Source: a virus | Length of the DNA stretch: 64,000 bases | Direction: 5' to 3' (one strand) | Virus record (IMG/VR): IMGVR_UViG_3300027719_000021 | Span: 40,620 to 104,619 of that record | Shown here: positions 1-64,000 of the stretch, piece after piece | How the letters are laid out: every line of letters starts with the position of its first letter | Position numbering within the stretch: position 1 is the stretch's first letter | The notes under the pieces: model-generated | What the model saw: the letters and a program-made list of their open reading frames with translations, nothing else | What the model was told of the DNA's origin: nothing | The model's database searches: none | Program-made: the position numbers and the translations under genes

Positions 1-1825
1 CTATTGTTAATTGTGCTGATGTATTAGGAGGGGTATTAGGCACAGGACCTTCTTCAAGATTCTGATTACCTTTAACACCATGATAATGATCTAACGCAGA
101 CTGATGAATGCCCATCCTAAAACCTTTATACTTAACAGCATATTCGCCATTGGGCATAGGTTTGTCATGGTACTCATTATATTGTTTTACTTCTAATAAA
201 CCAGGTATAATTCTATTAATAGCTATAGCAAACCCACGCATATGAGCGACATTACCAGCCAATCTCTCAGGATCGTCTTTACGTAATATCTCAACATGCC
301 CGTTAAATATAGTTTTACCTAATGCATTATTATAACCTAATAACAGTTTAGCTACATCACGCCATGTAGTTTTGTTAACTATCTCCCTAGCTATATAGTC
401 AAATTTATTTGGTATAACTCGTATTTTACTTAATATAACATCTTTGTTTAAATTAAAAGAAAAATGTCTAAAACCCTTTATTTCTGCAAATTTATTTTTG
501 CCAACTGAATTAAATGGTATATAATTAGCAAAATCTCTAATATCTTTTAGCCTACCCATCTTTAATTTTGCCAAAAATATAGGTTGCCAGTCTTGAAAAG
601 ATTTTTCGTTAGTATCTAACTCTAAGGCTTTAACAAAAAATAAGTCAATGGCATAGCCATCTATATCTCCACTAATTGTTATTTCATTATTATTACCTTT
701 AAAAGAATTGGTTATTTTAAAAGAAGGATATTTATCTTTTATAGATTTTAAAATAGGATGCTTTCTATAAGATTGATCTAATGTTTTAGTAAGATTATCT
801 AAAAGAAATCCTTTACCTGATTCAGATGCTCCTTCAAAATTTCTATCAAGATCAGCTAATAATTTATCAAAAAATTCACCATGTTTGTCAGAAGTTAATG
901 TAAAATCTAAATCATGTAAATCTTCACTAGCATCTCTATATAGTGTTCCCTGTCTTCTTAAACTGAGAGATCCTGTCAATAATAAACCAAGCTCTTGAAA
1001 GTTTTCTATTATCTCTTTTGCTTTAGCATCTTTGCTTATAGTATTATCATAATTTGTTAATTGTTGAGATTCTGATAATGTTGTACCAAATTTATCAAAA
1101 TTAAGATTTAAAACATCATTGGCTAAATCATCCAATAGATCTATAATTTCTTCATTAGATAATTTATTATCAAATAAGCTTTCAACAAAAGATTTTATTT
1201 TAAGTAATAAATACTTTAATTGCCTTTCCAGTTTACTACCCCCTTTTATTTGCCAATACTCAGCTTTTCTATTTTGATAACTATCTTTTGGTAATTCAAA
1301 ATTATTTTTTATAGCATCTGCTATAAAATCTATAACTATTAATTCTTTAATTTTACCTTCTGATAAATTAGGGCTACGCTTTTTATAGTCGTTATGTATT
1401 TTTGAATAATTTGTAATATTTTCTATAGAGTGAAGTAGATCTGTTCTGATCTTATTTTTTTTTCCAAGAAAACTGTACACAACGTATGCTGTTTCTTTTA
1501 AAAGACCTTCTTGTTTATAATTATTATTAACTAATATAGTTTTATATAATAAATCTGTTAAACTTTGAGGGTTATATTCTGACGCATCTTTTAAATCATC
1601 TCTAAATTCTGTAGTAAAATTTAGGTTATTTAAAAATTGTAATAACTTACTATCTAAAGGAACGTCTTTATTTTCAGATACAAATTGATCTAAACTAGGC
1701 CATTCATCAGTATTATTCTGCTCCATCCACACACCCATCTTTGCAGATAATATTGCAGGATGCAGACCAGATGCTTCCACTAATTCGTTAAAGTCAGGAT
1801 GATTTATATTAATACATTTAGCCAT
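1..1825 (-). CDS. Large protein with AbiEii-like nucleotidyltransferase domain (C-terminus beyond window)
   Basis: The reading frame is open from an ATG at 1825 to the window edge, about 608 codons, so the C-terminus is missing. The ATG overlaps the stop of the giant polymerase gene by one base (TAATG), so the two are probably translationally coupled. Residues 1-270 look mostly helical. Residues 282-307 read LLTGSLSLRR, then SEDLHDLDF: a Gly-Ser (G285, S286) followed by an Asp-x-Asp (D305, D307). A third acidic residue lies in AIDLFF (D394), and a KDIRD motif sits at 427-431. GS, DxD and KDxxD in this order are the hallmarks of the AbiEii/MenA branch of the polymerase-beta nucleotidyltransferase superfamily; known members transfer nucleotides to tRNA. 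The substrate here is unknown. Position beside the virion polymerase suggests an ejected or very early protein. The fold call is inference from motifs only. Confidence 0.6.
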   Translation of the reverse strand, partial: MAKCININHPDFNELVEASGLHPAILSAKMGVWMEQNNTDEWPSLDQFVSENKDVPLDSKLLQFLNNLNFTTEFRDDLKDASEYNPQSLTDLLYKTILVNNNYKQEGLLKETAYVVYSFLGKKNKIRTDLLHSIENITNYSKIHNDYKKRSPNLSEGKIKELIVIDFIADAIKNNFELPKDSYQNRKAEYWQIKGGSKLERQLKYLLLKIKSFVESLFDNKLSNEEIIDLLDDLANDVLNLNFDKFGTTLSESQQLTNYDNTISKDAKAKEIIENFQELGLLLTGSLSLRRQGTLYRDASEDLHDLDFTLTSDKHGEFFDKLLADLDRNFEGASESGKGFLLDNLTKTLDQSYRKHPILKSIKDKYPSFKITNSFKGNNNEITISGDIDGYAIDLFFVKALELDTNEKSFQDWQPIFLAKLKMGRLKDIRDFANYIPFNSVGKNKFAEIKGFRHFSFNLNKDVILSKIRVIPNKFDYIAREIVNKTTWRDVAKLLLGYNNALGKTIFNGHVEILRKDDPERLAGNVAHMRGFAIAINRIIPGLLEVKQYNEYHDKPMPNGEYAVKYKGFRMGIHQSALDHYHGVKGNQNLEEGPVPNTPPNTSAQLTI

Positions 1826-4800
1826 TATAAACAATTTTTATGATTAGTAATTTCTTCAGGTGACATAGCAATCATATCTTTTAATGTCAAGGGTACATAG
1901 TTAGGTTTATCTTTATACTTATTATTAACTAAATCCTTTAATTGATTTAAGGACATATCTTCTGGTTGTTCAACCGTCCTTGTACTAATATTAGTATCCT
2001 CTGTTACATCGGTAGACATCTCTGATATTAACCGATCCCTAACTGAAATATTACCTGCAAAAGCATTATCTAATACAACACTATAGTCGTCTATAAGGAT
2101 AACATCTTTGGCATTTTCAAACTCCATAGACGGATGGTTAAAGTATAACATTTCATCTCCATCGGGAATATAGTTGTTTATAGTTTTAACAGCTTCTTTA
2201 CCATTCTTATCTAAGTATTCTAACTTTAATGTTTCTTGATTCTCTTCAATAGCACTCTGGTCAAACCAATACTCCTTATATGTTATACCACCTTTATCGT
2301 ATGATTTCCTTGGTATAGTTTTATATATAGGATGTATTTCTGTAATGTATTTAGTTTTAGTTACATTTCTACCATTAGAATCTACTGCATCTACAGCTTC
2401 CTCTTTTGATATTTTGTAGTAACCTATATACTTAAATAAATGAGGTTTAATATTGAAAGCTGAAGAATTATCATAATACATTATATACTTAGTAAATATA
2501 GGATCGCCTGCCATATTATTACCCAAGAAATGATTAGAGTCTTTGGTTATACGAGGTGCTTTCTTTGACTTAACATCATATGTGACCATTTCAACATGAT
2601 TTAATTCTATCATAGTCAAAGAACCATCTTCAGCTGTCAACAAAGGAACACTATTATCTTCTTTCAGTTTACCGGCTGGCACTTCTTTAAATAACAAAGG
2701 AATATTATCATCAAATACGGTTGGTATTAAATCCTTGTTTTGAGCATTGTTAATAAACACTTCGTCTATAGTAGACATTATTTCAGTTGATAATATAGGA
2801 TCGCTATATAATTGACGTTTGCCTTTTATAAACTCGTTTAAACTCACAGGTTCTTCACCACGCCTAACCTGAAAGTCCTTGATTAAATCAGGTGGTATGA
2901 TATTAAAAAATGAATGTAACCTATTCCTAAACCCTGAATTATAGAAAGCAAATACAAACAACCTCTTTGCAAAAGATACTATTCTCTTACCTTCTTCTGT
3001 AGATTGATCTGCATTTAACATATCAAGCCAGTCATACATATAATCATCATTAGATAATTTATCTGCAAATGACTTCTTAGCAGTACCAATAAAATATTTA
3101 ATGGGTAATTTAGCTTCTGTTGTTATGGGTAATTTACTAAAGGACCTCATCACAGCATTGTTTTTTAGATATGCTGCTTCAGGTACCTTATTCATTTGAA
3201 TCTTACCAAGATACTCCATAACACTATTCCATAATACAACAAGATTACCAGAACCATCTTTATTGGTATCTGTAGTAATTATATCGTCGTGAAAGAACTC
3301 ACCTACAATAGTAGCATATAATTCATCGGCTATAGAATTTATAAATCTTTTGTCTAATGTATCTGAATTATTAGATAAATCAAGTATAGTACCTAATGCC
3401 CTCATAAATACAGGAGAAGCATATATAGTTAATTGTGGTAATACATCTAATAAGAACCCTACAGAATTTCTATAATATGGCCCCAATAAGCTTTCGCCAT
3501 TCTTAATATCTTTTATAGGTAATAGTTTATCTGCATTCTTAAACAAAGGATAATTACCTTCATTCTTCTTTGTAAAGTCTTCGAGTCTTTTATTATAGTG
3601 AATAACTTCTACAGCAGTCTTACCATACTTCTTAGTATCTATCTGAGATAACTGAACAAGATTATTAAGATCTTTTGATATATAATCAAAATGCTTATAT
3701 ATAGAAAGAATCCTTAACTGATGTAATATAAATGCGTCTTTCTCTTTGTCAGATTCAAATGATTCTATAGTTTTGTTATAGTAATCAAGTTTTTCATTAC
3801 CCGCAATTGATATGGTTTCTTCTACAGATTCATTATTTAAAAATTCAGATCCCTTAATATTTTCATATTCTTTCTTACCATCTTCTGATAAAGCAGCTTC
3901 CCATTGTTTCTTTGTTTCATTGAAAGCATGTGTCTCATTGTAGTATAACCTCATCCTATGTTTCCTACCAGAGTTTATAGACGATCTGGCAAATTCTTTA
4001 AGTATAGGTTGTGATAAGAATTTAAATGTTTCAATACCCATGCCACCCCTTAATAATAAGGATGTAACATTATAGGTTACTTCATTGACATTTAATTTCA
4101 TAATATAGTTATCCTTGGCTAAGTCAACGTGAGCATCTATCATAGCAGATAACCAAGATAATATACTTAATCTATCCTTGCCGTAAGTATCATTTAAACT
4201 TATACCACCTTTGTCGCCTTCTATAAGTAAACCTAGACCATTACCAGTATGTTGTAACCTTGCAATCTGACCTAAGATATGATGTACATTGTTTAATGCA
4301 AACGGAGCTATACCTTTCTGTCCACCATTATACTGAAACTTTAATTTGTTTTGATGTGTAGCAGAATATACATATAAATCATTAGAACTAAACTCTTCGT
4401 TTATAGTGCTTGCTAACTTCTTAAGCTGACCAGTAAATCCACCTAAAGGTAACTGAGTTTGTATAAGGTGTTCTTTACTACTATATATAGATAAGTAGGC
4501 CGTAAATAGTTGATTCTTTATAGCACCCACAGTATTATATTCATAAGGATCTTTGTTCTTATTATCTTCTAAAAACTTTTCCCTTATCTCTTTTAAATTC
4601 CAATCCTTTACAGTATCTTTAATATGCATCAACACACCAATTGTCTCTAATGATAGAGAAGACGAGTCTGTTTCAACATTCTTCATTAAGTAATCTAAGT
4701 CAGTGCCTATTATATTTAATAAATCTTCATATAAGTTATCACCAAGAGATTGAATTATAGATTTAAGAGTATCTACTTTATTACCCCTAAACTTGTCAGG

Positions 4801-7800
4801 ATCTATTTTATAAATTCTACCTAACTTGTCTATCTTATTTACAATATTGTTTATAATATTTACTGTTTGGTAATTAAACGCCTCTTCTGGAGTATTACCA
4901 AACCTTGTTATAGACATATTGCCCTTTTCATTTAAACTATAGTTATATCTTATAGCATATAATTTGTCAATGTCAAAGTCAGAACCAGTTAAAGCTGTTA
5001 CAGGAGAAGGAAGAATAATAGTATCGCCCATAGACTCTTCAGTAACATCCTTTATCTTAAGATATATAACAGATGCTTGAGACTGTGTAGGAATACGATA
5101 AGCTAATATTTCAGGGGTATTCTCTAATACCCATTTTCTTGCATCTTCAAAAGATATATCTTCATAGTTTGGTATAACATGTTTGAACATAGAGATAGAT
5201 ACAATGGCTTCGGAAGCAGTTAATCTGCCTTCTGCGTCTATAGTATACCACTTTAATTCTTCGCTAGGAGATGCCGCAAGCCCTTGATTAGACATCTGAA
5301 TAAAGGCGTTACCAGGCATAAGAATATCAATAACACTCTTATTAGTCATACCTATTATCCTACTTGATATCTGTCTTTTATTAGGCATAGCATCAAGCTC
5401 TATATATAGAGAGCCGTCGCTATCTAACCTAAATGAATCAGATATAAGGTCTGGCATAGCAGACATAATAGCATCTTCACGTAATGTGTCAGATAATGTT
5501 TTTAAATCAATAGACTTATTTTCATCCTTCCAACCTATCTTTTCTTTTAATCTTAAAAGACCTTTATCACTTATGCCAGCAAGAGACTTAAATATAACAT
5601 TTGATATCTCCCTACCAGTTAACATATTACCGTTAAAATTGTATACCTTATCAAATAAGTTTAAGTCAGCAAGACCAATCTTAGCAAACTGAGTACCCAT
5701 TTTAGACTCCTCTACATCATGAGGATCAGTAACAATCTGTTTCCTTAAAGAAGCAAATGGCGTAGGATATGATGCTAAATCAAATAAATCATTAACCTCT
5801 TTCCTATCTGCTTTCTTATATAATGGTTTAGAAGCCCTATTACCAACCTTTACAGCAGAGTTGTAAACAACCATATGTACAGGTTGTTTATTAGAACCTT
5901 CGTACTTACCAGTCACCATCATTCTATCATATACTTCCTGTAAATGTGTACCTTGTATTAAACCTGGCCATAATACAGCTGTAGATAATTTAAGATATAA
6001 TGGAGATAATATTTGATCATATTCTAATAAGTCAAATAATACTGGTTTTAAAGGAGGCATTAATAACCTAGATATAATAACTGACTCCGAAGGAGTCATT
6101 TCCCCTATTGGTTTTGATAACATAAGATTATAAGCTTCTTCCATCTCATCTGTCCATTCACCATGCTTATCAAGCAATGACCTATACATTTGAGGAGTAA
6201 TATAACCTTGTCCATCCGTAGGATCTATATCTCTATAAGGTCTTAATAAGTCCTTTATATTGATCTTAAACTCTTTCTTTAATATATCTTGAAGAATGTT
6301 TGGATCTAACTTATCTTCGTCTAAAACAGTTTCATATTGCTTATACCTTTCAGGATCTCTAAACTTTAAGTCCCTCAAGAGTATAGTAGCATAGTTGATT
6401 GTTATAATTCTTTCTAGATTAGCATATGATTCCTTATCAAATTGATCAGGGTCATTCATGTTAATCTTCTGAGTATGTAATACTGCTAAATTAAAATAGT
6501 CTTGATTGTTACCATATGTTATGGGATTACTACTGTAACTACTACCAGAAGATGTCATAACACCTAAACGTTTAATCCTATCTGCTTGTACTGTTCCCTC
6601 TTTACTTGCATAGAATGCGGGATCGCCAACAAATAACATGTTGGTTTCAAAGTTAGTCATGAGCATTGATAACTCATTCATCATAATAGTATTACGAATA
6701 GCAAAGTCTATTGGACCTGGGTCTTCTTCTTCACCTAATAGTTTTTGAGTTTCAAGTAATTTACCTTTATCTAAATAATTATTTTCTAATGTGTTTTCTT
6801 CAGTTAATCTAATAACATTATTTTTTAGAGCATGATCTATACCTATTTCTACTATCTCTTCTAGCATAGTAGTTATAAGACCTTTGGCCTCGGCTTCAAA
6901 ATTAAAATCCTCTGCGTTAAAAGATCTAAACTCAATATATTTATAAGCATTTGCCCATTTGTCAAGATTACCTTTTGGTTTAAATATAGGTTTGAACGAA
7001 TCACCTTCTTTAACTATATTATAATGATAGTTTTGAATCATTTCATTTTCAAGGATATTTTTCTTTGTAGCATCATCTGCTTCTTCATATCTCTTTAATA
7101 ATTCATTTGCTTCATCTATCCTATCCTTTTCAGCCCTAGCATAATTAATAAATATATCTATTACTTCATCCTGTAGTACTAATTGATTATCTACAATATT
7201 ATATAAGAACTGTGGCATCTTAAACCCATCGAGGAAATAATAAGTTGTTCTATCAGCAAGAATTGGTAATGGTATAAGACCTGCTTGGAAAGCAGTAAGT
7301 CTCATAACATAATCTTCTATATCGTTAAGATTTGCATACGATGTACCTTTATCGCTAGCATCTCTTTCTTGCCAAGCTGATAATGTTTTTAATCCTATGT
7401 TCTTCTTGTTAGATTCGTTGTTCTTAAGAGAGTTAAGTAAATAAGAATACTTATGATATTGTTTACCTAAATATCTATCTACTTCTTTTTCATCCCTAAA
7501 TTTCTTAATTTGATCTGTAGCATAACTATTATCAGAATATGCAAAGTATTGATGACCATCTGGACCAATAACCATGATATTAAGTAGATCGGGATATAAA
7601 TTATACTTGGCCTCTGATAATTCCCTAACTATATAAACACTTTGAACTTTACTAGATAGTTTTTTAGGGCTTTCATACATACTAAGTATACCACCGTATA
7701 CATTATAACCTTCTTGATTAAGTTGCTTTTCTCTAATATCAGCAAACCTAGTTACAAGTTCGCCACCTTTCTTTAATATATAATCTGCTAATTCACTAGC

Positions 7801-10800
7801 ATAGGTGCTGCCAAATTCTTTAACTCTATTTTCTAATACATAATCTAATATTTCTTTTGTAGTACCAATGGAAAATTCACTAATAAACGATAAGAAATCA
7901 TTTTCTAAATTAGCTAATATAGTTTTATTAAATCTCTTACTAGTTGTTTTATTTTCAGGTAATTCTTCCTTTACTTTATTTTTAAGGTCTTCCCATTTTT
8001 GAAGAAGTTCATTATACTTCTTTACATTTACAATTTGTCTACCATTATGTTCTTTAAAGTATTCAGATTCAAAGAAGTCATATGCCCATCTCCTTGCTTC
8101 ATCTTTTTCAGCCCTTGAAACATCAGCTCTCTTTATTTCAAATTCAAAACCACCGTTCCTAGTTCTATTATATAGAATATTTACAAACTCATGTTTATGT
8201 TTATTAACAGTAACTTTAAATTGAGTACGAAGTCTTTCTGGAGCGTTTGATAACTTATTATATAAATCCATATAGGAGTAATGTACTTCTCCTTTCTTCT
8301 TTATATAGTCCATCATTTCCTCTATAGTTAACTTGTCATGTAAGCCAAACATAATATCATACCACATATGATCAAAACTAACATAACTAGGAACACGAGT
8401 TATTTCATTTATATCTTCATTCTCCCTAATAGTTGCTATCAAGAATTTAATATTAGAACTTGCATTATCTCTAACATCTACTTCATACGATGCTTTACCG
8501 TACCTAAGTATCATATCGGCTGAACTAGCTTCTTCAACACTAAATTCTAAGTCTTCTTCGTTCTCAAATACATTATCTCTAGCAGCAATACCATACTGAC
8601 TCCTAAGCATACCATGTATGTGTTTCACATAAACGGGCATGTATTTTGGATCTAGTACGGATTCATATAACTTTACTATACTATCAATCTTATCTTTTTC
8701 TACTTGTAAATCTGCTAAAGTTTCACCTTCTTGTAAAATATTATTTTCTATATCATATTGTAAAGACTTTTGAATAACCCTAAAACCATCTGATTCAGAT
8801 TCGTCTTGAGCTTCTTTATCCAATAATTCTTTCTCAATATAATTAAATAAATTCTTAAGGTTTATATTCTTATATTGTTTTAATGATACTACATTGCTTT
8901 GTGCTATCAATATTGTAGTAAGACCTTTTACAAAATTCATAAACTCTTCATGTGAGTTTATCTCTGGCATATCTATCCTACCTGTGCCAAGTAATGAAGC
9001 CACCTCATAAGGAGCCTCATAGTCTTTTAAATCATACCTTCTCTTAAGTCCTATAAATCTATCTGTAAATCTACCAGCATCTATCTGCTTGAATAGACCT
9101 TCTATCTCATATGAATTAAGTCTATTACTACCAGTAAAGAAGTATACTATAAAATCATATAAACGTTTAATCCAAGGTGTAACTTCTGCATATAAAGGTT
9201 GTTCATCTGCTTGATTTAATTTCCACGCCCTAAACTCATTAGCAAGTCTTTCTTCAACTACGCTATCTTTAGCGTTGGGCATATTGTATTTCTTGCGAGC
9301 CTCATCATAATATTTAGCTCGTTCTTTCTTTGATAAATAACCAAGAGATACCCTATGAAATGCTTCGTGATATATAACACCCATTGGAGATTCTTTATAT
9401 ATATAGATGGCATTGGCTCTAAATAAACCAAATGCTTCTCTACCAGGAATAGCAAGTTGTAATAACTTATCTACTTCTTCAATTGTCTTACCTGGAAATC
9501 TTGCACTAAACCAGTTCTTTTCTGTTTTAGATACTCTAGGACCTGTCTCATGAACTTTGTCATATTCCCAAGCAGGTAGGTTGTTTTTATCTATAGATGG
9601 TGCATTCTTAAGCCTACTGCGTTTTACTGGTTTAATAACTCCTTGCCTTATTGCGATACCTTCCTGTGATAGTTTTATACGAATATCTTCAGGAATATTT
9701 TTTGACTTTTCTAATAGATCCAAAACAGTAGCAGAATCAGGATACGCCATTGTCTTACCCCATTCACCATAAGATTTATCAACATACTGGGTAAGAACAT
9801 TTATTGCATCGTCCATCCAAGCACGTTCTTCACGTATCTTACCTTCTTCTGTAGGAGTAGTAACTGGAGGAGTAACTATAGGTTCTTCAGTCTTTGCTGA
9901 TTCATTTGCTTCAGTAATATTATGTATATTAGCAATTAGTACTGGTTTACCATCTACTACCTTATTACTATTTAAAGTAACATTAGTACTTACAATATAA
10001 CCAGGTTTACCCCTCTTATCATGTTTAATCTGTGTGCTAGCTAATACCTGAGCCCATGTTAAACCTGCTGTAGGATCATTAACAATACTACCAATCTTAA
10101 ACTTCTTATTAATAGGTTTATTTAAAGAATAACCAGGTAACCTCTTTAACTTAAGTGGTATCCTATACTTCTTATTTTCAATAGCCCATGTAATAAAAGC
10201 ACTACGTTCTGCCTTACTAATATTAAGTATATCTTCTATCTTACCAGCTGTACCAAAGTATAAAGTACGTCTGTTCTCATCTATAAATAATCTATGATTA
10301 GATAACTTTCTTTCATCTGTAGTAACTGTACCATACAATGCAAGTAGACCAATAACCTCACCTGCAGTAATACCTTCTACCCTATTATCAATAGTAGTAT
10401 TATCTACATATATAGGAGAACGCCTACCTTTACCAGGTGCATTTAATGTTACTATAGTATTTAATAATATATCAGCATGTTCAGGAGTTAAGTTAGCTAC
10501 ATTAGCCATGATAGATACAGTATTACCTTGCATGGTTTTACTTGTCTTAAATGACACAGAACCAGGTATAGAACTTACTGTAGATACCTTATCATTAGCA
10601 GCATACATTGAATCCTCATCTAGTGCTACCCATAACTCAAGTTCTTTGATATTCATCTCCAACCTATTATGTATAGCATCTGCTGTAGCAACCCTGTTTA
10701 AATGACCTCCTTCACGGCTTAAACCATTTACTACAAATGAACGACCAGCCATTAATTCATCTAGGATCATTAACCTAAACGCCCTAGTCTTTTCCCTTTG

Positions 10801-13779
10801 TGTTTTCTTATATATTTCTGGGTTAACTCCTTCTTCTTCTGGAGCAGATAAGTTCCAGAAATCAGAATCATGTACAAATAATTCGTTATTAAATTTCTTA
10901 TCACCAGATGTTATTGTAACACTTATAGGAATTGTATCTAATAAAGTATTCCAACCTGTTTCTGATGTTTGAGGAGTAGGTGTATCATAAAAGAATTTTA
11001 ATACAGCTCTTATATCTCTATTCCTATCCTTCTTTGTAGACTTAGGATTAAATATAGTAGTTAACCTATTAAACAAATCTGTTTTCTGTTGCCTCATTTC
11101 TGGAGTATCTGCAGGATCTGTCCAATATTTATTATTAAAGTCAACAGAATATGTTATAGTAGATTGCTGTAATAGTTTATCTATTTCTTCACCAGGCTTA
11201 CTTACAAACTCATCTAATTCTTTATCCCTTACAACAACTTTACTTGGAGCTTCTTTATCAAGATGTATATATGAAATAGTATCATCTAAAGTTATGATAG
11301 GTCTGTTATTACGTTTCTTCTTTAATTCTAACCTATATTGATTATTAAAATTAGAATCAGGATTAACCATATTAGATACAGTTTCAAACTCTTCATAATT
11401 AGCAGCCGTATCATTATATTCTGAAGTATGTAGATCATCTATCTCATATGATATAGGAGCAATATTATCTGGTACAAATGCATTTAATGAATCAAATGTG
11501 CCAGGTATAACTTTATATATAAGTTTACCATCCTCACCTTTTTCTACAGAATCTACAATACCTTCTTTATTTATAGAAGGTATAAATACAATATCATTTG
11601 CTCTGAAACCAAACTGTTCATTTACATCGTTGTTCCTTTCTTCAAAGTCTTTATAGTACTTTTCAATTTCTTCCTTTGTAGCAGTATAACCATTGGCTAA
11701 TCGTTTCTCCATTGCCTTATAAGCATGAGAGTCTGCCTTCAATTGAGATAATTGTTGTGAAGTAGCTTTAAAGGCTTTTATATCTTCTGTGTTTAAACCT
11801 TTTAATATTTTTTTATCTTCAGGAGTTAATTCACCACCTAAACCTTCTACTACTTCTTTCTTAGTCTTTAACTGTTCATCATAATATTTAAGTTGTTCAA
11901 GAGCATCTTTCTTAGCTCCATCAGACATATTATTTAATACCTCTTCTGTATATCTTGATCTAAAGGAATCAGCTTCTATTTGTTCTGCTTCAAGTTCTAA
12001 GTCTAATTGTAACTTCATCTTAGCAAAAGCAGACAAACCAGCATAACTTTTACCTATCTCACTTTCATCATCTATAAGTCTACCTAAGTCCTGCTTCCTT
12101 ATTTCTAATTCTGATATAGCACCATCTATAGCTTCTCTTGAAGCCCTAGTCTGGACTATGGTACCTGCTAATAATTTAGCATAGTTATCAGGACTCATAT
12201 TCTTATATTGAGGAGCCCTATTCTTATAAGCTGTCTTAAAACCTTTGCCTAGTACAGACTTAGGATTACTAATATCAGACATTACTTGATTATACTTCTC
12301 AGCAATATCTTTTACTTTTCCTTTAAGTTCCTTAGCACGCTGTTTGTTATCTTGTCCCCTAAATGGAGCAACCTCTTCCTCAGTTAAGCCAAACTCACCT
12401 AAGTTCTCATTAGTGAACTCATCGTTTACTATAGCATCTATAAGACCTTCTGTATGAGGTATACTATTATTAATTGCTGCATTAACAGCTAATGTTGATA
12501 TAAGTTTATCTTCAGCTAACTTTTCTTTTATAGGATTATTTTGAGTTCTAGCTTCAAGTATTTCACTACTTATAGCAGAAAATAATTGTGCTTGTGATTT
12601 AATTTTTGCTACACTTTCATCTTCTATACCACGAACTTTATCCATTAACCCACGACCACCTTGCATAGCAATAGCACCTAATGCACCAAAGAACATATTG
12701 GTCCATATTTCACCACTTTTTAAATGTTTCTTAGCTACTTGTGAAAATGGTACATCTAAATTAGGATTAAGTTGTCTTTCAATAAAATGCTTACTGTATT
12801 CATTAGACATGAACTGATAACCTTCTTCTAATCCTTCCCCAATAGCATCTTTTAGTAAGTTATAAGACTCTACATTAAATATATTACTTGCTGCTTGACC
12901 AAGAGATAATTTACCTTTTGTACTGATAGCTCCTGCTAATGCCCTATTAAGAAACATATACTGAGGTATATCCTGCATAATCATAGGCCAGTTAAGCATA
13001 TAATTCTTTTGAGCTCCTTTTGCCGCCATAGTTATAGCTTCCTGTTCAGATAAACCTTGCGCTAAAGCACTTTCTTTAAGTTCATCAAAGGTACCTTTGG
13101 CTTCCATCATTGATTCCATATGTCTGGATACACCAGCTTGTATAACAGCAAACCCAGTTTTACTCATTTTTAAACCAGTAACTGCCTTACCAACTTTAGA
13201 TACAACTCCTGCTACACCTGCTGCAGGTATCATTAACGATATAGATGAAGCTATACTAGGAGCGTTTTTCATCCACCATGACCAATCCCAAGGCCTAAAT
13301 TCACCTTCCCTGTAACTAAATTCATTTATAGGCATTTCTTCCCTAGCCCATTCTCGTAAATTAGCCCCAGCATTACTTAAAGCGTTGCCAAATTCATCAT
13401 CTGCTCCTTCGGCAAGCTTATTGAACTCACGTAAAGCAAATAAATAACCAACCCCTTCCATCATACCACCTGCCACCTCGCCTATTACAGCTTGACCAAG
13501 CATGCTACCAAATTGAACCATTGGGCCTTGTTTATCTGCCCTAATATTCTGTAAATATGGCTGATCTAACCTAGTAAGACCTCTATCATATCTAGACTCT
13601 CCTACACCATATGAATCAACAGGACGATATACATCATCATAATCATCATATACTTCGCCAGGAAATATCCTAGTATTTTTCGGAAATTGATATGAAGGTT
13701 TTTCAAAATAACTCTCTTGTCCTAAAGCTACATTGACTTTCTTATTTTCGGTAGTATCAAATAAAGATCTTTTTGCCAT
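1825..13779 (-). CDS. Giant virion RNA polymerase fused to a zincin-like metallopeptidase domain
   Basis: A 3984-residue protein. DFDID at 2934-2938 within GSDFDIDKLYAI matches the metal-binding DxDxD motif of YonO/crAss-type single-chain RNA polymerases; it is preceded by YRIPTQSQAS, which fits the conserved Arg-Pro-Thr segment of the double-psi beta-barrel. In the crAss-like phage phi14:2 the homologous polymerase (gp66) is packaged in the capsid and injected to transcribe early genes. A second domain is marked by HEAFH at 1471-1475 in VIYHEAFHRVSL, followed by EERLANEF, which fits a zincin with a downstream Glu ligand. The N-terminal 400 residues hold hydrophobic stretches (MIPAAGVAGVV; FFGALGAIAM) that could help membrane passage, then a long coiled-coil-rich part and a small beta domain near 725-775. 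It is far longer than phi14:2 gp66 (about 2180). The peptidase may process this or neighbouring cargo proteins; that is inference. Confidence 0.85.
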   Translation of the reverse strand: MAKRSLFDTTENKKVNVALGQESYFEKPSYQFPKNTRIFPGEVYDDYDDVYRPVDSYGVGESRYDRGLTRLDQPYLQNIRADKQGPMVQFGSMLGQAVIGEVAGGMMEGVGYLFALREFNKLAEGADDEFGNALSNAGANLREWAREEMPINEFSYREGEFRPWDWSWWMKNAPSIASSISLMIPAAGVAGVVSKVGKAVTGLKMSKTGFAVIQAGVSRHMESMMEAKGTFDELKESALAQGLSEQEAITMAAKGAQKNYMLNWPMIMQDIPQYMFLNRALAGAISTKGKLSLGQAASNIFNVESYNLLKDAIGEGLEEGYQFMSNEYSKHFIERQLNPNLDVPFSQVAKKHLKSGEIWTNMFFGALGAIAMQGGRGLMDKVRGIEDESVAKIKSQAQLFSAISSEILEARTQNNPIKEKLAEDKLISTLAVNAAINNSIPHTEGLIDAIVNDEFTNENLGEFGLTEEEVAPFRGQDNKQRAKELKGKVKDIAEKYNQVMSDISNPKSVLGKGFKTAYKNRAPQYKNMSPDNYAKLLAGTIVQTRASREAIDGAISELEIRKQDLGRLIDDESEIGKSYAGLSAFAKMKLQLDLELEAEQIEADSFRSRYTEEVLNNMSDGAKKDALEQLKYYDEQLKTKKEVVEGLGGELTPEDKKILKGLNTEDIKAFKATSQQLSQLKADSHAYKAMEKRLANGYTATKEEIEKYYKDFEERNNDVNEQFGFRANDIVFIPSINKEGIVDSVEKGEDGKLIYKVIPGTFDSLNAFVPDNIAPISYEIDDLHTSEYNDTAANYEEFETVSNMVNPDSNFNNQYRLELKKKRNNRPIITLDDTISYIHLDKEAPSKVVVRDKELDEFVSKPGEEIDKLLQQSTITYSVDFNNKYWTDPADTPEMRQQKTDLFNRLTTIFNPKSTKKDRNRDIRAVLKFFYDTPTPQTSETGWNTLLDTIPISVTITSGDKKFNNELFVHDSDFWNLSAPEEEGVNPEIYKKTQREKTRAFRLMILDELMAGRSFVVNGLSREGGHLNRVATADAIHNRLEMNIKELELWVALDEDSMYAANDKVSTVSSIPGSVSFKTSKTMQGNTVSIMANVANLTPEHADILLNTIVTLNAPGKGRRSPIYVDNTTIDNRVEGITAGEVIGLLALYGTVTTDERKLSNHRLFIDENRRTLYFGTAGKIEDILNISKAERSAFITWAIENKKYRIPLKLKRLPGYSLNKPINKKFKIGSIVNDPTAGLTWAQVLASTQIKHDKRGKPGYIVSTNVTLNSNKVVDGKPVLIANIHNITEANESAKTEEPIVTPPVTTPTEEGKIREERAWMDDAINVLTQYVDKSYGEWGKTMAYPDSATVLDLLEKSKNIPEDIRIKLSQEGIAIRQGVIKPVKRSRLKNAPSIDKNNLPAWEYDKVHETGPRVSKTEKNWFSARFPGKTIEEVDKLLQLAIPGREAFGLFRANAIYIYKESPMGVIYHEAFHRVSLGYLSKKERAKYYDEARKKYNMPNAKDSVVEERLANEFRAWKLNQADEQPLYAEVTPWIKRLYDFIVYFFTGSNRLNSYEIEGLFKQIDAGRFTDRFIGLKRRYDLKDYEAPYEVASLLGTGRIDMPEINSHEEFMNFVKGLTTILIAQSNVVSLKQYKNINLKNLFNYIEKELLDKEAQDESESDGFRVIQKSLQYDIENNILQEGETLADLQVEKDKIDSIVKLYESVLDPKYMPVYVKHIHGMLRSQYGIAARDNVFENEEDLEFSVEEASSADMILRYGKASYEVDVRDNASSNIKFLIATIRENEDINEITRVPSYVSFDHMWYDIMFGLHDKLTIEEMMDYIKKKGEVHYSYMDLYNKLSNAPERLRTQFKVTVNKHKHEFVNILYNRTRNGGFEFEIKRADVSRAEKDEARRWAYDFFESEYFKEHNGRQIVNVKKYNELLQKWEDLKNKVKEELPENKTTSKRFNKTILANLENDFLSFISEFSIGTTKEILDYVLENRVKEFGSTYASELADYILKKGGELVTRFADIREKQLNQEGYNVYGGILSMYESPKKLSSKVQSVYIVRELSEAKYNLYPDLLNIMVIGPDGHQYFAYSDNSYATDQIKKFRDEKEVDRYLGKQYHKYSYLLNSLKNNESNKKNIGLKTLSAWQERDASDKGTSYANLNDIEDYVMRLTAFQAGLIPLPILADRTTYYFLDGFKMPQFLYNIVDNQLVLQDEVIDIFINYARAEKDRIDEANELLKRYEEADDATKKNILENEMIQNYHYNIVKEGDSFKPIFKPKGNLDKWANAYKYIEFRSFNAEDFNFEAEAKGLITTMLEEIVEIGIDHALKNNVIRLTEENTLENNYLDKGKLLETQKLLGEEEDPGPIDFAIRNTIMMNELSMLMTNFETNMLFVGDPAFYASKEGTVQADRIKRLGVMTSSGSSYSSNPITYGNNQDYFNLAVLHTQKINMNDPDQFDKESYANLERIITINYATILLRDLKFRDPERYKQYETVLDEDKLDPNILQDILKKEFKINIKDLLRPYRDIDPTDGQGYITPQMYRSLLDKHGEWTDEMEEAYNLMLSKPIGEMTPSESVIISRLLMPPLKPVLFDLLEYDQILSPLYLKLSTAVLWPGLIQGTHLQEVYDRMMVTGKYEGSNKQPVHMVVYNSAVKVGNRASKPLYKKADRKEVNDLFDLASYPTPFASLRKQIVTDPHDVEESKMGTQFAKIGLADLNLFDKVYNFNGNMLTGREISNVIFKSLAGISDKGLLRLKEKIGWKDENKSIDLKTLSDTLREDAIMSAMPDLISDSFRLDSDGSLYIELDAMPNKRQISSRIIGMTNKSVIDILMPGNAFIQMSNQGLAASPSEELKWYTIDAEGRLTASEAIVSISMFKHVIPNYEDISFEDARKWVLENTPEILAYRIPTQSQASVIYLKIKDVTEESMGDTIILPSPVTALTGSDFDIDKLYAIRYNYSLNEKGNMSITRFGNTPEEAFNYQTVNIINNIVNKIDKLGRIYKIDPDKFRGNKVDTLKSIIQSLGDNLYEDLLNIIGTDLDYLMKNVETDSSSLSLETIGVLMHIKDTVKDWNLKEIREKFLEDNKNKDPYEYNTVGAIKNQLFTAYLSIYSSKEHLIQTQLPLGGFTGQLKKLASTINEEFSSNDLYVYSATHQNKLKFQYNGGQKGIAPFALNNVHHILGQIARLQHTGNGLGLLIEGDKGGISLNDTYGKDRLSILSWLSAMIDAHVDLAKDNYIMKLNVNEVTYNVTSLLLRGGMGIETFKFLSQPILKEFARSSINSGRKHRMRLYYNETHAFNETKKQWEAALSEDGKKEYENIKGSEFLNNESVEETISIAGNEKLDYYNKTIESFESDKEKDAFILHQLRILSIYKHFDYISKDLNNLVQLSQIDTKKYGKTAVEVIHYNKRLEDFTKKNEGNYPLFKNADKLLPIKDIKNGESLLGPYYRNSVGFLLDVLPQLTIYASPVFMRALGTILDLSNNSDTLDKRFINSIADELYATIVGEFFHDDIITTDTNKDGSGNLVVLWNSVMEYLGKIQMNKVPEAAYLKNNAVMRSFSKLPITTEAKLPIKYFIGTAKKSFADKLSNDDYMYDWLDMLNADQSTEEGKRIVSFAKRLFVFAFYNSGFRNRLHSFFNIIPPDLIKDFQVRRGEEPVSLNEFIKGKRQLYSDPILSTEIMSTIDEVFINNAQNKDLIPTVFDDNIPLLFKEVPAGKLKEDNSVPLLTAEDGSLTMIELNHVEMVTYDVKSKKAPRITKDSNHFLGNNMAGDPIFTKYIMYYDNSSAFNIKPHLFKYIGYYKISKEEAVDAVDSNGRNVTKTKYITEIHPIYKTIPRKSYDKGGITYKEYWFDQSAIEENQETLKLEYLDKNGKEAVKTINNYIPDGDEMLYFNHPSMEFENAKDVILIDDYSVVLDNAFAGNISVRDRLISEMSTDVTEDTNISTRTVEQPEDMSLNQLKDLVNNKYKDKPNYVPLTLKDMIAMSPEEITNHKNCL

Positions 13780-13783
13780 AATA

Positions 13784-15604
13784 TTATCTATTGTATCTTA
13801 ATCCTCTAGAAGGAGTAGTTTCATCTGGATCTAATATATTTTCAGTACCGTATATGTTTTCCAAAGCTAATTCATATATTTGTCTTAATGAAGTAGTTGC
13901 TTGAATAGGAGATCCGTTTGTTGGATTTGTCATTGTAACTGGTTCAAATTGATTAGGACCAACTTGTCTTTCCAATTTATATTGAGGAATAAAAGTAGGT
14001 TCACCATTAATATATTCAAATCCATAATCTAAATTAACAACCATACCATCCTCAGTTAGAGGTAACCTGCCTTTCTGACCAGTATCTACCATTCTCCTTA
14101 ATTGATTTAAAGGTTTCATAGTATTATCTATATCAGCATAGCCTGTTATAATTATTTCATTAGAATTATCAATAATACTTTTAGATTCTTTTTTATTATT
14201 TTTTGGTATAATAGAAGCTGATATGCCACCAGCCTTGTCAAACGAAGGTGCCCCAATTTTTATACTTTTTTCAAATTCTGCCACATCCTTATAACCGGTT
14301 TTATCAGCAATTTCTTGTGGAGAAAACGATTGTTCTATACCAGGAATTACAAATCTTAAATTATTAAAATCATTATGAACAAGTTGATTAGTATATTCAA
14401 TAACATCAGGATCATTAACTTTAAAAGTAGCAGAATCCATTCTAGATTTAGTAGCCTTCTTGTAGTTATTTAATATCTCTTTATCATCTAATTTAGTTTT
14501 ACCATCTGGACTATATGCCATATGAGGATACTCTTGTATTATAGAAGAAATAGCACTCTTTCTTTTTTCTAACATTGCTTGATATTCATCTGCCCTCATA
14601 GCATTTCTAACATCTCCTAATCTAGAAGCCGCATTAGATTGTGAATATGGACTGTGAGACCATTGATCAGTAGAACTTGTAGGAGTAGCATAATCATAGT
14701 CAAGTACATCTGATATACCTAATATATCTTGATTAACACTTCCTCCGGGTTTAACTACAGGATTTACACGATATGGTTTTGGACCAGATTCACCACTACC
14801 ATCTCCTTGTGCAAACTCAGGTAATACTTGATCATTAGATGTTATATATTGTCTGCCATAGTCTTCCATCTGTGTTCTTAATATATCCACATTACTCATA
14901 TCTTTAGCAATTTCAGGATACATTTTATGGAATAATTTTATTTGTTGTTGTCCCTGAGGAGTAGCAGCTAATTCTTGAGCTGCCCGATTAGATATGTTGC
15001 GAACATCATTTATATCTATACCTTCTCTAAGCGCCCTTATACCACCTGCTAAAGTTACAATACCTTTAGACTGTGGTTTCATATGCTTATAGTATTGTTC
15101 AAATAGTTCTGATTTGTCGGTATAAGCTTCTGGCATATAATTATATACACCTGTGGTACTATCCCAACCAGCAGCTGGATCTTCATCAAGCATTTGATTA
15201 TATCTACCAGCAGCAATAAGTTTCTGTTTCATTTCTTGTGCTTGGTTCCACCTACCTTTACTTTCTTCAATCCTACGTATAGTTTCTGATGTACCAACAC
15301 CACGAAGTTTTGTAGAGTACTTGGCCCATTCTACAGGATTTGTTAAGTCAACTGACATAGCTTCCTCTGCATACTTTTGTAAAGTAGGCATATACTCGTT
15401 TTTAACCCATTGCTCATCTTTAGAATTAGCAATATAATCAACTAACGAAGCTTGATCTATATACTTAGATGCAGTATCTTGTTTACGCTCAAGGTCTGAC
15501 TGACGTTTCATACCAAGAGCAGTAATCTGATCTAATGGTAGAGGAACAAATGTATTAAAATAGTTACTCTCAGCAGGAGAGTCATAGCGATTAATCTTAG
15601 CCAT
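13784..15604 (-). CDS. Probable capsid cargo protein
   Basis: A 606-residue soluble protein of unknown fold. The N-terminal third (roughly 25-180) is charged and helical with heptad-like spacing; the middle is low-complexity, rich in Ser, Asp, Gly and Pro (around 265-325); the C-terminus looks beta-rich (GYADIDNTMK, YGFEYINGEP). No signal peptide or membrane segment is visible. It lies four bases upstream of the giant virion polymerase and three bases downstream of another probable cargo protein, the place where crAss-like phages encode proteins packaged with the genome. I do not recognise an enzymatic motif. The role as packaged or ejected protein is inferred from position alone. Confidence 0.55.
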   Translation of the reverse strand: MAKINRYDSPAESNYFNTFVPLPLDQITALGMKRQSDLERKQDTASKYIDQASLVDYIANSKDEQWVKNEYMPTLQKYAEEAMSVDLTNPVEWAKYSTKLRGVGTSETIRRIEESKGRWNQAQEMKQKLIAAGRYNQMLDEDPAAGWDSTTGVYNYMPEAYTDKSELFEQYYKHMKPQSKGIVTLAGGIRALREGIDINDVRNISNRAAQELAATPQGQQQIKLFHKMYPEIAKDMSNVDILRTQMEDYGRQYITSNDQVLPEFAQGDGSGESGPKPYRVNPVVKPGGSVNQDILGISDVLDYDYATPTSSTDQWSHSPYSQSNAASRLGDVRNAMRADEYQAMLEKRKSAISSIIQEYPHMAYSPDGKTKLDDKEILNNYKKATKSRMDSATFKVNDPDVIEYTNQLVHNDFNNLRFVIPGIEQSFSPQEIADKTGYKDVAEFEKSIKIGAPSFDKAGGISASIIPKNNKKESKSIIDNSNEIIITGYADIDNTMKPLNQLRRMVDTGQKGRLPLTEDGMVVNLDYGFEYINGEPTFIPQYKLERQVGPNQFEPVTMTNPTNGSPIQATTSLRQIYELALENIYGTENILDPDETTPSRGLRYNR

Positions 15605-15606
15605 AG

Positions 15607-17277
15607 TTATCTTTTTTTATTATAAGACCTTAAATCATCTATACCCATCCATTGATTAAAGAAAGGATTAACCCTCTGTAATACATCTAAATAAGCATTC
15701 TGTGAATTCATTTGATTTTTCATTTGCATCTGATTAAGAGCATAACTTTGTAAGCCACTTGCAGCAGACGCACCAAAATTACGTTTAGCTGCCATGTTAC
15801 GAGCATTTATATCATCGCTCATCATAAGACCTCTTGCGTTCATATTACCAAGGTTCATATCCATTTCAGCTTGTTCACCAAGATATTGATTATCCATATT
15901 GTTCTTTTGTGCATATGCAGCAGCATCAGCACCATATCTTGCGTTAAGACCACCCATTAAGTTAGATAACAACCTAGACCTATCGCCACCAGATGCACTA
16001 GCCGCATTACGATTATATACTGCATTTGCTGTTCTATTAGCTGCCAACATAGGATCTATATTAAAACGTCTATCGTTCATCCTAGAACGTATCTGATTCG
16101 TATAAGGATTAAAGTACCTATTGCGTTCAACCTTTTCAGGTTTACTAAATAAGGCATTACCTAGATTATATATATCTGGAGCAAGAGCCAATGCTTGCAT
16201 ACCAATACCACCCCAATTAGTATTACTTTGTTTACCACCAGGAGTTGCGCCTAACTTATCAAATTGATTTGCTAATCCTGCATAGTTTACAGGCGATGCG
16301 TTCTGAGCAGCATCTGTGGCTTGCATAGCAGCATTAACATCTATATTCATATCCGGAGAGGAAGGACTATATTTTAATAATTCCATTTGAGAGGCAAGAT
16401 AATCATTTCCAATAGGAGATTTATTACCACCACCGGTATTACCAGTACCAGCATTACCTGTCATAAATTGTGAATACCTAGAAAATTGAGGTATTTGAAA
16501 GTTAGATATATTATTAATACTTTCTGGCCATACATAACCTTGTGAACCAAATCCACTATAACCTAAATTATATTGTGGAGTTTTGCCACCTTTCCAATAC
16601 TTACCTGGCACACTACCACCTTTAGACATCTTCATAGCTTCCTGCTTACCAAATAAATCATAACTCATCTTTAATGAATTTTGCTTATTTAAGTTAGCTG
16701 TCTTTTTGTTTAAGAAAGTAGACCCAGGATTCTTTAATGCTTTCTCTGCTTTGTCAGAAATCTTCTTATAAGATAACTGCTCCTGAGCAAATGTTTTATT
16801 TTTACTGAATTTTAATTTATCACTGAATATCATAGTACCTGGATCAAAATATTTAAAATTATCACCTGTAGTATTGGCATGGGATGGTAAGCTAAACTCA
16901 CGCATCCTACCATCAGGAGACACTGCTGTTTCACCCTTTTCAATTTCTGCATTCATGCCAACCCTACCACCATACGCCATCATTTGTGTAAATGGATTTT
17001 GATTACCACCCATCATCATGGCATTAAATGAATTGGTAGCATTTGATACTTTCTGTTGAGATAGTTTTAATTGTTCTTCCCTATTGCCTTGTACTTCCCC
17101 AAAAGCACCTTTAAGGAATGCACCAGCCCCACCTATAATAGCACCAGGTATAGCCCCAATACCACCAAAGGCAGCACCACCCATAGCACCCATGCCAGCG
17201 CCAGCTGCAGTATCTGCTAACACACCGCCCCACGAATATTTAGGTGTAGCTTTAGATCTTTTATTTTTTGTACTCAT
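15607..17277 (-). CDS. Probable capsid cargo/ejection protein with Gly/Ala-rich hydrophobic N-terminus
   Basis: I place the start at the internal ATG (MSTKNKRSKA), giving 556 residues, because it begins two bases after the stop of the stabilization protein; a longer frame would have to overlap that gene. After a basic N-terminus, residues about 20-60 are a glycine zipper-like hydrophobic stretch (AAGAGMGAMGGAAFGG, then PGAIIGGAGAFLKGAFG). Such segments insert into membranes in ejected phage proteins. The rest is rich in Asn, Gln, Met and Ser, with a Gly/Asn-rich linker near 270-290. The C-terminal third is Met/Asn/Ala-rich and helical, resembling long-helix internal virion proteins. Together with the next gene it forms a pair of probable cargo proteins just before the polymerase. 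No homologous enzyme is recognised. Confidence 0.55.
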   Translation of the reverse strand: MSTKNKRSKATPKYSWGGVLADTAAGAGMGAMGGAAFGGIGAIPGAIIGGAGAFLKGAFGEVQGNREEQLKLSQQKVSNATNSFNAMMMGGNQNPFTQMMAYGGRVGMNAEIEKGETAVSPDGRMREFSLPSHANTTGDNFKYFDPGTMIFSDKLKFSKNKTFAQEQLSYKKISDKAEKALKNPGSTFLNKKTANLNKQNSLKMSYDLFGKQEAMKMSKGGSVPGKYWKGGKTPQYNLGYSGFGSQGYVWPESINNISNFQIPQFSRYSQFMTGNAGTGNTGGGNKSPIGNDYLASQMELLKYSPSSPDMNIDVNAAMQATDAAQNASPVNYAGLANQFDKLGATPGGKQSNTNWGGIGMQALALAPDIYNLGNALFSKPEKVERNRYFNPYTNQIRSRMNDRRFNIDPMLAANRTANAVYNRNAASASGGDRSRLLSNLMGGLNARYGADAAAYAQKNNMDNQYLGEQAEMDMNLGNMNARGLMMSDDINARNMAAKRNFGASAASGLQSYALNQMQMKNQMNSQNAYLDVLQRVNPFFNQWMGIDDLRSYNKKR

Positions 17278-17278
17278 T

Positions 17279-20200
17279 TTATCTGTAAGAATTTCTATAT
17301 GTAACACCTAAGTTTTCAATAATAACTCTGTATGAGTTAGTATTATTTGTAGAGTATTTGGTATCAATCTCACATATAAGGTATTTATCCCTCATACGCT
17401 CTGGATACGAAGTACCATCTCCACTAAGATCTTCTATAGAAGGATGTAGGTACTGTGCATTATATAATGCCTCAACATCGTTCCTTGGTATAATTGTTTG
17501 CCAAGTTCTTTCACGACGTTCTAAATTTGTTTTGTAAGTCAATACATGATTACCCGTTGTTTGATAATCATTATAGAATAATACACTATGTATAGGACTA
17601 AGCTCATTATCAAATGTTTCATTAATATCACGCTTATATGTATCTGAAGCATTGGTACATAATTTAATGTCACCATTATAAAACATATTATCAAATACCT
17701 TAGTATTTAAATAATATGGATTAAACACAGTCCTAAGTTTTGACCTATGTCTGCCCAACGCATCATTATAATATAAACCATAGAAGTTATTCCTAGCTTG
17801 TATAGTATCATCTACATTATGTACAAACAATAAGTTTGATGGATAAGGAGATGTTATATATAATGAATTATGTGTTGTTGCTGATAAAAATGTATTATTA
17901 TATGGTATGTATATGTATGGTTTGAATGTATACTCTGACGTGAAGCAATCCATAGTTTCACTAAAGCATAGTGTAAAAGGTCTGTTTAAAGACACTTCTG
18001 TTATACCAGGATTTGATATAACACCATCTTCATAATTAGCTAAAGTAAATAATACTTCATTATTTGTTTTATCTTGCACAGACATATATTTAGGCCATGT
18101 AGCAATATCAGCATCTATAGTAAATAAAGATTTAACTTCTTTCTGTAATGCCAAGTCAGCTAATGATTCAGCAAACCTATTAATAGATAAGCTACGTCTG
18201 TCTACCCAATATACACCAGCTACACCAGCTACTACAGAGAATTTATCTTCACAACCTTTCTGTGTAGATATATAGTCAAATCTATCAAGTACACCACCTG
18301 TACCTAATGATAACTTAGCAGAGTTATTATCTTGTATTAAAGATCTATCATTTACTGCTAATACACCAAATGCTTCATCCTGCCAAAAATATAATGATTG
18401 ACCATACTCAAGCATTGCATTTAACGGACCATATCTGCTATCTACATCTATTGTTTCGTTAACACCAAACCTTGTCCAAGAGTCAATATATTCACCATTA
18501 ATTTTAACATTAGATGCCCTAACTTGTGTATCAAATACTGTTTCGTTGCTACGAGTAGTATCAATTGAAATCCTAGATGCTATAAGTGGTTGCTGTGAAT
18601 ACACAGTATTATACTTATACATATCATCTGTCTGATTATATACTACTAGCGTTGGAACATTATTTGTATACATATGTACCCCTAATTCCTCTTGCATAAG
18701 ATATGAATTAACGGCACCATATTGCTTATGCATTTGATATGCACCAACCCGTAAGTTACAATTTATAGATGATTCTAATGGTATATATACAGATTCGTTT
18801 TTAGAATAAAAACTAGTTTCACCTTCTGCTATAGCTGGATCATATAATAATGTAGCTACATCAAAGTATGTTATAAATGTATCACCATATTCACAATTAT
18901 ATGTAGTATCTTCTTCATATATAATATCAGAACATGGCAACATATTATTAAACTGCCTGTTTTCATATGTTAAACCACCATATTGAGATGTCCAACAATT
19001 ATTCTTGTAATTAACAACGGCTAATACTTTATCTTCAGCAGACCAACTATTATTAGAATATTTAATAACTAAACCAGTTGAACCTTTGGCATTGATATAG
19101 GCAGAGTCGTTATAATTATAGAAAGATGTGCCACCAACACTAAATGTTACAGGATCACCATCTATTGCTATAATAGATATAACATCATTAATATCACTAC
19201 GATCATTAGCTGTTATTGCAGAAGACGGAGTATTCTCTGTACATTTAACTATTCTTCTATTGTAACCATTAGTAAGAGCTCCTACATCAATGCTACTGTA
19301 TTTTGTTATGTATTCAAGATAATCATTACCAGATTGACTTACATTTTTAGTTATATTTATTTCTGGAGATACTAATTTAATCAAATTTTCATTACCACTA
19401 GTATATGTATCTAGATTGTCTGTAGCAGTTGCTAAATACCAACCGTTATCCACATATTCAAAAGGATATGCCAAACACTGTGTAACAATTTGTTTATCTT
19501 CTTTACCCCTTATAACCCTATAAACTTGTGCAGAAATAGCATCTGTTGGCCACGTATTATCTTTTATTTTTATAGTAGGATATATACGTCTAGCTGTAGT
19601 AGTTGTACCAGATGTATCTGTTAATACACCATATGTAGATTCCCTTAAAGCTGGAAACCTTAAATCTGTGATCCATTTAGGATCAGTATCTTGACCTCGT
19701 TTATTTTTAAATATAATAAATAACCTATATACTTCATCCCTCTGCCAACTAAGTTTACCAAGATTTAAAGGACTTGAATAGTTTTTATAAGAACCATCTG
19801 CCTCTGTACCAACATAGTAAGTTTGAGGAGTTGTAGCAACTTCGTCTATAACAAAATCATCGTAGTCAAAACCTATAGTAATATTAGGACCTTCTGCACC
19901 TAATGTAAAACTATCTGATTGATATATATAAGTTTCATTTGAATCAGTATCGTTATCAGGATTATTATAATTATTTATACCATCATGATCTTCATGATAG
20001 TTATGCCAACCAGCTGTATCCCAACTAGTAGGATCACTAGTATCACTAGGAACTAAAATCGTTAAATCACCATACCCATGTGTTATATCAGAAACTTTTG
20101 ATAAAATAGTGGTTGCCCCAGTAGATGTATATGTATACTCAAATATGGTACCACCAACTACTGTATTACTTATTGTACATTCTGTTAATACAACAGGTGT

Positions 20201-22438
20201 ACCAATAAATATAATATCTGGTGAAGTTATTTCTGATACAAATTCTGTACCATTCCACACAGGATTAATAAATGTAATATTAGCAGAAGTAATAGTATAT
20301 GTATTTAGACCATACATATATTTAAAATGTAACTTATTTGCTAAAGCAGTAACAGTTGATATAGTTCTATCGACCGGTATAGCCGCCCATTCCTTAAAGT
20401 TTGAAATACTTAAATATATACTATTTGGCCCCCAATATATAGTTGTTATATAATCTTCTGAATCTTCAGGAGAAGAATCATAAACTTGAGTAGTTATATA
20501 ATCTGTACCAGCTAATTCTTCTGTATAATTTTTAAATCTTACAGCCCTAGCATCAAAGTCATCAATCTCAAATGTCTTCTTTTCTATATTACCAGCAAAC
20601 AATATATTTGCTTTTGTAGCTAACTCTTGACATATAAATATTTCAGATGAGGCAATATTAAATTCATCAACTGTCATCTCACCTACAATTGCACCTACAT
20701 CTGTTAATGTAATATTTGTGTTGTTAATTAAATCTATAGGTATATCTGCCGCTATATATACAGCAGGTACCTGATTATAACTACCATAATGAATCCTAAG
20801 TAATTTTAATCTATTATATGAATTGTTACCAGAGAAATCTATATTTACTATAAATCCTTTTGATTTAACAGAATCAACACCATCTCCTTTATAGTATAAA
20901 TCATTGGCATAATAATCACTATCAGCTACTACATGTGCTGGATCACTTATATATGATATAGCAGATTCTGCACCATTTTCAATATATAGTTGATATGCAT
21001 AGAATACTACACCTGTAGGAATAGTACCTGTTGTTATACCAGTTATAGTTGGTTTATTTAATTTAACTTCTGGTAAAAATTCAAATTTATCTACTCCCCA
21101 ATAATCACCATCATTAACATATACTTCTCCTGTAATTGTAGATGGTTCAGATACATTAATATATCTTATAGGATTAATACCATCTGTCCAATATACTTTT
21201 TGTATACTAGGAGATTCATATCTTGATACAGCTTTAATAGGATTATTAATATCAAAGTCTAATGTTGAATTATCAACATTCAAAGAATCATCATATAATA
21301 ATTCTAGTGTATTTATTTCACTATTAGAAGTACCGCTTAATTTTAATTTATATATTTTTGAATTTTTTATAGTAGGCATCATGGAATATACGTTATTCCA
21401 ATTATTATCATATGGTGCAAAAGATCCTTCTATAGAAGATGCCCAGTCTATATCATCTATTATCTCAGGTATTAAACTACCATTTTTATAGTGAGTTACA
21501 GCAAGATTTTGTTTAGTCCATATCTGAGTTCCTATTTGAATAGTGTCATAAACATTACCATCATAATCACTAACAGTATCTCCAGAAGTCCACCCTATAT
21601 TAGAATCACGAACACATCTAACAGATATCCCATCTGTGTTATTAAAAGTCGCATTCGTAACAAGTGATATATTATTATCAAAAAAACTATATGATAAAAA
21701 AGCACTAGTAGAATCTGTACTTGCAAAAACACTTAATCTATTAAATTGTGCAAAAGGACCTAACTGTGTTCTATATCCAGTACCTATTGCACTAAACTCA
21801 GAACTATTTGTAGCACCAGTATTATATGGAAGTTCCCAATATGAATAGTTTCCAGGAAGAGTAATTGCTTCAGCAGTTGCTTGCGCTCCACCAAGATATG
21901 TACTTAATTCTTCCCATTCACTCTGGGATGGAATATGGTATCCTTCTGGAGCTAATCCTCTAGAATCTAATATAGCATATTTGTTATATAATAATCCATA
22001 GGAAGAAATTCCAGGATCCATTATATTTGTTGTGAATAATACTATTTCATCCCTTACTTCAACACCACCTACTATATACATATCTTCTGGTATAGTATAT
22101 GATGTAATATCTATAACTCTACCAGTACCAGTAAATGCTAAACCATTTGCTGTTTCACATGTAAATGTAGAATATATTAAATATGTTACAGCATTATATA
22201 TAATTGTATCTGCTACAACTAAATATATATGACCATCTATTAAAGGAGTTGTGTTTGTGAAGGCGCTATCACCAATAAACTTATTACCCTTTATATTTTC
22301 TATGGCACCTGTTGTACTAAAACCAGAACTTACTGGCCTAAAGTTTTCAGAGTGAACATACTTTTGATTATCCAATAAAGAGTAATGCAAGTCCTTAGAC
22401 ATGCCCTTCATAAACCCATTTATAACTTTTTCAGCCAT
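17279..22438 (-). CDS. Tail stabilization protein with inserted FISUMP domain
   Basis: A 1719-residue beta-rich protein whose start (MAEKVINGFMKGMSKDLHYS) and place after the tail tubular gene match the crAss-like stabilization protein (Stab) family. Repeated short strands typical of a propeller or sandwich tail hub run through most of it (ISTQKGCEDKFSV, GVYWVDRRSLSINRF). Residues 147-351 are a foreign block: YGLLYNKYAI, GYHIPSQSEWEEL, NTGATNSSEF, ISVRCVRD, then DYDGNVYDTIQIG and NNWNNV. These are the motifs of the Fibrobacter succinogenes major paralogous (FISUMP) domain, but with the usual second half first. The block separates EIVLFTTN from KIYKLKL, which would join smoothly without it. 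The function is closing or stabilizing the portal-tail conduit; the inserted domain probably faces outward and binds a ligand, which is inference. Confidence 0.8.
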   Translation of the reverse strand: MAEKVINGFMKGMSKDLHYSLLDNQKYVHSENFRPVSSGFSTTGAIENIKGNKFIGDSAFTNTTPLIDGHIYLVVADTIIYNAVTYLIYSTFTCETANGLAFTGTGRVIDITSYTIPEDMYIVGGVEVRDEIVLFTTNIMDPGISSYGLLYNKYAILDSRGLAPEGYHIPSQSEWEELSTYLGGAQATAEAITLPGNYSYWELPYNTGATNSSEFSAIGTGYRTQLGPFAQFNRLSVFASTDSTSAFLSYSFFDNNISLVTNATFNNTDGISVRCVRDSNIGWTSGDTVSDYDGNVYDTIQIGTQIWTKQNLAVTHYKNGSLIPEIIDDIDWASSIEGSFAPYDNNWNNVYSMMPTIKNSKIYKLKLSGTSNSEINTLELLYDDSLNVDNSTLDFDINNPIKAVSRYESPSIQKVYWTDGINPIRYINVSEPSTITGEVYVNDGDYWGVDKFEFLPEVKLNKPTITGITTGTIPTGVVFYAYQLYIENGAESAISYISDPAHVVADSDYYANDLYYKGDGVDSVKSKGFIVNIDFSGNNSYNRLKLLRIHYGSYNQVPAVYIAADIPIDLINNTNITLTDVGAIVGEMTVDEFNIASSEIFICQELATKANILFAGNIEKKTFEIDDFDARAVRFKNYTEELAGTDYITTQVYDSSPEDSEDYITTIYWGPNSIYLSISNFKEWAAIPVDRTISTVTALANKLHFKYMYGLNTYTITSANITFINPVWNGTEFVSEITSPDIIFIGTPVVLTECTISNTVVGGTIFEYTYTSTGATTILSKVSDITHGYGDLTILVPSDTSDPTSWDTAGWHNYHEDHDGINNYNNPDNDTDSNETYIYQSDSFTLGAEGPNITIGFDYDDFVIDEVATTPQTYYVGTEADGSYKNYSSPLNLGKLSWQRDEVYRLFIIFKNKRGQDTDPKWITDLRFPALRESTYGVLTDTSGTTTTARRIYPTIKIKDNTWPTDAISAQVYRVIRGKEDKQIVTQCLAYPFEYVDNGWYLATATDNLDTYTSGNENLIKLVSPEINITKNVSQSGNDYLEYITKYSSIDVGALTNGYNRRIVKCTENTPSSAITANDRSDINDVISIIAIDGDPVTFSVGGTSFYNYNDSAYINAKGSTGLVIKYSNNSWSAEDKVLAVVNYKNNCWTSQYGGLTYENRQFNNMLPCSDIIYEEDTTYNCEYGDTFITYFDVATLLYDPAIAEGETSFYSKNESVYIPLESSINCNLRVGAYQMHKQYGAVNSYLMQEELGVHMYTNNVPTLVVYNQTDDMYKYNTVYSQQPLIASRISIDTTRSNETVFDTQVRASNVKINGEYIDSWTRFGVNETIDVDSRYGPLNAMLEYGQSLYFWQDEAFGVLAVNDRSLIQDNNSAKLSLGTGGVLDRFDYISTQKGCEDKFSVVAGVAGVYWVDRRSLSINRFAESLADLALQKEVKSLFTIDADIATWPKYMSVQDKTNNEVLFTLANYEDGVISNPGITEVSLNRPFTLCFSETMDCFTSEYTFKPYIYIPYNNTFLSATTHNSLYITSPYPSNLLFVHNVDDTIQARNNFYGLYYNDALGRHRSKLRTVFNPYYLNTKVFDNMFYNGDIKLCTNASDTYKRDINETFDNELSPIHSVLFYNDYQTTGNHVLTYKTNLERRERTWQTIIPRNDVEALYNAQYLHPSIEDLSGDGTSYPERMRDKYLICEIDTKYSTNNTNSYRVIIENLGVTYRNSYR
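21386..22000 (-). other. FISUMP domain insertion within the stabilization protein
   Basis: This is the coding segment for residues 147-351 of the stabilization protein. The order of motifs is LLYN-YA, G-HIP, EW-EL-YLGG, NTGATN, VRCVRD, then YDGNVY-TIQIG-Q-W, NL, Y-NG--IPE, and NNWNNVY. In most FISUMP proteins the YDGNVY part precedes the LLYNWYA part, so this copy is circularly permuted. The same permuted order occurs in the separate gene at 31561-32262. Confidence 0.7.
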
Positions 22439-22440
22439 GA

Positions 22441-23364
22441 TTAATTATGGTTATAGTAAAATTGTTCCTGACCAAGTGTAGAGAACCCGGAAGAATGTTC
22501 ACGTATTTCTGGGATTAACCTAACCCAAGCGTTCTTAATACTTTCAAGTTTATCAGCATTAGGCATTAATGCATCCCCATATGCTTGCTTACAATAGAAG
22601 TTCCATGATCGCCTAGCATCATAATATACAGCATCTCGTACCCTACCTTCAGCCCATTTAGGATACATAAGTTTCATATTAATATACCAATAGATTGCTT
22701 CTTTAAAACTTATATCATCGGGTATCATAGGATAACCGTCACAATCTGTAGGTATAGCCTGATAAGCCATCATAATATAACCATTCCTAACATTACATTT
22801 TATATAACCACTAGTTATAACATAAGTTATATCATCTGTTGTATGTAAAGGATTGCCTACATTTGATACTAAGTTATTTACTTTATCATATCCTGCTGCA
22901 AGCATAGAAGCCAATAGAACTCTCTTGTCAGGATTAGTATTAAGATATGTTATTGCTGCATCATAAGTTAAATCATACACTTCCATAGCGTATGTAACTA
23001 TATCTGATTCTGGAGGAGTTGTTGCTAAATTTGTATTTATATTAGTAATATCACCAAATGTTTCAAAATGACCTGTAGAGTACCTCATAGGTAGATAAGG
23101 ACCATTCTGAACACTTGAATATGTCATTTGTATTAAAGAATAAAAATCACATGGTAACTTACATTGATAGTTAGCTACTTCAAGTAAAGGAACTCCTTCT
23201 AACCCAGTAACCTTATTTACAAAATAAGGGAAAGCTCCTATCTTCTCAAGTGCTTCACCTGCCCATTCTATCATGTCAGACACCCTATGTGTCTCTTCCT
23301 TTAAATCTAAATCTGTAAATACTTTTGCTATAACAGATTTAACACTTGCTAATTTATATATCAT
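22441..23364 (-). CDS. Tail tubular protein (P22 gp4/T7 gp11-like adaptor)
   Basis: A 307-residue protein with an N-terminal helical bundle (KSVIAKVFTDLDL; DMIEWAGEALEKIGAF) followed by a beta section starting LPCDFYSLIQM and a C-terminal helical return (FKEAIYWYINMKLMYPKWAEG). This pattern, and its place directly before the stabilization protein, match the crAss-like tail tubular protein (Ttub), which is related to podovirus adaptor proteins that bind beneath the portal. Two bases separate it from the stabilization gene and ten from the fibre gene upstream, so all are probably co-transcribed. Assigned from position and general fold pattern, not a measured alignment. Confidence 0.7.
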   Translation of the reverse strand: MIYKLASVKSVIAKVFTDLDLKEETHRVSDMIEWAGEALEKIGAFPYFVNKVTGLEGVPLLEVANYQCKLPCDFYSLIQMTYSSVQNGPYLPMRYSTGHFETFGDITNINTNLATTPPESDIVTYAMEVYDLTYDAAITYLNTNPDKRVLLASMLAAGYDKVNNLVSNVGNPLHTTDDITYVITSGYIKCNVRNGYIMMAYQAIPTDCDGYPMIPDDISFKEAIYWYINMKLMYPKWAEGRVRDAVYYDARRSWNFYCKQAYGDALMPNADKLESIKNAWVRLIPEIREHSSGFSTLGQEQFYYNHN

Positions 23365-23374
23365 TTAATTAAAT

Positions 23375-25951
23375 TTAAATCTCTTTTAAAATTGCATAGT
23401 AATCTATTGCCTCTGCTGCTCGTCCTCCTCTAATTTCAGCTATACCTACAGTACTTGGAAATTGACTTGATACTGCTGAATAAGCTCCTTGAAATGGAAA
23501 TAGATGTACTGTATTATTTGTAGCTAATGTACCACTATTTCCAGATACGAAACCTGCAATTGCAGGCCATGCGGAGGCACCATATAAACTTGCATTCATA
23601 GCTGCTGACGCAGATCCTGAAAAGAATAATGCAAGCATATATCTACCTTCTGATAGAGTCTTAGTCATACCAGTTATGTCCCATGCACGAATACCACTAT
23701 AACTTGCACTTTGAGAAGATGCATAATTTACTGTAGCAGTAGTACTATCTACTAATGTTAATTGAGTTGAATTAACTGGTGTATAAAGAGCTGCTCCATA
23801 TGTCATTATAGGAGGAGTACTATTAGTTACTACAGACATAATAACTCTTACAGTTGATGCGGCTAACCCATTCCCTCCTAACCAAAATGGATTGAATAAT
23901 ATTCTACCACTAATAGCAGTAGCACTTAGATTTACTAATCTAGTTAAATACTCTCCTGGTATTATCTCGCACATAGATCTATTAGGAGCAACACCACTTG
24001 GGGCAGCTACAGATAAATCTACATACTGCGCACCAGCAGACGTATTAATCGTAACATTAGTACCCCTAAATTGTACAGTACCACTTGAATAAGTTTGATT
24101 TGATGCAGCTAATGCGACACCCCCACCACCAGCATTTACTGATCCTGTAATAGTAGTAGAAACCCCATCAACAGATGAACCCCATGTTATACCATTTGAA
24201 TCAGCAAAGTTAACGGTACCTACTCCAGCAATCTGTGCAGTAATAGTACTACCATTACCACCAAAAGATACACCATTGGAATTACTAAATACTACTGTAC
24301 TATTTGTAACTGTTGCACCAGCAGCAGCTACAGCAACTCCACCACCAGCACCAGGATTAGCAGCAGACAAATTAATTGTAAGTCCATTGCTTGCACTAGT
24401 TATTGATGTAGATAAGTTAGTTACATTTATAGTTAATCCACCATGTGTATGTGTACTATTAGCTAATGTATTATTAGATGTATAATAGTAATTGGCTCTT
24501 TCTCCTGTTAACATCACATTAGCTGTTTGTGCAAATGTGCTTGCTAAAGTAGCTGTCTGATAGGCAGAACTATTTCCTAAAGGAATATATAAATTGCTAT
24601 GCGTATGATCAGTTTGAGCAGCAGTAGTTAAATATGCTCCTTGTGATTGATAGTTATGTGTATGAGTAGTATAACCAGTCCCAAGAGATAATGAATTGTC
24701 TGATGTTAATTGAAAGTGTTCACTAGCAGAAGTATTTATATATAAATTGCTATGAGTATGATTAGATGCAGCAGCGGTTGTTAACCAACCAGTTGTTGTG
24801 CCTGTATATGCATTATGGCTAGCAGTCATTGTACTGCCATTTAATCCAAAGGATACACCATTGAGATTTGCAAATTGTAATGTACCATTTGTTACAGTAC
24901 TAGCAGCACTACCTGCTATAACTACACCTCCTCCTGCTGTTGGAGCAGCCACTGAAATTGCTAAACCATTAGAGTTAAGTGTAATAGAAGCATTAGTAGC
25001 AGAGGTTCCTGTTCCTGCAAACTTTGTTGTAGCAGAAGTATGTTGGAATAAACTACTTTGTGAAGTACTTAAAAAAACACTATTGGCATTAGACAACATT
25101 GCTGTTGTAAGATATGCTCCTACACTTTGATAATTGTGTGTATGAGTAGTATATCCTGTACCTAATGACAAGTTATCATTGGTAGTATATGCAAATACAC
25201 TAGTGCTTTCAGATGCAATATAAGGATGAGAATGTGTCGATTGTGTATGAGTATGTGTGGAATATCCTGTACCAAGAGATAGCGAATTATCACTAGTAAG
25301 CTGATATAAACTACCAGCATTACTTGCCATAGCAGTAGTTAAATACTGACTATGTGTATGACTTGTATAATTAGTATCAATAGCAGTTGTTAAGTATTGC
25401 GTGTGAACATGATTACTTAAAGCAGCTGTAGTAAGAAATGATCCACTAACAGATGTATTAACATACAAATCTGAATGAGTATGATTACTCATAGCAGCTG
25501 TAGTTATATACTGAGTATGGTCATGCCCAACTTCTGCAGCAGTAGTTAAATACTTTGGATAATATATAGTATTAGTTCCACCAGCAGTAGATACTAACAT
25601 ATCAGTACCAGATACTGTAGCAGCAGTCCATTCACCACCACCAGCTGCAGAACTATAAGTAGTTAACCATGCTGGTATACCTAACGATAAACCATTAGTA
25701 TCTAATGTACCTGCTATATTTATACCAGCAGTACTAGCAGTTGTTATACCAGTACCAGCATATGAATGAGTGTGAGCTGGAACAGAAACTGTACCAAGAC
25801 CATATGGTAATTCATTCCATGAACTTAAACCATTACCAATTTTAACATTGTAATTATCAAATTCAATACCTAACTCACCCTGTGCTAACACAGGATTTGC
25901 TAGTGTCCAATTACTGGAGTAATCTCTCCTAAGTTGAATTATTTGTGCCAT
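23375..25951 (-). CDS. Tail fibre with Mtd_N-like docking domain and HxH repeats
   Basis: An 858-residue fibre. Residues 1-55 (IQLRRDYSSNW, PVLAQGELGIEFD, VKIGNGLSSWNELPYG) match the N-terminal domain of major tropism determinants and many other phage fibres, which docks the fibre to the tail. The shaft consists of imperfect repeats such as LTTAALSNHVHTQYL and SLGTGYTTHTHNY, with about a dozen His-x-His pairs. In T4 gp37, HxH pairs on a trimeric shaft coordinate iron; the same is plausible here. Later repeats are Gly/Ser/Thr/Asn-rich (FSNSNGVSFGGNGSTI). The C-terminal 200 residues (from about NRSMCEIIPGEYL) form a globular beta domain, the likely receptor-binding head. It shares its repeat vocabulary with the fibre at 43427-46663. 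Confidence 0.75.
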   Translation of the reverse strand: MAQIIQLRRDYSSNWTLANPVLAQGELGIEFDNYNVKIGNGLSSWNELPYGLGTVSVPAHTHSYAGTGITTASTAGINIAGTLDTNGLSLGIPAWLTTYSSAAGGGEWTAATVSGTDMLVSTAGGTNTIYYPKYLTTAAEVGHDHTQYITTAAMSNHTHSDLYVNTSVSGSFLTTAALSNHVHTQYLTTAIDTNYTSHTHSQYLTTAMASNAGSLYQLTSDNSLSLGTGYSTHTHTQSTHSHPYIASESTSVFAYTTNDNLSLGTGYTTHTHNYQSVGAYLTTAMLSNANSVFLSTSQSSLFQHTSATTKFAGTGTSATNASITLNSNGLAISVAAPTAGGGVVIAGSAASTVTNGTLQFANLNGVSFGLNGSTMTASHNAYTGTTTGWLTTAAASNHTHSNLYINTSASEHFQLTSDNSLSLGTGYTTHTHNYQSQGAYLTTAAQTDHTHSNLYIPLGNSSAYQTATLASTFAQTANVMLTGERANYYYTSNNTLANSTHTHGGLTINVTNLSTSITSASNGLTINLSAANPGAGGGVAVAAAGATVTNSTVVFSNSNGVSFGGNGSTITAQIAGVGTVNFADSNGITWGSSVDGVSTTITGSVNAGGGGVALAASNQTYSSGTVQFRGTNVTINTSAGAQYVDLSVAAPSGVAPNRSMCEIIPGEYLTRLVNLSATAISGRILFNPFWLGGNGLAASTVRVIMSVVTNSTPPIMTYGAALYTPVNSTQLTLVDSTTATVNYASSQSASYSGIRAWDITGMTKTLSEGRYMLALFFSGSASAAMNASLYGASAWPAIAGFVSGNSGTLATNNTVHLFPFQGAYSAVSSQFPSTVGIAEIRGGRAAEAIDYYAILKEI

Positions 25952-26073
25952 TAAGCTCCTCCACCATCTATAATAATCGAACCACCATAAATAGAAAAGG
26001 CATTACCACCATCTATATTATAAGAAAATCTAGCCCAACCTATTTCTGAATCTAATATAACTATATCATTCAT
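25951..26073 (-). CDS. Small protein between collagen-like protein and fibre
   Basis: A 40-residue frame, MNDIVILDSEIGWARF to IDGGGA, that fills the space between the collagen-like gene and the fibre gene. Its ATG overlaps the stop of the collagen-like gene, and its TAA overlaps the ATG of the fibre by one base, the same coupled arrangement as its neighbours. The sequence is two or three short beta strands ending in a glycine-rich tail. I do not recognise a family; a small fibre accessory or tip protein is possible. The tight fit at both ends is the main reason to believe it is translated. Confidence 0.5.
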   Translation of the reverse strand: MNDIVILDSEIGWARFSYNIDGGNAFSIYGGSIIIDGGGA

Positions 26074-26909
26074 ACTACACTAACATTTATTGTTGATAGT
26101 TTACCATTCATATCATAAGAATAAGTTTTAGTAACAACATCTGTTAATCTATTCCATGTTATAGTTCTGATAGAACCATCTAAATTATATATAAAAGATT
26201 TTGATTTACCACTATCATAATCTATTCTAGTTAATACATTATCTACATAAGTTAATGTACAACTATCTAAAGGATCGCCTTCGCCACCTCCGGTGCCAAT
26301 TAAACCATCTATACCATCACGACCATCGCGACCATCTTTACCATGTCTAACAAAATAGTCTATACCATTTACAGGAGTTTTACCAGGTTTACCATCCTTA
26401 CCATCTTTTCCATTAAGTCCTTTCTTCCCGTCTTTACCATCCTTACCATTCAGGCCAGCTTTGCCGTCCTTACCATCTTTACCATTTAGACCATCTTTAC
26501 CATTGAGACCATCCTTACCAGGATCACCTTTATCTCCTTTAAGACCATCTTTACCATTAAGTCCGTCGATGCCATCTTTTCCATCAATACCATTTAAACC
26601 ATCAATGCCATCTATGCCATCTCTGCCGTCTTTCCCAGGTTCACCATCTTTGCCATCACGACCATTAACGCCATCAATACCATCCTTGCCTTTTTTACCA
26701 GGAAGACCATCTTTACCATTTCTACCATTAGTACCATCCAGACCATCTTTACCCGGAGGACCTATAAGATCACTTAATGGTATTAAATTAAACACAAGAT
26801 CAGAACCAACATATCCCCATTGAATATGTTCGCCATCGTTGATAAGTTTAATCTCCTTACCATCTTTACCACGAGGGCCTTTAACAGGTATGTTCCAATC
26901 GTCTAACAT
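26070..26909 (-). CDS. Collagen-like repeat protein
   Basis: A 279-residue protein with a long run of Gly-X-Y triplets, mostly GKDG, GLNG, GIDG and GPPG types, over about residues 50-205, followed by a beta-rich C-terminal domain (SCTLTYVDNVLTRIDY, GSIRTITWNRL). Phage collagen-like regions form trimeric triple helices used as rigid rods in tail fibres. The many Lys-Asp pairs would form salt bridges between strands, compensating for the lack of hydroxyproline. The C-terminal domain probably nucleates trimerization and carries a binding surface. It overlaps the preceding IHF-like gene end and lies next to a tail fibre gene, so a fibre component is the natural reading. Confidence 0.75.
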   Translation of the reverse strand: MLDDWNIPVKGPRGKDGKEIKLINDGEHIQWGYVGSDLVFNLIPLSDLIGPPGKDGLDGTNGRNGKDGLPGKKGKDGIDGVNGRDGKDGEPGKDGRDGIDGIDGLNGIDGKDGIDGLNGKDGLKGDKGDPGKDGLNGKDGLNGKDGKDGKAGLNGKDGKDGKKGLNGKDGKDGKPGKTPVNGIDYFVRHGKDGRDGRDGIDGLIGTGGGEGDPLDSCTLTYVDNVLTRIDYDSGKSKSFIYNLDGSIRTITWNRLTDVVTKTYSYDMNGKLSTINVSVV

Positions 26910-27376
26910 TACTTTTCAAAATAATCAATTATTCTATCCTTTATGCATTTAGCTACACTACGTTTATTTGCCCTAGTATATACTAACCTATATAAATAAA
27001 AGTTATGAAATAAACTGTTACGCTTATTCCATTTTAATTCATATTTATACCCGCCTGAATGTTCATTAAAATTATATATTACTTTTCCTTTTGAAGTAGT
27101 CATCTGCCAATCAATCGGTGGCCTATTATTATAATCTACTTTCTTCTTCTCTACATAAGTATCACCAAGTCTAAATGGCATGTGAAATAATTCACCTTGC
27201 TTTATAATCTTATTAGATACCTCTTTATAAAATAAGCCCACTATCTTAGCGTATTCATTATACGTAATATAGTAGGCCGACTCTTTAGGAATGTTTTTGA
27301 TATAATCTTCATACATATCTGGCATGGTATAAGGGTTCTGAATTACATTCTTTCCTCTACCATAAAACTTCGACAT
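26909..27376 (-). CDS. IHF/HU-like protein of the crAss-like core
   Basis: A 155-residue basic protein. The section YNEYAKIVGLFYKEVSNKII followed by KQGELFHMPFRLGDTYVEKK matches the pattern of HU/IHF subunits: two helices, Gly-x-x-x at the turn, then a strand with the (F/L)G motif. The arm and flank are expanded (IDWQMTTSKGK, KWNKRNSLFHNF). An IHF-like gene is part of the conserved crAss-like set and lies close to the tail tubular gene in p-crAssphage. Here it is separated from that gene by an inserted collagen-like/fibre pair. It likely binds or bends DNA, perhaps in the virion; that role is inferred. Confidence 0.55.
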   Translation of the reverse strand: MSKFYGRGKNVIQNPYTMPDMYEDYIKNIPKESAYYITYNEYAKIVGLFYKEVSNKIIKQGELFHMPFRLGDTYVEKKKVDYNNRPPIDWQMTTSKGKVIYNFNEHSGGYKYELKWNKRNSLFHNFYLYRLVYTRANKRSVAKCIKDRIIDYFEK

Positions 27377-27381
27377 ATATT

Positions 27382-28077
27382 TTACCTTACTGTATCACTT
27401 GATACAAAGTTTGCACTATCGTTTTTATTATCACTTAAAGCTGATACGCCTATACCTAATTCTTTCTTAAGAATCATCTCCTTAAGAGTAGGTAACATAT
27501 TAATAGGAATAGGATATGCATCATCCCAACCACCTTCGGTTGGTGTAGCATGTGAATTAATTATATTCATAACTTCAGTTGGCACTTCAAATATTCCTTT
27601 AATTGTAATTTGTTCTATTGCTTTAGGATATATTAAATATAATCTATTATCTCGTAAGAATGCTAAATTATCATTCTTTGTATATTTCTTATATTGCTGC
27701 CACTTGCTTCTAGCCTCATGAATAAACTGTATCTCATCGCCATCCACAGTTCCTATATATGTAAAACCTGATTTAAAATTAAAATCAATTGTCTTAGGTA
27801 TTGTTAACTCTGTACGTAACAAATAAGATTCACTAGATAAATCTAAAGAACCCGATTCGTCTACTATTTCTAATTTTAATGCTGGAATGGATTGTATATA
27901 ATCTGGATTAGGAAGTTTATCCTTATCTATATCTTGTTTAAGTAGAATAGCCCTATGTTGATGTACCCACATTTCAAGTTGCCTCTTTGATATAGTCTCA
28001 CTACGGGATACATCAAAGTTCCTGATAATGTTAAGTAGATCAGTGGTTATTGTATTTAATGTAGTAAAATTAATCAT
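27382..28077 (-). CDS. Ring/adaptor-type structural protein candidate
   Basis: I choose the ATG giving MINFTTLNTITTDLLNIIR (231 residues); the longer frame begins with TTG inside the spanin gene. The N-terminal helices (DLLNIIRNF; ISKRQLEMWVHQHRAILLKQ) are followed by a beta-rich middle (FTYIGTVDGDEIQFI, NRLYLIYPKAIEQITIKGIF) and a C-terminal helix (NMLPTLKEMILKKELGI). This helix-beta-helix arrangement, and its place five bases before the IHF-like gene, resemble connector or ring proteins stacked below the portal in crAss-like phages. It overlaps the upstream spanin candidate by eight bases. Confidence is moderate for structural, low for the exact ring position. Confidence 0.45.
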   Translation of the reverse strand: MINFTTLNTITTDLLNIIRNFDVSRSETISKRQLEMWVHQHRAILLKQDIDKDKLPNPDYIQSIPALKLEIVDESGSLDLSSESYLLRTELTIPKTIDFNFKSGFTYIGTVDGDEIQFIHEARSKWQQYKKYTKNDNLAFLRDNRLYLIYPKAIEQITIKGIFEVPTEVMNIINSHATPTEGGWDDAYPIPINMLPTLKEMILKKELGIGVSALSDNKNDSANFVSSDTVR

Positions 28078-28792
28078 TCTTTGTGGCCTCCCCAACAAAT
28101 TTAACTATCCTATAAGTTATATATCCTGTTATACCAACTCCAAGTCCAATTGATATAAATTTTTGGTTATTTAATTGTTTTCTATAAATATTATTAATTG
28201 CCTCTAAATTATCTATACTATTTAATAATAATTGTTTTTCTGATAATAATATTGAATTTTGATCACGACAATTATTAAATTTAAAAGTTGTTAAATAATA
28301 TAAAGAATCTGATACACTTAAAGATGATACTAAATTATTATTAATTCTTTTTGTATAATCAAAAGCTAATACATCATAATGTATGGCTTTTACTTGATTG
28401 GGGGCAAACCTATAAGGCAATGAGTCTTGTTTAGGTATATACCTATGCATCAAATAATTATACGATGAATCAGGTGTAATGTTTACCATTTCGTTCTCTA
28501 GCTCTGTTAACTTTAATTGTAGTTTCTGATTCTCCAGCTTTAGTTTATTATAGTCTTTTATTTTGTTATCAAGAATAGAATCCAATCTGGCATATAGTAA
28601 CTCTTTTTTATTATATTCTGTGTGTAAAGAATCTACTTTTATAAATAATTCTTTATTTTCTTTAAGTAAATTATCTCTTTCAAATCTTAATATTTTAACT
28701 TTATCAAGATACATAGCTGACTTAACAACAAAAAATAAACAGGCTACTACTGCAGTACCCAATATTATATTCTTTATTTTATTACTAATCAT
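28070..28792 (-). CDS. Spanin candidate (membrane-anchored coiled coil)
   Basis: A 240-residue protein with an N-terminal transmembrane helix (about 7-28, IILGTAVVACLFFVVKSA), a long periplasmic coiled coil (30-100, with regularly spaced Leu, Lys and Glu), a second coiled section (175-205) and a hydrophobic C-terminal stretch (about 212-230, ISIGLGVGITGYITYRIV). There is no lipobox. A coiled coil bridging two membrane anchors and encoded in a lysis block is what a spanin needs to fuse inner and outer membranes. Two true helices would make it unlike the classical i-/o-spanin pair. It begins inside the end of the preceding small gene. Other membrane-anchored coiled-coil roles are not excluded. 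Confidence 0.45.
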   Translation of the reverse strand: MISNKIKNIILGTAVVACLFFVVKSAMYLDKVKILRFERDNLLKENKELFIKVDSLHTEYNKKELLYARLDSILDNKIKDYNKLKLENQKLQLKLTELENEMVNITPDSSYNYLMHRYIPKQDSLPYRFAPNQVKAIHYDVLAFDYTKRINNNLVSSLSVSDSLYYLTTFKFNNCRDQNSILLSEKQLLLNSIDNLEAINNIYRKQLNNQKFISIGLGVGITGYITYRIVKFVGEATKND

Positions 28793-28925
28793 CTTTTAGT
28801 TCTTTAATTATTTCACTAACAACAGTTTCTACAAATACAGTATAATCATACTCTGTTAAAAGATATTTATAATCATAAAGATAGTTCCTTATTGTATTTT
28901 TTATATACTGTTCGTCCTCGTTCAT
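28785..28925 (-). CDS. Small acidic protein in the lysis block
   Basis: A 46-residue frame beginning MNEDEQYIKNTIRNYLYDY and ending VVSEIIKELKDD. It starts inside the end of the M15 peptidase gene and runs through the otherwise empty 80 bases to overlap the spanin candidate start by eight bases. Overlaps of this size at both ends are the norm in this operon. The sequence is Tyr-rich and helical, with no membrane segment. I do not recognise a family; a regulator of holin or endolysin is possible only by position. Confidence 0.5.
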   Translation of the reverse strand: MNEDEQYIKNTIRNYLYDYKYLLTEYDYTVFVETVVSEIIKELKDD

Positions 28926-29364
28926 CCTTTAACGCAATAAATATTTGGTTTCTATTATTATTATTTTTATATGAAACATGTATCCAACCTGGTTCATTAT
29001 TTTCATCTGGAAATTCTGCAATTAGCTGATCAAATAAAAGATTATCTTTTATATAATTAAATATAGTTTTATTAGTTACATGACCATATATGTTACCATC
29101 AATATCTAGTGCAGCACCATTATTAGCCATATGCTGACTCGTCCTAGAGCCCTTTAACTTTGAGTTTAAGGCCTTCGACCTAAAGAATGATGTAATTGCT
29201 ATAGCCCTGCCAACAAATGTCCGTAAGGGCTCAAAAACAGCCTCTGCTAGCAATACCATATTCTTTAATTGATATTCATTTGGAATATTAAGAATACCAT
29301 ACTTTAAAGCGGTATAGGATCTAGTGGCTTCATTATATGTTATATGCTCTGATATATTTTTCAT
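28873..29364 (-). CDS. Endolysin, peptidase M15 family
   Basis: A 163-residue zinc peptidase. SQHMANNGAALDID (76-89) supplies the family's SxHxxGxAxD signature with H78 and D87, and GWIHVSY supplies the third zinc ligand H129; ITSFFRSKALNSKLKG matches the upstream substrate-pocket strand. M15 enzymes of this type cleave peptide cross-links in peptidoglycan, often as D-Ala-D-Ala or L-Ala-D-Glu endopeptidases. There is no signal peptide, so release would depend on the adjacent holin. Start overlaps the holin stop (ATGA type). The length is typical for phage M15 endolysins. Confidence 0.8.
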   Translation of the reverse strand: MKNISEHITYNEATRSYTALKYGILNIPNEYQLKNMVLLAEAVFEPLRTFVGRAIAITSFFRSKALNSKLKGSRTSQHMANNGAALDIDGNIYGHVTNKTIFNYIKDNLLFDQLIAEFPDENNEPGWIHVSYKNNNNRNQIFIALKDERGRTVYKKYNKELSL

Positions 29365-29627
29365 TGTAACAAAACACTTTTAAACAAAACCCATAGTACA
29401 TTTACAACTATACTTAATAGAGCGGCTCCACCGGCAGCAGTCCATATAATTTTATCTATTTTATTTTGAAGTTTTTCTAGTCGAGATTCTAATTCAGTCG
29501 TACGACATACTAGACCAGCTCCAGGATTATATTCATTGCCAAGTAATGCAACTTTAATCTCTGCTATATCTTTTTGCAATAGGGACAATATTTCATCTGG
29601 TATATTACACATTACTTTGCGCTCCAT
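29361..29627 (-). CDS. XhlA-like holin
   Basis: An 88-residue protein with an amphipathic coiled coil (about 33-60, ELESRLEKLQNKIDKI) and a single C-terminal transmembrane helix (about 62-84, TAAGGAALLSIVVNVLWVLF). That arrangement is the pattern of haemolysin XhlA-type holins. It directly precedes and overlaps the M15 endolysin, as expected of a holin-endolysin pair. An internal ATG (MCNIPDEIL) lies nine bases after a GGAG and may be an alternative start; dual starts are common in holins and could give a shorter form. Confidence 0.55.
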   Translation of the reverse strand: MERKVMCNIPDEILSLLQKDIAEIKVALLGNEYNPGAGLVCRTTELESRLEKLQNKIDKIIWTAAGGAALLSIVVNVLWVLFKSVLLQ

Positions 29628-29636
29628 GTTTAAATT

Positions 29637-30203
29637 CTATTTAGTGTGGTTAGGAATATCTATAATTTCAATTAATTGAAACTTAGGATCATTAATACAT
29701 AACTTGTACAATTCATTAGGATTCATTTCCCATGGTGTTTGTACTAGGTTTGGATATATCTTATTTAAAGCCATTGCTGCATACTCAATACAATATACAC
29801 GCTTTTCTGACCTTATACCAGTCTTACCAAACCATTTATGAAATAATATATCTAAGGTATGCCAAAAGAAATTAGATACTTCATATCTTTTATCATCAGA
29901 GTCAAGACAAAAATTCCTTACTATTTCTTTCTTACCCCTGGGCATTTTAATTTTAAATAAATATAGTTGTCTCTTCTTACCATCATTTAGATAAGATGTA
30001 TTTACAGTTCTATTGGCAACACCGCCCTTAATAGCACCGGAGACCATGCCATCTATTAATATATCTGCATGATTTAAATCAACATATTTTTCTCTTTTAA
30101 GAAGCTGCTCTAATCTCATGCCAAACCGTATAATCTTGGCTAACCAATTATGCGATTTAACCATTATAATATAAGTACCTTTCTTAGGTAATAATTTTTC
30201 CAT
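29637..30203 (-). CDS. Permuted papain-fold (YiiX/NlpC-P60-like) cysteine hydrolase
   Basis: A 188-residue protein. LNHADILIDGMVSGAIKGGV (43-62) carries a His (H45) in the context used by permuted NlpC/P60 proteins of the YiiX/YebB group, where the catalytic His precedes the Cys. RVYCIEYAAMAL (135-146) supplies the candidate catalytic Cys (C138) on the start of a helix. The N-terminus (KGTYIIMVKSHNWLAKII) fits the first strand and helix of that fold. Members act as amidases or peptidases on lipids or peptidoglycan. Placement between membrane proteins and the holin suggests a lysis or envelope role. No signal peptide is seen. Confidence 0.55.
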   Translation of the reverse strand: MEKLLPKKGTYIIMVKSHNWLAKIIRFGMRLEQLLKREKYVDLNHADILIDGMVSGAIKGGVANRTVNTSYLNDGKKRQLYLFKIKMPRGKKEIVRNFCLDSDDKRYEVSNFFWHTLDILFHKWFGKTGIRSEKRVYCIEYAAMALNKIYPNLVQTPWEMNPNELYKLCINDPKFQLIEIIDIPNHTK

Positions 30204-30204
30204 T

Positions 30205-30540
30205 TTATCTATTAATTAAAACTGTTATAAAACCAGGAAGATTAACGCCAAAATAGTATAAACTTACAGCATATGCAAATAAGGCAGTAAACCCACCCGC
30301 CACTGTACACATCCAATCTGCATTAACTATATTTACAAATTTCATAGCTAACTTATCTCGCTTAGCATCGTTATATTCTTTAATAGTACTTACTACAACA
30401 GTAGGAACAATCATAAAATAACCTGCTCCTTGAAACAAAGATGCTATTAAGTAACCAACTAGGAAATGTAATATCTTGTCATAATAAGTAAACCAAATAT
30501 TGTTTATCCTATTCTTTATTTTAGTCAGAATCTTTTTCAT
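30205..30540 (-). CDS. Small integral membrane protein
   Basis: A 111-residue protein with a basic N-terminus (MKKILTKIKNRINNIW) and three hydrophobic segments: about 24-41 (LHFLVGYLIASLFQGA), 42-52 and 80-100 (AGGFTALFAYAVSLYYFG). The phrase YYDKILHFLVGYLIA resembles the start of VanZ/YfiM-type membrane proteins. It overlaps the preceding 75-residue membrane protein by 20 bases. Within a lysis block it could be a second holin or antiholin; no direct evidence separates these. Confidence 0.45.
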   Translation of the reverse strand: MKKILTKIKNRINNIWFTYYDKILHFLVGYLIASLFQGAGYFMIVPTVVVSTIKEYNDAKRDKLAMKFVNIVNADWMCTVAGGFTALFAYAVSLYYFGVNLPGFITVLINR

Positions 30541-30748
30541 TTGCTGCAGTATTTGTATTGCGAATTATATCTTTACCAAAGTAAAATGCAAATACTCCAG
30601 CTATTATAGCTTGATACGTGCCAGGTAATTCATCAAAGTTATTGGTAACTAAATAACCCAATGCTGCTGTCATAAAACAAATTACAGCGCCAGCGGTCAT
30701 TAACTTACGCCAAGATAAATTATTTCCGTAACCCTTTAATATTTTCAT
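30521..30748 (-). CDS. Holin-like two-helix membrane protein
   Basis: A 75-residue protein with two predicted membrane helices, about 16-35 (LMTAGAVICFMTAALGYLV) and 46-60 (YQAIIAGVFAFYFG), joined by a short polar loop, and a charged C-terminus (NTNTAANEKDSD). Two-helix small proteins with charged tails next to lytic enzymes are typical holins or antiholins. It is followed with overlap by another membrane protein, so the pair may act together. The family is not recognised by sequence. Confidence 0.45.
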   Translation of the reverse strand: MKILKGYGNNLSWRKLMTAGAVICFMTAALGYLVTNNFDELPGTYQAIIAGVFAFYFGKDIIRNTNTAANEKDSD

Positions 30749-30752
30749 GTCT

Positions 30753-31034
30753 TTATATTTTTAAATAAATAAATGTTTTACAAATACTATTTATTCGTTC
30801 CATTATATCTTTGGCTTGCTCTACAGTAAAGAAATTATTACTTTCATAGTCATCGCAATCAAAATATTTTTCTAACATTCTGACATAATAACCAAGTAAT
30901 ATTAACTTGATCATTTCTATTTTTAATTCATGTCTACCAAGTCTATGCATCTTTGCAATTTTCTGACCATAATCAGACTGAGCGTCTGACGCATCTACTA
31001 AATAAGTTACAATTTCTTCATACGTTGCTGCCAT
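30753..31034 (-). CDS. Small helical protein of unknown function
   Basis: A 93-residue, mostly helical soluble protein (YEEIVTYLVDASDAQS, RHELKIEMIKLILLGYYVRML, VEQAKDIMERINSICKTFI). No motif is recognised. It lies between the methyltransferase gene (three-base gap) and a small membrane protein (four-base gap) and is clearly part of the same operon. It begins MAATYEEI with a normal ATG. Function cannot be assigned from sequence. Confidence 0.5.
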   Translation of the reverse strand: MAATYEEIVTYLVDASDAQSDYGQKIAKMHRLGRHELKIEMIKLILLGYYVRMLEKYFDCDDYESNNFFTVEQAKDIMERINSICKTFIYLKI

Positions 31035-31037
31035 GTT

Positions 31038-31550
31038 TTATCTCTTTGTTAATGTTACATGTATATCATTAATAACATTGGTATAATGTTTAATAGCAAA
31101 GTTACGAGATTCTTCATTCTTCATAGCCCACTCATTAACAATATCATAACCATATTCAAAATCAAAATCAGATACTATACCATAATGATCTAACTTATTA
31201 GTATCACGCCATCCTTTATTAAAATATAAAAAAGTAGCTTCTGATATAGCACGTTTGTGAGTAGGATCTTGCCATGCTCTCATATTATTATAATAAGGCG
31301 CTATAACTTTAATCCTCCCACCAGGTTTAAGTATACGATATACTTCGTCCATAAATTTAATCAAATCACTAGTATGTTCTACATAATGAGAACATATAAT
31401 TTCTTCTGCACTTTCAGATTCAATATCCCAAGGGAATTGTTCTAAATCCATAGTTGCATCCACTGTATCTCCAGGTTTAATATCTATACCGAAATACCCA
31501 TCAATTTTCGACTGGCCGCATGCCAGGTTAAGTTTAAGTTCGTTTATCAT
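31038..31550 (-). CDS. SAM-dependent methyltransferase (type 11-like)
   Basis: A 170-residue class I methyltransferase. LNLACGQSKIDGYFGIDI near the N-terminus is motif I with the SAM-binding Gly and the acidic end of strand 2; SAEEIICSHYVEH is the motif around strand 4; YRILKPGGRIKVIAP is the characteristic LKPGG strand-5 region. It is short, lacking long insertions. Such enzymes often occur in glycan or sugar pathways and sit near glycosyltransferases, as here (a glycosyltransferase-like gene lies about 700 bases upstream). The substrate could be a glycan, fibre residue or lipid; the sequence does not say. It ends three bases before the next gene. Confidence 0.75.
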   Translation of the reverse strand: MINELKLNLACGQSKIDGYFGIDIKPGDTVDATMDLEQFPWDIESESAEEIICSHYVEHTSDLIKFMDEVYRILKPGGRIKVIAPYYNNMRAWQDPTHKRAISEATFLYFNKGWRDTNKLDHYGIVSDFDFEYGYDIVNEWAMKNEESRNFAIKHYTNVINDIHVTLTKR

Positions 31551-31560
31551 ATTTATTTAA

Positions 31561-32262
31561 TTATACATTATTCCAATCATTACTATAAGCACATAAAGCT
31601 CCTGTTGTTAGTCCTGCCCATGCAGCGTTATCGGTCACTTCGGGGATAGGTGAGCCGTCACGGTAAAGGGTTTCACAAAGGTTGTCGGCGAGCCATTCCT
31701 GGATGCCTATACAAATAGTCCGATAAACCTTGCCATCATTGCCTGTGTACTTAGCCGATTGTCCATGAGAAAGGGTGGTGGAGTCTTTGACAGGACGGAC
31801 AGACATTCCAAATGCAGTTTCTATTTCTGGCGTTCCCGATCCTCCTATTTGACCCATTTCACCATCACTGAGATTTAAATATAATCCATTTGGAGTCCAT
31901 ATATCTGCAAAATAATCATCAGAACTGTGAAACCAGTTAGTTGATTTCAATGCTACACTAAAATCACCAAGATGATCTCTATATGCCGCACCTCTGGCAT
32001 TAAATTGTAGTGAGTTTGTTGCTCCTATATTTAACGTCCAATAAGTAGTCCCTACTTCCTTTAATTCATTCCCGCCAGAAACCCATTCACCAACAGTTTC
32101 CGCCACAAGATTTAAAAAATCGGCATTAGTGGCAACGTGCCATCCTGCAGCACAAATATTACGTGCATCAGTAGCTGCATACCAGTTATATAGTAAACCA
32201 TAGGATACTAAAAATATCCCACTAAAGTTTGTACCAAAATCAGGTTGAGTTGAAACAGACAT
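31561..32262 (-). CDS. Stand-alone permuted FISUMP-domain protein
   Basis: I place the start at the ATG giving MSVSTQPDFG (233 residues), just after the glycosyltransferase stop. The protein is essentially one FISUMP domain: YGLLYNWYAATDAR (21-34), GWHVATNADFLNL, ELKEVGTTYW, NIGATNSLQFNARG, FGMSVRPVKD, then YTGNDGKVYRTICIG, IPEVTDNAAWAGL, TTGALCAYSNDWNNV at the extreme C-terminus. The order is permuted relative to usual FISUMP proteins and equals that inside the stabilization protein. FISUMP shares its general fold with C-type-lectin/FGE-like ligand-binding domains. Part of the gene (31621-31740) is 50 percent GC by count, well above the surrounding sequence, which suggests recent transfer. 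Probably a small surface-binding virion protein; that is inference. Confidence 0.7.
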   Translation of the reverse strand: MSVSTQPDFGTNFSGIFLVSYGLLYNWYAATDARNICAAGWHVATNADFLNLVAETVGEWVSGGNELKEVGTTYWTLNIGATNSLQFNARGAAYRDHLGDFSVALKSTNWFHSSDDYFADIWTPNGLYLNLSDGEMGQIGGSGTPEIETAFGMSVRPVKDSTTLSHGQSAKYTGNDGKVYRTICIGIQEWLADNLCETLYRDGSPIPEVTDNAAWAGLTTGALCAYSNDWNNV

Positions 32263-32263
32263 A

Positions 32264-32986
32264 CTACCACATTTTATCCGCATTGAAATCATAGTGCCCT
32301 ACTAAGACTCTAGTATCACATGCAAATTTATAACCAGCCTTAGCTGCGTTCTCATAAAAATATAAATCCTGAGTATAAGCTCTTGCTCCTTGACCAGGTA
32401 TAACTTCTTGTACTGTCTTAAACCATGGTTTAGGTACATTAGGATCTTTAAATATATCTAATTTAAATAAGTTAAACCCCATACCTAACCCATTTGCTTG
32501 TTGTATTGTGTTTGGTATTGGCATCTGAGGTATAAAGTTTTTAGGCATTACCTTAGGATCACCATATATCATTGGTTGTCCGCCTTCGCCCTTTGTCCAA
32601 TATAAACCTTGAACAACATCATACTTGTCTATATTTTCATATAACTTAAGTAGACCATCTGCGGGAGGACAATTATCTTCTTCAATTGTAAGTACATATT
32701 TCCATTGTGATAGTTCAGGATTATCTAATATACTCTGAATCATATTATTATAGGACTCGCCAACTTCCATACCTATACCAAATATAGGACCAATAACCTT
32801 TTGATTCATAGGTCTCATAAGACCCATCCAGTACTGAACAACCTTCGCGGGTATTTGACCACGAGTAGGACATATAATTATAGTTGATAAATCTTTATAT
32901 GTACCAGATTGTTTTAATCGGCTAATTGACTCTTCTAAATCTTTATTATGTTGCCCAACTTCAGGCATTGCTATTTGTGGAACCAT
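32264..32986 (-). CDS. Glycosyltransferase-like protein (GT-A type)
   Basis: A 240-residue protein. STIIICPTRGQIPAKVVQYW fits the first strand and nucleotide-binding loop of GT-A glycosyltransferases; SYNNMIQSIL and WKYVLTIEEDNCPPADGL supply the strand ending in acidic residues (EEDN, 102-105) that takes the place of the DxD metal/sugar-nucleotide motif. NGLGMGFNLFKLDIF and RAYTQDLYFYENAAKAGYKF match the later acceptor-side region of such enzymes. It lies next to the FISUMP protein and a methyltransferase and directly after the spike genes, so it may decorate phage fibres or host glycans. Assigned from motif pattern; the sugar is unknown. Confidence 0.6.
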   Translation of the reverse strand: MVPQIAMPEVGQHNKDLEESISRLKQSGTYKDLSTIIICPTRGQIPAKVVQYWMGLMRPMNQKVIGPIFGIGMEVGESYNNMIQSILDNPELSQWKYVLTIEEDNCPPADGLLKLYENIDKYDVVQGLYWTKGEGGQPMIYGDPKVMPKNFIPQMPIPNTIQQANGLGMGFNLFKLDIFKDPNVPKPWFKTVQEVIPGQGARAYTQDLYFYENAAKAGYKFACDTRVLVGHYDFNADKMW

Positions 32987-33052
32987 ATAATCTTTTTATT
33001 TTATATACGATGTATAAATATAAATATTACATTGTTGTTTAAAAAAGATAAC

Positions 33053-36000
33053 CTACAATATCTGATATTTACTTAATAAAGGATACCTATATAAATCCAT
33101 CTCATCTTCTGTACCATCAAATGGATATGTTAATCCATTGCCATCATTATAAAGTTCAATTACTTCTTCTTCTGTTAATGCCCTATGCCAGATCCCTATT
33201 TCATCAAGCATAGCATTAGCCTGAATAACTGAAACGACTGTGTTTGTATTACCAACGTATAAATTACTATCAGCCTGTAAAACAATATCTATTTGATTTG
33301 TATAACTTATATATTGTGTAGTATTTACATACATATTAGCTCGTTGACCAATACCATTTGCTACACATACTACATGATACCATGTATTAACTGCAACTGC
33401 AGACGTAGCCTGTGTTTCACAATATCCACCATCGTTAGTTTTAAAATAAAAATTAAATTTATCGTTACTACCCCTATAATAAATTGACAAAAAGTATGGA
33501 GTCACACCAGAATGTTGCCAGAAAAATATTTGTTGATTTATATTTTCTCCAATTGGTAACGCAACAAATTTTATCCAAAAAGATAAAGAAAATACATCTG
33601 CTGGTGGAAGTAAAGAACTTCTATAACTAGAAGCAACATGACAAGTATAAGGTGTTGCTGAATATTCTATAGCATATCCTTTTTTACCTTGCATTAAATA
33701 ATCTGGAAAATCTACTGTTGTATCAAAATCATATGCATTAATAATATCTACAGGTGGTGTATTGTTATCGTTCATTTTATAGAAAGCAACAAGATTATCT
33801 GTTAATAACACTGGATCTTTTACTTCTAAAGTATCAAACTCTACTACAGAACCATATCCTGTACCAACAGAGTTTGTAGCATAAGCTCTAACATAATAAT
33901 GAGTAGTATGAATTAAATTTGTAAGATAACTTATAAATGTACCAGTCCCTGTACCATCAATTGTACAAGAACTTGCTACAGTTGGATTACCTGTAGTATT
34001 CCAACATACACCCCTTGCTGTAACAGTTGCATTGCCGTTAGATAATACATTACCACCAGAAGTTGCTGTTACGGCTTGTATATCTTTTACAACATCTGTA
34101 GTTACAGTTGGTGGAACTATTAACTCGTTTGTTTCAAAAGAAACTTCGTTGCCATAAGAAGTACCTTCTAAGTTTGTAGCATATGCACGTACATAATAAA
34201 TTGTATCTGGAGTTAATCCAGTAAGACTACTTGTATAAGAACCTGTACCTGTGCCATTAGATGTTGTACTATTAGCTGTTGTAGGCGTACCTGTAGTATT
34301 CCAACAGACACCTCGTGAAGTCACTGTTGCACCACCATCGTCTGTTACATTACCGCCAGATGAAGCAGTAGTAGTTGTTATTGCTGTTACAGTAGTTGTT
34401 GTTACTGTAGGACGAACAATATAATATGGATATTCAAATGCTCCAAGAGAAGGTGTTGTAGAATGCCAGGGACTACCATCGCCATCTAATTCTATACCAA
34501 CATCTATACCTGTATTAATAAGATCAGATCCTTCCGCAAGATGTAAAAAATCAAGTATTGGTAAAGACCCATCTGCTTGTCTTGCTGTATCTAACAGACT
34601 AGAATCAAGCGATAAGAAGTCTATATTACTAACACTATAATTTGTATTGGTTGTATTGTTGTAATTTTTTGTATTGTGATCTACTGTTGAAGACGAATTA
34701 AAGAAAAAATAATTATTTGTTCCATAAGATATATTGTTTCTAACTATATCTATTGGATTGATTATATAATTATTGTTAAATGCAAAACCACCATTAAGAT
34801 TGTTATATGCAATATTATTATATATCCACCTTATGCAACATGTGGCATTCTCATGAAATCCCCATGACCTATTAAAAGCCGCTATACAATTCTGAAGTGT
34901 TCTTAGGTGTTGGTTATACTCATGCTGATCACTTTCCCATAATGTTCTTATGGGTCCGAACTTAATACCGTTACCATCACCGCCTGCAGTAATGCCATCT
35001 TCACGATAACCATTATGCCATGCCCAGCAGGAATCCCATTCTAGCATTCCTTCATTGCCCCATCCATCAAAGCCATCGTCACTATTATCCCACATCCTAC
35101 AACCACGAATAGTATTTGTTGTTCCTGCAGTAAGATCTATTCTTACTGTTATACCATCTATACCTCCATATTCATATCCTATTGTAAATGGATCATAATT
35201 ATGATGTGCGTCACAATTAAGAAGTAGGTTTCCTGTTCCCTTAGTGTCACCAGATAATCCTATCCCAAATCCTCCATGATGACAGTTAAGTAACTCTAAT
35301 ATGCAATTATCAGAATCATATAATTGGAATGACGTTGTTCCTTCCCAACCTGAACCATCATAATATGAACAATATTTTCTCTGTACAAACTCAGCTATTT
35401 CTAATCCTTTAACATGAACCCAATCAGCCCTAAGATACAAACCAGTATAGCTTGTACTATCAAGCCATGTAGTTGATGGTTTAAATGTTGGCTGTTCGTT
35501 AGGATAATTAAATACCTTTCTAAGATTTCCTGAAGTACCACTATACGTATCAAGATTAAGATATGCATCTAATTCATATACTCCACCTCTCATATATATC
35601 TGTGTCCCTGCTGCCGTATGAGTAGTCCATGCTTTATATAAAGTAGCATAAGGATTAGCAAATGTACCAGTACCAGTTGAGTCACTTCCAAATGGTGCTA
35701 CATAATATCCTGATAAGGCTTCTTGATATTCAAATGCTCCTATTGATGGTATTGTTAGCCAATCCTTTCCATCACAGTCTGTATCATATCCAGTTAACGA
35801 TTGTCCTGCTCCTATAACATCAGAGCCTAGTATAGGATGTAACGTATTAAGTATTGGAAGACTACCGTCATATTGTCTTGGTGAATCGAACAAAGTACAA
35901 TCTACAGATAAAAAGTCACCTGAGTTTATTACAGGACCCAATGGTTGCCTTAAGGCATTATAACTATTATTTTCATATGTAGAATTAAGATAGTAACCAA

Positions 36001-37936
36001 CCCAATCTGTACTATTATCAAAACTTACATTGTTTTTAAATACATTAGCCGTATCATAAAAATTAAAGAAAAATCCGGCACCATATGTTTGACCTTGATT
36101 ATCATAAGCTGTATTGTTATACATATGAAATCTACAGTTTGCCCCATTAGGAGAAAACCCACAACGCCTGTTATAATAAGCAACTGAATTGGAAACATAA
36201 CGTAATACTTCACTGCTATAATTAGCAGTAGTATCGCCTAGTTTAAATCCTTCACCGTTTCCAGCTGCTGTAAAAGTACCAGGAATAAATCCGTTATACC
36301 ATGACCAACAATCTTCAACTATCACAGTACCATTAGTATGCCAGCAGTCTAATCCATCATCAGAATTCCACCACATCCTACAACCTTTAATAGTATTAAT
36401 AGTACCATAGTCACAATAATGTATACTAAATCCATCTGAACCTCCATATTGATCTACTGAATAAGGATCTTGATTATGATGGGAATCACTATTTAAAATT
36501 AAGTTTCCAGTACTAGTACCATATATACTTAATGTTGCATTACAATGATGAAAATGTAATTTTTCAAATATATTATTGTCTGAATTATTTGCCCATAAAC
36601 ACCATCCACCACCAGTAGGCCCAGGTCTTTGTTCTATATAGGACCATTCAATTCCTTTCCAATGAAAATAATCTCCAGCAAAATATATATATGATTGAGG
36701 CCATGAACCATATGTTGCTACACCGTCGTCTGTAAATATTGGTATTTCATTTTGATAGGCATAAATATTGATCATATTATCTGCAGTACCATTAATACCT
36801 GTGAGATTTTGTCTTGCTGTATTAACATATGTACCACCCCTAAGATATACAGTATCTCCAGGCACTAAAGAAGACCATATACTACTAAGAGTAAATTTTG
36901 GATTGTTAAACGATCCATCTCCCAATGTATCACTTCCCCAAGGAGCTAAATAATAATCACCGCCTATATCATTACCTGTTCTTAATGTTACTGCTCCTAC
37001 CTGCCAATTACTATCCTGTATCTGAGTTTTAGGTATACCATCTGTAGTTGCTGTACTCCATGTATTTTCATAATCTATACCATGACTTACTAATGAACCT
37101 AATCCAAGATTAATACCATAATTAAGTCTTCTTTCTGGTATGAAGTCTGTTGTTGTATGAAAATGTGGATTAAGTATTACTGAATGAGCGTCAAACCCTA
37201 AAGCACGCCATTGTGCCCATGAATAATTAGACCCATTATAATTAAATATGGGCTCATTATTTACACTATTTTCACACCAGTAAATATTATAATCACATTC
37301 AAATCCTTCTATTGAAAACTGATCAACCCATATAAATCTTATACCACTATTTACAGCATAAAATATATTATTATAAACTTTGCAATTTTTAGATGTAGCG
37401 GATATACCAATACTATCATTATAATAACATTCTACAAAAGCCCTGTTATATTGGTTTTCAGTTGTAGTATTGAGACTACTATAAAATGTATTATTGTGTA
37501 TTTGTACCCCATTCATACCTTTACATACAACACCTGGTTTAGGATCTTTAATAATGTTATATGCTACTATGCCACCTGTATCGGTCATACCATTAGACTT
37601 CCTTATTATGCCCATTGGTACACGATCTAAATAGTTATACTTAACAGAAAAACCTATATTGTATCCACCAAACACACCATGTGTTATAATAGATGTTAAT
37701 GGTGCACCATTCCAATCAAAGTAGTTATGTTCTATTATGGCACCGTCAAGATTATTATTATATGGTCCTACAACTTCATCACCAGCTATAAGCATATAAC
37801 CACTAATATTATCTGATGATAAATAGTTATTCCTAAATATCAAATCAGTATCAGTTGTACGAGTTATATTATAACCTGTCCAACCTGGTACTCCATCATA
37901 AACTAGATTCTGATTTTGTATTAGCAGTTCAGCCAT
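33053..37936 (-). CDS. Large tailspike: repeated parallel beta-helices, fibronectin-like repeats and LamG-like C-terminus
   Basis: A 1627-residue spike without a signal peptide (MAELLIQNQNLVYDG). Three right-handed beta-helix modules are visible: about 1-320, 325-740 and 745-1150, with typical short Asn-rich turns (IEHNYFDWNG, VYNNIFYAV). The second and third begin alike (YYLAPWGSD, YYVAPFGSD) and contain VYLRGGTY and IYMRGGVY. Around 1160-1350 two repeated domains (GVCWNTTGTPTTA and GVCWNTTGNPTVA; YYVRAYATN twice) resemble fibronectin type III units. The C-terminal 250 residues (LVAFYKMND, FSLSFWIKFVAL, NTWYHVVCVANG) are LamG/concanavalin-like. This is the composition of a polysaccharide-binding or -degrading spike. 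The N-terminal module is a clear paralogue of the next gene's. Confidence 0.75.
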   Translation of the reverse strand: MAELLIQNQNLVYDGVPGWTGYNITRTTDTDLIFRNNYLSSDNISGYMLIAGDEVVGPYNNNLDGAIIEHNYFDWNGAPLTSIITHGVFGGYNIGFSVKYNYLDRVPMGIIRKSNGMTDTGGIVAYNIIKDPKPGVVCKGMNGVQIHNNTFYSSLNTTTENQYNRAFVECYYNDSIGISATSKNCKVYNNIFYAVNSGIRFIWVDQFSIEGFECDYNIYWCENSVNNEPIFNYNGSNYSWAQWRALGFDAHSVILNPHFHTTTDFIPERRLNYGINLGLGSLVSHGIDYENTWSTATTDGIPKTQIQDSNWQVGAVTLRTGNDIGGDYYLAPWGSDTLGDGSFNNPKFTLSSIWSSLVPGDTVYLRGGTYVNTARQNLTGINGTADNMINIYAYQNEIPIFTDDGVATYGSWPQSYIYFAGDYFHWKGIEWSYIEQRPGPTGGGWCLWANNSDNNIFEKLHFHHCNATLSIYGTSTGNLILNSDSHHNQDPYSVDQYGGSDGFSIHYCDYGTINTIKGCRMWWNSDDGLDCWHTNGTVIVEDCWSWYNGFIPGTFTAAGNGEGFKLGDTTANYSSEVLRYVSNSVAYYNRRCGFSPNGANCRFHMYNNTAYDNQGQTYGAGFFFNFYDTANVFKNNVSFDNSTDWVGYYLNSTYENNSYNALRQPLGPVINSGDFLSVDCTLFDSPRQYDGSLPILNTLHPILGSDVIGAGQSLTGYDTDCDGKDWLTIPSIGAFEYQEALSGYYVAPFGSDSTGTGTFANPYATLYKAWTTHTAAGTQIYMRGGVYELDAYLNLDTYSGTSGNLRKVFNYPNEQPTFKPSTTWLDSTSYTGLYLRADWVHVKGLEIAEFVQRKYCSYYDGSGWEGTTSFQLYDSDNCILELLNCHHGGFGIGLSGDTKGTGNLLLNCDAHHNYDPFTIGYEYGGIDGITVRIDLTAGTTNTIRGCRMWDNSDDGFDGWGNEGMLEWDSCWAWHNGYREDGITAGGDGNGIKFGPIRTLWESDQHEYNQHLRTLQNCIAAFNRSWGFHENATCCIRWIYNNIAYNNLNGGFAFNNNYIINPIDIVRNNISYGTNNYFFFNSSSTVDHNTKNYNNTTNTNYSVSNIDFLSLDSSLLDTARQADGSLPILDFLHLAEGSDLINTGIDVGIELDGDGSPWHSTTPSLGAFEYPYYIVRPTVTTTTVTAITTTTASSGGNVTDDGGATVTSRGVCWNTTGTPTTANSTTSNGTGTGSYTSSLTGLTPDTIYYVRAYATNLEGTSYGNEVSFETNELIVPPTVTTDVVKDIQAVTATSGGNVLSNGNATVTARGVCWNTTGNPTVASSCTIDGTGTGTFISYLTNLIHTTHYYVRAYATNSVGTGYGSVVEFDTLEVKDPVLLTDNLVAFYKMNDNNTPPVDIINAYDFDTTVDFPDYLMQGKKGYAIEYSATPYTCHVASSYRSSLLPPADVFSLSFWIKFVALPIGENINQQIFFWQHSGVTPYFLSIYYRGSNDKFNFYFKTNDGGYCETQATSAVAVNTWYHVVCVANGIGQRANMYVNTTQYISYTNQIDIVLQADSNLYVGNTNTVVSVIQANAMLDEIGIWHRALTEEEVIELYNDGNGLTYPFDGTEDEMDLYRYPLLSKYQIL

Positions 37937-37938
37937 GT

Positions 37939-40371
37939 TTAATGTTTATATACATATTTATTATTTACAGGATCATATATTATATATATTCCGCGGAATA
38001 CCCAACCCTCCATATTATCTATTGGTATATAACCTGCAAACTCAAATGGACCAATATCAGGAGCTAAACCAATGTATGGTAAACCAACCTCTATACCAGC
38101 ATCAATAGCATCTGATCCCTCAACCAACTGAAAATTATCGCCGAGTGAAGGAAGTGCTCCATTTGTTCCCCTTGCTCCCATCAGCAAGGCTATACCTGCC
38201 TCCTGTGTTGCCGGGAGTGCAGCAAAGTCTGTCGCATCTATTGTGGCACCACCATCCCATGAATTATTTGAATGCGTATATATAGCACTAGGAGATATAT
38301 AAGTTGATCCATTATAATTATCATAAGCAATATTATTCCTAAAAACACGGGCTAATTCTTCTACATCAATAGAAGCTGTATTATAAACTACAAATCCATA
38401 AGACATATTAAATGGAGAAGTCGGATAACCATTATGATACGCTAGATTATTATAAACTCGCATATCAAATGTCCTATCAGGACTCGCATCATTAGTCGTA
38501 AACCCATTAGCCCTATTATACACCGCAAGGTTATTAGTGTACTTCCTCTTTAAAGGCCCGAACTCCGGCTGGAGCCCCCCGCTACCCACACTTGCCATCT
38601 TAAACCCATGTCCCTCTCCTTGTAGCTGCCCGTTGTTAAACGACCAGCAGTTATTAAACTCCAGATACCCTATTGATACGGCAGAGAATCCCTGATCCCC
38701 ATTTAACCAGGCCCTACAATTATCGTAGTAAACAGTGCCGTCAACCTCATACTGGTTGACGTTTTGGAATCCGACACCATCATTACCCGGAAGGGATGTC
38801 GATAAAGAATCACAGTTACTATATGAATCACAATTAATGTAATGTATGTTTGTCCCAATAGATGCAAACCCCCATCCCCCGGTATTATGCACCGTACAAT
38901 TTTCTACAACTATATTATTACCTGATATTGTCCATCCAGTAACTGCACTTCCCGATAAGGGTTGGTTAACATTTCGCAGGGTTAAGCCTTTGAGGTGTAT
39001 GTAACTCATCTCATTTCCGACAATACCTCGATTAGTGCCACTTGCAAGATTGATATTGTTGCAATCAAGTATTGGTTGTTCTCCGGGATATGCCATGTAA
39101 TAAATGTAATTACCCGCTGTACCGTCACGACCAAAGTTATATCCCGAACCTGTAGTATAGGGATAAGCAAGATCATTGGATGTCATTGAATACACACCCC
39201 CTCTGAAGTAAACAGTATCTCCTGGCTGAACAGCGGTGGAATTAAATGCTTTACCCCATGTCGCCCATGGAAGTTCATATGTTCCCGGGTTGCTGTCATT
39301 ACCGTCTATTGCTACATAGAAATCTGCGCCAGCCGGAGTATCGTATATTACTGCCCCAACTTGCCACACATCACCCTGTAGGGTAGTATCTGGATATTCA
39401 CCAACTATCCAATCTGCGGTAGTTGATAAACCATAGTCAAGATCGTTTGTAGAGTGAATTGCGCCAACATCAATTCCATAAGATAATCTTGACGATGGAA
39501 CAAAACTCTTGTTATCAATAAAATTAGGATTAACTATAACGGAATGAGCATCATATCCAAGAGCTCTCCATTGAGTCCAAGTTATTGATGAACCAAACCA
39601 TTCAAACGTTGGTTCATTTCCTGATCTATTAGGATAATAGTATACATTATAGTCTATCTCAAGACCAACGGTATCCATCTCTGCTTCAGTATCATCATCA
39701 GCAGTACCAATCCTAAACGCATACGTTGAGGTAGATGTGCTGTAAAAGATATTATTCTTCACTTTTACATTCCGTGATACAGGATAGGGTGCCGAGATGC
39801 CACCAGTGTCACTTGACTTTATAAGGATGAAACACAACTTGGATGATTGTGTTGAATAAAACGTGTTATTATAAATCAGTGTTCCGTCTTGTCCCTTGTC
39901 TACTATGCTGAAGTAAATGTTATTCTTGAAAATATTGTAGGCTATCGGAGAGTAGGTATTCACCATCACTGTATGGTCTGAATACCCTCCTTCGTGGACA
40001 AGGCCATATTGTGTGCTGTCTACATAGTTATACTTCATATCATAATCTACGTTGTAGCCAGCCAATATCCCATGCACACCTTGCGTTGTTCCTCGCCATA
40101 TTATCTGATTACCGTGGACTATCGCACCATCTAAGTTGTGATCACTTACTGTTAAATAATCATCATCTCCTACTTGCAATACGTTTCCTGTAGAGGATCT
40201 AGTAGAAGTTATTTTATTATTTCTAAATGTCAGAGATGTAGGAACTGCTCTAGGAACACTATAACCAGTTGATGTAGTTACAGTAGAATCTGTCCCCTCT
40301 ATTAACAATTGTGTTTGTCCTTTTAAAATAGGAGCTAATGCAAGTAATAATATAGTTATATATTTTCTCAT
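37939..40371 (-). CDS. Parallel beta-helix spike with Sec signal peptide
   Basis: An 810-residue protein beginning MRKYITILLLALAPILKGQ, a textbook signal peptide: basic start, leucine-rich core and a cleavage-type end. The mature part holds two right-handed beta-helix modules. The first matches the 1627-residue spike (TWTQWRALGYDAHSVIVNPNF against a near-identical stretch; WQVGAV in both), so the two are paralogues, but only this one is exported. The second starts FYVAIDGNDSNPGTY and contains PGDTVYFRGGVYS, as in pectate-lyase-like proteins. Parts of the gene are GC-rich (38521-38640 is 53 percent by count), unlike its neighbours. It may have been assembled with host-derived sequence. Sec export of a spike is unusual for a virion component. 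Confidence 0.7.
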   Translation of the reverse strand: MRKYITILLLALAPILKGQTQLLIEGTDSTVTTSTGYSVPRAVPTSLTFRNNKITSTRSSTGNVLQVGDDDYLTVSDHNLDGAIVHGNQIIWRGTTQGVHGILAGYNVDYDMKYNYVDSTQYGLVHEGGYSDHTVMVNTYSPIAYNIFKNNIYFSIVDKGQDGTLIYNNTFYSTQSSKLCFILIKSSDTGGISAPYPVSRNVKVKNNIFYSTSTSTYAFRIGTADDDTEAEMDTVGLEIDYNVYYYPNRSGNEPTFEWFGSSITWTQWRALGYDAHSVIVNPNFIDNKSFVPSSRLSYGIDVGAIHSTNDLDYGLSTTADWIVGEYPDTTLQGDVWQVGAVIYDTPAGADFYVAIDGNDSNPGTYELPWATWGKAFNSTAVQPGDTVYFRGGVYSMTSNDLAYPYTTGSGYNFGRDGTAGNYIYYMAYPGEQPILDCNNINLASGTNRGIVGNEMSYIHLKGLTLRNVNQPLSGSAVTGWTISGNNIVVENCTVHNTGGWGFASIGTNIHYINCDSYSNCDSLSTSLPGNDGVGFQNVNQYEVDGTVYYDNCRAWLNGDQGFSAVSIGYLEFNNCWSFNNGQLQGEGHGFKMASVGSGGLQPEFGPLKRKYTNNLAVYNRANGFTTNDASPDRTFDMRVYNNLAYHNGYPTSPFNMSYGFVVYNTASIDVEELARVFRNNIAYDNYNGSTYISPSAIYTHSNNSWDGGATIDATDFAALPATQEAGIALLMGARGTNGALPSLGDNFQLVEGSDAIDAGIEVGLPYIGLAPDIGPFEFAGYIPIDNMEGWVFRGIYIIYDPVNNKYVYKH

Positions 40372-40375
40372 TTTG

Positions 40376-41107
40376 TTATAAATATTTGTCAGCCAGATAA
40401 TTATATATAGCCGTTACTGTAGCTCCATTATCCATTTGATCTCTATAAATAATTTCATATATAGAAAGATTGCCCCATAATTGAACAGCTGGGTATGATG
40501 ATCGCATTGCGCCTAGAATAATTCCACCCGATACATATCCAGTAAAAGCAGATGTACTTGTTCCTGGAGTACCGTTATTAACGGATAAGGAAGCTATTGG
40601 AGTTGCTGCATTAATATGAAGCATAATTATACCAATAGATCCAACTGTTAATCCACCAACATTACTACTTTGTCCACTAGAACGAAGATCACGCAATTCA
40701 GGGTTTGTTCCTTTTTGTATAACAGTTTCTCCCCCTGTACCAGAATAACCAAATAAAGCCTCCCCATATGTCCAACTTATTTGTCTTACTACTGCATAAA
40801 TACTTCCAAAAGAAGTCCAGGCTCCTACTTCTACTCGCATAGCATCATTTACACCATCAAACACAACACCATTACCAGTAGTCCACGATGGATAGTTATC
40901 TGATGTTCCTGCACTACCATCAGCAGCAACAGGTAATACTACATGTCCATTAACTATATCTTCCCATGCAGAAACAGCTCCACTTGATTCAGTAAGTCCT
41001 ACTTCTGAATCTAACCAAATTCTTGTATTACCATCCCACAATTCTGGAATACCAGGCTGGGATACTACTTTCTGATAACTATTTATAGTAGGTAAAGTGA
41101 CGCTCAT
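40376..41107 (-). CDS. LamG-like lectin-domain protein
   Basis: A 243-residue, mainly beta protein. DGNTRIWLDSEVGLTESSG, VSAWEDI, VVFDGVNDAMRVEV, and the C-terminal YEIIYRDQMDNGATVTAIY follow the pattern of concanavalin A-like/LamG jelly rolls in phage and Bacteroidota proteins. No signal peptide is visible. It lies four bases from the beta-helix spike and five from a small secreted protein, so it is probably a glycan-binding part of the adsorption apparatus. Function as lectin is inferred from fold pattern. Confidence 0.5.
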   Translation of the reverse strand: MSVTLPTINSYQKVVSQPGIPELWDGNTRIWLDSEVGLTESSGAVSAWEDIVNGHVVLPVAADGSAGTSDNYPSWTTGNGVVFDGVNDAMRVEVGAWTSFGSIYAVVRQISWTYGEALFGYSGTGGETVIQKGTNPELRDLRSSGQSSNVGGLTVGSIGIIMLHINAATPIASLSVNNGTPGTSTSAFTGYVSGGIILGAMRSSYPAVQLWGNLSIYEIIYRDQMDNGATVTAIYNYLADKYL

Positions 41108-41112
41108 ATTAT

Positions 41113-41664
41113 TTAGTTATTAGATCTATATAATTCAACCCAATTTGATAATGTAGATACATATAGTAATGTTATAGTATCAAACCTACCTATAGTAAAA
41201 GAAACACCACCAGCTAATTGTAGCCCATTGCCATCATCTAACTTTAATGTATTAGTATCCGATGAACCAACAATAATTATTATACGACCTGTCGTTGGTA
41301 TTGCTATTTGTGGATTTGATGTTATATCTATGGCAGAAGCACCATTATAATAAATAACACCAGATAACATACCAGATGTTATACCAGTAGCAGCTGTTAC
41401 ATTACCTGTTGCCAAAGGTGTATTATATGCTGTTAAAGCGTCCCCAAAGTTTTCCCTTTGTGCAACTGGTATTTCAGGTGTTACTTGTGTAGGCCCCACA
41501 TATAACTTTAGGTTATTACCAACTACAGTAACACTATCTACAGTTTCTATATTTGTACCAGACACTCTATGATCGCCTATTGTTATACCTTTAACCGCCC
41601 TAGTTTGTGAAAAGGCAGTTAAACCACACAATGCAATTATTAAACTTAATATTAGTTTCTTCAT
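41113..41664 (-). CDS. Small signal-peptide-bearing protein of the adsorption block
   Basis: A 183-residue protein with an N-terminal signal peptide (MKKLILSLIIALCGLTAFSQ, cleavage likely after FSQ). The mature part is beta-rich (TVVGNNLKLYVGP, GRIIIIVGSSDTN, FDTITLLYVSTLSNWVELY). The C-terminus ending in NWVELYRSNN resembles short tip or trimerization units of phage fibres. A Sec signal on a fibre-like protein is unusual, and a second one occurs on the spike two genes downstream. No lipobox Cys follows the core, so it should be a soluble periplasmic or secreted protein. Family not recognised. Confidence 0.5.
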   Translation of the reverse strand: MKKLILSLIIALCGLTAFSQTRAVKGITIGDHRVSGTNIETVDSVTVVGNNLKLYVGPTQVTPEIPVAQRENFGDALTAYNTPLATGNVTAATGITSGMLSGVIYYNGASAIDITSNPQIAIPTTGRIIIIVGSSDTNTLKLDDGNGLQLAGGVSFTIGRFDTITLLYVSTLSNWVELYRSNN

Positions 41665-41673
41665 ATTATTATT

Positions 41674-41829
41674 TTATACGGCACCACCAATATATTCCCA
41701 GTCTGTGTTTTCTGTGCCACTAAAACCAGTAACTGTCAATTCTTTATCTATTACATATTCACTATCTCTTACTCCATCTCGGAATAACAAACCTGTGTCA
41801 GTATCTAGATAATAACGATATTGTTCCAT
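41674..41829 (-). CDS. Small fibre-accessory protein, paralogue of upstream gene
   Basis: A 51-residue frame (MEQYRYYLDTDTG to TDWEYIGGAV). It overlaps the upstream 68-residue gene by one base (TAATG) and is nine bases before the next gene. RDGVRDSEYVIDKELTVTGF aligns with RKGVRDSIFVVDKALTPTAF in that upstream protein, and TDWEYI with TDWECI. The two are therefore tandem duplicates, the present one lacking about 17 N-terminal residues. Function unknown; small beta-rich tip protein is likely. Confidence 0.6.
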   Translation of the reverse strand: MEQYRYYLDTDTGLLFRDGVRDSEYVIDKELTVTGFSGTENTDWEYIGGAV

Positions 41830-42035
41830 TATTCAACCATTTTAATACATTCCCAATCTGTTCCTTCACTACCTGCAAAAGCTGTAGGAGTTAAAGCTTT
41901 ATCTACAACAAATATACTATCCCTAACGCCTTTACGTATAATAGTTGTACCATCTGAATAGTACACATATTGAGTAATACCCTCATCATCAACTATTGCA
42001 CAATATAATAAACTATATGATACTGTATATGCCAT
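41829..42035 (-). CDS. Small fibre-accessory protein
   Basis: A 68-residue protein (MAYTVSYSLLYCAIVD) with a C-terminal half that repeats in the next gene (RKGVRDSIFVVDKAL, GTDWECIKM). The sequence is short beta strands with conserved Trp and Tyr. It begins one base after the stop of the preceding 219-residue gene. It belongs to the run of small genes between the HxH fibre and the spikes. Not recognised beyond its paralogue. Confidence 0.5.
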   Translation of the reverse strand: MAYTVSYSLLYCAIVDDEGITQYVYYSDGTTIIRKGVRDSIFVVDKALTPTAFAGSEGTDWECIKMVE

Positions 42036-42036
42036 A

Positions 42037-42696
42037 TTAACTTTTATAAAACAATGAAGTAATACCTATACCATCAGCACCACTAGGTACTATACAAACA
42101 GTAAAAGAAACGTAATTGGCTGCAGCACTAGTAAAAGGCCCTGGATCATAAGTACCAGTAGTACTATATAATCTATGTGCCGAAGAAGACGATGCCCCAT
42201 CTAAATCACTACTTACTGTTAATAAGTTAATAAAACTTGTTGGAGCACTTGAAGCCACAATAGTACCACTTATACCAGCATATACAACAAACAAGTATTC
42301 TTGAATACCACTTGCTGTAAGTATACTAGGAGGATTGGCATTTGCTGTTGAAGCTTCGTGATATTCGCTTAAAATGGTACTATAACTTACACCATTTAAA
42401 TTATAACTTATTGCTGTTGATGTTTCAGTAGAATCAGTATTAATATATAATATATCTGACCCATCTGCTATCTTATAAAAACAAGTAGCTGTGTTACTAA
42501 TACTACTATATTCATCCAGTTTGTTCCAATTATAACCACTTAAAGTTTTATTTGTAGTAATACTGACTGCATCACCAGAGCAAGTAAAAAATACAAGAAT
42601 CATATTACCGACAGCAATATAATCTGGCATTGTTATTACATGCTCAACAACCTCTTCATTATAACTATTTATTGTTGATACTACTGATATTGCCAT
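42037..42696 (-). CDS. Tip-like beta protein, paralogue of neighbour
   Basis: A 219-residue beta-rich protein (MAISVVSTINSYNEE). ITMPDYIAVGNMILVFFTCSG, GYNWNKLDEYSSISNTATCF and SDILYINTDSTETSTAISYN align in order with the neighbouring upstream protein's IPMPSGLVKDELIVGMMIWS, GWNIENYHSNN and DALIINTESLCIASYVIY. The pair is therefore a tandem duplication of one fold. The pattern of a GNMLI strand followed by GW.. and a C-terminal FTVCIVP strand occurs in small phage tail-tip proteins. Starts overlap by one base with the neighbour's stop. Exact function unknown. Confidence 0.5.
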   Translation of the reverse strand: MAISVVSTINSYNEEVVEHVITMPDYIAVGNMILVFFTCSGDAVSITTNKTLSGYNWNKLDEYSSISNTATCFYKIADGSDILYINTDSTETSTAISYNLNGVSYSTILSEYHEASTANANPPSILTASGIQEYLFVVYAGISGTIVASSAPTSFINLLTVSSDLDGASSSSAHRLYSTTGTYDPGPFTSAAANYVSFTVCIVPSGADGIGITSLFYKS

Positions 42697-43427
42697 TACA
42701 CCATCCCTATTCGTCCACTTGCTAAATACATTCCTATACCACCTGTACTCTCAGAAAGAGGATAGGAACCTTCTAATATCCTAAACATCCAAGTATGAAA
42801 TTGAACATTTATAACTCCTGTGTCCCAAGTTGTTTGGGCCATTTGAGAATTATTTAAATACCTATGAGCAGCTATTATCATAGCTTCGCTAGTACTTGCT
42901 GCATTTGTATAAGCATCTAATGTCCAATTTGTAGGAATAGATGCTGCAGCTGACATATAATCGGAAGCAGCTATTGATAAATATAAAAAACTACCAGGTG
43001 TATAATCATCTACGTAAGGGCATGGACCTGTTGGAAAATTATATCCCCCTTCAGAAACTATATCATAACCGTTTACTTGAGGAGTTATATACCATCCTGA
43101 TATATTAGATAATCTATATATTACATAACTAGCTATACATAAAGACTCTGTATTTATTATTAAAGCATCGCTACTACCACCCAATGCCCTACCAAAAAAC
43201 CTAAGTGTATTTAATGTTTCTCCAGTATTATTACTATGATAGTTTTCAATATTCCAACCACTATCGCTGCTTGAAGAAGATGTATTCCACCCATGCCACG
43301 CAGAATCAGACCATATCATCATGCCAACAATTAATTCATCTTTTACTAATCCAGAAGGCATTGGTATTGTATGACTAGTTCTTGTACTAGAGTCTTTGCT
43401 ACTATTACATGCTTCTATTACAATCAT
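42696..43427 (-). CDS. Tip-like beta protein
   Basis: I use the ATG giving MIVIEACNSSKDSSTRTS (243 residues); the longer frame overlaps the fibre gene and lacks support. The protein is beta-rich with many Ser and aromatic residues and ends in a Gly-rich tail (STGGIGMYLASGRIGMV). Its core is paralogous to the 219-residue protein downstream. The ATG overlaps the stop of the HxH fibre by one base, so it is translated with the fibre and may sit on its end. No family named with confidence. Confidence 0.5.
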   Translation of the reverse strand: MIVIEACNSSKDSSTRTSHTIPMPSGLVKDELIVGMMIWSDSAWHGWNTSSSSSDSGWNIENYHSNNTGETLNTLRFFGRALGGSSDALIINTESLCIASYVIYRLSNISGWYITPQVNGYDIVSEGGYNFPTGPCPYVDDYTPGSFLYLSIAASDYMSAAASIPTNWTLDAYTNAASTSEAMIIAAHRYLNNSQMAQTTWDTGVINVQFHTWMFRILEGSYPLSESTGGIGMYLASGRIGMV

Positions 43428-46400
43428 TATGTAATGATATAAATTGATGTTGATACACCACCTACAGCAGATGACCAACTATGCCCATTGGCGTTACTAA
43501 AATATAAGTAACCTATTGTTGGAGCTGTTATTGATAAACCAGCTGTATTGGCCGTTACTGTTATATTACCCGAAGTACTTATTCCTGTACCTATATAATT
43601 ATGTGTATGTGTTGTGTATCCAGTGCCTAATGATAAACTATTAACAGATGTATACTGTAATGCCGCTAACAAAGAAGTATTCACAGCATTAGCTGTTATT
43701 AATGAAGTAGCTGATGTAGCCTGTAACCCTGTAACAGATAATGACAGGGTAGAGCCATTTAAAGAAGATGATAAATAACTACCGGGTACTATTGATGTAC
43801 CACCGGCTCCACCACCGCCAACTAATGACCCAACATATATAGTTGTGTTACCAGCAGATGTAGAACTACTCCACGTTACACCATTTGTATCACTAAAATG
43901 TACTGTACCAATTGGTATAGATGCTGTAATAGTTGATCCGCTCATACCGAACGAAACACTATTAGAGTTACTAAACACTAAACTATCTCTTGTACCAGTT
44001 AATGTACCAGCTGATATACTAATAACTCCACCGCCTACACCTGTATGAGTGTGTGTAGTATAAGTTGTACCTAAATATGGGTGATCATGTGTAGATTGAC
44101 TATAACTACCAGTTACAATACTACTACCAAACATACCAAAAGCTAAACCATTGGAATTACTAAATATTATATTACCAGCACTTACAGCTGTTTGAGAACC
44201 AGCTACCACTCTATTATAACCATCTCCAGCTGCAGTAGCATTTACTGTAGCAATAATAGTAGTATTACCAGCCGCTGTTGATGAACCAAATGTGATATTA
44301 TTACCATCACCAAAATACACTGTACCAGCAGGTACACTAGCAGTAATAGTTGAACCGCTCAGCCCAAATGATATATTATTAGAATTTGAGAAAACTAAAC
44401 TATCGCGAGTTGCAGATAATGTACCAGCCGATATACTCAAAGCAGCTGCACCACCAGTGCCTCCACCGGCAGACGCGCCTATATAGGTAGAGTTACTACT
44501 GTATGCAGAAGTCCATGTCAGATTAGTATTTAATGAATTAGCAAAAAATACAGTACCTGTTGTAAGAGCAGCTGTTATATTAACACTAGCTGTTATGGTT
44601 GTACTTGAACCATTAGTACTGCCACCAAATGTTACACCATTGGAATCAGCAAAATATAAAGAATTTGTACCAAGTGTAAAGGTACCTCCACCACCTGTAA
44701 CACTGGCTGTTATTGTTGTAGATAATCCACTAATGGATCCACCAAATAATACCCCATTGGCATCTGAAAAATACATTGTCCTTTGTGGTATATTTAATGA
44801 TATACCACTATTATTCACACTCAATGTACCTCCTGTAATTGCAGTATTTGTACCCGCATACGGATGTGTATGAGATGTATAACCGGTTGCTAAAAATGTA
44901 TTATTTAATACAGATGTTTGATAAGCTGTGCTATTAACTAATGGTACATACAAATTACTATGTGTATGTGATGTATATCCAGTAGTTAAGAACGAGTTTG
45001 ATAATACAGATGTCCTATATAGCGAACTTTCTGATAAAGCTATATATAAATTACTATGTGTATGTGATGTATAAGTAGTACCTAATGACTGTGAATTAAC
45101 AGATGTTAATTGAAATAAAGAAGATTGATTCACTCCTAACGATAAACTATTATCTGATGTATGTTGTAATAAACTACTAAATGCTGTATTAAGAAAACTA
45201 GCACCGGCTTGTGTGCCTAATGATAATGTGCTATTAGAAACTTGCTGAAATAAACTACTATTAGAAGTTTGTTGATATAATGACATATTAGATGTAGCCT
45301 GTAACCCAACTGCAGACACAGTTGTATTTACACCTTCCGTTGATAAACTAATATTATCACCAGCATAAACAGCATTCGACGCTGTTGCTGACATAGATGG
45401 AATACTTAATGTTAAACCAGCTGTATTATATGTCATAGTTCCACCAACTATACTTGAACCAATACCAGCAAAATTTGTACTTGCTGTGACTAACATATAT
45501 TGAGGAACTAACAAACTTAAACCATCTGTAGCTAAAGTACCAACTATATCGCTACCAGTAATACTAGCGCTACTAAAACCTGTACCAACATTACCAGCAC
45601 CACCTACAATATGTAATGTGTTACCATCTTGTGATAATGTTATATTATTACCACCTTGTATATTTAATGTACCACTTGATATTAAAGCAAGTGTACCTAA
45701 TGTATTAGAGCCATTAACAGACATTGCTATACCAGCATCTGTACCGCTAGCAGCACCTATAATTGTGAAGGCATTACCATCCTGACTTAATGTGATATTA
45801 TTACCACCAGCAATAGTTACTGTGCCAGAACTTAATCCTGTCATAGTACCTAAGGTATTACCGCCTAATGTTAAATTATTTCCAGGAGCAGCAGTAGTTA
45901 AATATTCACTATGACTGTGATTACTAAGAGCAGCTGTAGTTATATAGTTACCAACTGATAATACCAGATTATTACTAGAAGAAGCTATTGTTATATTATA
46001 ACCCGTAGGAACACCATGTGTATGTGATACCTGAGCTGCTGTTGTTATATATTTTGGAAACCTTAAACTAACACCAGCATTAGTTAAAGTAAGCTTTATA
46101 TCAGTACCTAATGTTGTATTAGTAGTAGTACCAAATCCTATATAGTTTGTATGTGAGTGATTTGATAATGCTGCCGTAACTAAAAAATCTGGTATACTTA
46201 ATGACCAGCCCTGATATGTACCTGTTGCAGATGCAGTGGTATAACTACCTATTGTACCACTAATATTACCAGTTACAAAAGCTGTACCACCATGATTATG
46301 ATCGGACAATGCGGCAGTAGTTAAATAAGCACCTGCTGGCTGTAAACCAGTTACAGAAATAGTTGTAGCAACCCCTGCTGTAGATAACAATACATTATCT

Positions 46401-46663
46401 CCTGCTACTATATAGTTTGCAGCAGCAGCGGGATCTGCTATAGACAAATTTAAATACTGATGAGCACCTAATGCAGAAGTACTAATAGTTAAATTAGTAC
46501 CAGCTAATATTACAGTACCACTACTAAAAACTCTTGTGTCTGCGGTATTGCCTATAGCAACCCCAGCTCCACGTCCGGATAACCTATACTGGTCCTTATA
46601 TGGAACTATTATATTATCTACATTACCAACACCAGTTGGATTACCAAGTATAATTGGAGCCAT
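43427..46663 (-). CDS. Long tail fibre with HxH and Ser/Gly/Asn repeats
   Basis: A 1078-residue fibre composed almost wholly of repeats. About ten His-x-His pairs occur in settings such as AALSNHSH, YTSHTHSNLY and YTTHTHNYIG; others are VYFGDGNNITFG and VFSNSNNISFGLSGSTI units with approximate 20-40-residue spacing. The repeat types are shared with the fibre at 23375-25951, showing exchange or duplication between the two. HxH shafts bind metal in T4 gp37. Unlike that fibre it lacks the Mtd_N-like docking domain; its N-terminus (MAPIILGNPTGVGNVDNII) is a different attachment. Overlaps the preceding gene by 23 bases. Confidence 0.7.
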   Translation of the reverse strand: MAPIILGNPTGVGNVDNIIVPYKDQYRLSGRGAGVAIGNTADTRVFSSGTVILAGTNLTISTSALGAHQYLNLSIADPAAAANYIVAGDNVLLSTAGVATTISVTGLQPAGAYLTTAALSDHNHGGTAFVTGNISGTIGSYTTASATGTYQGWSLSIPDFLVTAALSNHSHTNYIGFGTTTNTTLGTDIKLTLTNAGVSLRFPKYITTAAQVSHTHGVPTGYNITIASSSNNLVLSVGNYITTAALSNHSHSEYLTTAAPGNNLTLGGNTLGTMTGLSSGTVTIAGGNNITLSQDGNAFTIIGAASGTDAGIAMSVNGSNTLGTLALISSGTLNIQGGNNITLSQDGNTLHIVGGAGNVGTGFSSASITGSDIVGTLATDGLSLLVPQYMLVTASTNFAGIGSSIVGGTMTYNTAGLTLSIPSMSATASNAVYAGDNISLSTEGVNTTVSAVGLQATSNMSLYQQTSNSSLFQQVSNSTLSLGTQAGASFLNTAFSSLLQHTSDNSLSLGVNQSSLFQLTSVNSQSLGTTYTSHTHSNLYIALSESSLYRTSVLSNSFLTTGYTSHTHSNLYVPLVNSTAYQTSVLNNTFLATGYTSHTHPYAGTNTAITGGTLSVNNSGISLNIPQRTMYFSDANGVLFGGSISGLSTTITASVTGGGGTFTLGTNSLYFADSNGVTFGGSTNGSSTTITASVNITAALTTGTVFFANSLNTNLTWTSAYSSNSTYIGASAGGGTGGAAALSISAGTLSATRDSLVFSNSNNISFGLSGSTITASVPAGTVYFGDGNNITFGSSTAAGNTTIIATVNATAAGDGYNRVVAGSQTAVSAGNIIFSNSNGLAFGMFGSSIVTGSYSQSTHDHPYLGTTYTTHTHTGVGGGVISISAGTLTGTRDSLVFSNSNSVSFGMSGSTITASIPIGTVHFSDTNGVTWSSSTSAGNTTIYVGSLVGGGGAGGTSIVPGSYLSSSLNGSTLSLSVTGLQATSATSLITANAVNTSLLAALQYTSVNSLSLGTGYTTHTHNYIGTGISTSGNITVTANTAGLSITAPTIGYLYFSNANGHSWSSAVGGVSTSIYIIT

Positions 46664-47228
46664 TTGTAACTAATCTTTCTATTACTGCTAATTGTTCTAA
46701 TATTGCTTCGTCATTACCTACATAAGCAGATGACTCCATTGAGTCAATCATAGCCATTGTAAAAATGGCGTCCATAATTTCTTTATTATTACAAGACCCG
46801 CAAGAATAGTATTCTGGTATAGTCCTTAATAATTCGTAAGTAGCATTAACAACTCTACCATCTAACAACACATCGTATTCTTTTGTAGATATCAATGTAT
46901 TAACAGTATATGTAAAATAGTATATACCATCTGGAAATTCATCGTCTGCACTACCTAATGCAGTAGATCCCACTATAAAATGACTTGGATCTAATTCAAA
47001 TACAAGATCTGTCTGAATAAGAAATGGACCAAATAAAGTAAATAGATCTATAGTATCATAAACAGTTGATACATTATTAGATTTAATTATTTCAACATCT
47101 AATGTTAAATCTGTTATATTGCTAACATCAATGTTACCACCTATATTATAATCAACAGTTGTATCTACGATTGTTATTTTTTTATTATCATTCCTTACAG
47201 TGAAGGACAAAGTTGTAGTTAATGCCAT
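46641..47228 (-). CDS. Structural beta-sandwich protein upstream of fibre
   Basis: A 195-residue protein: N-terminal beta domain (TTLSFTVRNDNKKITIVD, GIYYFTYTV) and C-terminal helices (NKEIMDAIFTMAMIDSM, EAILEQLAVIERLV). CGSCNN between the two could bind a metal with another ligand, but only two Cys are visible there. The domain layout suggests a fibre adaptor with beta head and helical attachment, and its end overlaps the start of the long fibre by 23 bases. It starts 13 bases after the T tract of a terminator hairpin. Function inferred. Confidence 0.5.
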   Translation of the reverse strand: MALTTTLSFTVRNDNKKITIVDTTVDYNIGGNIDVSNITDLTLDVEIIKSNNVSTVYDTIDLFTLFGPFLIQTDLVFELDPSHFIVGSTALGSADDEFPDGIYYFTYTVNTLISTKEYDVLLDGRVVNATYELLRTIPEYYSCGSCNNKEIMDAIFTMAMIDSMESSAYVGNDEAILEQLAVIERLVTNGSNYTW

Positions 47229-47240
47229 ATATTTTATAAA

Positions 47241-47270
47241 TAAAAAAGGGGCCAGGGTAAGCTGACCCCT
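47241..47270 (-). terminator. Rho-independent terminator
   Basis: On the minus strand a nine-base-pair stem (AGGGGTCAG with CTGGCCCCT, one G-U pair) and six-base loop are followed by a run of T. It lies ten bases after the stop of the 150-residue gene. Only 13 bases separate its T tract from the next ATG, leaving no room for an independent promoter, so read-through or mRNA 3'-end formation is more likely than complete termination. Confidence 0.85.
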
Positions 47271-47279
47271 AATTACTAA

Positions 47280-47732
47280 TTAAACAACATATTCAATATA
47301 AACATCTAATTTACCTGCTACAAGGTTAGTATCGTTACTTAAAGTAACAGTAACGTTTACTGCTGTTGCATTTAAAATATATGTTGCAGCCACGAGAACT
47401 GCTAATTCGGCAGGCGTATCCTGAGCAGCATCTGCTCCAGTACCCATACCAGGAAGTAAAGTGAATGTTTTCGGATTAAGAGCATTATAAGCTGACCCAG
47501 CTAAAGCGGCTTTAAAACCAGCAGCTGCGCCAGTATAACCTATTGAAATAGTAGTAGATTCATCTGCACCATCATCAAAATTTGTGCGAACAACACCATA
47601 ACCACCAGTTACTAAAGATTCAGCCGGAAGTTTACCAATTGTATAAGTAGTATCATCAGTACCACCATTAACTGTAACATCATAAGTACACTTTAATACT
47701 CTTTTATTTAAAAATTCATTTGAGTTTGCCAT
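47280..47732 (-). CDS. Small virion protein (decoration-like)
   Basis: A 150-residue beta-rich, Ala/Thr/Gly-rich protein (LKCTYDVTVNGGTDDTTY, GKLDVYIEYVV). It has low Lys/Arg and a regular strand pattern typical of abundant head decoration or tube-like proteins. The gene is framed by a strong terminator directly after it, as often seen after highly expressed structural genes. It follows the 350-residue structural protein. The precise virion place is not evident from sequence. Confidence 0.5.
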   Translation of the reverse strand: MANSNEFLNKRVLKCTYDVTVNGGTDDTTYTIGKLPAESLVTGGYGVVRTNFDDGADESTTISIGYTGAAAGFKAALAGSAYNALNPKTFTLLPGMGTGADAAQDTPAELAVLVAATYILNATAVNVTVTLSNDTNLVAGKLDVYIEYVV

Positions 47733-47756
47733 AATTCTATATATTTAAAGAGTTAA

Positions 47757-48809
47757 TTAAAGAGCTGCCACGTTTGGAAAACCTGCAGGAGTAGAAGCCA
47801 TCCAAGGATTAAGCTGCGAAAGAACAAATGCCTGTTGGGCATCGCCATTCGTACCATTATGAAAAGCTAATATAGTTTTAACTTGAGTTGTTTCAAGATA
47901 AAGATTGTTTGGAGTCTTATACGGAACTTCATGTTCTATAACAATTAAGTTATAAGTAAGAGAAGTACTTGTATGAAAATCAGGAAGTACAACAGGGAAT
48001 TCACGCCTATTATATACACCTTCATAACCCCAAGCGGCTTTTTCAAGATCCCTCATTTGTTCCCATGTACCAGTACCATAATTGATATTGGTAGTAAGAG
48101 AAAAGTCAACATATTCAGCAAGAGTACCAGTACTTGTGACATAATTAAAATACGGTTCAAACATAACCATATCAAAATCATCTAGATCAGTAAGACCAGT
48201 TGTACAACCTGCTATAGGTTTACCTGTTAAATGAAGATAATCTGAACCAGCTGTAACACTAGCTACAACTCTTGCATTTGGATCTGCATTGATAACTGCA
48301 GCAACTGCAGCAGCAAAAACATCTACATCAGCAACATCAGCTGCAGTAGCAATATAACGCCATTCTTGAACAAATGGGCCAGGATGTTCATACATGTCTT
48401 TGTAAACAACCCTTACTACATACTCTCTTGCAAGAGTAGGTGTAACAGTCGTTGCAGTCCAAGCCTGTTCTGCTTTTGCAGCATAAGCTTTACCTAAGAA
48501 CGTCCTTACATAACTTGCTTTAATAGGTTCAGATAATTTAATCTTACGAGCCGTGATAGCAGAACCACTTTCAGGAGTGAGGGTGAATGTTTTAGTTGTA
48601 CCCATAGCCACATAAATTGTGTCTGAGTCAGCTACTGTTAAACCAGGAGTAAGAACATTAAAATTCTTATCAAGTATAACAATTTCACCATCTCCTAAAG
48701 TATCAGCACCACCTGTATTCATAAGAGCACTCAGTGTTTCAGCACCTGTAATACTGGTGTTCTGAGCATCATCTTTACCTATGAAAACTTTAAAAGGTTT
48801 ATTAATCAT
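47757..48809 (-). CDS. Structural protein of head region, unknown
   Basis: A 350-residue protein with an N-terminal beta domain (FKVFIGKDDAQNTSI, GEIVILDKNFNVL, DTIYVAMGTTKTFTL), a middle alpha/beta part with alternating Ala/Val (DVFAAAVAAVINADPNARVV, GSDYLHLTGKP) and a C-terminal part with Tyr-rich strands (TSTSLTYNLIVIEHEVPY). The alpha/beta middle resembles units found in tail tube or sheath-like and head auxiliary proteins, but crAss-like phages have short tails, so an auxiliary capsid protein is more likely. Position between head genes and fibres supports a structural role only. Confidence 0.45.
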   Translation of the reverse strand: MINKPFKVFIGKDDAQNTSITGAETLSALMNTGGADTLGDGEIVILDKNFNVLTPGLTVADSDTIYVAMGTTKTFTLTPESGSAITARKIKLSEPIKASYVRTFLGKAYAAKAEQAWTATTVTPTLAREYVVRVVYKDMYEHPGPFVQEWRYIATAADVADVDVFAAAVAAVINADPNARVVASVTAGSDYLHLTGKPIAGCTTGLTDLDDFDMVMFEPYFNYVTSTGTLAEYVDFSLTTNINYGTGTWEQMRDLEKAAWGYEGVYNRREFPVVLPDFHTSTSLTYNLIVIEHEVPYKTPNNLYLETTQVKTILAFHNGTNGDAQQAFVLSQLNPWMASTPAGFPNVAAL

Positions 48810-48834
48810 TTTTATTATTTATTAAAAGTTAATA

Positions 48835-49581
48835 TTACTCCATTTCAGACACCTTAGTAGGGAAAGTCTGAACCCTTGGAGATTCTATATTCTCGATTGC
48901 AATATTAACAGCTAGCTTTACAAGTTCTGAATGAACATGAACTGGAAAATTAGGAGAATCTGTTGTTTCTAATTCAACAAACGATATAGGTTCTTTTATA
49001 TATCTTAATATATAATTTATAACACTATATGTACCATCTGTTATTAGCTCAACATAATCCGACTTAATTAATCTAAGTGGACTTGCTGTATTATAATGTA
49101 ATCTATGTGGAGATAAAGGATCATGTACTTTTGCAGTATATGTATTAGCAGTACACTCTGTTATAGGTTGAATTAAATTAACAGTAGAAGAAGTTAACCT
49201 ATCATAATAACTTATAGTACATTCTTCGCCTATAAGAAACATATATGGATCATCTTCATCAACATCTGTTAAATCAGCAATATAACAATTTGCCTTTTCG
49301 GATACTTTTGGTCCAGTATAAGGTGGTGACACTATATCATCATCAAATACTGTTAACAATGTATCTTCAACAACTAAATACCTAAGATCATCTAATCTCT
49401 TTTGGTTTTGTTCAAAAGAAGTACCAGCTGGATTATTACCACTATATCTGCTTTTTACAAACTGTTCTTGAGCTCTATCAAAAAAATAGTCAATCTCAGT
49501 TGATAAAAAGGCTGGATACTGTAACGATTCAACTTTGTCAAGTTCAATCTTAAATGCAATATGCATTTCTGATTTAGTCAT
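48835..49581 (-). CDS. Head-tail connector-type protein
   Basis: A 248-residue protein. The N-terminal helical part (SEMHIAFKIELDKVESL, LSTEIDYFFDRAQEQFVKSR, EQNQKRLDDLRYLVVEDTLL) is followed by a beta domain (PYMFLIGEECTISYYDR, NTYTAKVHDPLSP) and a C-terminal helix (SELVKLAVNIAIENIE). This layout resembles connector or ring proteins that bind the portal. It overlaps the preceding gene by eight bases. The phrase EIDYFFDRAQEQFVKSRY is a distinctive anchor that recurs in crAss-like phages to my memory. Exact ring position unknown. Confidence 0.5.
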   Translation of the reverse strand: MTKSEMHIAFKIELDKVESLQYPAFLSTEIDYFFDRAQEQFVKSRYSGNNPAGTSFEQNQKRLDDLRYLVVEDTLLTVFDDDIVSPPYTGPKVSEKANCYIADLTDVDEDDPYMFLIGEECTISYYDRLTSSTVNLIQPITECTANTYTAKVHDPLSPHRLHYNTASPLRLIKSDYVELITDGTYSVINYILRYIKEPISFVELETTDSPNFPVHVHSELVKLAVNIAIENIESPRVQTFPTKVSEME

Positions 49582-50437
49582 TTATTACTTCTTTTTTACT
49601 TTTTGTTTTTGGTTTAGGTTCCTCATCTGCTATAGATTTATCTACATCCTCTTGTGAAGCTTCGCCTGTTACATAAAAATCTTTACTTTCACAAGCATTC
49701 ATTATAGCTAGCCTTATATCTTGATTGTTAGGAGATATTAAAAAGTTAATAGTATCTTCTAAACTAGTGCCTATAATTTCCGAACCATATTTATAAATAT
49801 TCTTATTCCTACGAATAATATTTTTAGATATAGCTGTTTCAATTAAAGTTTCTATTTCACGAGATTTGTTATTAACCCACCTATCCATAAATTTACCAGG
49901 ATTAGCTTCTACGAAAGTATATAACTTATTTTCAGCTACTTCAGATGACATATTCTCAGCATTGTAACCAAACAAACGTAAAGCCTTCCTAATTTCTGTA
50001 GGAGTTAACTTATCAAACTCTTTAATAGCACTTCGCCTAGCTCTATTAAACGTATTTTCTACCTTAGCTTCTTCATCCCTATTTATAAGAACAAAATCGG
50101 CAGTAGCTTTATTCTCTAATAGAGATGCTTTCACTCGTTTATGTCCCTTACAAAATAGATATTTTAGCTCGTCTAATGGATCTTCGGTATTTAATATAAT
50201 ATCATTAACAGAAGTCCTAATCCTAAAATTAACCCAAAATGGGTTTGGTACAGTAGGTGTACCACGAGTTAAGTCAACACCAAGTGAAGTACCTAATCTC
50301 TTTTCATCATCAAATGACAGACCGGTGTATGTAACACCAGATCTTGTCAGATACGGTCCTAAGTCATCAAAGCAATTTTTGTACTTTGCTATACCTGACC
50401 ATTTATTCCAGCCTATAGGGCGCAATATAACTTGCAT
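49574..50437 (-). CDS. Conserved head-region protein
   Basis: A 287-residue protein. The N-terminus (MQVILRPIGWNKWSG) is beta, with a mention-worthy FWVNFRIRTSVNDIIL; a helical centre (KVENTFNRARRSAIKEF, TPTEIRKALRLFGYNAENMS, EVAENKLYTFVEANPGKF) follows; the C-terminus is Lys/Glu-rich and unstructured (KPKTKSKKEVIND). It lies immediately after the MCP and a hairpin. It has no recognised catalytic motif. A capsid-associated or DNA-contacting role is possible because of the charged tail, but this is inferred. Confidence 0.45.
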   Translation of the reverse strand: MQVILRPIGWNKWSGIAKYKNCFDDLGPYLTRSGVTYTGLSFDDEKRLGTSLGVDLTRGTPTVPNPFWVNFRIRTSVNDIILNTEDPLDELKYLFCKGHKRVKASLLENKATADFVLINRDEEAKVENTFNRARRSAIKEFDKLTPTEIRKALRLFGYNAENMSSEVAENKLYTFVEANPGKFMDRWVNNKSREIETLIETAISKNIIRRNKNIYKYGSEIIGTSLEDTINFLISPNNQDIRLAIMNACESKDFYVTGEASQEDVDKSIADEEPKPKTKSKKEVIND

Positions 50438-50471
50438 AGTTATAGATCATTTTTAAGTTAAACATAAGAAT

Positions 50472-50501
50472 GTAAGGGGGTGATTATTCACCACCCCTTA
50501 C
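50472..50501 (-). terminator. Terminator/attenuator hairpin after MCP
   Basis: The minus strand carries an interrupted stem: GTAAGGGG pairs with CCCCTTAC, an inner GTGA pairs with TCAC across a four-base loop, and a two-base bulge lies between. The tail after it (ATTCTTATGTTT) is only moderately T-rich, so termination is probably partial. It lies ten bases after the major capsid protein stop and 34 bases before the next ATG. Confidence 0.65.
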
Positions 50502-50510
50502 TATTCAATA

Positions 50511-51989
50511 TTATTCAGCGTCGCAATAAAGTTCGCCTGAAGTTGTAGGATCAGCAAGCATTACGCCAAACTCTGAGAGGAAGTGTACTGAGTACCCGTC
50601 CTTTGCGTTTGAACGAAGAGTGCTGATTGATTTGGCGTGTCCTGAACCAGGAGCCACCGCACCAGCTGTATGCCATACAACGAGTTCACGATCTTTACGA
50701 ACGATCTTACGTAAGTTGGATTCACCATCACGCCTACTAGTATCAACTATAAGTATGCGATATGATTCAAGTGGTTTACCACTTACTGGGTGAAGTTTAC
50801 GGTTGTGAATTACGTCATCAAGGATTGGAAGATGTTTCAATGTAATGGAAACTCCATTGAGTCCCTTATATGTAACAAACTGTCCACCGAGAGTAAGTTG
50901 CTGACCTGAGCCAGTAACAAAGTACGAATGATCCATCAAGGTATAACCCGATGCTTTATCACGAAGTACACGGTCAAATTCACGAAGACCCATTTCACCA
51001 GATAGACCGACGAAATTACGATCACCAAAACCTTTAATATTATAAGAAAGATCTGATAAGAAACTATCAAGAATTTCTAAAGTAAGAGTCGTATAAGGAC
51101 GCTTGTTTGCCGGAGCTATTTGCTCAAGGAAACCAGCACCAATACGAATTGGACGGCCATTGGTACCTTTCATAGAAATTGTACCATCAGCAGCAGCGTT
51201 ATATTTTGAGTAGACCATAAGTCTATCAAGACGCTCATACCACTGACGCCAAGCTGTCCATTCCTGATATACAGACCAGTATTTTGTTTCTTTGCCTGTC
51301 TGAGGATCTTTCATTGCGATCACCATAACAGTTGAAAAAGCTGTACCGCTTATATCGTACGAAGCACGAGTTATAGTAAGCTGGTTACGAAGTTTGAACG
51401 GAGTCTGAGCATTAAATATGTCAGCCTCATCACTCCACTCTTCATAAGCAGATGCTAAACGGCTAACCCTGGAACCAGGAAGTAAAAGTGAAGGTAGAAT
51501 AAAAGATTCTTCTTTCCCGTCTGAACAAGTTAATGTATAGACGTAGTCGTTACCATCCATATAAGGTTCGCCAATTACACGTGCCTGGAATTTGTTATCA
51601 TCAAATTCTACAAGAGCACCAGGACCGAACCACTTTTCAGCGACCCAAATCTGGAATGTAGAATTTTGAAGACCAGGATATACACCAAGAGTGCTAGAAG
51701 TAACTTCTGCACCATTGTATACAGCACGTTTAATGACAATTGCCTTGTCGTGCTCAATCATAACATCCCATTCATAAGTAGAATTTTCAATTACAGTTGT
51801 ACGGCCCATGCCGGATGTGATGTAATCAAGAACACTACCCTGATCGAAACGGCCAAATATCGTTGATATGATACCAGGCATTTTATGAGGAGCGGTAAGT
51901 AACAACCTTGAAAGCTCTGCTTCATCATTTAAATCTGAGGTCCACTTGGTTTTGTAGATCTGCAAACTATTAAGAACATTGTCAATCAT
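50511..51989 (-). CDS. Major capsid protein
   Basis: A 492-residue protein, placed after portal and scaffold as in crAss-like phages. The N-terminal part (MIDNVLNSLQIYKTKW, APHKMPGIISTIFGRFDQGS, YEWDVMIEHDKAIVI) resembles crAss-like HK97-fold capsid proteins; alternating strands and helices fill the rest (EWTAWRQWYERLDRLM, FGDRNFVGLSGEMGLREFDR, GQFVTYKGLNGVSITLKHL). The C-terminal part ends near LSEFGVMLADPTTSGELYC. The coding region is noticeably less AT-rich than its neighbours, as often seen in highly expressed genes. The start at MIDN follows a 28-base gap after the scaffold gene. No maturation cleavage site is apparent. Confidence 0.8.
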   Translation of the reverse strand: MIDNVLNSLQIYKTKWTSDLNDEAELSRLLLTAPHKMPGIISTIFGRFDQGSVLDYITSGMGRTTVIENSTYEWDVMIEHDKAIVIKRAVYNGAEVTSSTLGVYPGLQNSTFQIWVAEKWFGPGALVEFDDNKFQARVIGEPYMDGNDYVYTLTCSDGKEESFILPSLLLPGSRVSRLASAYEEWSDEADIFNAQTPFKLRNQLTITRASYDISGTAFSTVMVIAMKDPQTGKETKYWSVYQEWTAWRQWYERLDRLMVYSKYNAAADGTISMKGTNGRPIRIGAGFLEQIAPANKRPYTTLTLEILDSFLSDLSYNIKGFGDRNFVGLSGEMGLREFDRVLRDKASGYTLMDHSYFVTGSGQQLTLGGQFVTYKGLNGVSITLKHLPILDDVIHNRKLHPVSGKPLESYRILIVDTSRRDGESNLRKIVRKDRELVVWHTAGAVAPGSGHAKSISTLRSNAKDGYSVHFLSEFGVMLADPTTSGELYCDAE

Positions 51990-52017
51990 GTTGTGTCAAA
52001 ATTTAAATTAGTATTTA

Positions 52018-53091
52018 TTAATTAAGTAAAGAGCTTATCTTAAGAAGAGGTTCTGAAGTTCCACTAAAACTCGTATTGCCCCCAGCACTACGTTTTTCTT
52101 TTCCTGCTTTAAACTTTTTTCGAATATCTTCGTAAGCTTGTTTTTCTCCTTGCTTTTTATTTTCTGAAATTAATCTATCAGCGTACTTCATAAAGTAAGC
52201 TGTTTCGATCAGATTAGAGATCCTTTTTTTCGGATCTTGATAATCTTTTTGCATTGCAGTCAGTCCTGCTTTGTCGGTTTTGAACATATAGTCTAAGAGT
52301 TCTTTGCGTTCTTGCTCAGCTAAAGTCATACCGCGAACAGTTTTTAACTGCCCTACAGTATTATATACTGTATCAACAAACTCTTGTTTCGCATTTTGCT
52401 CATCAGAAGCAAACTTTTCTTGTTCTGCTAATAGCTTTTGTGCTTTTTTCTCTCTGTATTCTTTTACCAATTCTAGAGCTTCTTCGGCCTCATCTTGTAG
52501 AACACCAGCTTCTTCATATCTTGTTAAAGCGCGATTTATCTTTTCTTCCTTGTATCCTTGATTAACAAGATGTTCCCTTAAAACAGCCTTTTGATCTCTA
52601 TCTACAGATATATCAATATGTTCAAGATCTAAGGTATTACTATATACATCATTGAAGAACGATTTTATATCCCCACCTTCACTAACAAATTTATTTAAAC
52701 CTTCAATCTCTTCGCTTGCAAATACAGGTTTAGAGTTTTCTTTAACAACTTTAACAAGTAGATCAACTACATCGTCAAGCTTATTTAGTTCCATATCTTC
52801 AGGTAAAGTTATACCTAACTTCTCTGCTAAGTCAGACGCAAAGTAATTACTAACTTCTCCCTCGTATTGACTTAGGTCGTCTTTAGTTTCTTCTTCCTCT
52901 TCTTCAATAGGTTCCTCTTTTGTAGTCTTTTTAGGTTCTTCAACTTCTTCTTCCTCTTCTTCGACGGGTTCATCGTCTACTACATCTTCTTTCTGTTTTG
53001 CCTTATCTTCAACATCGCTACCATCGTCAACATATAAAAGAGACGAGAGCGCATCAAATCCTTGAAATAAGTCTTTCTTATCTTCAGCCAT
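52018..53091 (-). CDS. Scaffold-like acidic coiled-coil protein
   Basis: A 357-residue protein with a highly acidic N-terminus (residues about 20-75, runs of Glu with EEEEEVEEP) followed by a helical coiled-coil-rich body (EEALELVKEYREKKAQKLLAEQEKF split by charged residues) and a basic, Lys-rich C-terminus (KKFKAGKEKRSAGGNTSF). This acidic-to-basic, highly helical composition, and the place between portal and capsid protein, are those of scaffolding proteins. It ends six bases... the upstream portal gene stops five bases before its ATG. No protease motif is found within it. Confidence 0.65.
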   Translation of the reverse strand: MAEDKKDLFQGFDALSSLLYVDDGSDVEDKAKQKEDVVDDEPVEEEEEEVEEPKKTTKEEPIEEEEEETKDDLSQYEGEVSNYFASDLAEKLGITLPEDMELNKLDDVVDLLVKVVKENSKPVFASEEIEGLNKFVSEGGDIKSFFNDVYSNTLDLEHIDISVDRDQKAVLREHLVNQGYKEEKINRALTRYEEAGVLQDEAEEALELVKEYREKKAQKLLAEQEKFASDEQNAKQEFVDTVYNTVGQLKTVRGMTLAEQERKELLDYMFKTDKAGLTAMQKDYQDPKKRISNLIETAYFMKYADRLISENKKQGEKQAYEDIRKKFKAGKEKRSAGGNTSFSGTSEPLLKISSLLN

Positions 53092-53096
53092 AATTA

Positions 53097-55481
53097 TTAT
53101 TTTTTACTAGTTGTTGGTTTTTTACGAGCTTGTATACGCCTTATACTTAACTCGGTTTCTTTTTGTTTTTCTTGTACTTTATTCTTACGCTCAGTTTCTC
53201 TTTGAGCACGTTCCTTGAGTTCAGCATCTCTACGAACTTTTGTTTGTTCCAAATTTAACTTTTGTTTTTCAAGAGACTCTGCAAAAGAGTTATCTTCTGG
53301 TGCAGTTTCACCATTATTTTCAGCACCTATCATAGCAACTTGTAGAGTAACCTCTGCTTTGCGAATAGAATCTTCCTCCTTAATCCTAAGATCTTCTGAC
53401 TTTAATTCATATTCAGCATCATTCTTCTGCTGCTCAATCATCATTTCTTGTTCAGCCATCATAGCTTCTTGCTGTTGCTGTTGCTGTACCATTTGCATTC
53501 TACGTTCTTCAATGTCTTTTAATTTACCTTTAATCACACTCATATTATCTGCTGTAATAATTTCTGCAGCATCTAATATAGTAGCTCCATTTTGCATAGC
53601 TGGTTGTAAAAGAGATTTAAGAGACTCTATATTCATAGCATCTTTTGTAGAATCACTTACAAATATATCAATGTCGGCATATATGAAATCGTCTGATATA
53701 TCTAAAAACTTCCTAGCACCATCTGATAATATAAACTGCAACTTACGTTTATCTGTATTACTATATTGATGTTGAGCAACATTCATTAGTAGATTGTATA
53801 CTCTACGCTTACATTGATTATGTAACCAAAATAGAGGTTCTGTAATATGAGAAGACTGCTGCACAGAACGCTCAACATTACCTACTAATTCCCTGGTTGC
53901 TATAGAACCTTCACGTTGTTTTGTTATACCAACTACTTCACCAATCATTGTTTCGATCTTCTCAAGTAATTGTATATAACTATCTATTGTTTGAATTGTA
54001 GAAAGATTCTGTGCTGATATTTGATTAAAAGGTGCCATCTTTCCACCTTCACGGCCAGGAACATCCCAACCTTCTTCATATGGATTTATAAAGTTAATGC
54101 CAAGTGCATTAAGGTAATGTAACCATTTATCTATATCAATACCATATTTTTTAGGTATCTGTGTAATATCCATATTAAGTATAGAACCTTTGTCTTTAGC
54201 AATAGCTAATTCAATCCTATACCATATAACCATATACATATATTGTAGAGGTTTCATAACCTCTATTAATGATTTACCATAGGCGTTTGTAGCATTATAT
54301 ACTACACCTGTATAAGGTAACCTATTATCATTTATAGTTTCTAATGACCTATGCTGATATGGAATAGGCCTTGCTTTGTATAAATCTTCGCCAATTTTGT
54401 AACCTTCCCATCCTTCGATCACCCATTCCCATTCAATAATGTCATCTGGCATAGGTACATATGTTTCGTCTACAACCACAGTATCTAGAGTACCATCTTC
54501 TTTAGGAACACTTAAAAAGCCAATTCTTGTATAGGAACGCCATACCACATGATGACAATATAAATCTTCTGATGCAGCAGGTTTATTACCACTGCCCATA
54601 AATCTATTAGCCAAATTCTCATCCCAACGAATACCACCATCTGCTTTACTATATCCCATTTTACTTTGAGCAGAAGTAGTGCCCCCTTGACTAATCATAC
54701 TTAACATATTATCTAAGTCTTTCTCATCAAGCAAATCACGTAATCTATCATATATAGCATAAGGTGACATATAGAACGAACGTCTAAACCAGTTCTTTTG
54801 ATCTATAAAATCTGTAGTAGCATCTATATCAAAATCACAATCTCTAGGATCCATTCGTTCTACTACAGGTTCTCCGTTAATAGCTCCTACATAATATATT
54901 TCCATACGAGCAGCTTGAGCATCAAACCACCCTTTTAGAAATTCATTCTTAGTATTTAACCGTTCTTTTAAATGTTTTAATAAATTATAACCAACTTCTT
55001 CGGCTATAGTTTTATAATCATATTTCATGTATTTTTGTATATCTTGCATAGTAACAGGATATTCCTCTCCTCTTAATTCAGCATTAATTGCCTGCATAAG
55101 AGTAGATTTATATTCCTCTTGAACTGTAGATACAACATCATAGTTTGTTTGTATAACTCTAAAATCATCAGGACGTTTGGATTCTTCACCAACTAGTAAA
55201 TCTACCTTAGGTCTAATAATATTATAGTTTTGTATATTTGCTGGAAATGTATCACCTACATCATATGGATCAGTTACATACTTAAAATCATTTCTGTCAA
55301 ATTCAGAATCGTATAAACCATAAGCAATATTCATTCGCTCATATTTATTACGAGTACTGTCTTGACCACCAACACCAGTTCTACTTATGTAATAGTCTAT
55401 GCATTCTTGTTGCCAAGATTCATTCTTTTTACTATATGGTATTTTTTGGTTTGGTAAACCTTGTGCATTACCTTGCGACAT
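53097..55481 (-). CDS. Portal protein
   Basis: A 794-residue protein after the terminase gene, which it overlaps by 14 bases. The clip/wing pattern IIRPKVDLLVGEESKRPDDF and PFNQISAQNLSTIQTIDSYI, together with a region QREGSIATRELVGNVERSVQ, fit crAss-like portals. The C-terminal 130 residues are a Gln- and Glu-rich coiled coil (MVQQQQQQEAMMAEQEMMI split at 20) that would form the internal barrel or crown. The protein forms the dodecameric DNA gate and binds TerL from outside. Length is typical for crAss-like portals. Confidence 0.85.
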   Translation of the reverse strand: MSQGNAQGLPNQKIPYSKKNESWQQECIDYYISRTGVGGQDSTRNKYERMNIAYGLYDSEFDRNDFKYVTDPYDVGDTFPANIQNYNIIRPKVDLLVGEESKRPDDFRVIQTNYDVVSTVQEEYKSTLMQAINAELRGEEYPVTMQDIQKYMKYDYKTIAEEVGYNLLKHLKERLNTKNEFLKGWFDAQAARMEIYYVGAINGEPVVERMDPRDCDFDIDATTDFIDQKNWFRRSFYMSPYAIYDRLRDLLDEKDLDNMLSMISQGGTTSAQSKMGYSKADGGIRWDENLANRFMGSGNKPAASEDLYCHHVVWRSYTRIGFLSVPKEDGTLDTVVVDETYVPMPDDIIEWEWVIEGWEGYKIGEDLYKARPIPYQHRSLETINDNRLPYTGVVYNATNAYGKSLIEVMKPLQYMYMVIWYRIELAIAKDKGSILNMDITQIPKKYGIDIDKWLHYLNALGINFINPYEEGWDVPGREGGKMAPFNQISAQNLSTIQTIDSYIQLLEKIETMIGEVVGITKQREGSIATRELVGNVERSVQQSSHITEPLFWLHNQCKRRVYNLLMNVAQHQYSNTDKRKLQFILSDGARKFLDISDDFIYADIDIFVSDSTKDAMNIESLKSLLQPAMQNGATILDAAEIITADNMSVIKGKLKDIEERRMQMVQQQQQQEAMMAEQEMMIEQQKNDAEYELKSEDLRIKEEDSIRKAEVTLQVAMIGAENNGETAPEDNSFAESLEKQKLNLEQTKVRRDAELKERAQRETERKNKVQEKQKETELSIRRIQARKKPTTSKK

Positions 55482-57483
55482 AATAATTTGGAATTTTATT
55501 TAAAAATAGAGGCTTTTTAAAAAGATACATATTTATCTTTTCTTCCTCTGATACTTTTTTTATTTTTACATGTTGTAGCTCTACATTATATATAAGGGCT
55601 AACCCAAATGAAATAATGCGGTCAAAGTTACCATGAGCTGGGTCATAGCCAATCATTTCTTCTAATAATGCCTCTGACAATATCTTTGTTAAATTTTTTT
55701 TACCAGGTTCATATTCTTCTAATAACCAATCTCTAATCAATGTTTCTAACCACTGTTTAATTGGTTTATTCATATGAGTACCCTTACCCCTAGTAACAGT
55801 AAGGTCCTTTATAATATCCTTTAATTTTGAAGGTTGATCTGCTAATAAATAATCACAATGTTTATTTACAAAATATGTAAAGAGACCTTTCTTCTCATTC
55901 TCATATAACATTGTAGCACCATAATACATTAACAGCATCCTTACATTCTCATAAAAGGTATCTGCTTTATCTGGCCTCCCTGTATATTCTGCAACTGGTA
56001 CATCATACCATGATTCAAACGCCTGCATCCTTTTATATATAAATACAGAACCTAAAGAATCTGTAACAGATGTATCATGATCATAAGGGTCACAACCTGC
56101 TATATACAACCCCCATGGAGGATTCTCCACAGGATGCTCCCATATAACAACAGCTCCTTCTTTACTTTCACCAGCTTGTATTTTATATTTTGTTAGATCT
56201 TTCAATTTGGGATTCTGTTCAAACTTAACAATACCTGTTGCATCAAAATATAATGAACCAACTTGTTTAAGTCCTTTGAGAGATTCGGAATTTCTTATTG
56301 TAGCTAAGTGCCTAATAAGATCCTTCTTAGGAAACATATTAGTACTTATATTAAGAGTAGCTTCTGCAGGAGTTAACGGTTGTTCACATATGTGCCTGTC
56401 TATAGCCGTACGGTCTGAAGCATTTGATATAACCTTCTCGCGTTCTGTTAATATAAACTGTGTTGATTGATCAAAGTCTGTATTACCATCCTCGTCCATA
56501 AATTTTTCTATGTTTGCAGACTGCGGTATAAAAAACCCACATGCAGAATCGCGTTCCCCATCGTCCCAAACATTTCTTATAGGTAAGCAGTTATATGCCT
56601 CAGGTTCATAGAACAAGTCCTTTAACCCTGTATAATCTGCTTCTTGCGTACCACCAGTACCATAAGCAATCATAAGACCAAAAGCTTCACCATCATGTTC
56701 AACAGATGGTCTAGCTACCTGCCATGCTGTCTTTAAGTGTGGAAACTTACCAGCTTCCTCAAATAGTATTAACTTACCTCGTTTACCCCTGGCTTTCTGA
56801 GGATCATTCTTTAATGATATACCTATTATCTCTGATTTATAACCTTGTTCAATTGGTACACCATTTATGTTTTCTATAAAAGAAGCACGCCTATGTATGG
56901 AACTATTCTTAACTTGCCTATGTTTGTACCAACCAGTATTGTTGTCTACAAAGTCCATCATATCCCAGGCCTTTGATAGTACACCATCTTTTGTTAAGAA
57001 TTCTGTTTCACCTGCTACTGCATAAGATACAGACTCCCTAAACATATAATAGTTCCTTACTAACATTGAAGCGCCTTTAAAAGAGTATCCCTTACCCCTA
57101 GCTTTAATAACAGCTAGGTGTCGCCCATTTGTTTCTGCCAATTCAACAGCATCATAATATGCTCTGTCATAGTCCCAAAACCAAGGAAAGGATTCTACAC
57201 GTTCGCGTTTCTTTTTTTTAGTACCAGTAACTAATTCTATAGTAACTTCTTTAACAACAATAATCCTTGTGTAGTTAAGATAAAAATAGAAATAACCCGA
57301 TATCCAATCGCCATCTTCTGCTGTAAAACCATATTGACAACGCTCCATCTCCCCAGTCCAATAATTTATATATTCACTTGTACCTGGTGGTGCAAACGTA
57401 TAACAATCATGCTTCTCAAAGAATATAGCAGGTTGCCTAAATTTATCAGAGTTAACTGTCTTTTTTAATGGTAATTCAAACAT
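55468..57483 (-). CDS. terL: Terminase large subunit
   Basis: A 671-residue packaging ATPase-nuclease. KARGKGYSFKGA (127-138) occupies the Walker A place but deviates from the usual GxxGxGK(S/T); LILFEEAG (238-245) is Walker B with the catalytic Glu pair; GTGGTQ (275-280) is the coupling motif. The nuclease has IAGCDPYDHD with D465, LYENEKKG with E528/E530, and GNFDRIISFGLAL with D621, the last a hallmark of the RNase H-like terminase nuclease. The enzyme packages DNA through the portal and cuts it. The portal overlaps its end by 14 bases, and a 179-residue protein lies four bases upstream. Confidence 0.9.
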   Translation of the reverse strand: MFELPLKKTVNSDKFRQPAIFFEKHDCYTFAPPGTSEYINYWTGEMERCQYGFTAEDGDWISGYFYFYLNYTRIIVVKEVTIELVTGTKKKKRERVESFPWFWDYDRAYYDAVELAETNGRHLAVIKARGKGYSFKGASMLVRNYYMFRESVSYAVAGETEFLTKDGVLSKAWDMMDFVDNNTGWYKHRQVKNSSIHRRASFIENINGVPIEQGYKSEIIGISLKNDPQKARGKRGKLILFEEAGKFPHLKTAWQVARPSVEHDGEAFGLMIAYGTGGTQEADYTGLKDLFYEPEAYNCLPIRNVWDDGERDSACGFFIPQSANIEKFMDEDGNTDFDQSTQFILTEREKVISNASDRTAIDRHICEQPLTPAEATLNISTNMFPKKDLIRHLATIRNSESLKGLKQVGSLYFDATGIVKFEQNPKLKDLTKYKIQAGESKEGAVVIWEHPVENPPWGLYIAGCDPYDHDTSVTDSLGSVFIYKRMQAFESWYDVPVAEYTGRPDKADTFYENVRMLLMYYGATMLYENEKKGLFTYFVNKHCDYLLADQPSKLKDIIKDLTVTRGKGTHMNKPIKQWLETLIRDWLLEEYEPGKKNLTKILSEALLEEMIGYDPAHGNFDRIISFGLALIYNVELQHVKIKKVSEEEKINMYLFKKPLFLNKIPNYYVAR

Positions 57484-57486
57484 ATA

Positions 57487-58026
57487 TTATCTTTCAAACA
57501 TTCCAATACCAGAGCCACCCCTGATAGAACCACGCTCCATATGTTCCCTCTCAACCTTATCTTTTAGGGATTCCAATGAAGACACTATATCACCAATATC
57601 TTTCATAACACTAGACACTTCTTTTAATGTATATATAGGTTTGCCATTATGATCAACCTTTTTAAAATCTATACCATTAAAATAATCTGTCATCTTATCA
57701 CAAGTATCCATTGCTGATTGTAGTAACCTAGATATAGGAGAAGTCTGCAACTCCTTATATTTAACTATAGCAGCTTTAATTGCATCGTCTGGCTGCCAAT
57801 CAGCAGATTTAAAATAGTCTTTTTTTATACGAGTCTCACGCTCGTTTGTAGGATAAGCTAAGTAGGGAGACCTAAAATCATGTAGGAAAACTACGTAAGA
57901 AATCTCATTAACCGCTTGCTCCTTATGTTTACTTTTATCACGATCCCACAGAGTCCTAAACTCTGGAACCCATAGTATAGTTGGATTCATCACAACTTTA
58001 CCAGCTTGTATGTCGAACAGTTTCAT
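57487..58026 (-). CDS. Conserved protein upstream of TerL (small-terminase candidate)
   Basis: A 179-residue, mostly helical protein. The N-terminus has an aromatic-rich section (MNPTILWVPEFRTLWDRD, EISYVVFLHDFRSPYLAYP) followed by helical pieces (DDAIKAAIVKYKELQT, LLQSAMDTCDKMTDYF, EVSSVMKDIGDIVSSLESLKDKV). It is the first gene after a strong terminator and sits just before terL, where phages usually encode the small terminase. I do not see a clear helix-turn-helix, so it may equally be another packaging or head protein. The ATG is only 14 bases after the terminator T tract and lacks a visible Shine-Dalgarno site. Confidence 0.4.
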   Translation of the reverse strand: MKLFDIQAGKVVMNPTILWVPEFRTLWDRDKSKHKEQAVNEISYVVFLHDFRSPYLAYPTNERETRIKKDYFKSADWQPDDAIKAAIVKYKELQTSPISRLLQSAMDTCDKMTDYFNGIDFKKVDHNGKPIYTLKEVSSVMKDIGDIVSSLESLKDKVEREHMERGSIRGGSGIGMFER

Positions 58027-58040
58027 GCTACATATACAAC

Positions 58041-58069
58041 AAAAAAATAGGGGAAGTTACATTCCCCTA
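58041..58069 (-). terminator. Strong rho-independent terminator between small-gene block and packaging genes
   Basis: On the minus strand TAGGGGAA pairs perfectly with TTCCCCTA around a six-base loop and is followed by seven T. The stem overlaps the stop codon of the upstream gene (58067-58069). It separates the early-type small genes from the late packaging genes, so it probably ends the first transcription unit, unless read-through occurs. Confidence 0.9.
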
Positions 58070-58459
58070 CATACATTGTTTTAAAACCAAGCCTTTCTCG
58101 TAGATTTCATCTACAAATCTTATCTTCTTTTTAGTAAAGTGTTGTTTTAGTATATCATGATACTTCTCAACATCACTTACATCGTACCCATATGCTGCTA
58201 TGATATCTTTGAACATTTCATAGTTTTTATAGATATAGGAGAATTTCCTTGTGCGCTCTTTAGACCTTTTAGACTTTAGTACAAATACACCAAAATACCT
58301 AATACGTATTGGTCGTTCATCATCGTCGTCTACCATCTTAGCTTTTGCAAATTCTAAAGGGTGATAAACAATTTTGTTAACCACCCTATCTTCTTTCATA
58401 GTAAGCAATCCTATTGTATGAATTAACTCATCCTGCCATTTCTGTTTAACTAATAACAT
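58067..58459 (-). CDS. Basic protein of unknown function, last gene of small-gene block
   Basis: A 130-residue Lys/Arg-rich protein. The middle, YHPLEFAKAKMVDDDDERP, is followed by IRIRYFGVFVLKSKRSKER, which loosely resembles the HU/IHF pattern of strand, Gly-Val-Phe and basic arm, then helical HDILKQHFTKKK. The resemblance is too weak to call. Its stop codon TAG lies inside the terminator stem. It overlaps the preceding gene by 14 bases. DNA binding is a reasonable guess from the charge. Confidence 0.45.
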   Translation of the reverse strand: MLLVKQKWQDELIHTIGLLTMKEDRVVNKIVYHPLEFAKAKMVDDDDERPIRIRYFGVFVLKSKRSKERTRKFSYIYKNYEMFKDIIAAYGYDVSDVEKYHDILKQHFTKKKIRFVDEIYEKGLVLKQCM

Positions 58460-58898
58460 CTCTTTTTATATCCAACATGTTATAATTTTCTTCTTCTGTA
58501 AAGAAATATATAAATTTATTTAATAACTTATATTTTAATTTTATATACTTAATTCTTAATCTTTCAATAAAAGCCTTTTCGTAATAATTATAATATTTTA
58601 CAAAAACTCTACCATCTTTAGTAACTTTAGTAACTATAACAGTATGAGATTCTGTATATGCATATTCTTCCTTATTTGATATTTGTTTAGTTTCATCTCC
58701 TAAAATAATAGTTGTTTCTGTAATAGTATGATCATGTTTTTTATTAAAAGTTATTTTATCGCCTTTCTTTAATAAATGTATAGGAGTATTGATTTCAAAT
58801 ATCTTTTTTAAATAACCTTTTCTAATAAAAGGATTTCTATGTAATCTTAATATAGAAAACACAGTTTCATCTATATCATTAAAATAAGTATATTCCAT
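58446..58898 (-). CDS. Unknown small protein
   Basis: A 150-residue, Lys/Tyr/Ile-rich protein with alternating strands (KKGDKITFNKKHDHTITETT, SHTVIVTKVTKDGRVFVKYY) and a basic helical C-terminus (ERLRIKYIKLKYKLLNKFIY). The phrase LKKGDKITFNKK resembles small beta-barrel domains. Its ATG overlaps the previous stop (TAATG). No motif with catalytic residues is visible. Very AT-rich codon use, like the two genes before it. Confidence 0.45.
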   Translation of the reverse strand: MEYTYFNDIDETVFSILRLHRNPFIRKGYLKKIFEINTPIHLLKKGDKITFNKKHDHTITETTIILGDETKQISNKEEYAYTESHTVIVTKVTKDGRVFVKYYNYYEKAFIERLRIKYIKLKYKLLNKFIYFFTEEENYNMLDIKRDVIS

Positions 58899-59299
58899 TA
58901 TTCAATCCCTAATTGTTTTAGTAACACCTTTAGTTCTGACTTATTTTTAAGTTTACCATAAAATAAAAACATACCATTTTTTTCTATCAACACTCCTTCG
59001 TTTGCTCCAGTATATACTTTTAATATATATCCAGGATTTATATGAAAATAAAATTCTGGTGCTGTATCATGACCATCCCATTTAAACCCTAATGATTCTA
59101 TATCTTCTTTATCTAGGTATTTAACTCTGATCATATCAGAATGTTCCATAAGTAAAAAAACTATATGATCTAACTCCATATGTTCTTCCCCAAAAATATT
59201 AATTTTCCATCTATTTGGTGTTTCGTATAATTCATACGTTTCATATTCAAACCCAACATGAAATTCTTCAATTGTAGGTGTATAGTATTTATTTCCCAT
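58898..59299 (-). CDS. Unknown small protein
   Basis: A 133-residue protein, alternating strands and Glu/Tyr-rich (EEFHVGFEYETYELYE, HIVFLLMEHSDMIRVKYLDK, FYFHINPGYILKVYTG, GMFLFYGKLKNKSELKVLL). This beta pattern, with a C-terminal helix, resembles small unknown proteins common in Bacteroidota phages. It starts inside the end of the HExxH protein gene (11-base overlap). Function not recognised. Confidence 0.45.
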   Translation of the reverse strand: MGNKYYTPTIEEFHVGFEYETYELYETPNRWKINIFGEEHMELDHIVFLLMEHSDMIRVKYLDKEDIESLGFKWDGHDTAPEFYFHINPGYILKVYTGANEGVLIEKNGMFLFYGKLKNKSELKVLLKQLGIE

Positions 59300-59702
59300 T
59301 TTTATATTCCTTTATCATAGATAGTACTTCTACTGTTACATACTGTAACACATATGCATATACTTCCCATGTAGCTTCAACAAGAGGGGTACTTACCCTA
59401 TCTAATAACATATGCGTAACATGCCATAATTCATGCTCTAATAAAGCTACATCAGATGGATCATTAACGTCAGGAACAAAAGGTAAATATAATAATAATT
59501 GACCATCGGAAAACTGTAAAGTCCTACCATGATGCCTACTATTTATATCTTTAAATTCTTCATGTGCATTAAACTCTGGTATACTTTTTTGTATATAATT
59601 GTTTATTTCATCATATGATATACCTAATGCTACATATAAATCAAATGGAAATGGCGATAGTTCTAATGTAGCCCCAAATCCTTTTTGTTTATTTTTTTTC
59701 AT
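59289..59702 (-). CDS. Small HExxH zinc metallopeptidase-like protein
   Basis: A 137-residue protein with LLEHELWHVTHML, giving HELWH at 90-94, and a possible third ligand among the acidic residues of VEATWEVYAY (E109 or E113). The short N-terminal part has a hydrophobic strand-rich segment (FPFDLYVALGISYDE, GQLLLYLPFVPDV). It is much shorter than most peptidases, so it is near-minimal. It overlaps the winged-helix-like gene by 14 bases and the next by 11. Substrate unknown; it could act on host or phage regulators. It is separate from the zincin motif of the giant polymerase. Confidence 0.55.
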   Translation of the reverse strand: MKKNKQKGFGATLELSPFPFDLYVALGISYDEINNYIQKSIPEFNAHEEFKDINSRHHGRTLQFSDGQLLLYLPFVPDVNDPSDVALLEHELWHVTHMLLDRVSTPLVEATWEVYAYVLQYVTVEVLSMIKEYKNGK

Positions 59703-60075
59703 CAGTAGGTTTATTAAGGTCTAGTACAAAATGAATGTTAATCTTATTTTCTTTATCTATAATAGGTTTCATTAGTTCTGGTATTAGATAACGACCATCC
59801 GATTGTATCTCTATTATGCCAACAGATATGAACTTCTTAACAGCACGTGTTAAGTTAGCCTTACTAATGTTAGCATTCTTCATTATAAGACGCCTATTAT
59901 CTGTAGACATAAGATTCTTTAGATCACCATCCATCTTGGGTTGCCAAACCAAATCGATCTTCATTAACGCACTAAAAACGTCTATCTCCCGTGGAGTCAG
60001 TTGTAGCAACCCATTCAGGACAGTGATATAAACTCTAGTAAAATTATCCTTCGTTACGAATTTCCTCAGGTACAT
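59689..60075 (-). CDS. Winged-helix-like DNA-binding protein
   Basis: I use the ATG giving MYLRKFVTKDNFTRVYI (128 residues); earlier in-frame ATGs at 60123 and 60117 extend further into the upstream gene, and the second lies eight bases after a GGAGA, so a longer N-terminus cannot be excluded. LTPREIDVFSALMKIDL is a first helix, NANISKANLTRAVKKFISVG the helix-turn-helix, and IIEIQSDGRYLIPELM the wing. This is the MarR/replication-initiator-like winged-helix layout. A transcription regulator of the late operon or a replication-associated protein is possible. It overlaps both neighbours. Confidence 0.6.
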   Translation of the reverse strand: MYLRKFVTKDNFTRVYITVLNGLLQLTPREIDVFSALMKIDLVWQPKMDGDLKNLMSTDNRRLIMKNANISKANLTRAVKKFISVGIIEIQSDGRYLIPELMKPIIDKENKINIHFVLDLNKPTDEKK

Positions 60076-60373
60076 CTTCTTCTTTTTTAGGTAATTTAAA
60101 AGCAGTGTATGCTCCATATTCATCTTCTCCCTGGCCTATATATTCTGCCCCTTCGTCTATGAATTTCTGGCCAACTGCCTCTATTAATGTACGTCTCTCT
60201 GTTAATTCTAAACTAATCTTAGTACCACAATTCTTACAGTCTAAAACAAGTTTGCTATGTTCTTCTGTTGCATCAGAAGACCCTATGTGGATCTGAAGAC
60301 CGTTCTCTTCCATTTCGGTAAGAACTTCTTCAAACCCACACGAACACTTTAATCTTAATTGATATTTATTCAT
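60044..60373 (-). CDS. Zinc-ribbon protein
   Basis: The start is the ATG giving MNKYQLRLKCSCGFEEV (109 residues), seven to eight bases after an AGGA; the longer frame begins with TTG inside the previous gene. Four cysteines in CSCG (about 10 and 12) and CKNCG (about 45 and 48) form a zinc-ribbon-like pair of knuckles. The rest is acidic (TEMEENGLQIHIGSS, YIGQGEDEYGAY). Such small zinc-ribbon proteins often bind nucleic acid or partner proteins. It overlaps neighbours at both ends. Confidence 0.55.
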   Translation of the reverse strand: MNKYQLRLKCSCGFEEVLTEMEENGLQIHIGSSDATEEHSKLVLDCKNCGTKISLELTERRTLIEAVGQKFIDEGAEYIGQGEDEYGAYTAFKLPKKEEDVPEEIRNEG

Positions 60374-60653
60374 CTTTATTTTTCCTATCTTCTTCTGATT
60401 CTTCAACAATCTTTATAACAGGATCCACTACATATTCAAATAATTCACCTATATAGGATTCAACTGTATCTTTATCTATTGTAGCACTAACTGATTTATA
60501 AGTATAGTAACTGCCAATATCTGACTGGTGATCCTCCTTGCTGTATGAAAATTCATATACTTCACTCTTGGGACTATAGTATAACCAAGATCCCTTATTG
60601 AGGCCCATTACACCAGCCACTAATGTTTTTATAATATATTTATTCTTTTCCAT
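60366..60653 (-). CDS. Unknown small protein
   Basis: A 95-residue protein with an alpha/beta pattern (KYIIKTLVAGVMGLNKGSWL, YEFSYSKEDHQSDIGSYY) and an acidic, Lys/Glu-rich C-terminus (KIVEESEEDRKNKDE). It follows the micro-gene by one base and overlaps the zinc-ribbon gene by eight bases. Nothing identifies its family. Confidence 0.4.
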   Translation of the reverse strand: MEKNKYIIKTLVAGVMGLNKGSWLYYSPKSEVYEFSYSKEDHQSDIGSYYTYKSVSATIDKDTVESYIGELFEYVVDPVIKIVEESEEDRKNKDE

Positions 60654-60654
60654 A

Positions 60655-60699
60655 TTAACAACCTTTACCTTTACTACCTTTACCTTTTTTCTTTGCCAT
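60655..60699 (-). CDS. Micro-protein of Lys and Gly
   Basis: A 14-codon frame encoding MAKKKGKGSKGKGC. It occupies most of the 63-base gap between two genes and its TAA lies one base before the next ATG. The composition, five to seven Lys plus Gly and a terminal Cys, is very unlike random AT-rich sequence. If translated it would be a tiny highly basic peptide, possibly nucleic-acid-binding. There is no clear ribosome-binding site. It could instead be a leader peptide or non-coding. Confidence 0.35.
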   Translation of the reverse strand: MAKKKGKGSKGKGC

Positions 60700-60716
60700 A
60701 TCAGTATATTTTAATA

Positions 60717-61058
60717 TTAACCTTGCATTGTTGTTTCTGCACATTTACAATCATTCATTGTTGATTCTTGAAGTTCTTTTTTCTTACGGTTAGCTATTTC
60801 GTCTTCTATCTTAACACCAAGAGTAGAATCATTAATAACAAAAGCACCATCATAATTTACTAATATTACATCCCCTGCTTTTACTGGTTTTATTACATTT
60901 TTTTCATCTGAAAGAACACCATCTTCTTTAATTACAATAAAAGAACCATACATTCTTTGTCCATATTGACCATTATATAAATTAATAGTCTCAAATGTTT
61001 CTGTATTTATTTTTAGTAATTCGTCACCACGAAATACTTTATATATAATATTTGCCAT
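60717..61058 (-). CDS. Small beta-barrel protein (paralogue of next gene)
   Basis: A 113-residue protein (MANIIYKVFRGDELLK). GSFIVIKEDGVLSDEKN and VKAGDVILVNYDGAFVIND align with the next gene's RPLYIIKEDGVLLYEDK and VKAGDVVMFLDMGVPVIIKD, so they are paralogues of the same fold. The VKAGDV-I---Y--V-I pattern has the look of GroES-type or SH3-like barrels, but the resemblance is loose. The C-terminus carries two Cys (DCKCAETTMQG). It starts at the last base of its paralogue's stop. Function unknown. Confidence 0.45.
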   Translation of the reverse strand: MANIIYKVFRGDELLKINTETFETINLYNGQYGQRMYGSFIVIKEDGVLSDEKNVIKPVKAGDVILVNYDGAFVINDSTLGVKIEDEIANRKKKELQESTMNDCKCAETTMQG

Positions 61059-61366
61059 TACTTACTTTCTTTAGGAGTGTTTACTAAACCATTAAAATAT
61101 AACTCAGCTAATATAGCAAATGCTTTATCCTTAATAATTACTGGTACACCCATATCAAGGAACATAACTACGTCACCTGCTTTTACTTTAAGTTTCTGAC
61201 CTTCGTCTGTAACCTTATCTTCATATAGCAATACACCGTCTTCCTTTATAATATATAAAGGCCTGTAAGCTACTTGATTAGATTCCTTCGTATGAAGGTT
61301 AATCATTTTGTTTGTCTTCTCGTCTACTTTTATGAGCTCTTGCCCATTGTTAATATAATATAACAT
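61058..61366 (-). CDS. Small beta-barrel protein (possibly GroES-like)
   Basis: A 102-residue protein (MLYYINNGQELIKVDEK). The section LKVKAGDVVMFLDMGVPVII followed by KDKAFAILAELYF resembles the GroES strand VkvGDrVlf followed by a later (I/V)-x-x-x-D-I-L strand. It is a paralogue of the downstream 113-residue protein. The GroES-like idea is tentative because the mobile loop is not recognisable. Its neighbours are nucleotide-metabolism-type genes, which give no clue. Confidence 0.4.
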   Translation of the reverse strand: MLYYINNGQELIKVDEKTNKMINLHTKESNQVAYRPLYIIKEDGVLLYEDKVTDEGQKLKVKAGDVVMFLDMGVPVIIKDKAFAILAELYFNGLVNTPKESK

Positions 61367-61367
61367 A

Positions 61368-61721
61368 TTATGCTTTAATTATTTTATTAATATAATCTGT
61401 GTATGTTGTAGGCATATCTGAGCCTACTATTTTTTCTGTGAGTTCCCTATACATTATAAGACTCACAATTGCATGGTCTATATGTTTGAGACCTGATTCA
61501 GGATCTACTTTAATACCTTTCATTATCTCCATTATGTGCCTCATTGCAGCAGCATAATACCTTGTTGGTTGTAGAGATTTATACCAATTGAATTCGTCGT
61601 ATTTTTTTGAACCGTAGGTAAATATTTCTGCTATACCCTCAAGTGCTGTAATAGGTATTAAATCATACCTTAGCTTTCCTTGATCTGCTTTGAGATCATT
61701 GTCGTTAATAACTCGTCCCAT
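61368..61721 (-). CDS. DUF5664-type nucleotide diphosphohydrolase-like protein
   Basis: A 117-residue helical protein. GKLRYDLIPITALEGIAEIF, TYGSKKYDEFNWYK, RYYAAAMRHIMEIMKGIKVD and GLKHIDHAIVSLIMYREL follow the pattern of the dATP/dGTP diphosphohydrolase N-terminal family (DUF5664), in which the acidic and His residues of the helices bind metal and nucleotide. It overlaps the DUF4406 gene by 52 bases, so both are co-expressed. Such proteins adjust deoxynucleotide pools or remove unwanted dNTPs. In some phages with modified genomes related enzymes remove dATP, but no purine-modifying synthetase is in this window, so that role is unsupported here. Confidence 0.7.
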   Translation of the reverse strand: MGRVINDNDLKADQGKLRYDLIPITALEGIAEIFTYGSKKYDEFNWYKSLQPTRYYAAAMRHIMEIMKGIKVDPESGLKHIDHAIVSLIMYRELTEKIVGSDMPTTYTDYINKIIKA

Positions 61722-62110
61722 TTGTCCATTAATTCATCAAGACTTTCTACAATATTAACAGTAGTTTTGTCATCAAAATATTTAACTAACCTATCAGGAT
61801 TATCAAACACTGGTATACCATTAGCCAATGCTGTCTCCATTTCTTTTTGTGTGCCTTTAGAGTTCTCCCACCCTTTGCAAACATATACAGCATCAGCTGC
61901 TAAGAGCCAAGGTTGACTGTTGTCAAAATAATCATGATAGTCAGTATAGTTAAACTTTAACCCCATTAAAAGGTCTATACAGGGTACATACACTGAGAAA
62001 CCTAGCCTACGTAAGTGTTCGGCTTCAGTCATCATATTACTACAATTACTTAAATAGTCTACGGCCATTGCGTTAAGAGGACCTGCTACATATATTCTTT
62101 TTTTATTCAT
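61670..62110 (-). CDS. DUF4406/nucleoside 2-deoxyribosyltransferase-like protein
   Basis: The start is the ATG giving MNKKRIYVAGPLNAM (146 residues); the longer frame uses TTG. RIYVAGPLNA is the first strand and loop of the nucleoside 2-deoxyribosyltransferase-like fold, SVYVPCIDLLMG fits the following strand, ADAVYVCKGWENSKGTQKEM supplies the third strand with the GW-x-S-x-G loop, and LANGIPVF a fourth. Members of this fold hydrolyse or transfer N-glycosidic bonds of nucleotides, and many phages carry DUF4406 versions of unknown substrate. It overlaps the DUF5664 gene and starts eight bases inside the previous gene. Confidence 0.7.
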   Translation of the reverse strand: MNKKRIYVAGPLNAMAVDYLSNCSNMMTEAEHLRRLGFSVYVPCIDLLMGLKFNYTDYHDYFDNSQPWLLAADAVYVCKGWENSKGTQKEMETALANGIPVFDNPDRLVKYFDDKTTVNIVESLDELMDKWDELLTTMISKQIKES

Positions 62111-62357
62111 CACCAAAGTTAAAGTTTAATTCATTTTCACTATTTGGGTCAAACTCAGCACACCCTACTATAGGGGTGAATACACCCAGTTCTTCACATG
62201 ACTCAATCACGTGGTTACGTAATTCACAATTATTCCGCCTTGCACAATAACCATGTGTGCAGATTGATATAGCATCCTCTATAGACTTACTAACATTGCT
62301 GTCGTCAAGCATAGCTATATGGCGACCAAACCGCCTTGTATATACAATATTACTCAT
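62103..62357 (-). CDS. Small Cys-rich protein
   Basis: An 84-residue protein with five cysteines in the pattern CTHGYC, NNCELR, ESCEELG and VGCAEF. These could bind a metal or an Fe-S cluster, with spacing C-x4-C-x5-C-x9-C-x11-C. The C-terminus is acidic and Asn/Glu-rich. It overlaps both neighbours by eight bases. No named family is recognised. Confidence 0.45.
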   Translation of the reverse strand: MSNIVYTRRFGRHIAMLDDSNVSKSIEDAISICTHGYCARRNNCELRNHVIESCEELGVFTPIVGCAEFDPNSENELNFNFGDE

Positions 62358-62619
62358 TAATATAAGATTTAACTATTATAGGATTAGTAATTGCTTTAGC
62401 TGATTTAATACCAAAGAAGCGTTTAAACCTAAGCCACAGTAAATACCTATTCCACTGTTTAACTAACTTGCGTTCTATAAATCGCTTCATTTCATAGCTG
62501 TATGCCGATAAGCCAATTTCATTTGAAGCAAGCATATGTTGCTCAAGCACTTTGATAGCTTTAGCATGTTTATTTATTGCTTTATATAAATCTATTTGTT
62601 TTGCCATTTTTATATTCAT
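62350..62619 (-). CDS. Small basic helical protein
   Basis: An 89-residue protein with Lys/Arg/Trp-rich helices (INKHAKAIKVLEQHML, KRFIERKLVKQWNRYLLWLR). An internal ATG four codons in (MAKQIDLY) is an alternative start. It is the first gene after the tandem hairpins at 62668-62727, so it likely starts a transcript or follows read-through. The high charge and Trp suggest nucleic-acid or membrane contact; no family is recognised. Confidence 0.4.
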   Translation of the reverse strand: MNIKMAKQIDLYKAINKHAKAIKVLEQHMLASNEIGLSAYSYEMKRFIERKLVKQWNRYLLWLRFKRFFGIKSAKAITNPIIVKSYINE

Positions 62620-62667
62620 TTAACATGTATTATACGTTATAACTGTATGAAAGTTACACAATTATAC

Positions 62668-62699
62668 AAAAAAAATAACGTTACCTTTTGAGTAACGTT
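62668..62699 (-). terminator. Rho-independent terminator
   Basis: On the minus strand AACGTTAC pairs with GTAACGTT around a seven-base loop (TCAAAAG) and is followed by A and then eight T. Perfect stem and long T tract make this a strong intrinsic terminator. It ends transcripts coming from the right through the small membrane peptide gene. Confidence 0.9.
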
Positions 62700-62710
62700 T
62701 AAACATAACT

Positions 62711-62727
62711 ATGGGCAAAAAGCCCAT
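62711..62727 (-). terminator. Second hairpin after the membrane peptide gene
   Basis: A six-base-pair stem (ATGGGC with GCCCAT) around a five-base loop starts one base after the peptide gene stop codon. There is no T tract directly after it, so by itself it is a stabilizing 3' hairpin or part of a tandem terminator with the hairpin at 62668-62699. Confidence 0.6.
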
Positions 62728-62728
62728 A

Positions 62729-62830
62729 CTACATCTGTAATGAGCAATATGTAACTATAAATATTAATAGTACTGTAAGAACTATTATAGCAACTTTATC
62801 TAAGTCTATACGTTTTAAAAACTTTAACAT
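62729..62830 (-). CDS. Small single-helix membrane peptide
   Basis: A 33-residue frame, MLKFLKRIDLDKVAI continuing IVLTVLLIFIVTYCS and ending LQM. One clear membrane helix (about 14-30) follows a basic start. AAGG lies six bases before the ATG, a better Shine-Dalgarno site than most here. Two hairpins follow its stop. Small single-pass peptides in phages often regulate superinfection, lysis or host membranes. No family recognised. Confidence 0.6.
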   Translation of the reverse strand: MLKFLKRIDLDKVAIIVLTVLLIFIVTYCSLQM

Positions 62831-63154
62831 ATTTACCTTAACTTAAACAAATAACTAACCCCTAGCGATGGGGCATTATCACTGCATTTTACTTTAATAA
62901 ACAACTTCACATTACCTGTACGTCTGCCCTAATTGACTTTAGAACTTTACACCCCCCTAGTTATTCTGTTACAACCCAAACTAGCACAATGTTTATATGT
63001 TTACTTTTTACTGTCTATCGAGACAACCTCATTACTATTTGTAACTACTAACTCGACTTCTGAACCACTACTTGCTCTTACACCCTCGCGGCTGATACAC
63101 AACTGTAACCTTGTGTGACATATTGTATACGATGACTACGTATAAAAGTTACAT
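62831..63154. other. Non-coding region without a supported gene
   Basis: This stretch lies between the terminator of the GroES-like gene and the membrane peptide gene. It is more GC-rich than the genes on either side in places. It holds short hairpins (for example CCCC-TAGCGAT-GGGG at 62859-62873) and a C6 tract. A 17-codon frame near 63118 and a TTG-started 33-codon frame were considered and not accepted. The region must contain the promoter for the membrane peptide gene, but I cannot point to a convincing -33/-7 pair. A structured small RNA is possible. Confidence 0.4.
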
Positions 63155-63191
63155 AAAATTAAGGGGAACCTAAAACTTTTTGATTCCCCCT
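63155..63191 (-). terminator. Terminator after the GroES-like gene
   Basis: On the minus strand GGGGAA and TTCCCC pair across a 15-base loop region, with extra A-T pairs possible, and a TTAATTTTAT tail follows. It begins nine bases after the GroES-like gene stop. The loop is large, so efficiency may be moderate. Confidence 0.7.
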
Positions 63192-63199
63192 AATAGCTT

Positions 63200-63550
63200 T
63201 TATGAATTTACAACACCTACAATATCCATCGTCCATACCCAGTAAAGGTCTTTATACAGGTCAAACTTCTTAGCCGCCCTATAGTCTAACAGTACTTTAT
63301 CACCCACTTTATAACCATTCTTATCATCAGATGGAAGGGCTACTATCTCCATTATTTGGTACCCATACTTAACTTCAAGGTCCTTCATAGTAGTAACCAT
63401 TTCATCATTCATTGGGTCTTTGCCAGCATTGGCTTCATCATCCAACACTCTCTGCATCTGTTTATACGTATAGAACTTATTTGCCTTCAGTATAACTCTG
63501 TTTGTGCTAGGGGTAAAATTTGCCTCCCTAAATTTATAATTATCTTTCAT
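63200..63550 (-). CDS. GroES-like co-chaperonin candidate
   Basis: The start is the ATG giving MKDNYKFREANF (116 residues); two codons of TTG-started extension are ignored. TNRVILKANKFYTYKQM near the N-terminus, YQIMEIVALPSDDKNGYKVG, then DKVLLDYRAAKKF and DIVGVV at the end follow GroES: an N-terminal strand with (R/D)V-(L/I)-(V/I)K, a glycine-poor central G-x-V-x-x-(V/I) segment, a GD-V-L strand and a terminal D-(I/L)-x-x-(V/I). The C-terminus and GD-VL part are the best matches. Phages encode GroES analogues such as T4 gp31 to fold capsid proteins with host GroEL. The identification is moderate. Confidence 0.5.
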   Translation of the reverse strand: MKDNYKFREANFTPSTNRVILKANKFYTYKQMQRVLDDEANAGKDPMNDEMVTTMKDLEVKYGYQIMEIVALPSDDKNGYKVGDKVLLDYRAAKKFDLYKDLYWVWTMDIVGVVNS

Positions 63551-63552
63551 AA

Positions 63553-63729
63553 TCAATTTTCAGAAAATATATTATTATTAATTTCTCGTATTTCATCCTT
63601 TAATAGTTGGAGTCGATCTTCCAACTTTTGTCTTATATAGGACCTTAACAAATAGCCATCCTGCTCATCTGTATGTAGTGCATTTGTTATGTCATCTATT
63701 TCGTTAATCTTCCTATTTACAGTATCCAT
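63553..63729 (-). CDS. Small coiled-coil protein, first gene in the window
   Basis: The chosen ATG (MDTVNRKINEIDD) has AAAGGG five bases upstream; an earlier ATG at 63747 lacks that spacing. The resulting 58-residue protein is helical and charged (GYLLRSYIRQKLEDRLQLLKD then EIREINNNIFSEN). It starts two bases before the GroES-like gene end overlaps; it likely is the first gene of the operon read leftward. No family recognised. Confidence 0.45.
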   Translation of the reverse strand: MDTVNRKINEIDDITNALHTDEQDGYLLRSYIRQKLEDRLQLLKDEIREINNNIFSEN

Positions 63730-64000
63730 TTTATCCCTTTCGTGCATCCTTAATATAAGTTAATATTTCCCTATATACGACACAATGGGCCTATAGTTTC
63801 AATATATTGAACATTAGGGGTACATATAGTAGTCAAATAAAACACCCCCGCCTTACTATATATAATGTAAACTCCCCCCCCCCATAAAAATTTTATGTTT
63901 ATATCAGAGAGGCTAGATTATTTTTTGTTAATATATCAGAGAGGTGAGACCACCTAAGGAGAGTGCCCCGGTGCTTGAATGAGCGGGAAATATCCCCCCG
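63730..64000. other. Leader region and structured right edge
   Basis: No supported gene. On the minus strand this region leads into the first gene. From right to left it contains a GC-rich edge with CGGGGGG/CCCG-type pairing (63980-64000), an AGGTG/CACCT hairpin (63942-63955), two 12-base direct repeats, an AT palindrome (63884-63896) and a ten-C tract (63874-63883). TTTGAC at about 63833-63838 could be part of a promoter, but no clear Bacteroidota -7 element follows. It may hold the leftward operon promoter. Confidence 0.4.
63901..63944. repeat. Direct repeat ATATCAGAGAGG
   Basis: The 12-base sequence ATATCAGAGAGG occurs at 63901-63912 and again at 63933-63944, and each copy is followed by two variable bases and AGA. 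The start-to-start spacing is 32 bases, about three helical turns. This arrangement suits paired protein-binding sites (operator or origin iterons), but only two copies are visible. Confidence 0.6.

Follow-up and report, generated by a model that had tools for sequence, protein, structure and literature searches.

A tail-cluster beta-helix protein of a crAss-like phage carries a predicted Sec signal peptide that its neighboring paralogue lacks

One of two paralogous beta-helix proteins encoded in the tail cluster of a crAss-like phage begins with a Bacteroidota-type signal sequence, which is retained among relatives of the same N-terminal domain and recurs in the tail clusters of other viral records. 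Our preferred reading, to which we give a probability of roughly 0.6, is that this 810-aa protein is exported and binds or modifies the surface polysaccharide of the host, rather than serving as a virion spike. The window, i.e., the whole 64 kb stretch of DNA analyzed here, is contained in a 104.6 kb virus record (G000). A PHROG search matched its head, portal, and terminase proteins to crAss-like families, and identity of the head protein to those of named crAss-like phages reaches 56%. Judged from these matches, the window is part of a crAss-like phage, and because the virus is kin of such phages, its host is probably a member of the Bacteroidota.

Table 1. Features of the window discussed in the text (aa, amino acids)
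Feature	Coordinates	Strand	Evidence
810-aa ORF (feature under study)	37939-40371 (exact)	minus	ORF list; strand not given in the preliminary description
Sec signal peptide, residues 1-18 of the 810-aa protein; predicted cleavage between G18 and Q19	40318-40371	minus	Sequence
N-terminal domain, residues 19-345; predicted beta-helix at residues 22-280	39337-40317	minus	Alignments, AlphaFold2 model
PL9-like right-handed beta-helix domain, residues 346-782	38026-39336	minus	phmmer 5OLQ, E 3e-31; Foldseek 1RU4, E 2e-17; motif table
C-terminal tail of the 810-aa protein, 28 residues	37942-38025	minus	Pfam and NCBIfam scans
1627-aa paralogue: N-terminal domain, two PL9-type domains with complete motif, LamG-type domain near the C-terminus; no signal peptide	33053-37936	minus	BLASTP, family scans
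243-aa protein, function unassigned, between the 810-aa and 183-aa genes; no signal peptide	40376-41107	minus	Sequence, family scans
183-aa protein, second Q-rule signal peptide (MKKLILSLIIALCGLTAFS followed by Q)	41113-41664	minus	Sequence, signal caller; two genes upstream of the 810-aa gene
858-aa likely virion fibre, no signal peptide	23375-25951	minus	N-terminal segment common to phi14:2 g086, 48% over 48 aa, E 2e-9
Major head protein, crAss-like	50511-51989	minus	phrog_11589, E 8e-122; 56% to cr118_1

The N-terminus of the 810-aa protein (MRKYITILLLALAPILKGQ) opens with a positively charged n-region (MRK) and an uncharged core of nine residues (mean hydropathy 3.0). The predicted signal peptide, MRKYITILLLALAPILKG, ends in a small residue (G18) and is followed by Gln at +1 (Q19), an arrangement of the Bacteroidota type that corresponds to the Q-rule, which has been described for substrates of signal peptidase I in Bacteroidota (PMC5837995). 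The start, the hydrophobic core, and the Gly-Gln junction bear out the Sec signal peptide proposed in a preliminary description of this DNA, as called with a heuristic whose strict version found the signal of the 183-aa protein but missed this one (Lys at -2), and which was then loosened (5 false firings at 3879 internal Met positions of ORFs ≥400 aa). Export and cleavage in the host cell are predicted on this basis. Pfam and NCBIfam scans found no T9SS sorting domain (TIGR04183) in the 810-aa protein.

The same description held that the paralogue in the next gene has no signal, and indeed the 1627-aa protein starts with MAELLIQ and its N-terminus is not hydrophobic. By BLASTP, the two proteins are 32% identical over 808 residues (E 2e-78, with a second partial match). 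The gene for the paralogue starts 2 bases downstream of the 810-aa gene, and in the alignment its start Met falls opposite Q19, where the mature 810-aa protein would begin. A second viral contig, 3300004241_000021, also holds one signal-less (L264) and one signal-bearing (L281) copy of the N-terminal domain; the same pair is present on its near-copy, contig 3300027800_000004.

Besides the 810-aa protein and its paralogue, the N-terminal domain occurs in other proteins of viruses and in a small number of exported proteins from cells, and a scan located it at no fewer than 39 viral loci. Among the matches listed, the domain lies near the start Met without a signal in the paralogue, L260, L264, L270, L274, and L278, and is directly preceded by an export signal in the 810-aa protein, L259, L267, L268, L269, L277, L279, L280, L282, L283, L288, and L289, with a lipoprotein form of the signal in L284. 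Gln occupies the junction between signal and domain in 11 of these 13 listed signal-bearing forms (L267 and L284 lack it; L268 and L277 were judged by eye). In L268, which is a protein of L135, the signal precedes the Met that matches the signal-less starts.

Trees of the domain were built from 26 of at least 39 loci (34 listed, minus seven duplicates and L291). Among the listed matches, the 810-aa protein pairs with the signal-bearing L259 (support 100/99; 100/100 with more rows), and the paralogue groups with the signal-less L264, L274, and L278 (99/99; 100/98). Signal state changed four times on the first tree, whereas 500 shuffles averaged 8.6 changes and none gave so low a count; it changed five times with cellular rows added (mean 8.8; 2/500 as low) and six times with further cellular rows (mean 9.1; 8 to 12/500). 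Hence, the clustering of signal state weakens as cellular rows join. In these trees, the state of L268 was assigned by eye (Thr at -1, missed by the caller), L277 was scored as a lipoprotein, which L284 is, L261 and L285 were left unlabeled, and the whole-protein state was used for L262, L271, L272, L273, L287, L290, and L292, where the domain is internal.

The idea that the N-terminal domain is restricted to viral contigs was dropped, given four full-length cellular relatives (E 1e-20 or better) in three of 393 genomes of the Bacteroidales, the order of G034, which was the one genome matched among the first six tried. In addition, 13 of 395 genomes from the phylum Bacteroidota gave weak partial matches (best E 5e-12). 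Export signals are present in all four cellular proteins: L298 combines a signal peptide ending in SA before Q with a T9SS sorting domain above cut-off, and L312, L313, and L314 have lipoprotein signals. L313 and L314 also contain BACON domains; L312 adjoins a bacterial sugar transferase gene and L313 an MBOAT acyltransferase gene. Across the 393 and 395 genomes, the cellular form was signal-bearing, and the signal-less form was seen in viral contigs only. Since cells show the exported form, the viral spike may have lost a signal, rather than the 810-aa protein having gained one.

A second signal in the tail cluster of the window, on the 183-aa protein, was overlooked in the preliminary description. 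A pattern scan found the C-terminal half of this protein at three viral loci: in L003 and L004, it belongs to a large fibre-like protein with a signal peptide at its start, and in L005, it is a signal-less 158-aa protein followed by a signal-bearing 560-aa gene. To place such signals in context, 80 IMG/VR loci picked by head-protein similarity only (longer records extended) were surveyed together with the window, comprising 1334 distinct ORFs of ≥100 aa. Twenty-three ORFs (≥150 aa) have a hydrophobic N-terminus and no further membrane segment, and 10 of these sit in the tail cluster of five records (the window, G002, G003, G010, and the L025 contig). With classes assigned by position, by eye, and post hoc, a small residue followed by Gln at positions 14-28 was found in 9/10 tail-cluster signal-bearing proteins versus 5/37 other hydrophobic N-termini (Fisher P = 1.3e-5; background, 105/1334 ORFs). 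Two doubtful rows near head or tail genes (L065 7948-8883 and L082 16463-17020) were counted among the others in this test; moving them to the tail class gave 9/12 versus 5/35 (P = 2.2e-4). Because many contigs are short, 5 of 81 records with tail-cluster signals is a lower bound. Read against this survey, the signal of the 810-aa protein is one instance of a recurrent pattern in tail-cluster proteins. The expectation that such a gene is always preceded by the same upstream gene lost ground: just 18 residues are common to the upstream proteins of G002 and G003, and alignment of the copy in the window is weak.

Four viral proteins carry a C-terminal T9SS sorting domain (TIGR04183) above cut-off (both L135 proteins, L277, and a near relative, L289). 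The contig of L135, from the viral collection, is 259 kb long; of the neighbors searched against PHROG (n = 3), one matched a PHROG of unknown function at 1e-8, one matched weakly, and one had no match. The phage collection yielded no relatives of the fibre-like proteins of L145 and L139, and two partial matches for that of L004. Taken together, the Q-rule signal, its recurrence in relatives, and the T9SS domains on four related viral proteins lend support to the earlier suggestion that the 810-aa protein may be a secreted copy.

The folds nearest to the PL9-like half of the 810-aa protein are those of Pel9A (1RU4) and BT4170 (5OLQ), and 1RU4 matched the AlphaFold2 model as a PL9 right-handed beta-helix (TM 0.78 by target; model mean pLDDT 70, with residues 1-21 below 50). 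The NCBIfam family PelN matched this half at E 1e-39 and 136 bits, relative to a cut-off of 740. A pattern scan with the whole protein was fruitless, and the phage collection gave weak partial matches. PL9 enzymes hold calcium through conserved Asp residues and use a Lys as base, and the calcium-binding residues of PpPel9a are Asp202, Asp226, and Asp230 (both from part of PMC6627557). The 810-aa protein thus resembles Pel9A and BT4170 in fold, sequence, and catalytic Lys (aligned within GFK), but differs from them in the calcium site, where our own alignment mapping places V, D, and S at Asp202, Asp226, and Asp230, and Gln in place of the Asp beside the retained one. In contrast, both PL9 domains of the paralogue keep the full motif, including the calcium-site Asp.

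In a motif table of 62 rows (11 without a readable motif), the Asp-to-Gln change was found in the 810-aa protein, in G002_d2 (SDQQF), and in L183 (GDQGFT). L183, encoded in a Bacteroidia MAG, is 467 aa long, has a lipoprotein-type N-terminus, and is 49% identical to the PL9-like half. It adjoins a DegT-type sugar aminotransferase gene (its other neighbor has no Pfam match), and the 4 kb contig may represent part of a polysaccharide locus. Counting relatives of both halves, export signals are present in all five cellular proteins examined, three of which adjoin polysaccharide-type genes. In a PL9 tree, the domain of the 810-aa protein groups with L183 (SH-aLRT 95) and then with G002_d2 (90), apart from the paralogue's domains, which fall among viral sequences; the tree was made by a quick method and has several long branches, and the pairing with a cellular protein involves one sequence, L183. 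As both the N-terminal and the PL9 domains of the two window proteins fall in separate clades, the 810-aa protein was rejected as a recent duplicate of its neighbor.

Because two of three calcium-site Asp residues are replaced, ordinary lyase activity of the 810-aa protein is doubtful. This bears on a narrower form of the export reading, in which the protein would be an active lyase and would break down polysaccharide of the host while infection is under way or afterwards. The PL9 fold and retained Lys fit such a role, as do the sugar aminotransferase gene beside the nearest cellular relative and the viral relatives L142 (920 aa) and L145, in which a signal accompanies an intact DDGxD motif. 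However, besides the altered calcium site itself, the same kind of Asp loss in L183 and G002_d2 speaks for a different activity or a purely binding role, and we regard an active exported lyase as possible, with chances below even. With its complete PL9 motifs, the signal-less paralogue is a stronger candidate for a depolymerase that is either bound to the virion or released at lysis.

A virion spike with a vestigial, or weak and tolerated, signal is an unlikely alternative, although several observations fit it. Such a spike would have been built from exported host modules, with enough of it staying cytoplasmic to be incorporated into virions. The gene lies in the tail cluster beside its paralogue, and the cellular relatives of both halves are exported, so the signal could be inherited. 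Furthermore, in L004, a signal-bearing 1318-aa protein seems to be the sole fibre-like gene between the tail hub and lysis genes (by sequence reading, with no family search), and a signal-bearing protein may have a virion role in some phages. Nonetheless, a useless signal should decay, whereas the Gln is kept across divergent relatives; signal-less forms exist, and therefore the signal can be lost. For the crAss-like isolate phi14:2, whose record marks 19 virion proteins as proven by MS, none of the 13 MS-annotated proteins checked has a signal (14 genes were tested, one without an MS note). The phi14:2 protein g086 ("pectate lyase") is, like the 810-aa protein, a crAss-like spike-type protein, and is annotated in virions by MS. 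It has no signal, and it shares its N-terminal segment with the 858-aa protein, the only window protein to match it at E 1e-3, and not with the 810-aa protein. On this evidence, the 858-aa protein is the better candidate for a virion fibre.

The distribution of signal-bearing fibres is patchy. No large one was found in the stretches examined of cr118_1, cr109_1, FpV4, and ProJPt-Bp1, or in those of B124-14, phi38:1, crAss001, Bohxovirus (broken reading frames), and phi14:2; the largest signal-bearing protein in these stretches was a 331-aa OmpA-domain lipoprotein of phi14:2. Finally, translation from TTG codon 22, which is in frame, near the start position of the paralogue, and the sole alternative start among the first 60 codons, would remove the signal altogether but is very improbable, as the ATG lies 4 bases past the upstream stop and similar signals precede the same domain in other viral contigs (e.g., MRKILVILLLLPAILKA followed by Q in L282).

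For the export reading, we infer the following processing, location, substrate, activity, and benefit. The host would export this tail-cluster product through Sec, and signal peptidase I would trim it so that Gln becomes the first residue, the usual outcome in Bacteroidota. The mature protein would consist of two joined beta-helix modules, whose cellular relatives are exported and in some cases encoded beside polysaccharide-type genes, and it would act either in the periplasm or, once the cell has lysed, outside it. Its most likely target would be the host's own surface polysaccharide, bound or modified, possibly freeing progeny from the matrix, or hiding or altering a receptor against superinfection. 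Several points stand against export: lacking a T9SS domain, the protein would have no evident exit from the periplasm before lysis, and its gene belongs to the tail cluster, with a gap of 2 bases to that of a likely spike. The gene arrangement in L004, and the finding of no large signal-bearing fibre in the stretches examined of nine cultured or sequenced phages, also count against it. The exported cellular relatives next to polysaccharide-type genes and the weaker clustering of signal state with more rows pull in opposite directions.

The recurrence of such export tags suggests that these viruses cause the host to secrete proteins acting on its own sugar coat. We tentatively extend this to a broader proposal, itself rather unlikely in full, that many Bacteroidota phages recruit exported beta-helix proteins from host polysaccharide loci and run them as a signal-less virion copy plus an exported twin (via Sec, lipoprotein, or T9SS routes) that coats or remodels the infected cell surface, masking or destroying receptors, with the tail locus acting as a phage secretome exchanged along with receptor-binding modules. 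If true, Bacteroidota phages, crAss-like ones included, would have the infected cell secrete versions of their own glycan-recognition modules, a mechanism that could be tested as a basis for superinfection exclusion, for the release of progeny from polysaccharide matrices, or for altered carbohydrate use by infected communities. It would also call for caution over "tail spike" annotations in these phages, as some of the proteins so named may never become part of the virion.

Phage-encoded T9SS cargo has been described before, and the pairing of signal-bearing and signal-less spike-like proteins is a variant thereof. Cryophage encodes such cargo, which its authors propose hijacks the host system (part of PMC7468147), and crAss-BACON phages have T9SS-domain ORFs upstream of the head section (part of PMC6949934). 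The common element is that phages of Bacteroidota carry genes for proteins destined for the secretion machinery of the host; in contrast, the 810-aa protein has a Sec signal, no T9SS domain, and a signal-less partner. Porphyromonas gingivalis phages (Nixviridae; in the portion of PMC10367356 used here) encode signal peptides that expose Gln, seen there as use of host secretion, although on genes of unknown function rather than on crAss-like tail-cluster beta-helix proteins. The endolysin of Oenococcus phage fOg44 (PMC6116005, a review) is another phage protein bearing a Sec signal peptide, in that case a cleaved one; unlike the 810-aa protein, this endolysin is a lysis enzyme, and the host is Gram-positive. 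WceF of Pantoea stewartii is likewise a beta-helix glycan-modifying protein with an export signal, but is a bacterial gene product with a Tat signal and a trimeric tailspike fold (likened by description, not sequence; excerpted text of PMC7949094). In the open-access literature (exclusive of subscription papers and preprints), we found no description of a signal on one of two paired spike paralogues, nor of signals as a recurrent feature of tail loci.

The preliminary description had further raised the possibility that the gene is host derived and newly acquired, citing its GC content. Its count of 64 GC in 120 bases at 38521-38640 was reproduced, but is a weak sign of acquisition: at third positions, the 810-aa gene ranks highest among 33 genes of ≥450 bases (0.303), with the capsid gene nearly as GC-rich (0.298). 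Seven 120-base stretches with ≥60 GC occur in the window, three in the 810-aa gene, one in the major capsid gene, and three elsewhere. Recent acquisition is not supported, as the nearest relatives are about 45-50% identical. A host origin holds in part, in that the PL9-like half pairs with the cellular L183 and the N-terminal domain has exported cellular relatives; however, the signal codons are phage-like and the halves differ in their nearest relatives, so that a host enzyme taken over whole is not borne out. No protein carrying both halves was seen among the cellular relatives. None of the 18 signal codons (codons 2-19) ends in G or C, compared with 0.31 in the body of the gene, the largest such drop among the 33 genes, and in codon choice they match the rest of the window better than the gene body (99.5th percentile of windows along the gene). 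On these 18 codons and one control of 33 genes, the signal and the body of the 810-aa gene show hints of different recent histories.

The N-terminal domain of the phage spike, which is common to the 810-aa protein and its adjacent signal-less paralogue, corresponds to the C-terminal part of three lipoproteins from Bacteroidales genomes (L312, L313 and L314 in G819 and G598). BACON domains occur in two of the three, and sugar-transferase or acyltransferase genes adjoin two of the three lipoprotein genes. These lipoproteins are a possible cellular source of the spike modules. The unusual GDQGF motif of the 810-aa protein was also present in a cellular PL9-like protein (L183, 1307-2710), the gene for which adjoins a DegT sugar aminotransferase gene.

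In other phages, the C-terminal half of the window's second signal-bearing protein (183 aa) recurs within large fibre-like proteins. Several genes with signal peptides were grouped near one another in tail-region-like stretches of viral contigs, with products including PL9-like, LamG/PL14-like and sialate-esterase-like proteins. Beta-helix proteins of viral contigs L135, L277 and L289 combined a signal-type N-terminus with a type IX secretion (T9SS) type A sorting domain. Short hydrophobic C-terminal endings, e.g., SGKIYVDRGEVIIQY, recurred among signal-bearing proteins, and scanned members of this set had no T9SS match. Caspase-domain genes (Peptidase_C14, E 4e-19 to 3e-24) were located near genes for exported proteins in three viral contigs. 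Elsewhere in the window, one membrane-segment protein reads as putatively spanin-like, and the 3984-aa ORF is presumably a giant RNA-polymerase-type protein of crAss-like phages.

Coordinates of features in the window and in other viral contigs
Feature	Location	Basis
183-aa tail-cluster protein	window 41113-41664	second Q-rule signal peptide
Protein with N-terminal membrane segment	window 28070-28792	
3984-aa ORF	window 1825-13779	
Two beta-helix proteins	L135 3445-5346; 5346-10403	signal-type N-terminus, T9SS type A domain
Grouped signal-peptide genes	L142 17-9326; L138 4825-16218; L048 19564-21380 with L094; L145 2765-10566	
Short hydrophobic C-terminal ending	L279; L280; L282; L283; L142 (920 aa); window 810 aa	
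Caspase-domain genes	L281 2949-3704; L282 916-1698; L142 4055-4840	Peptidase_C14
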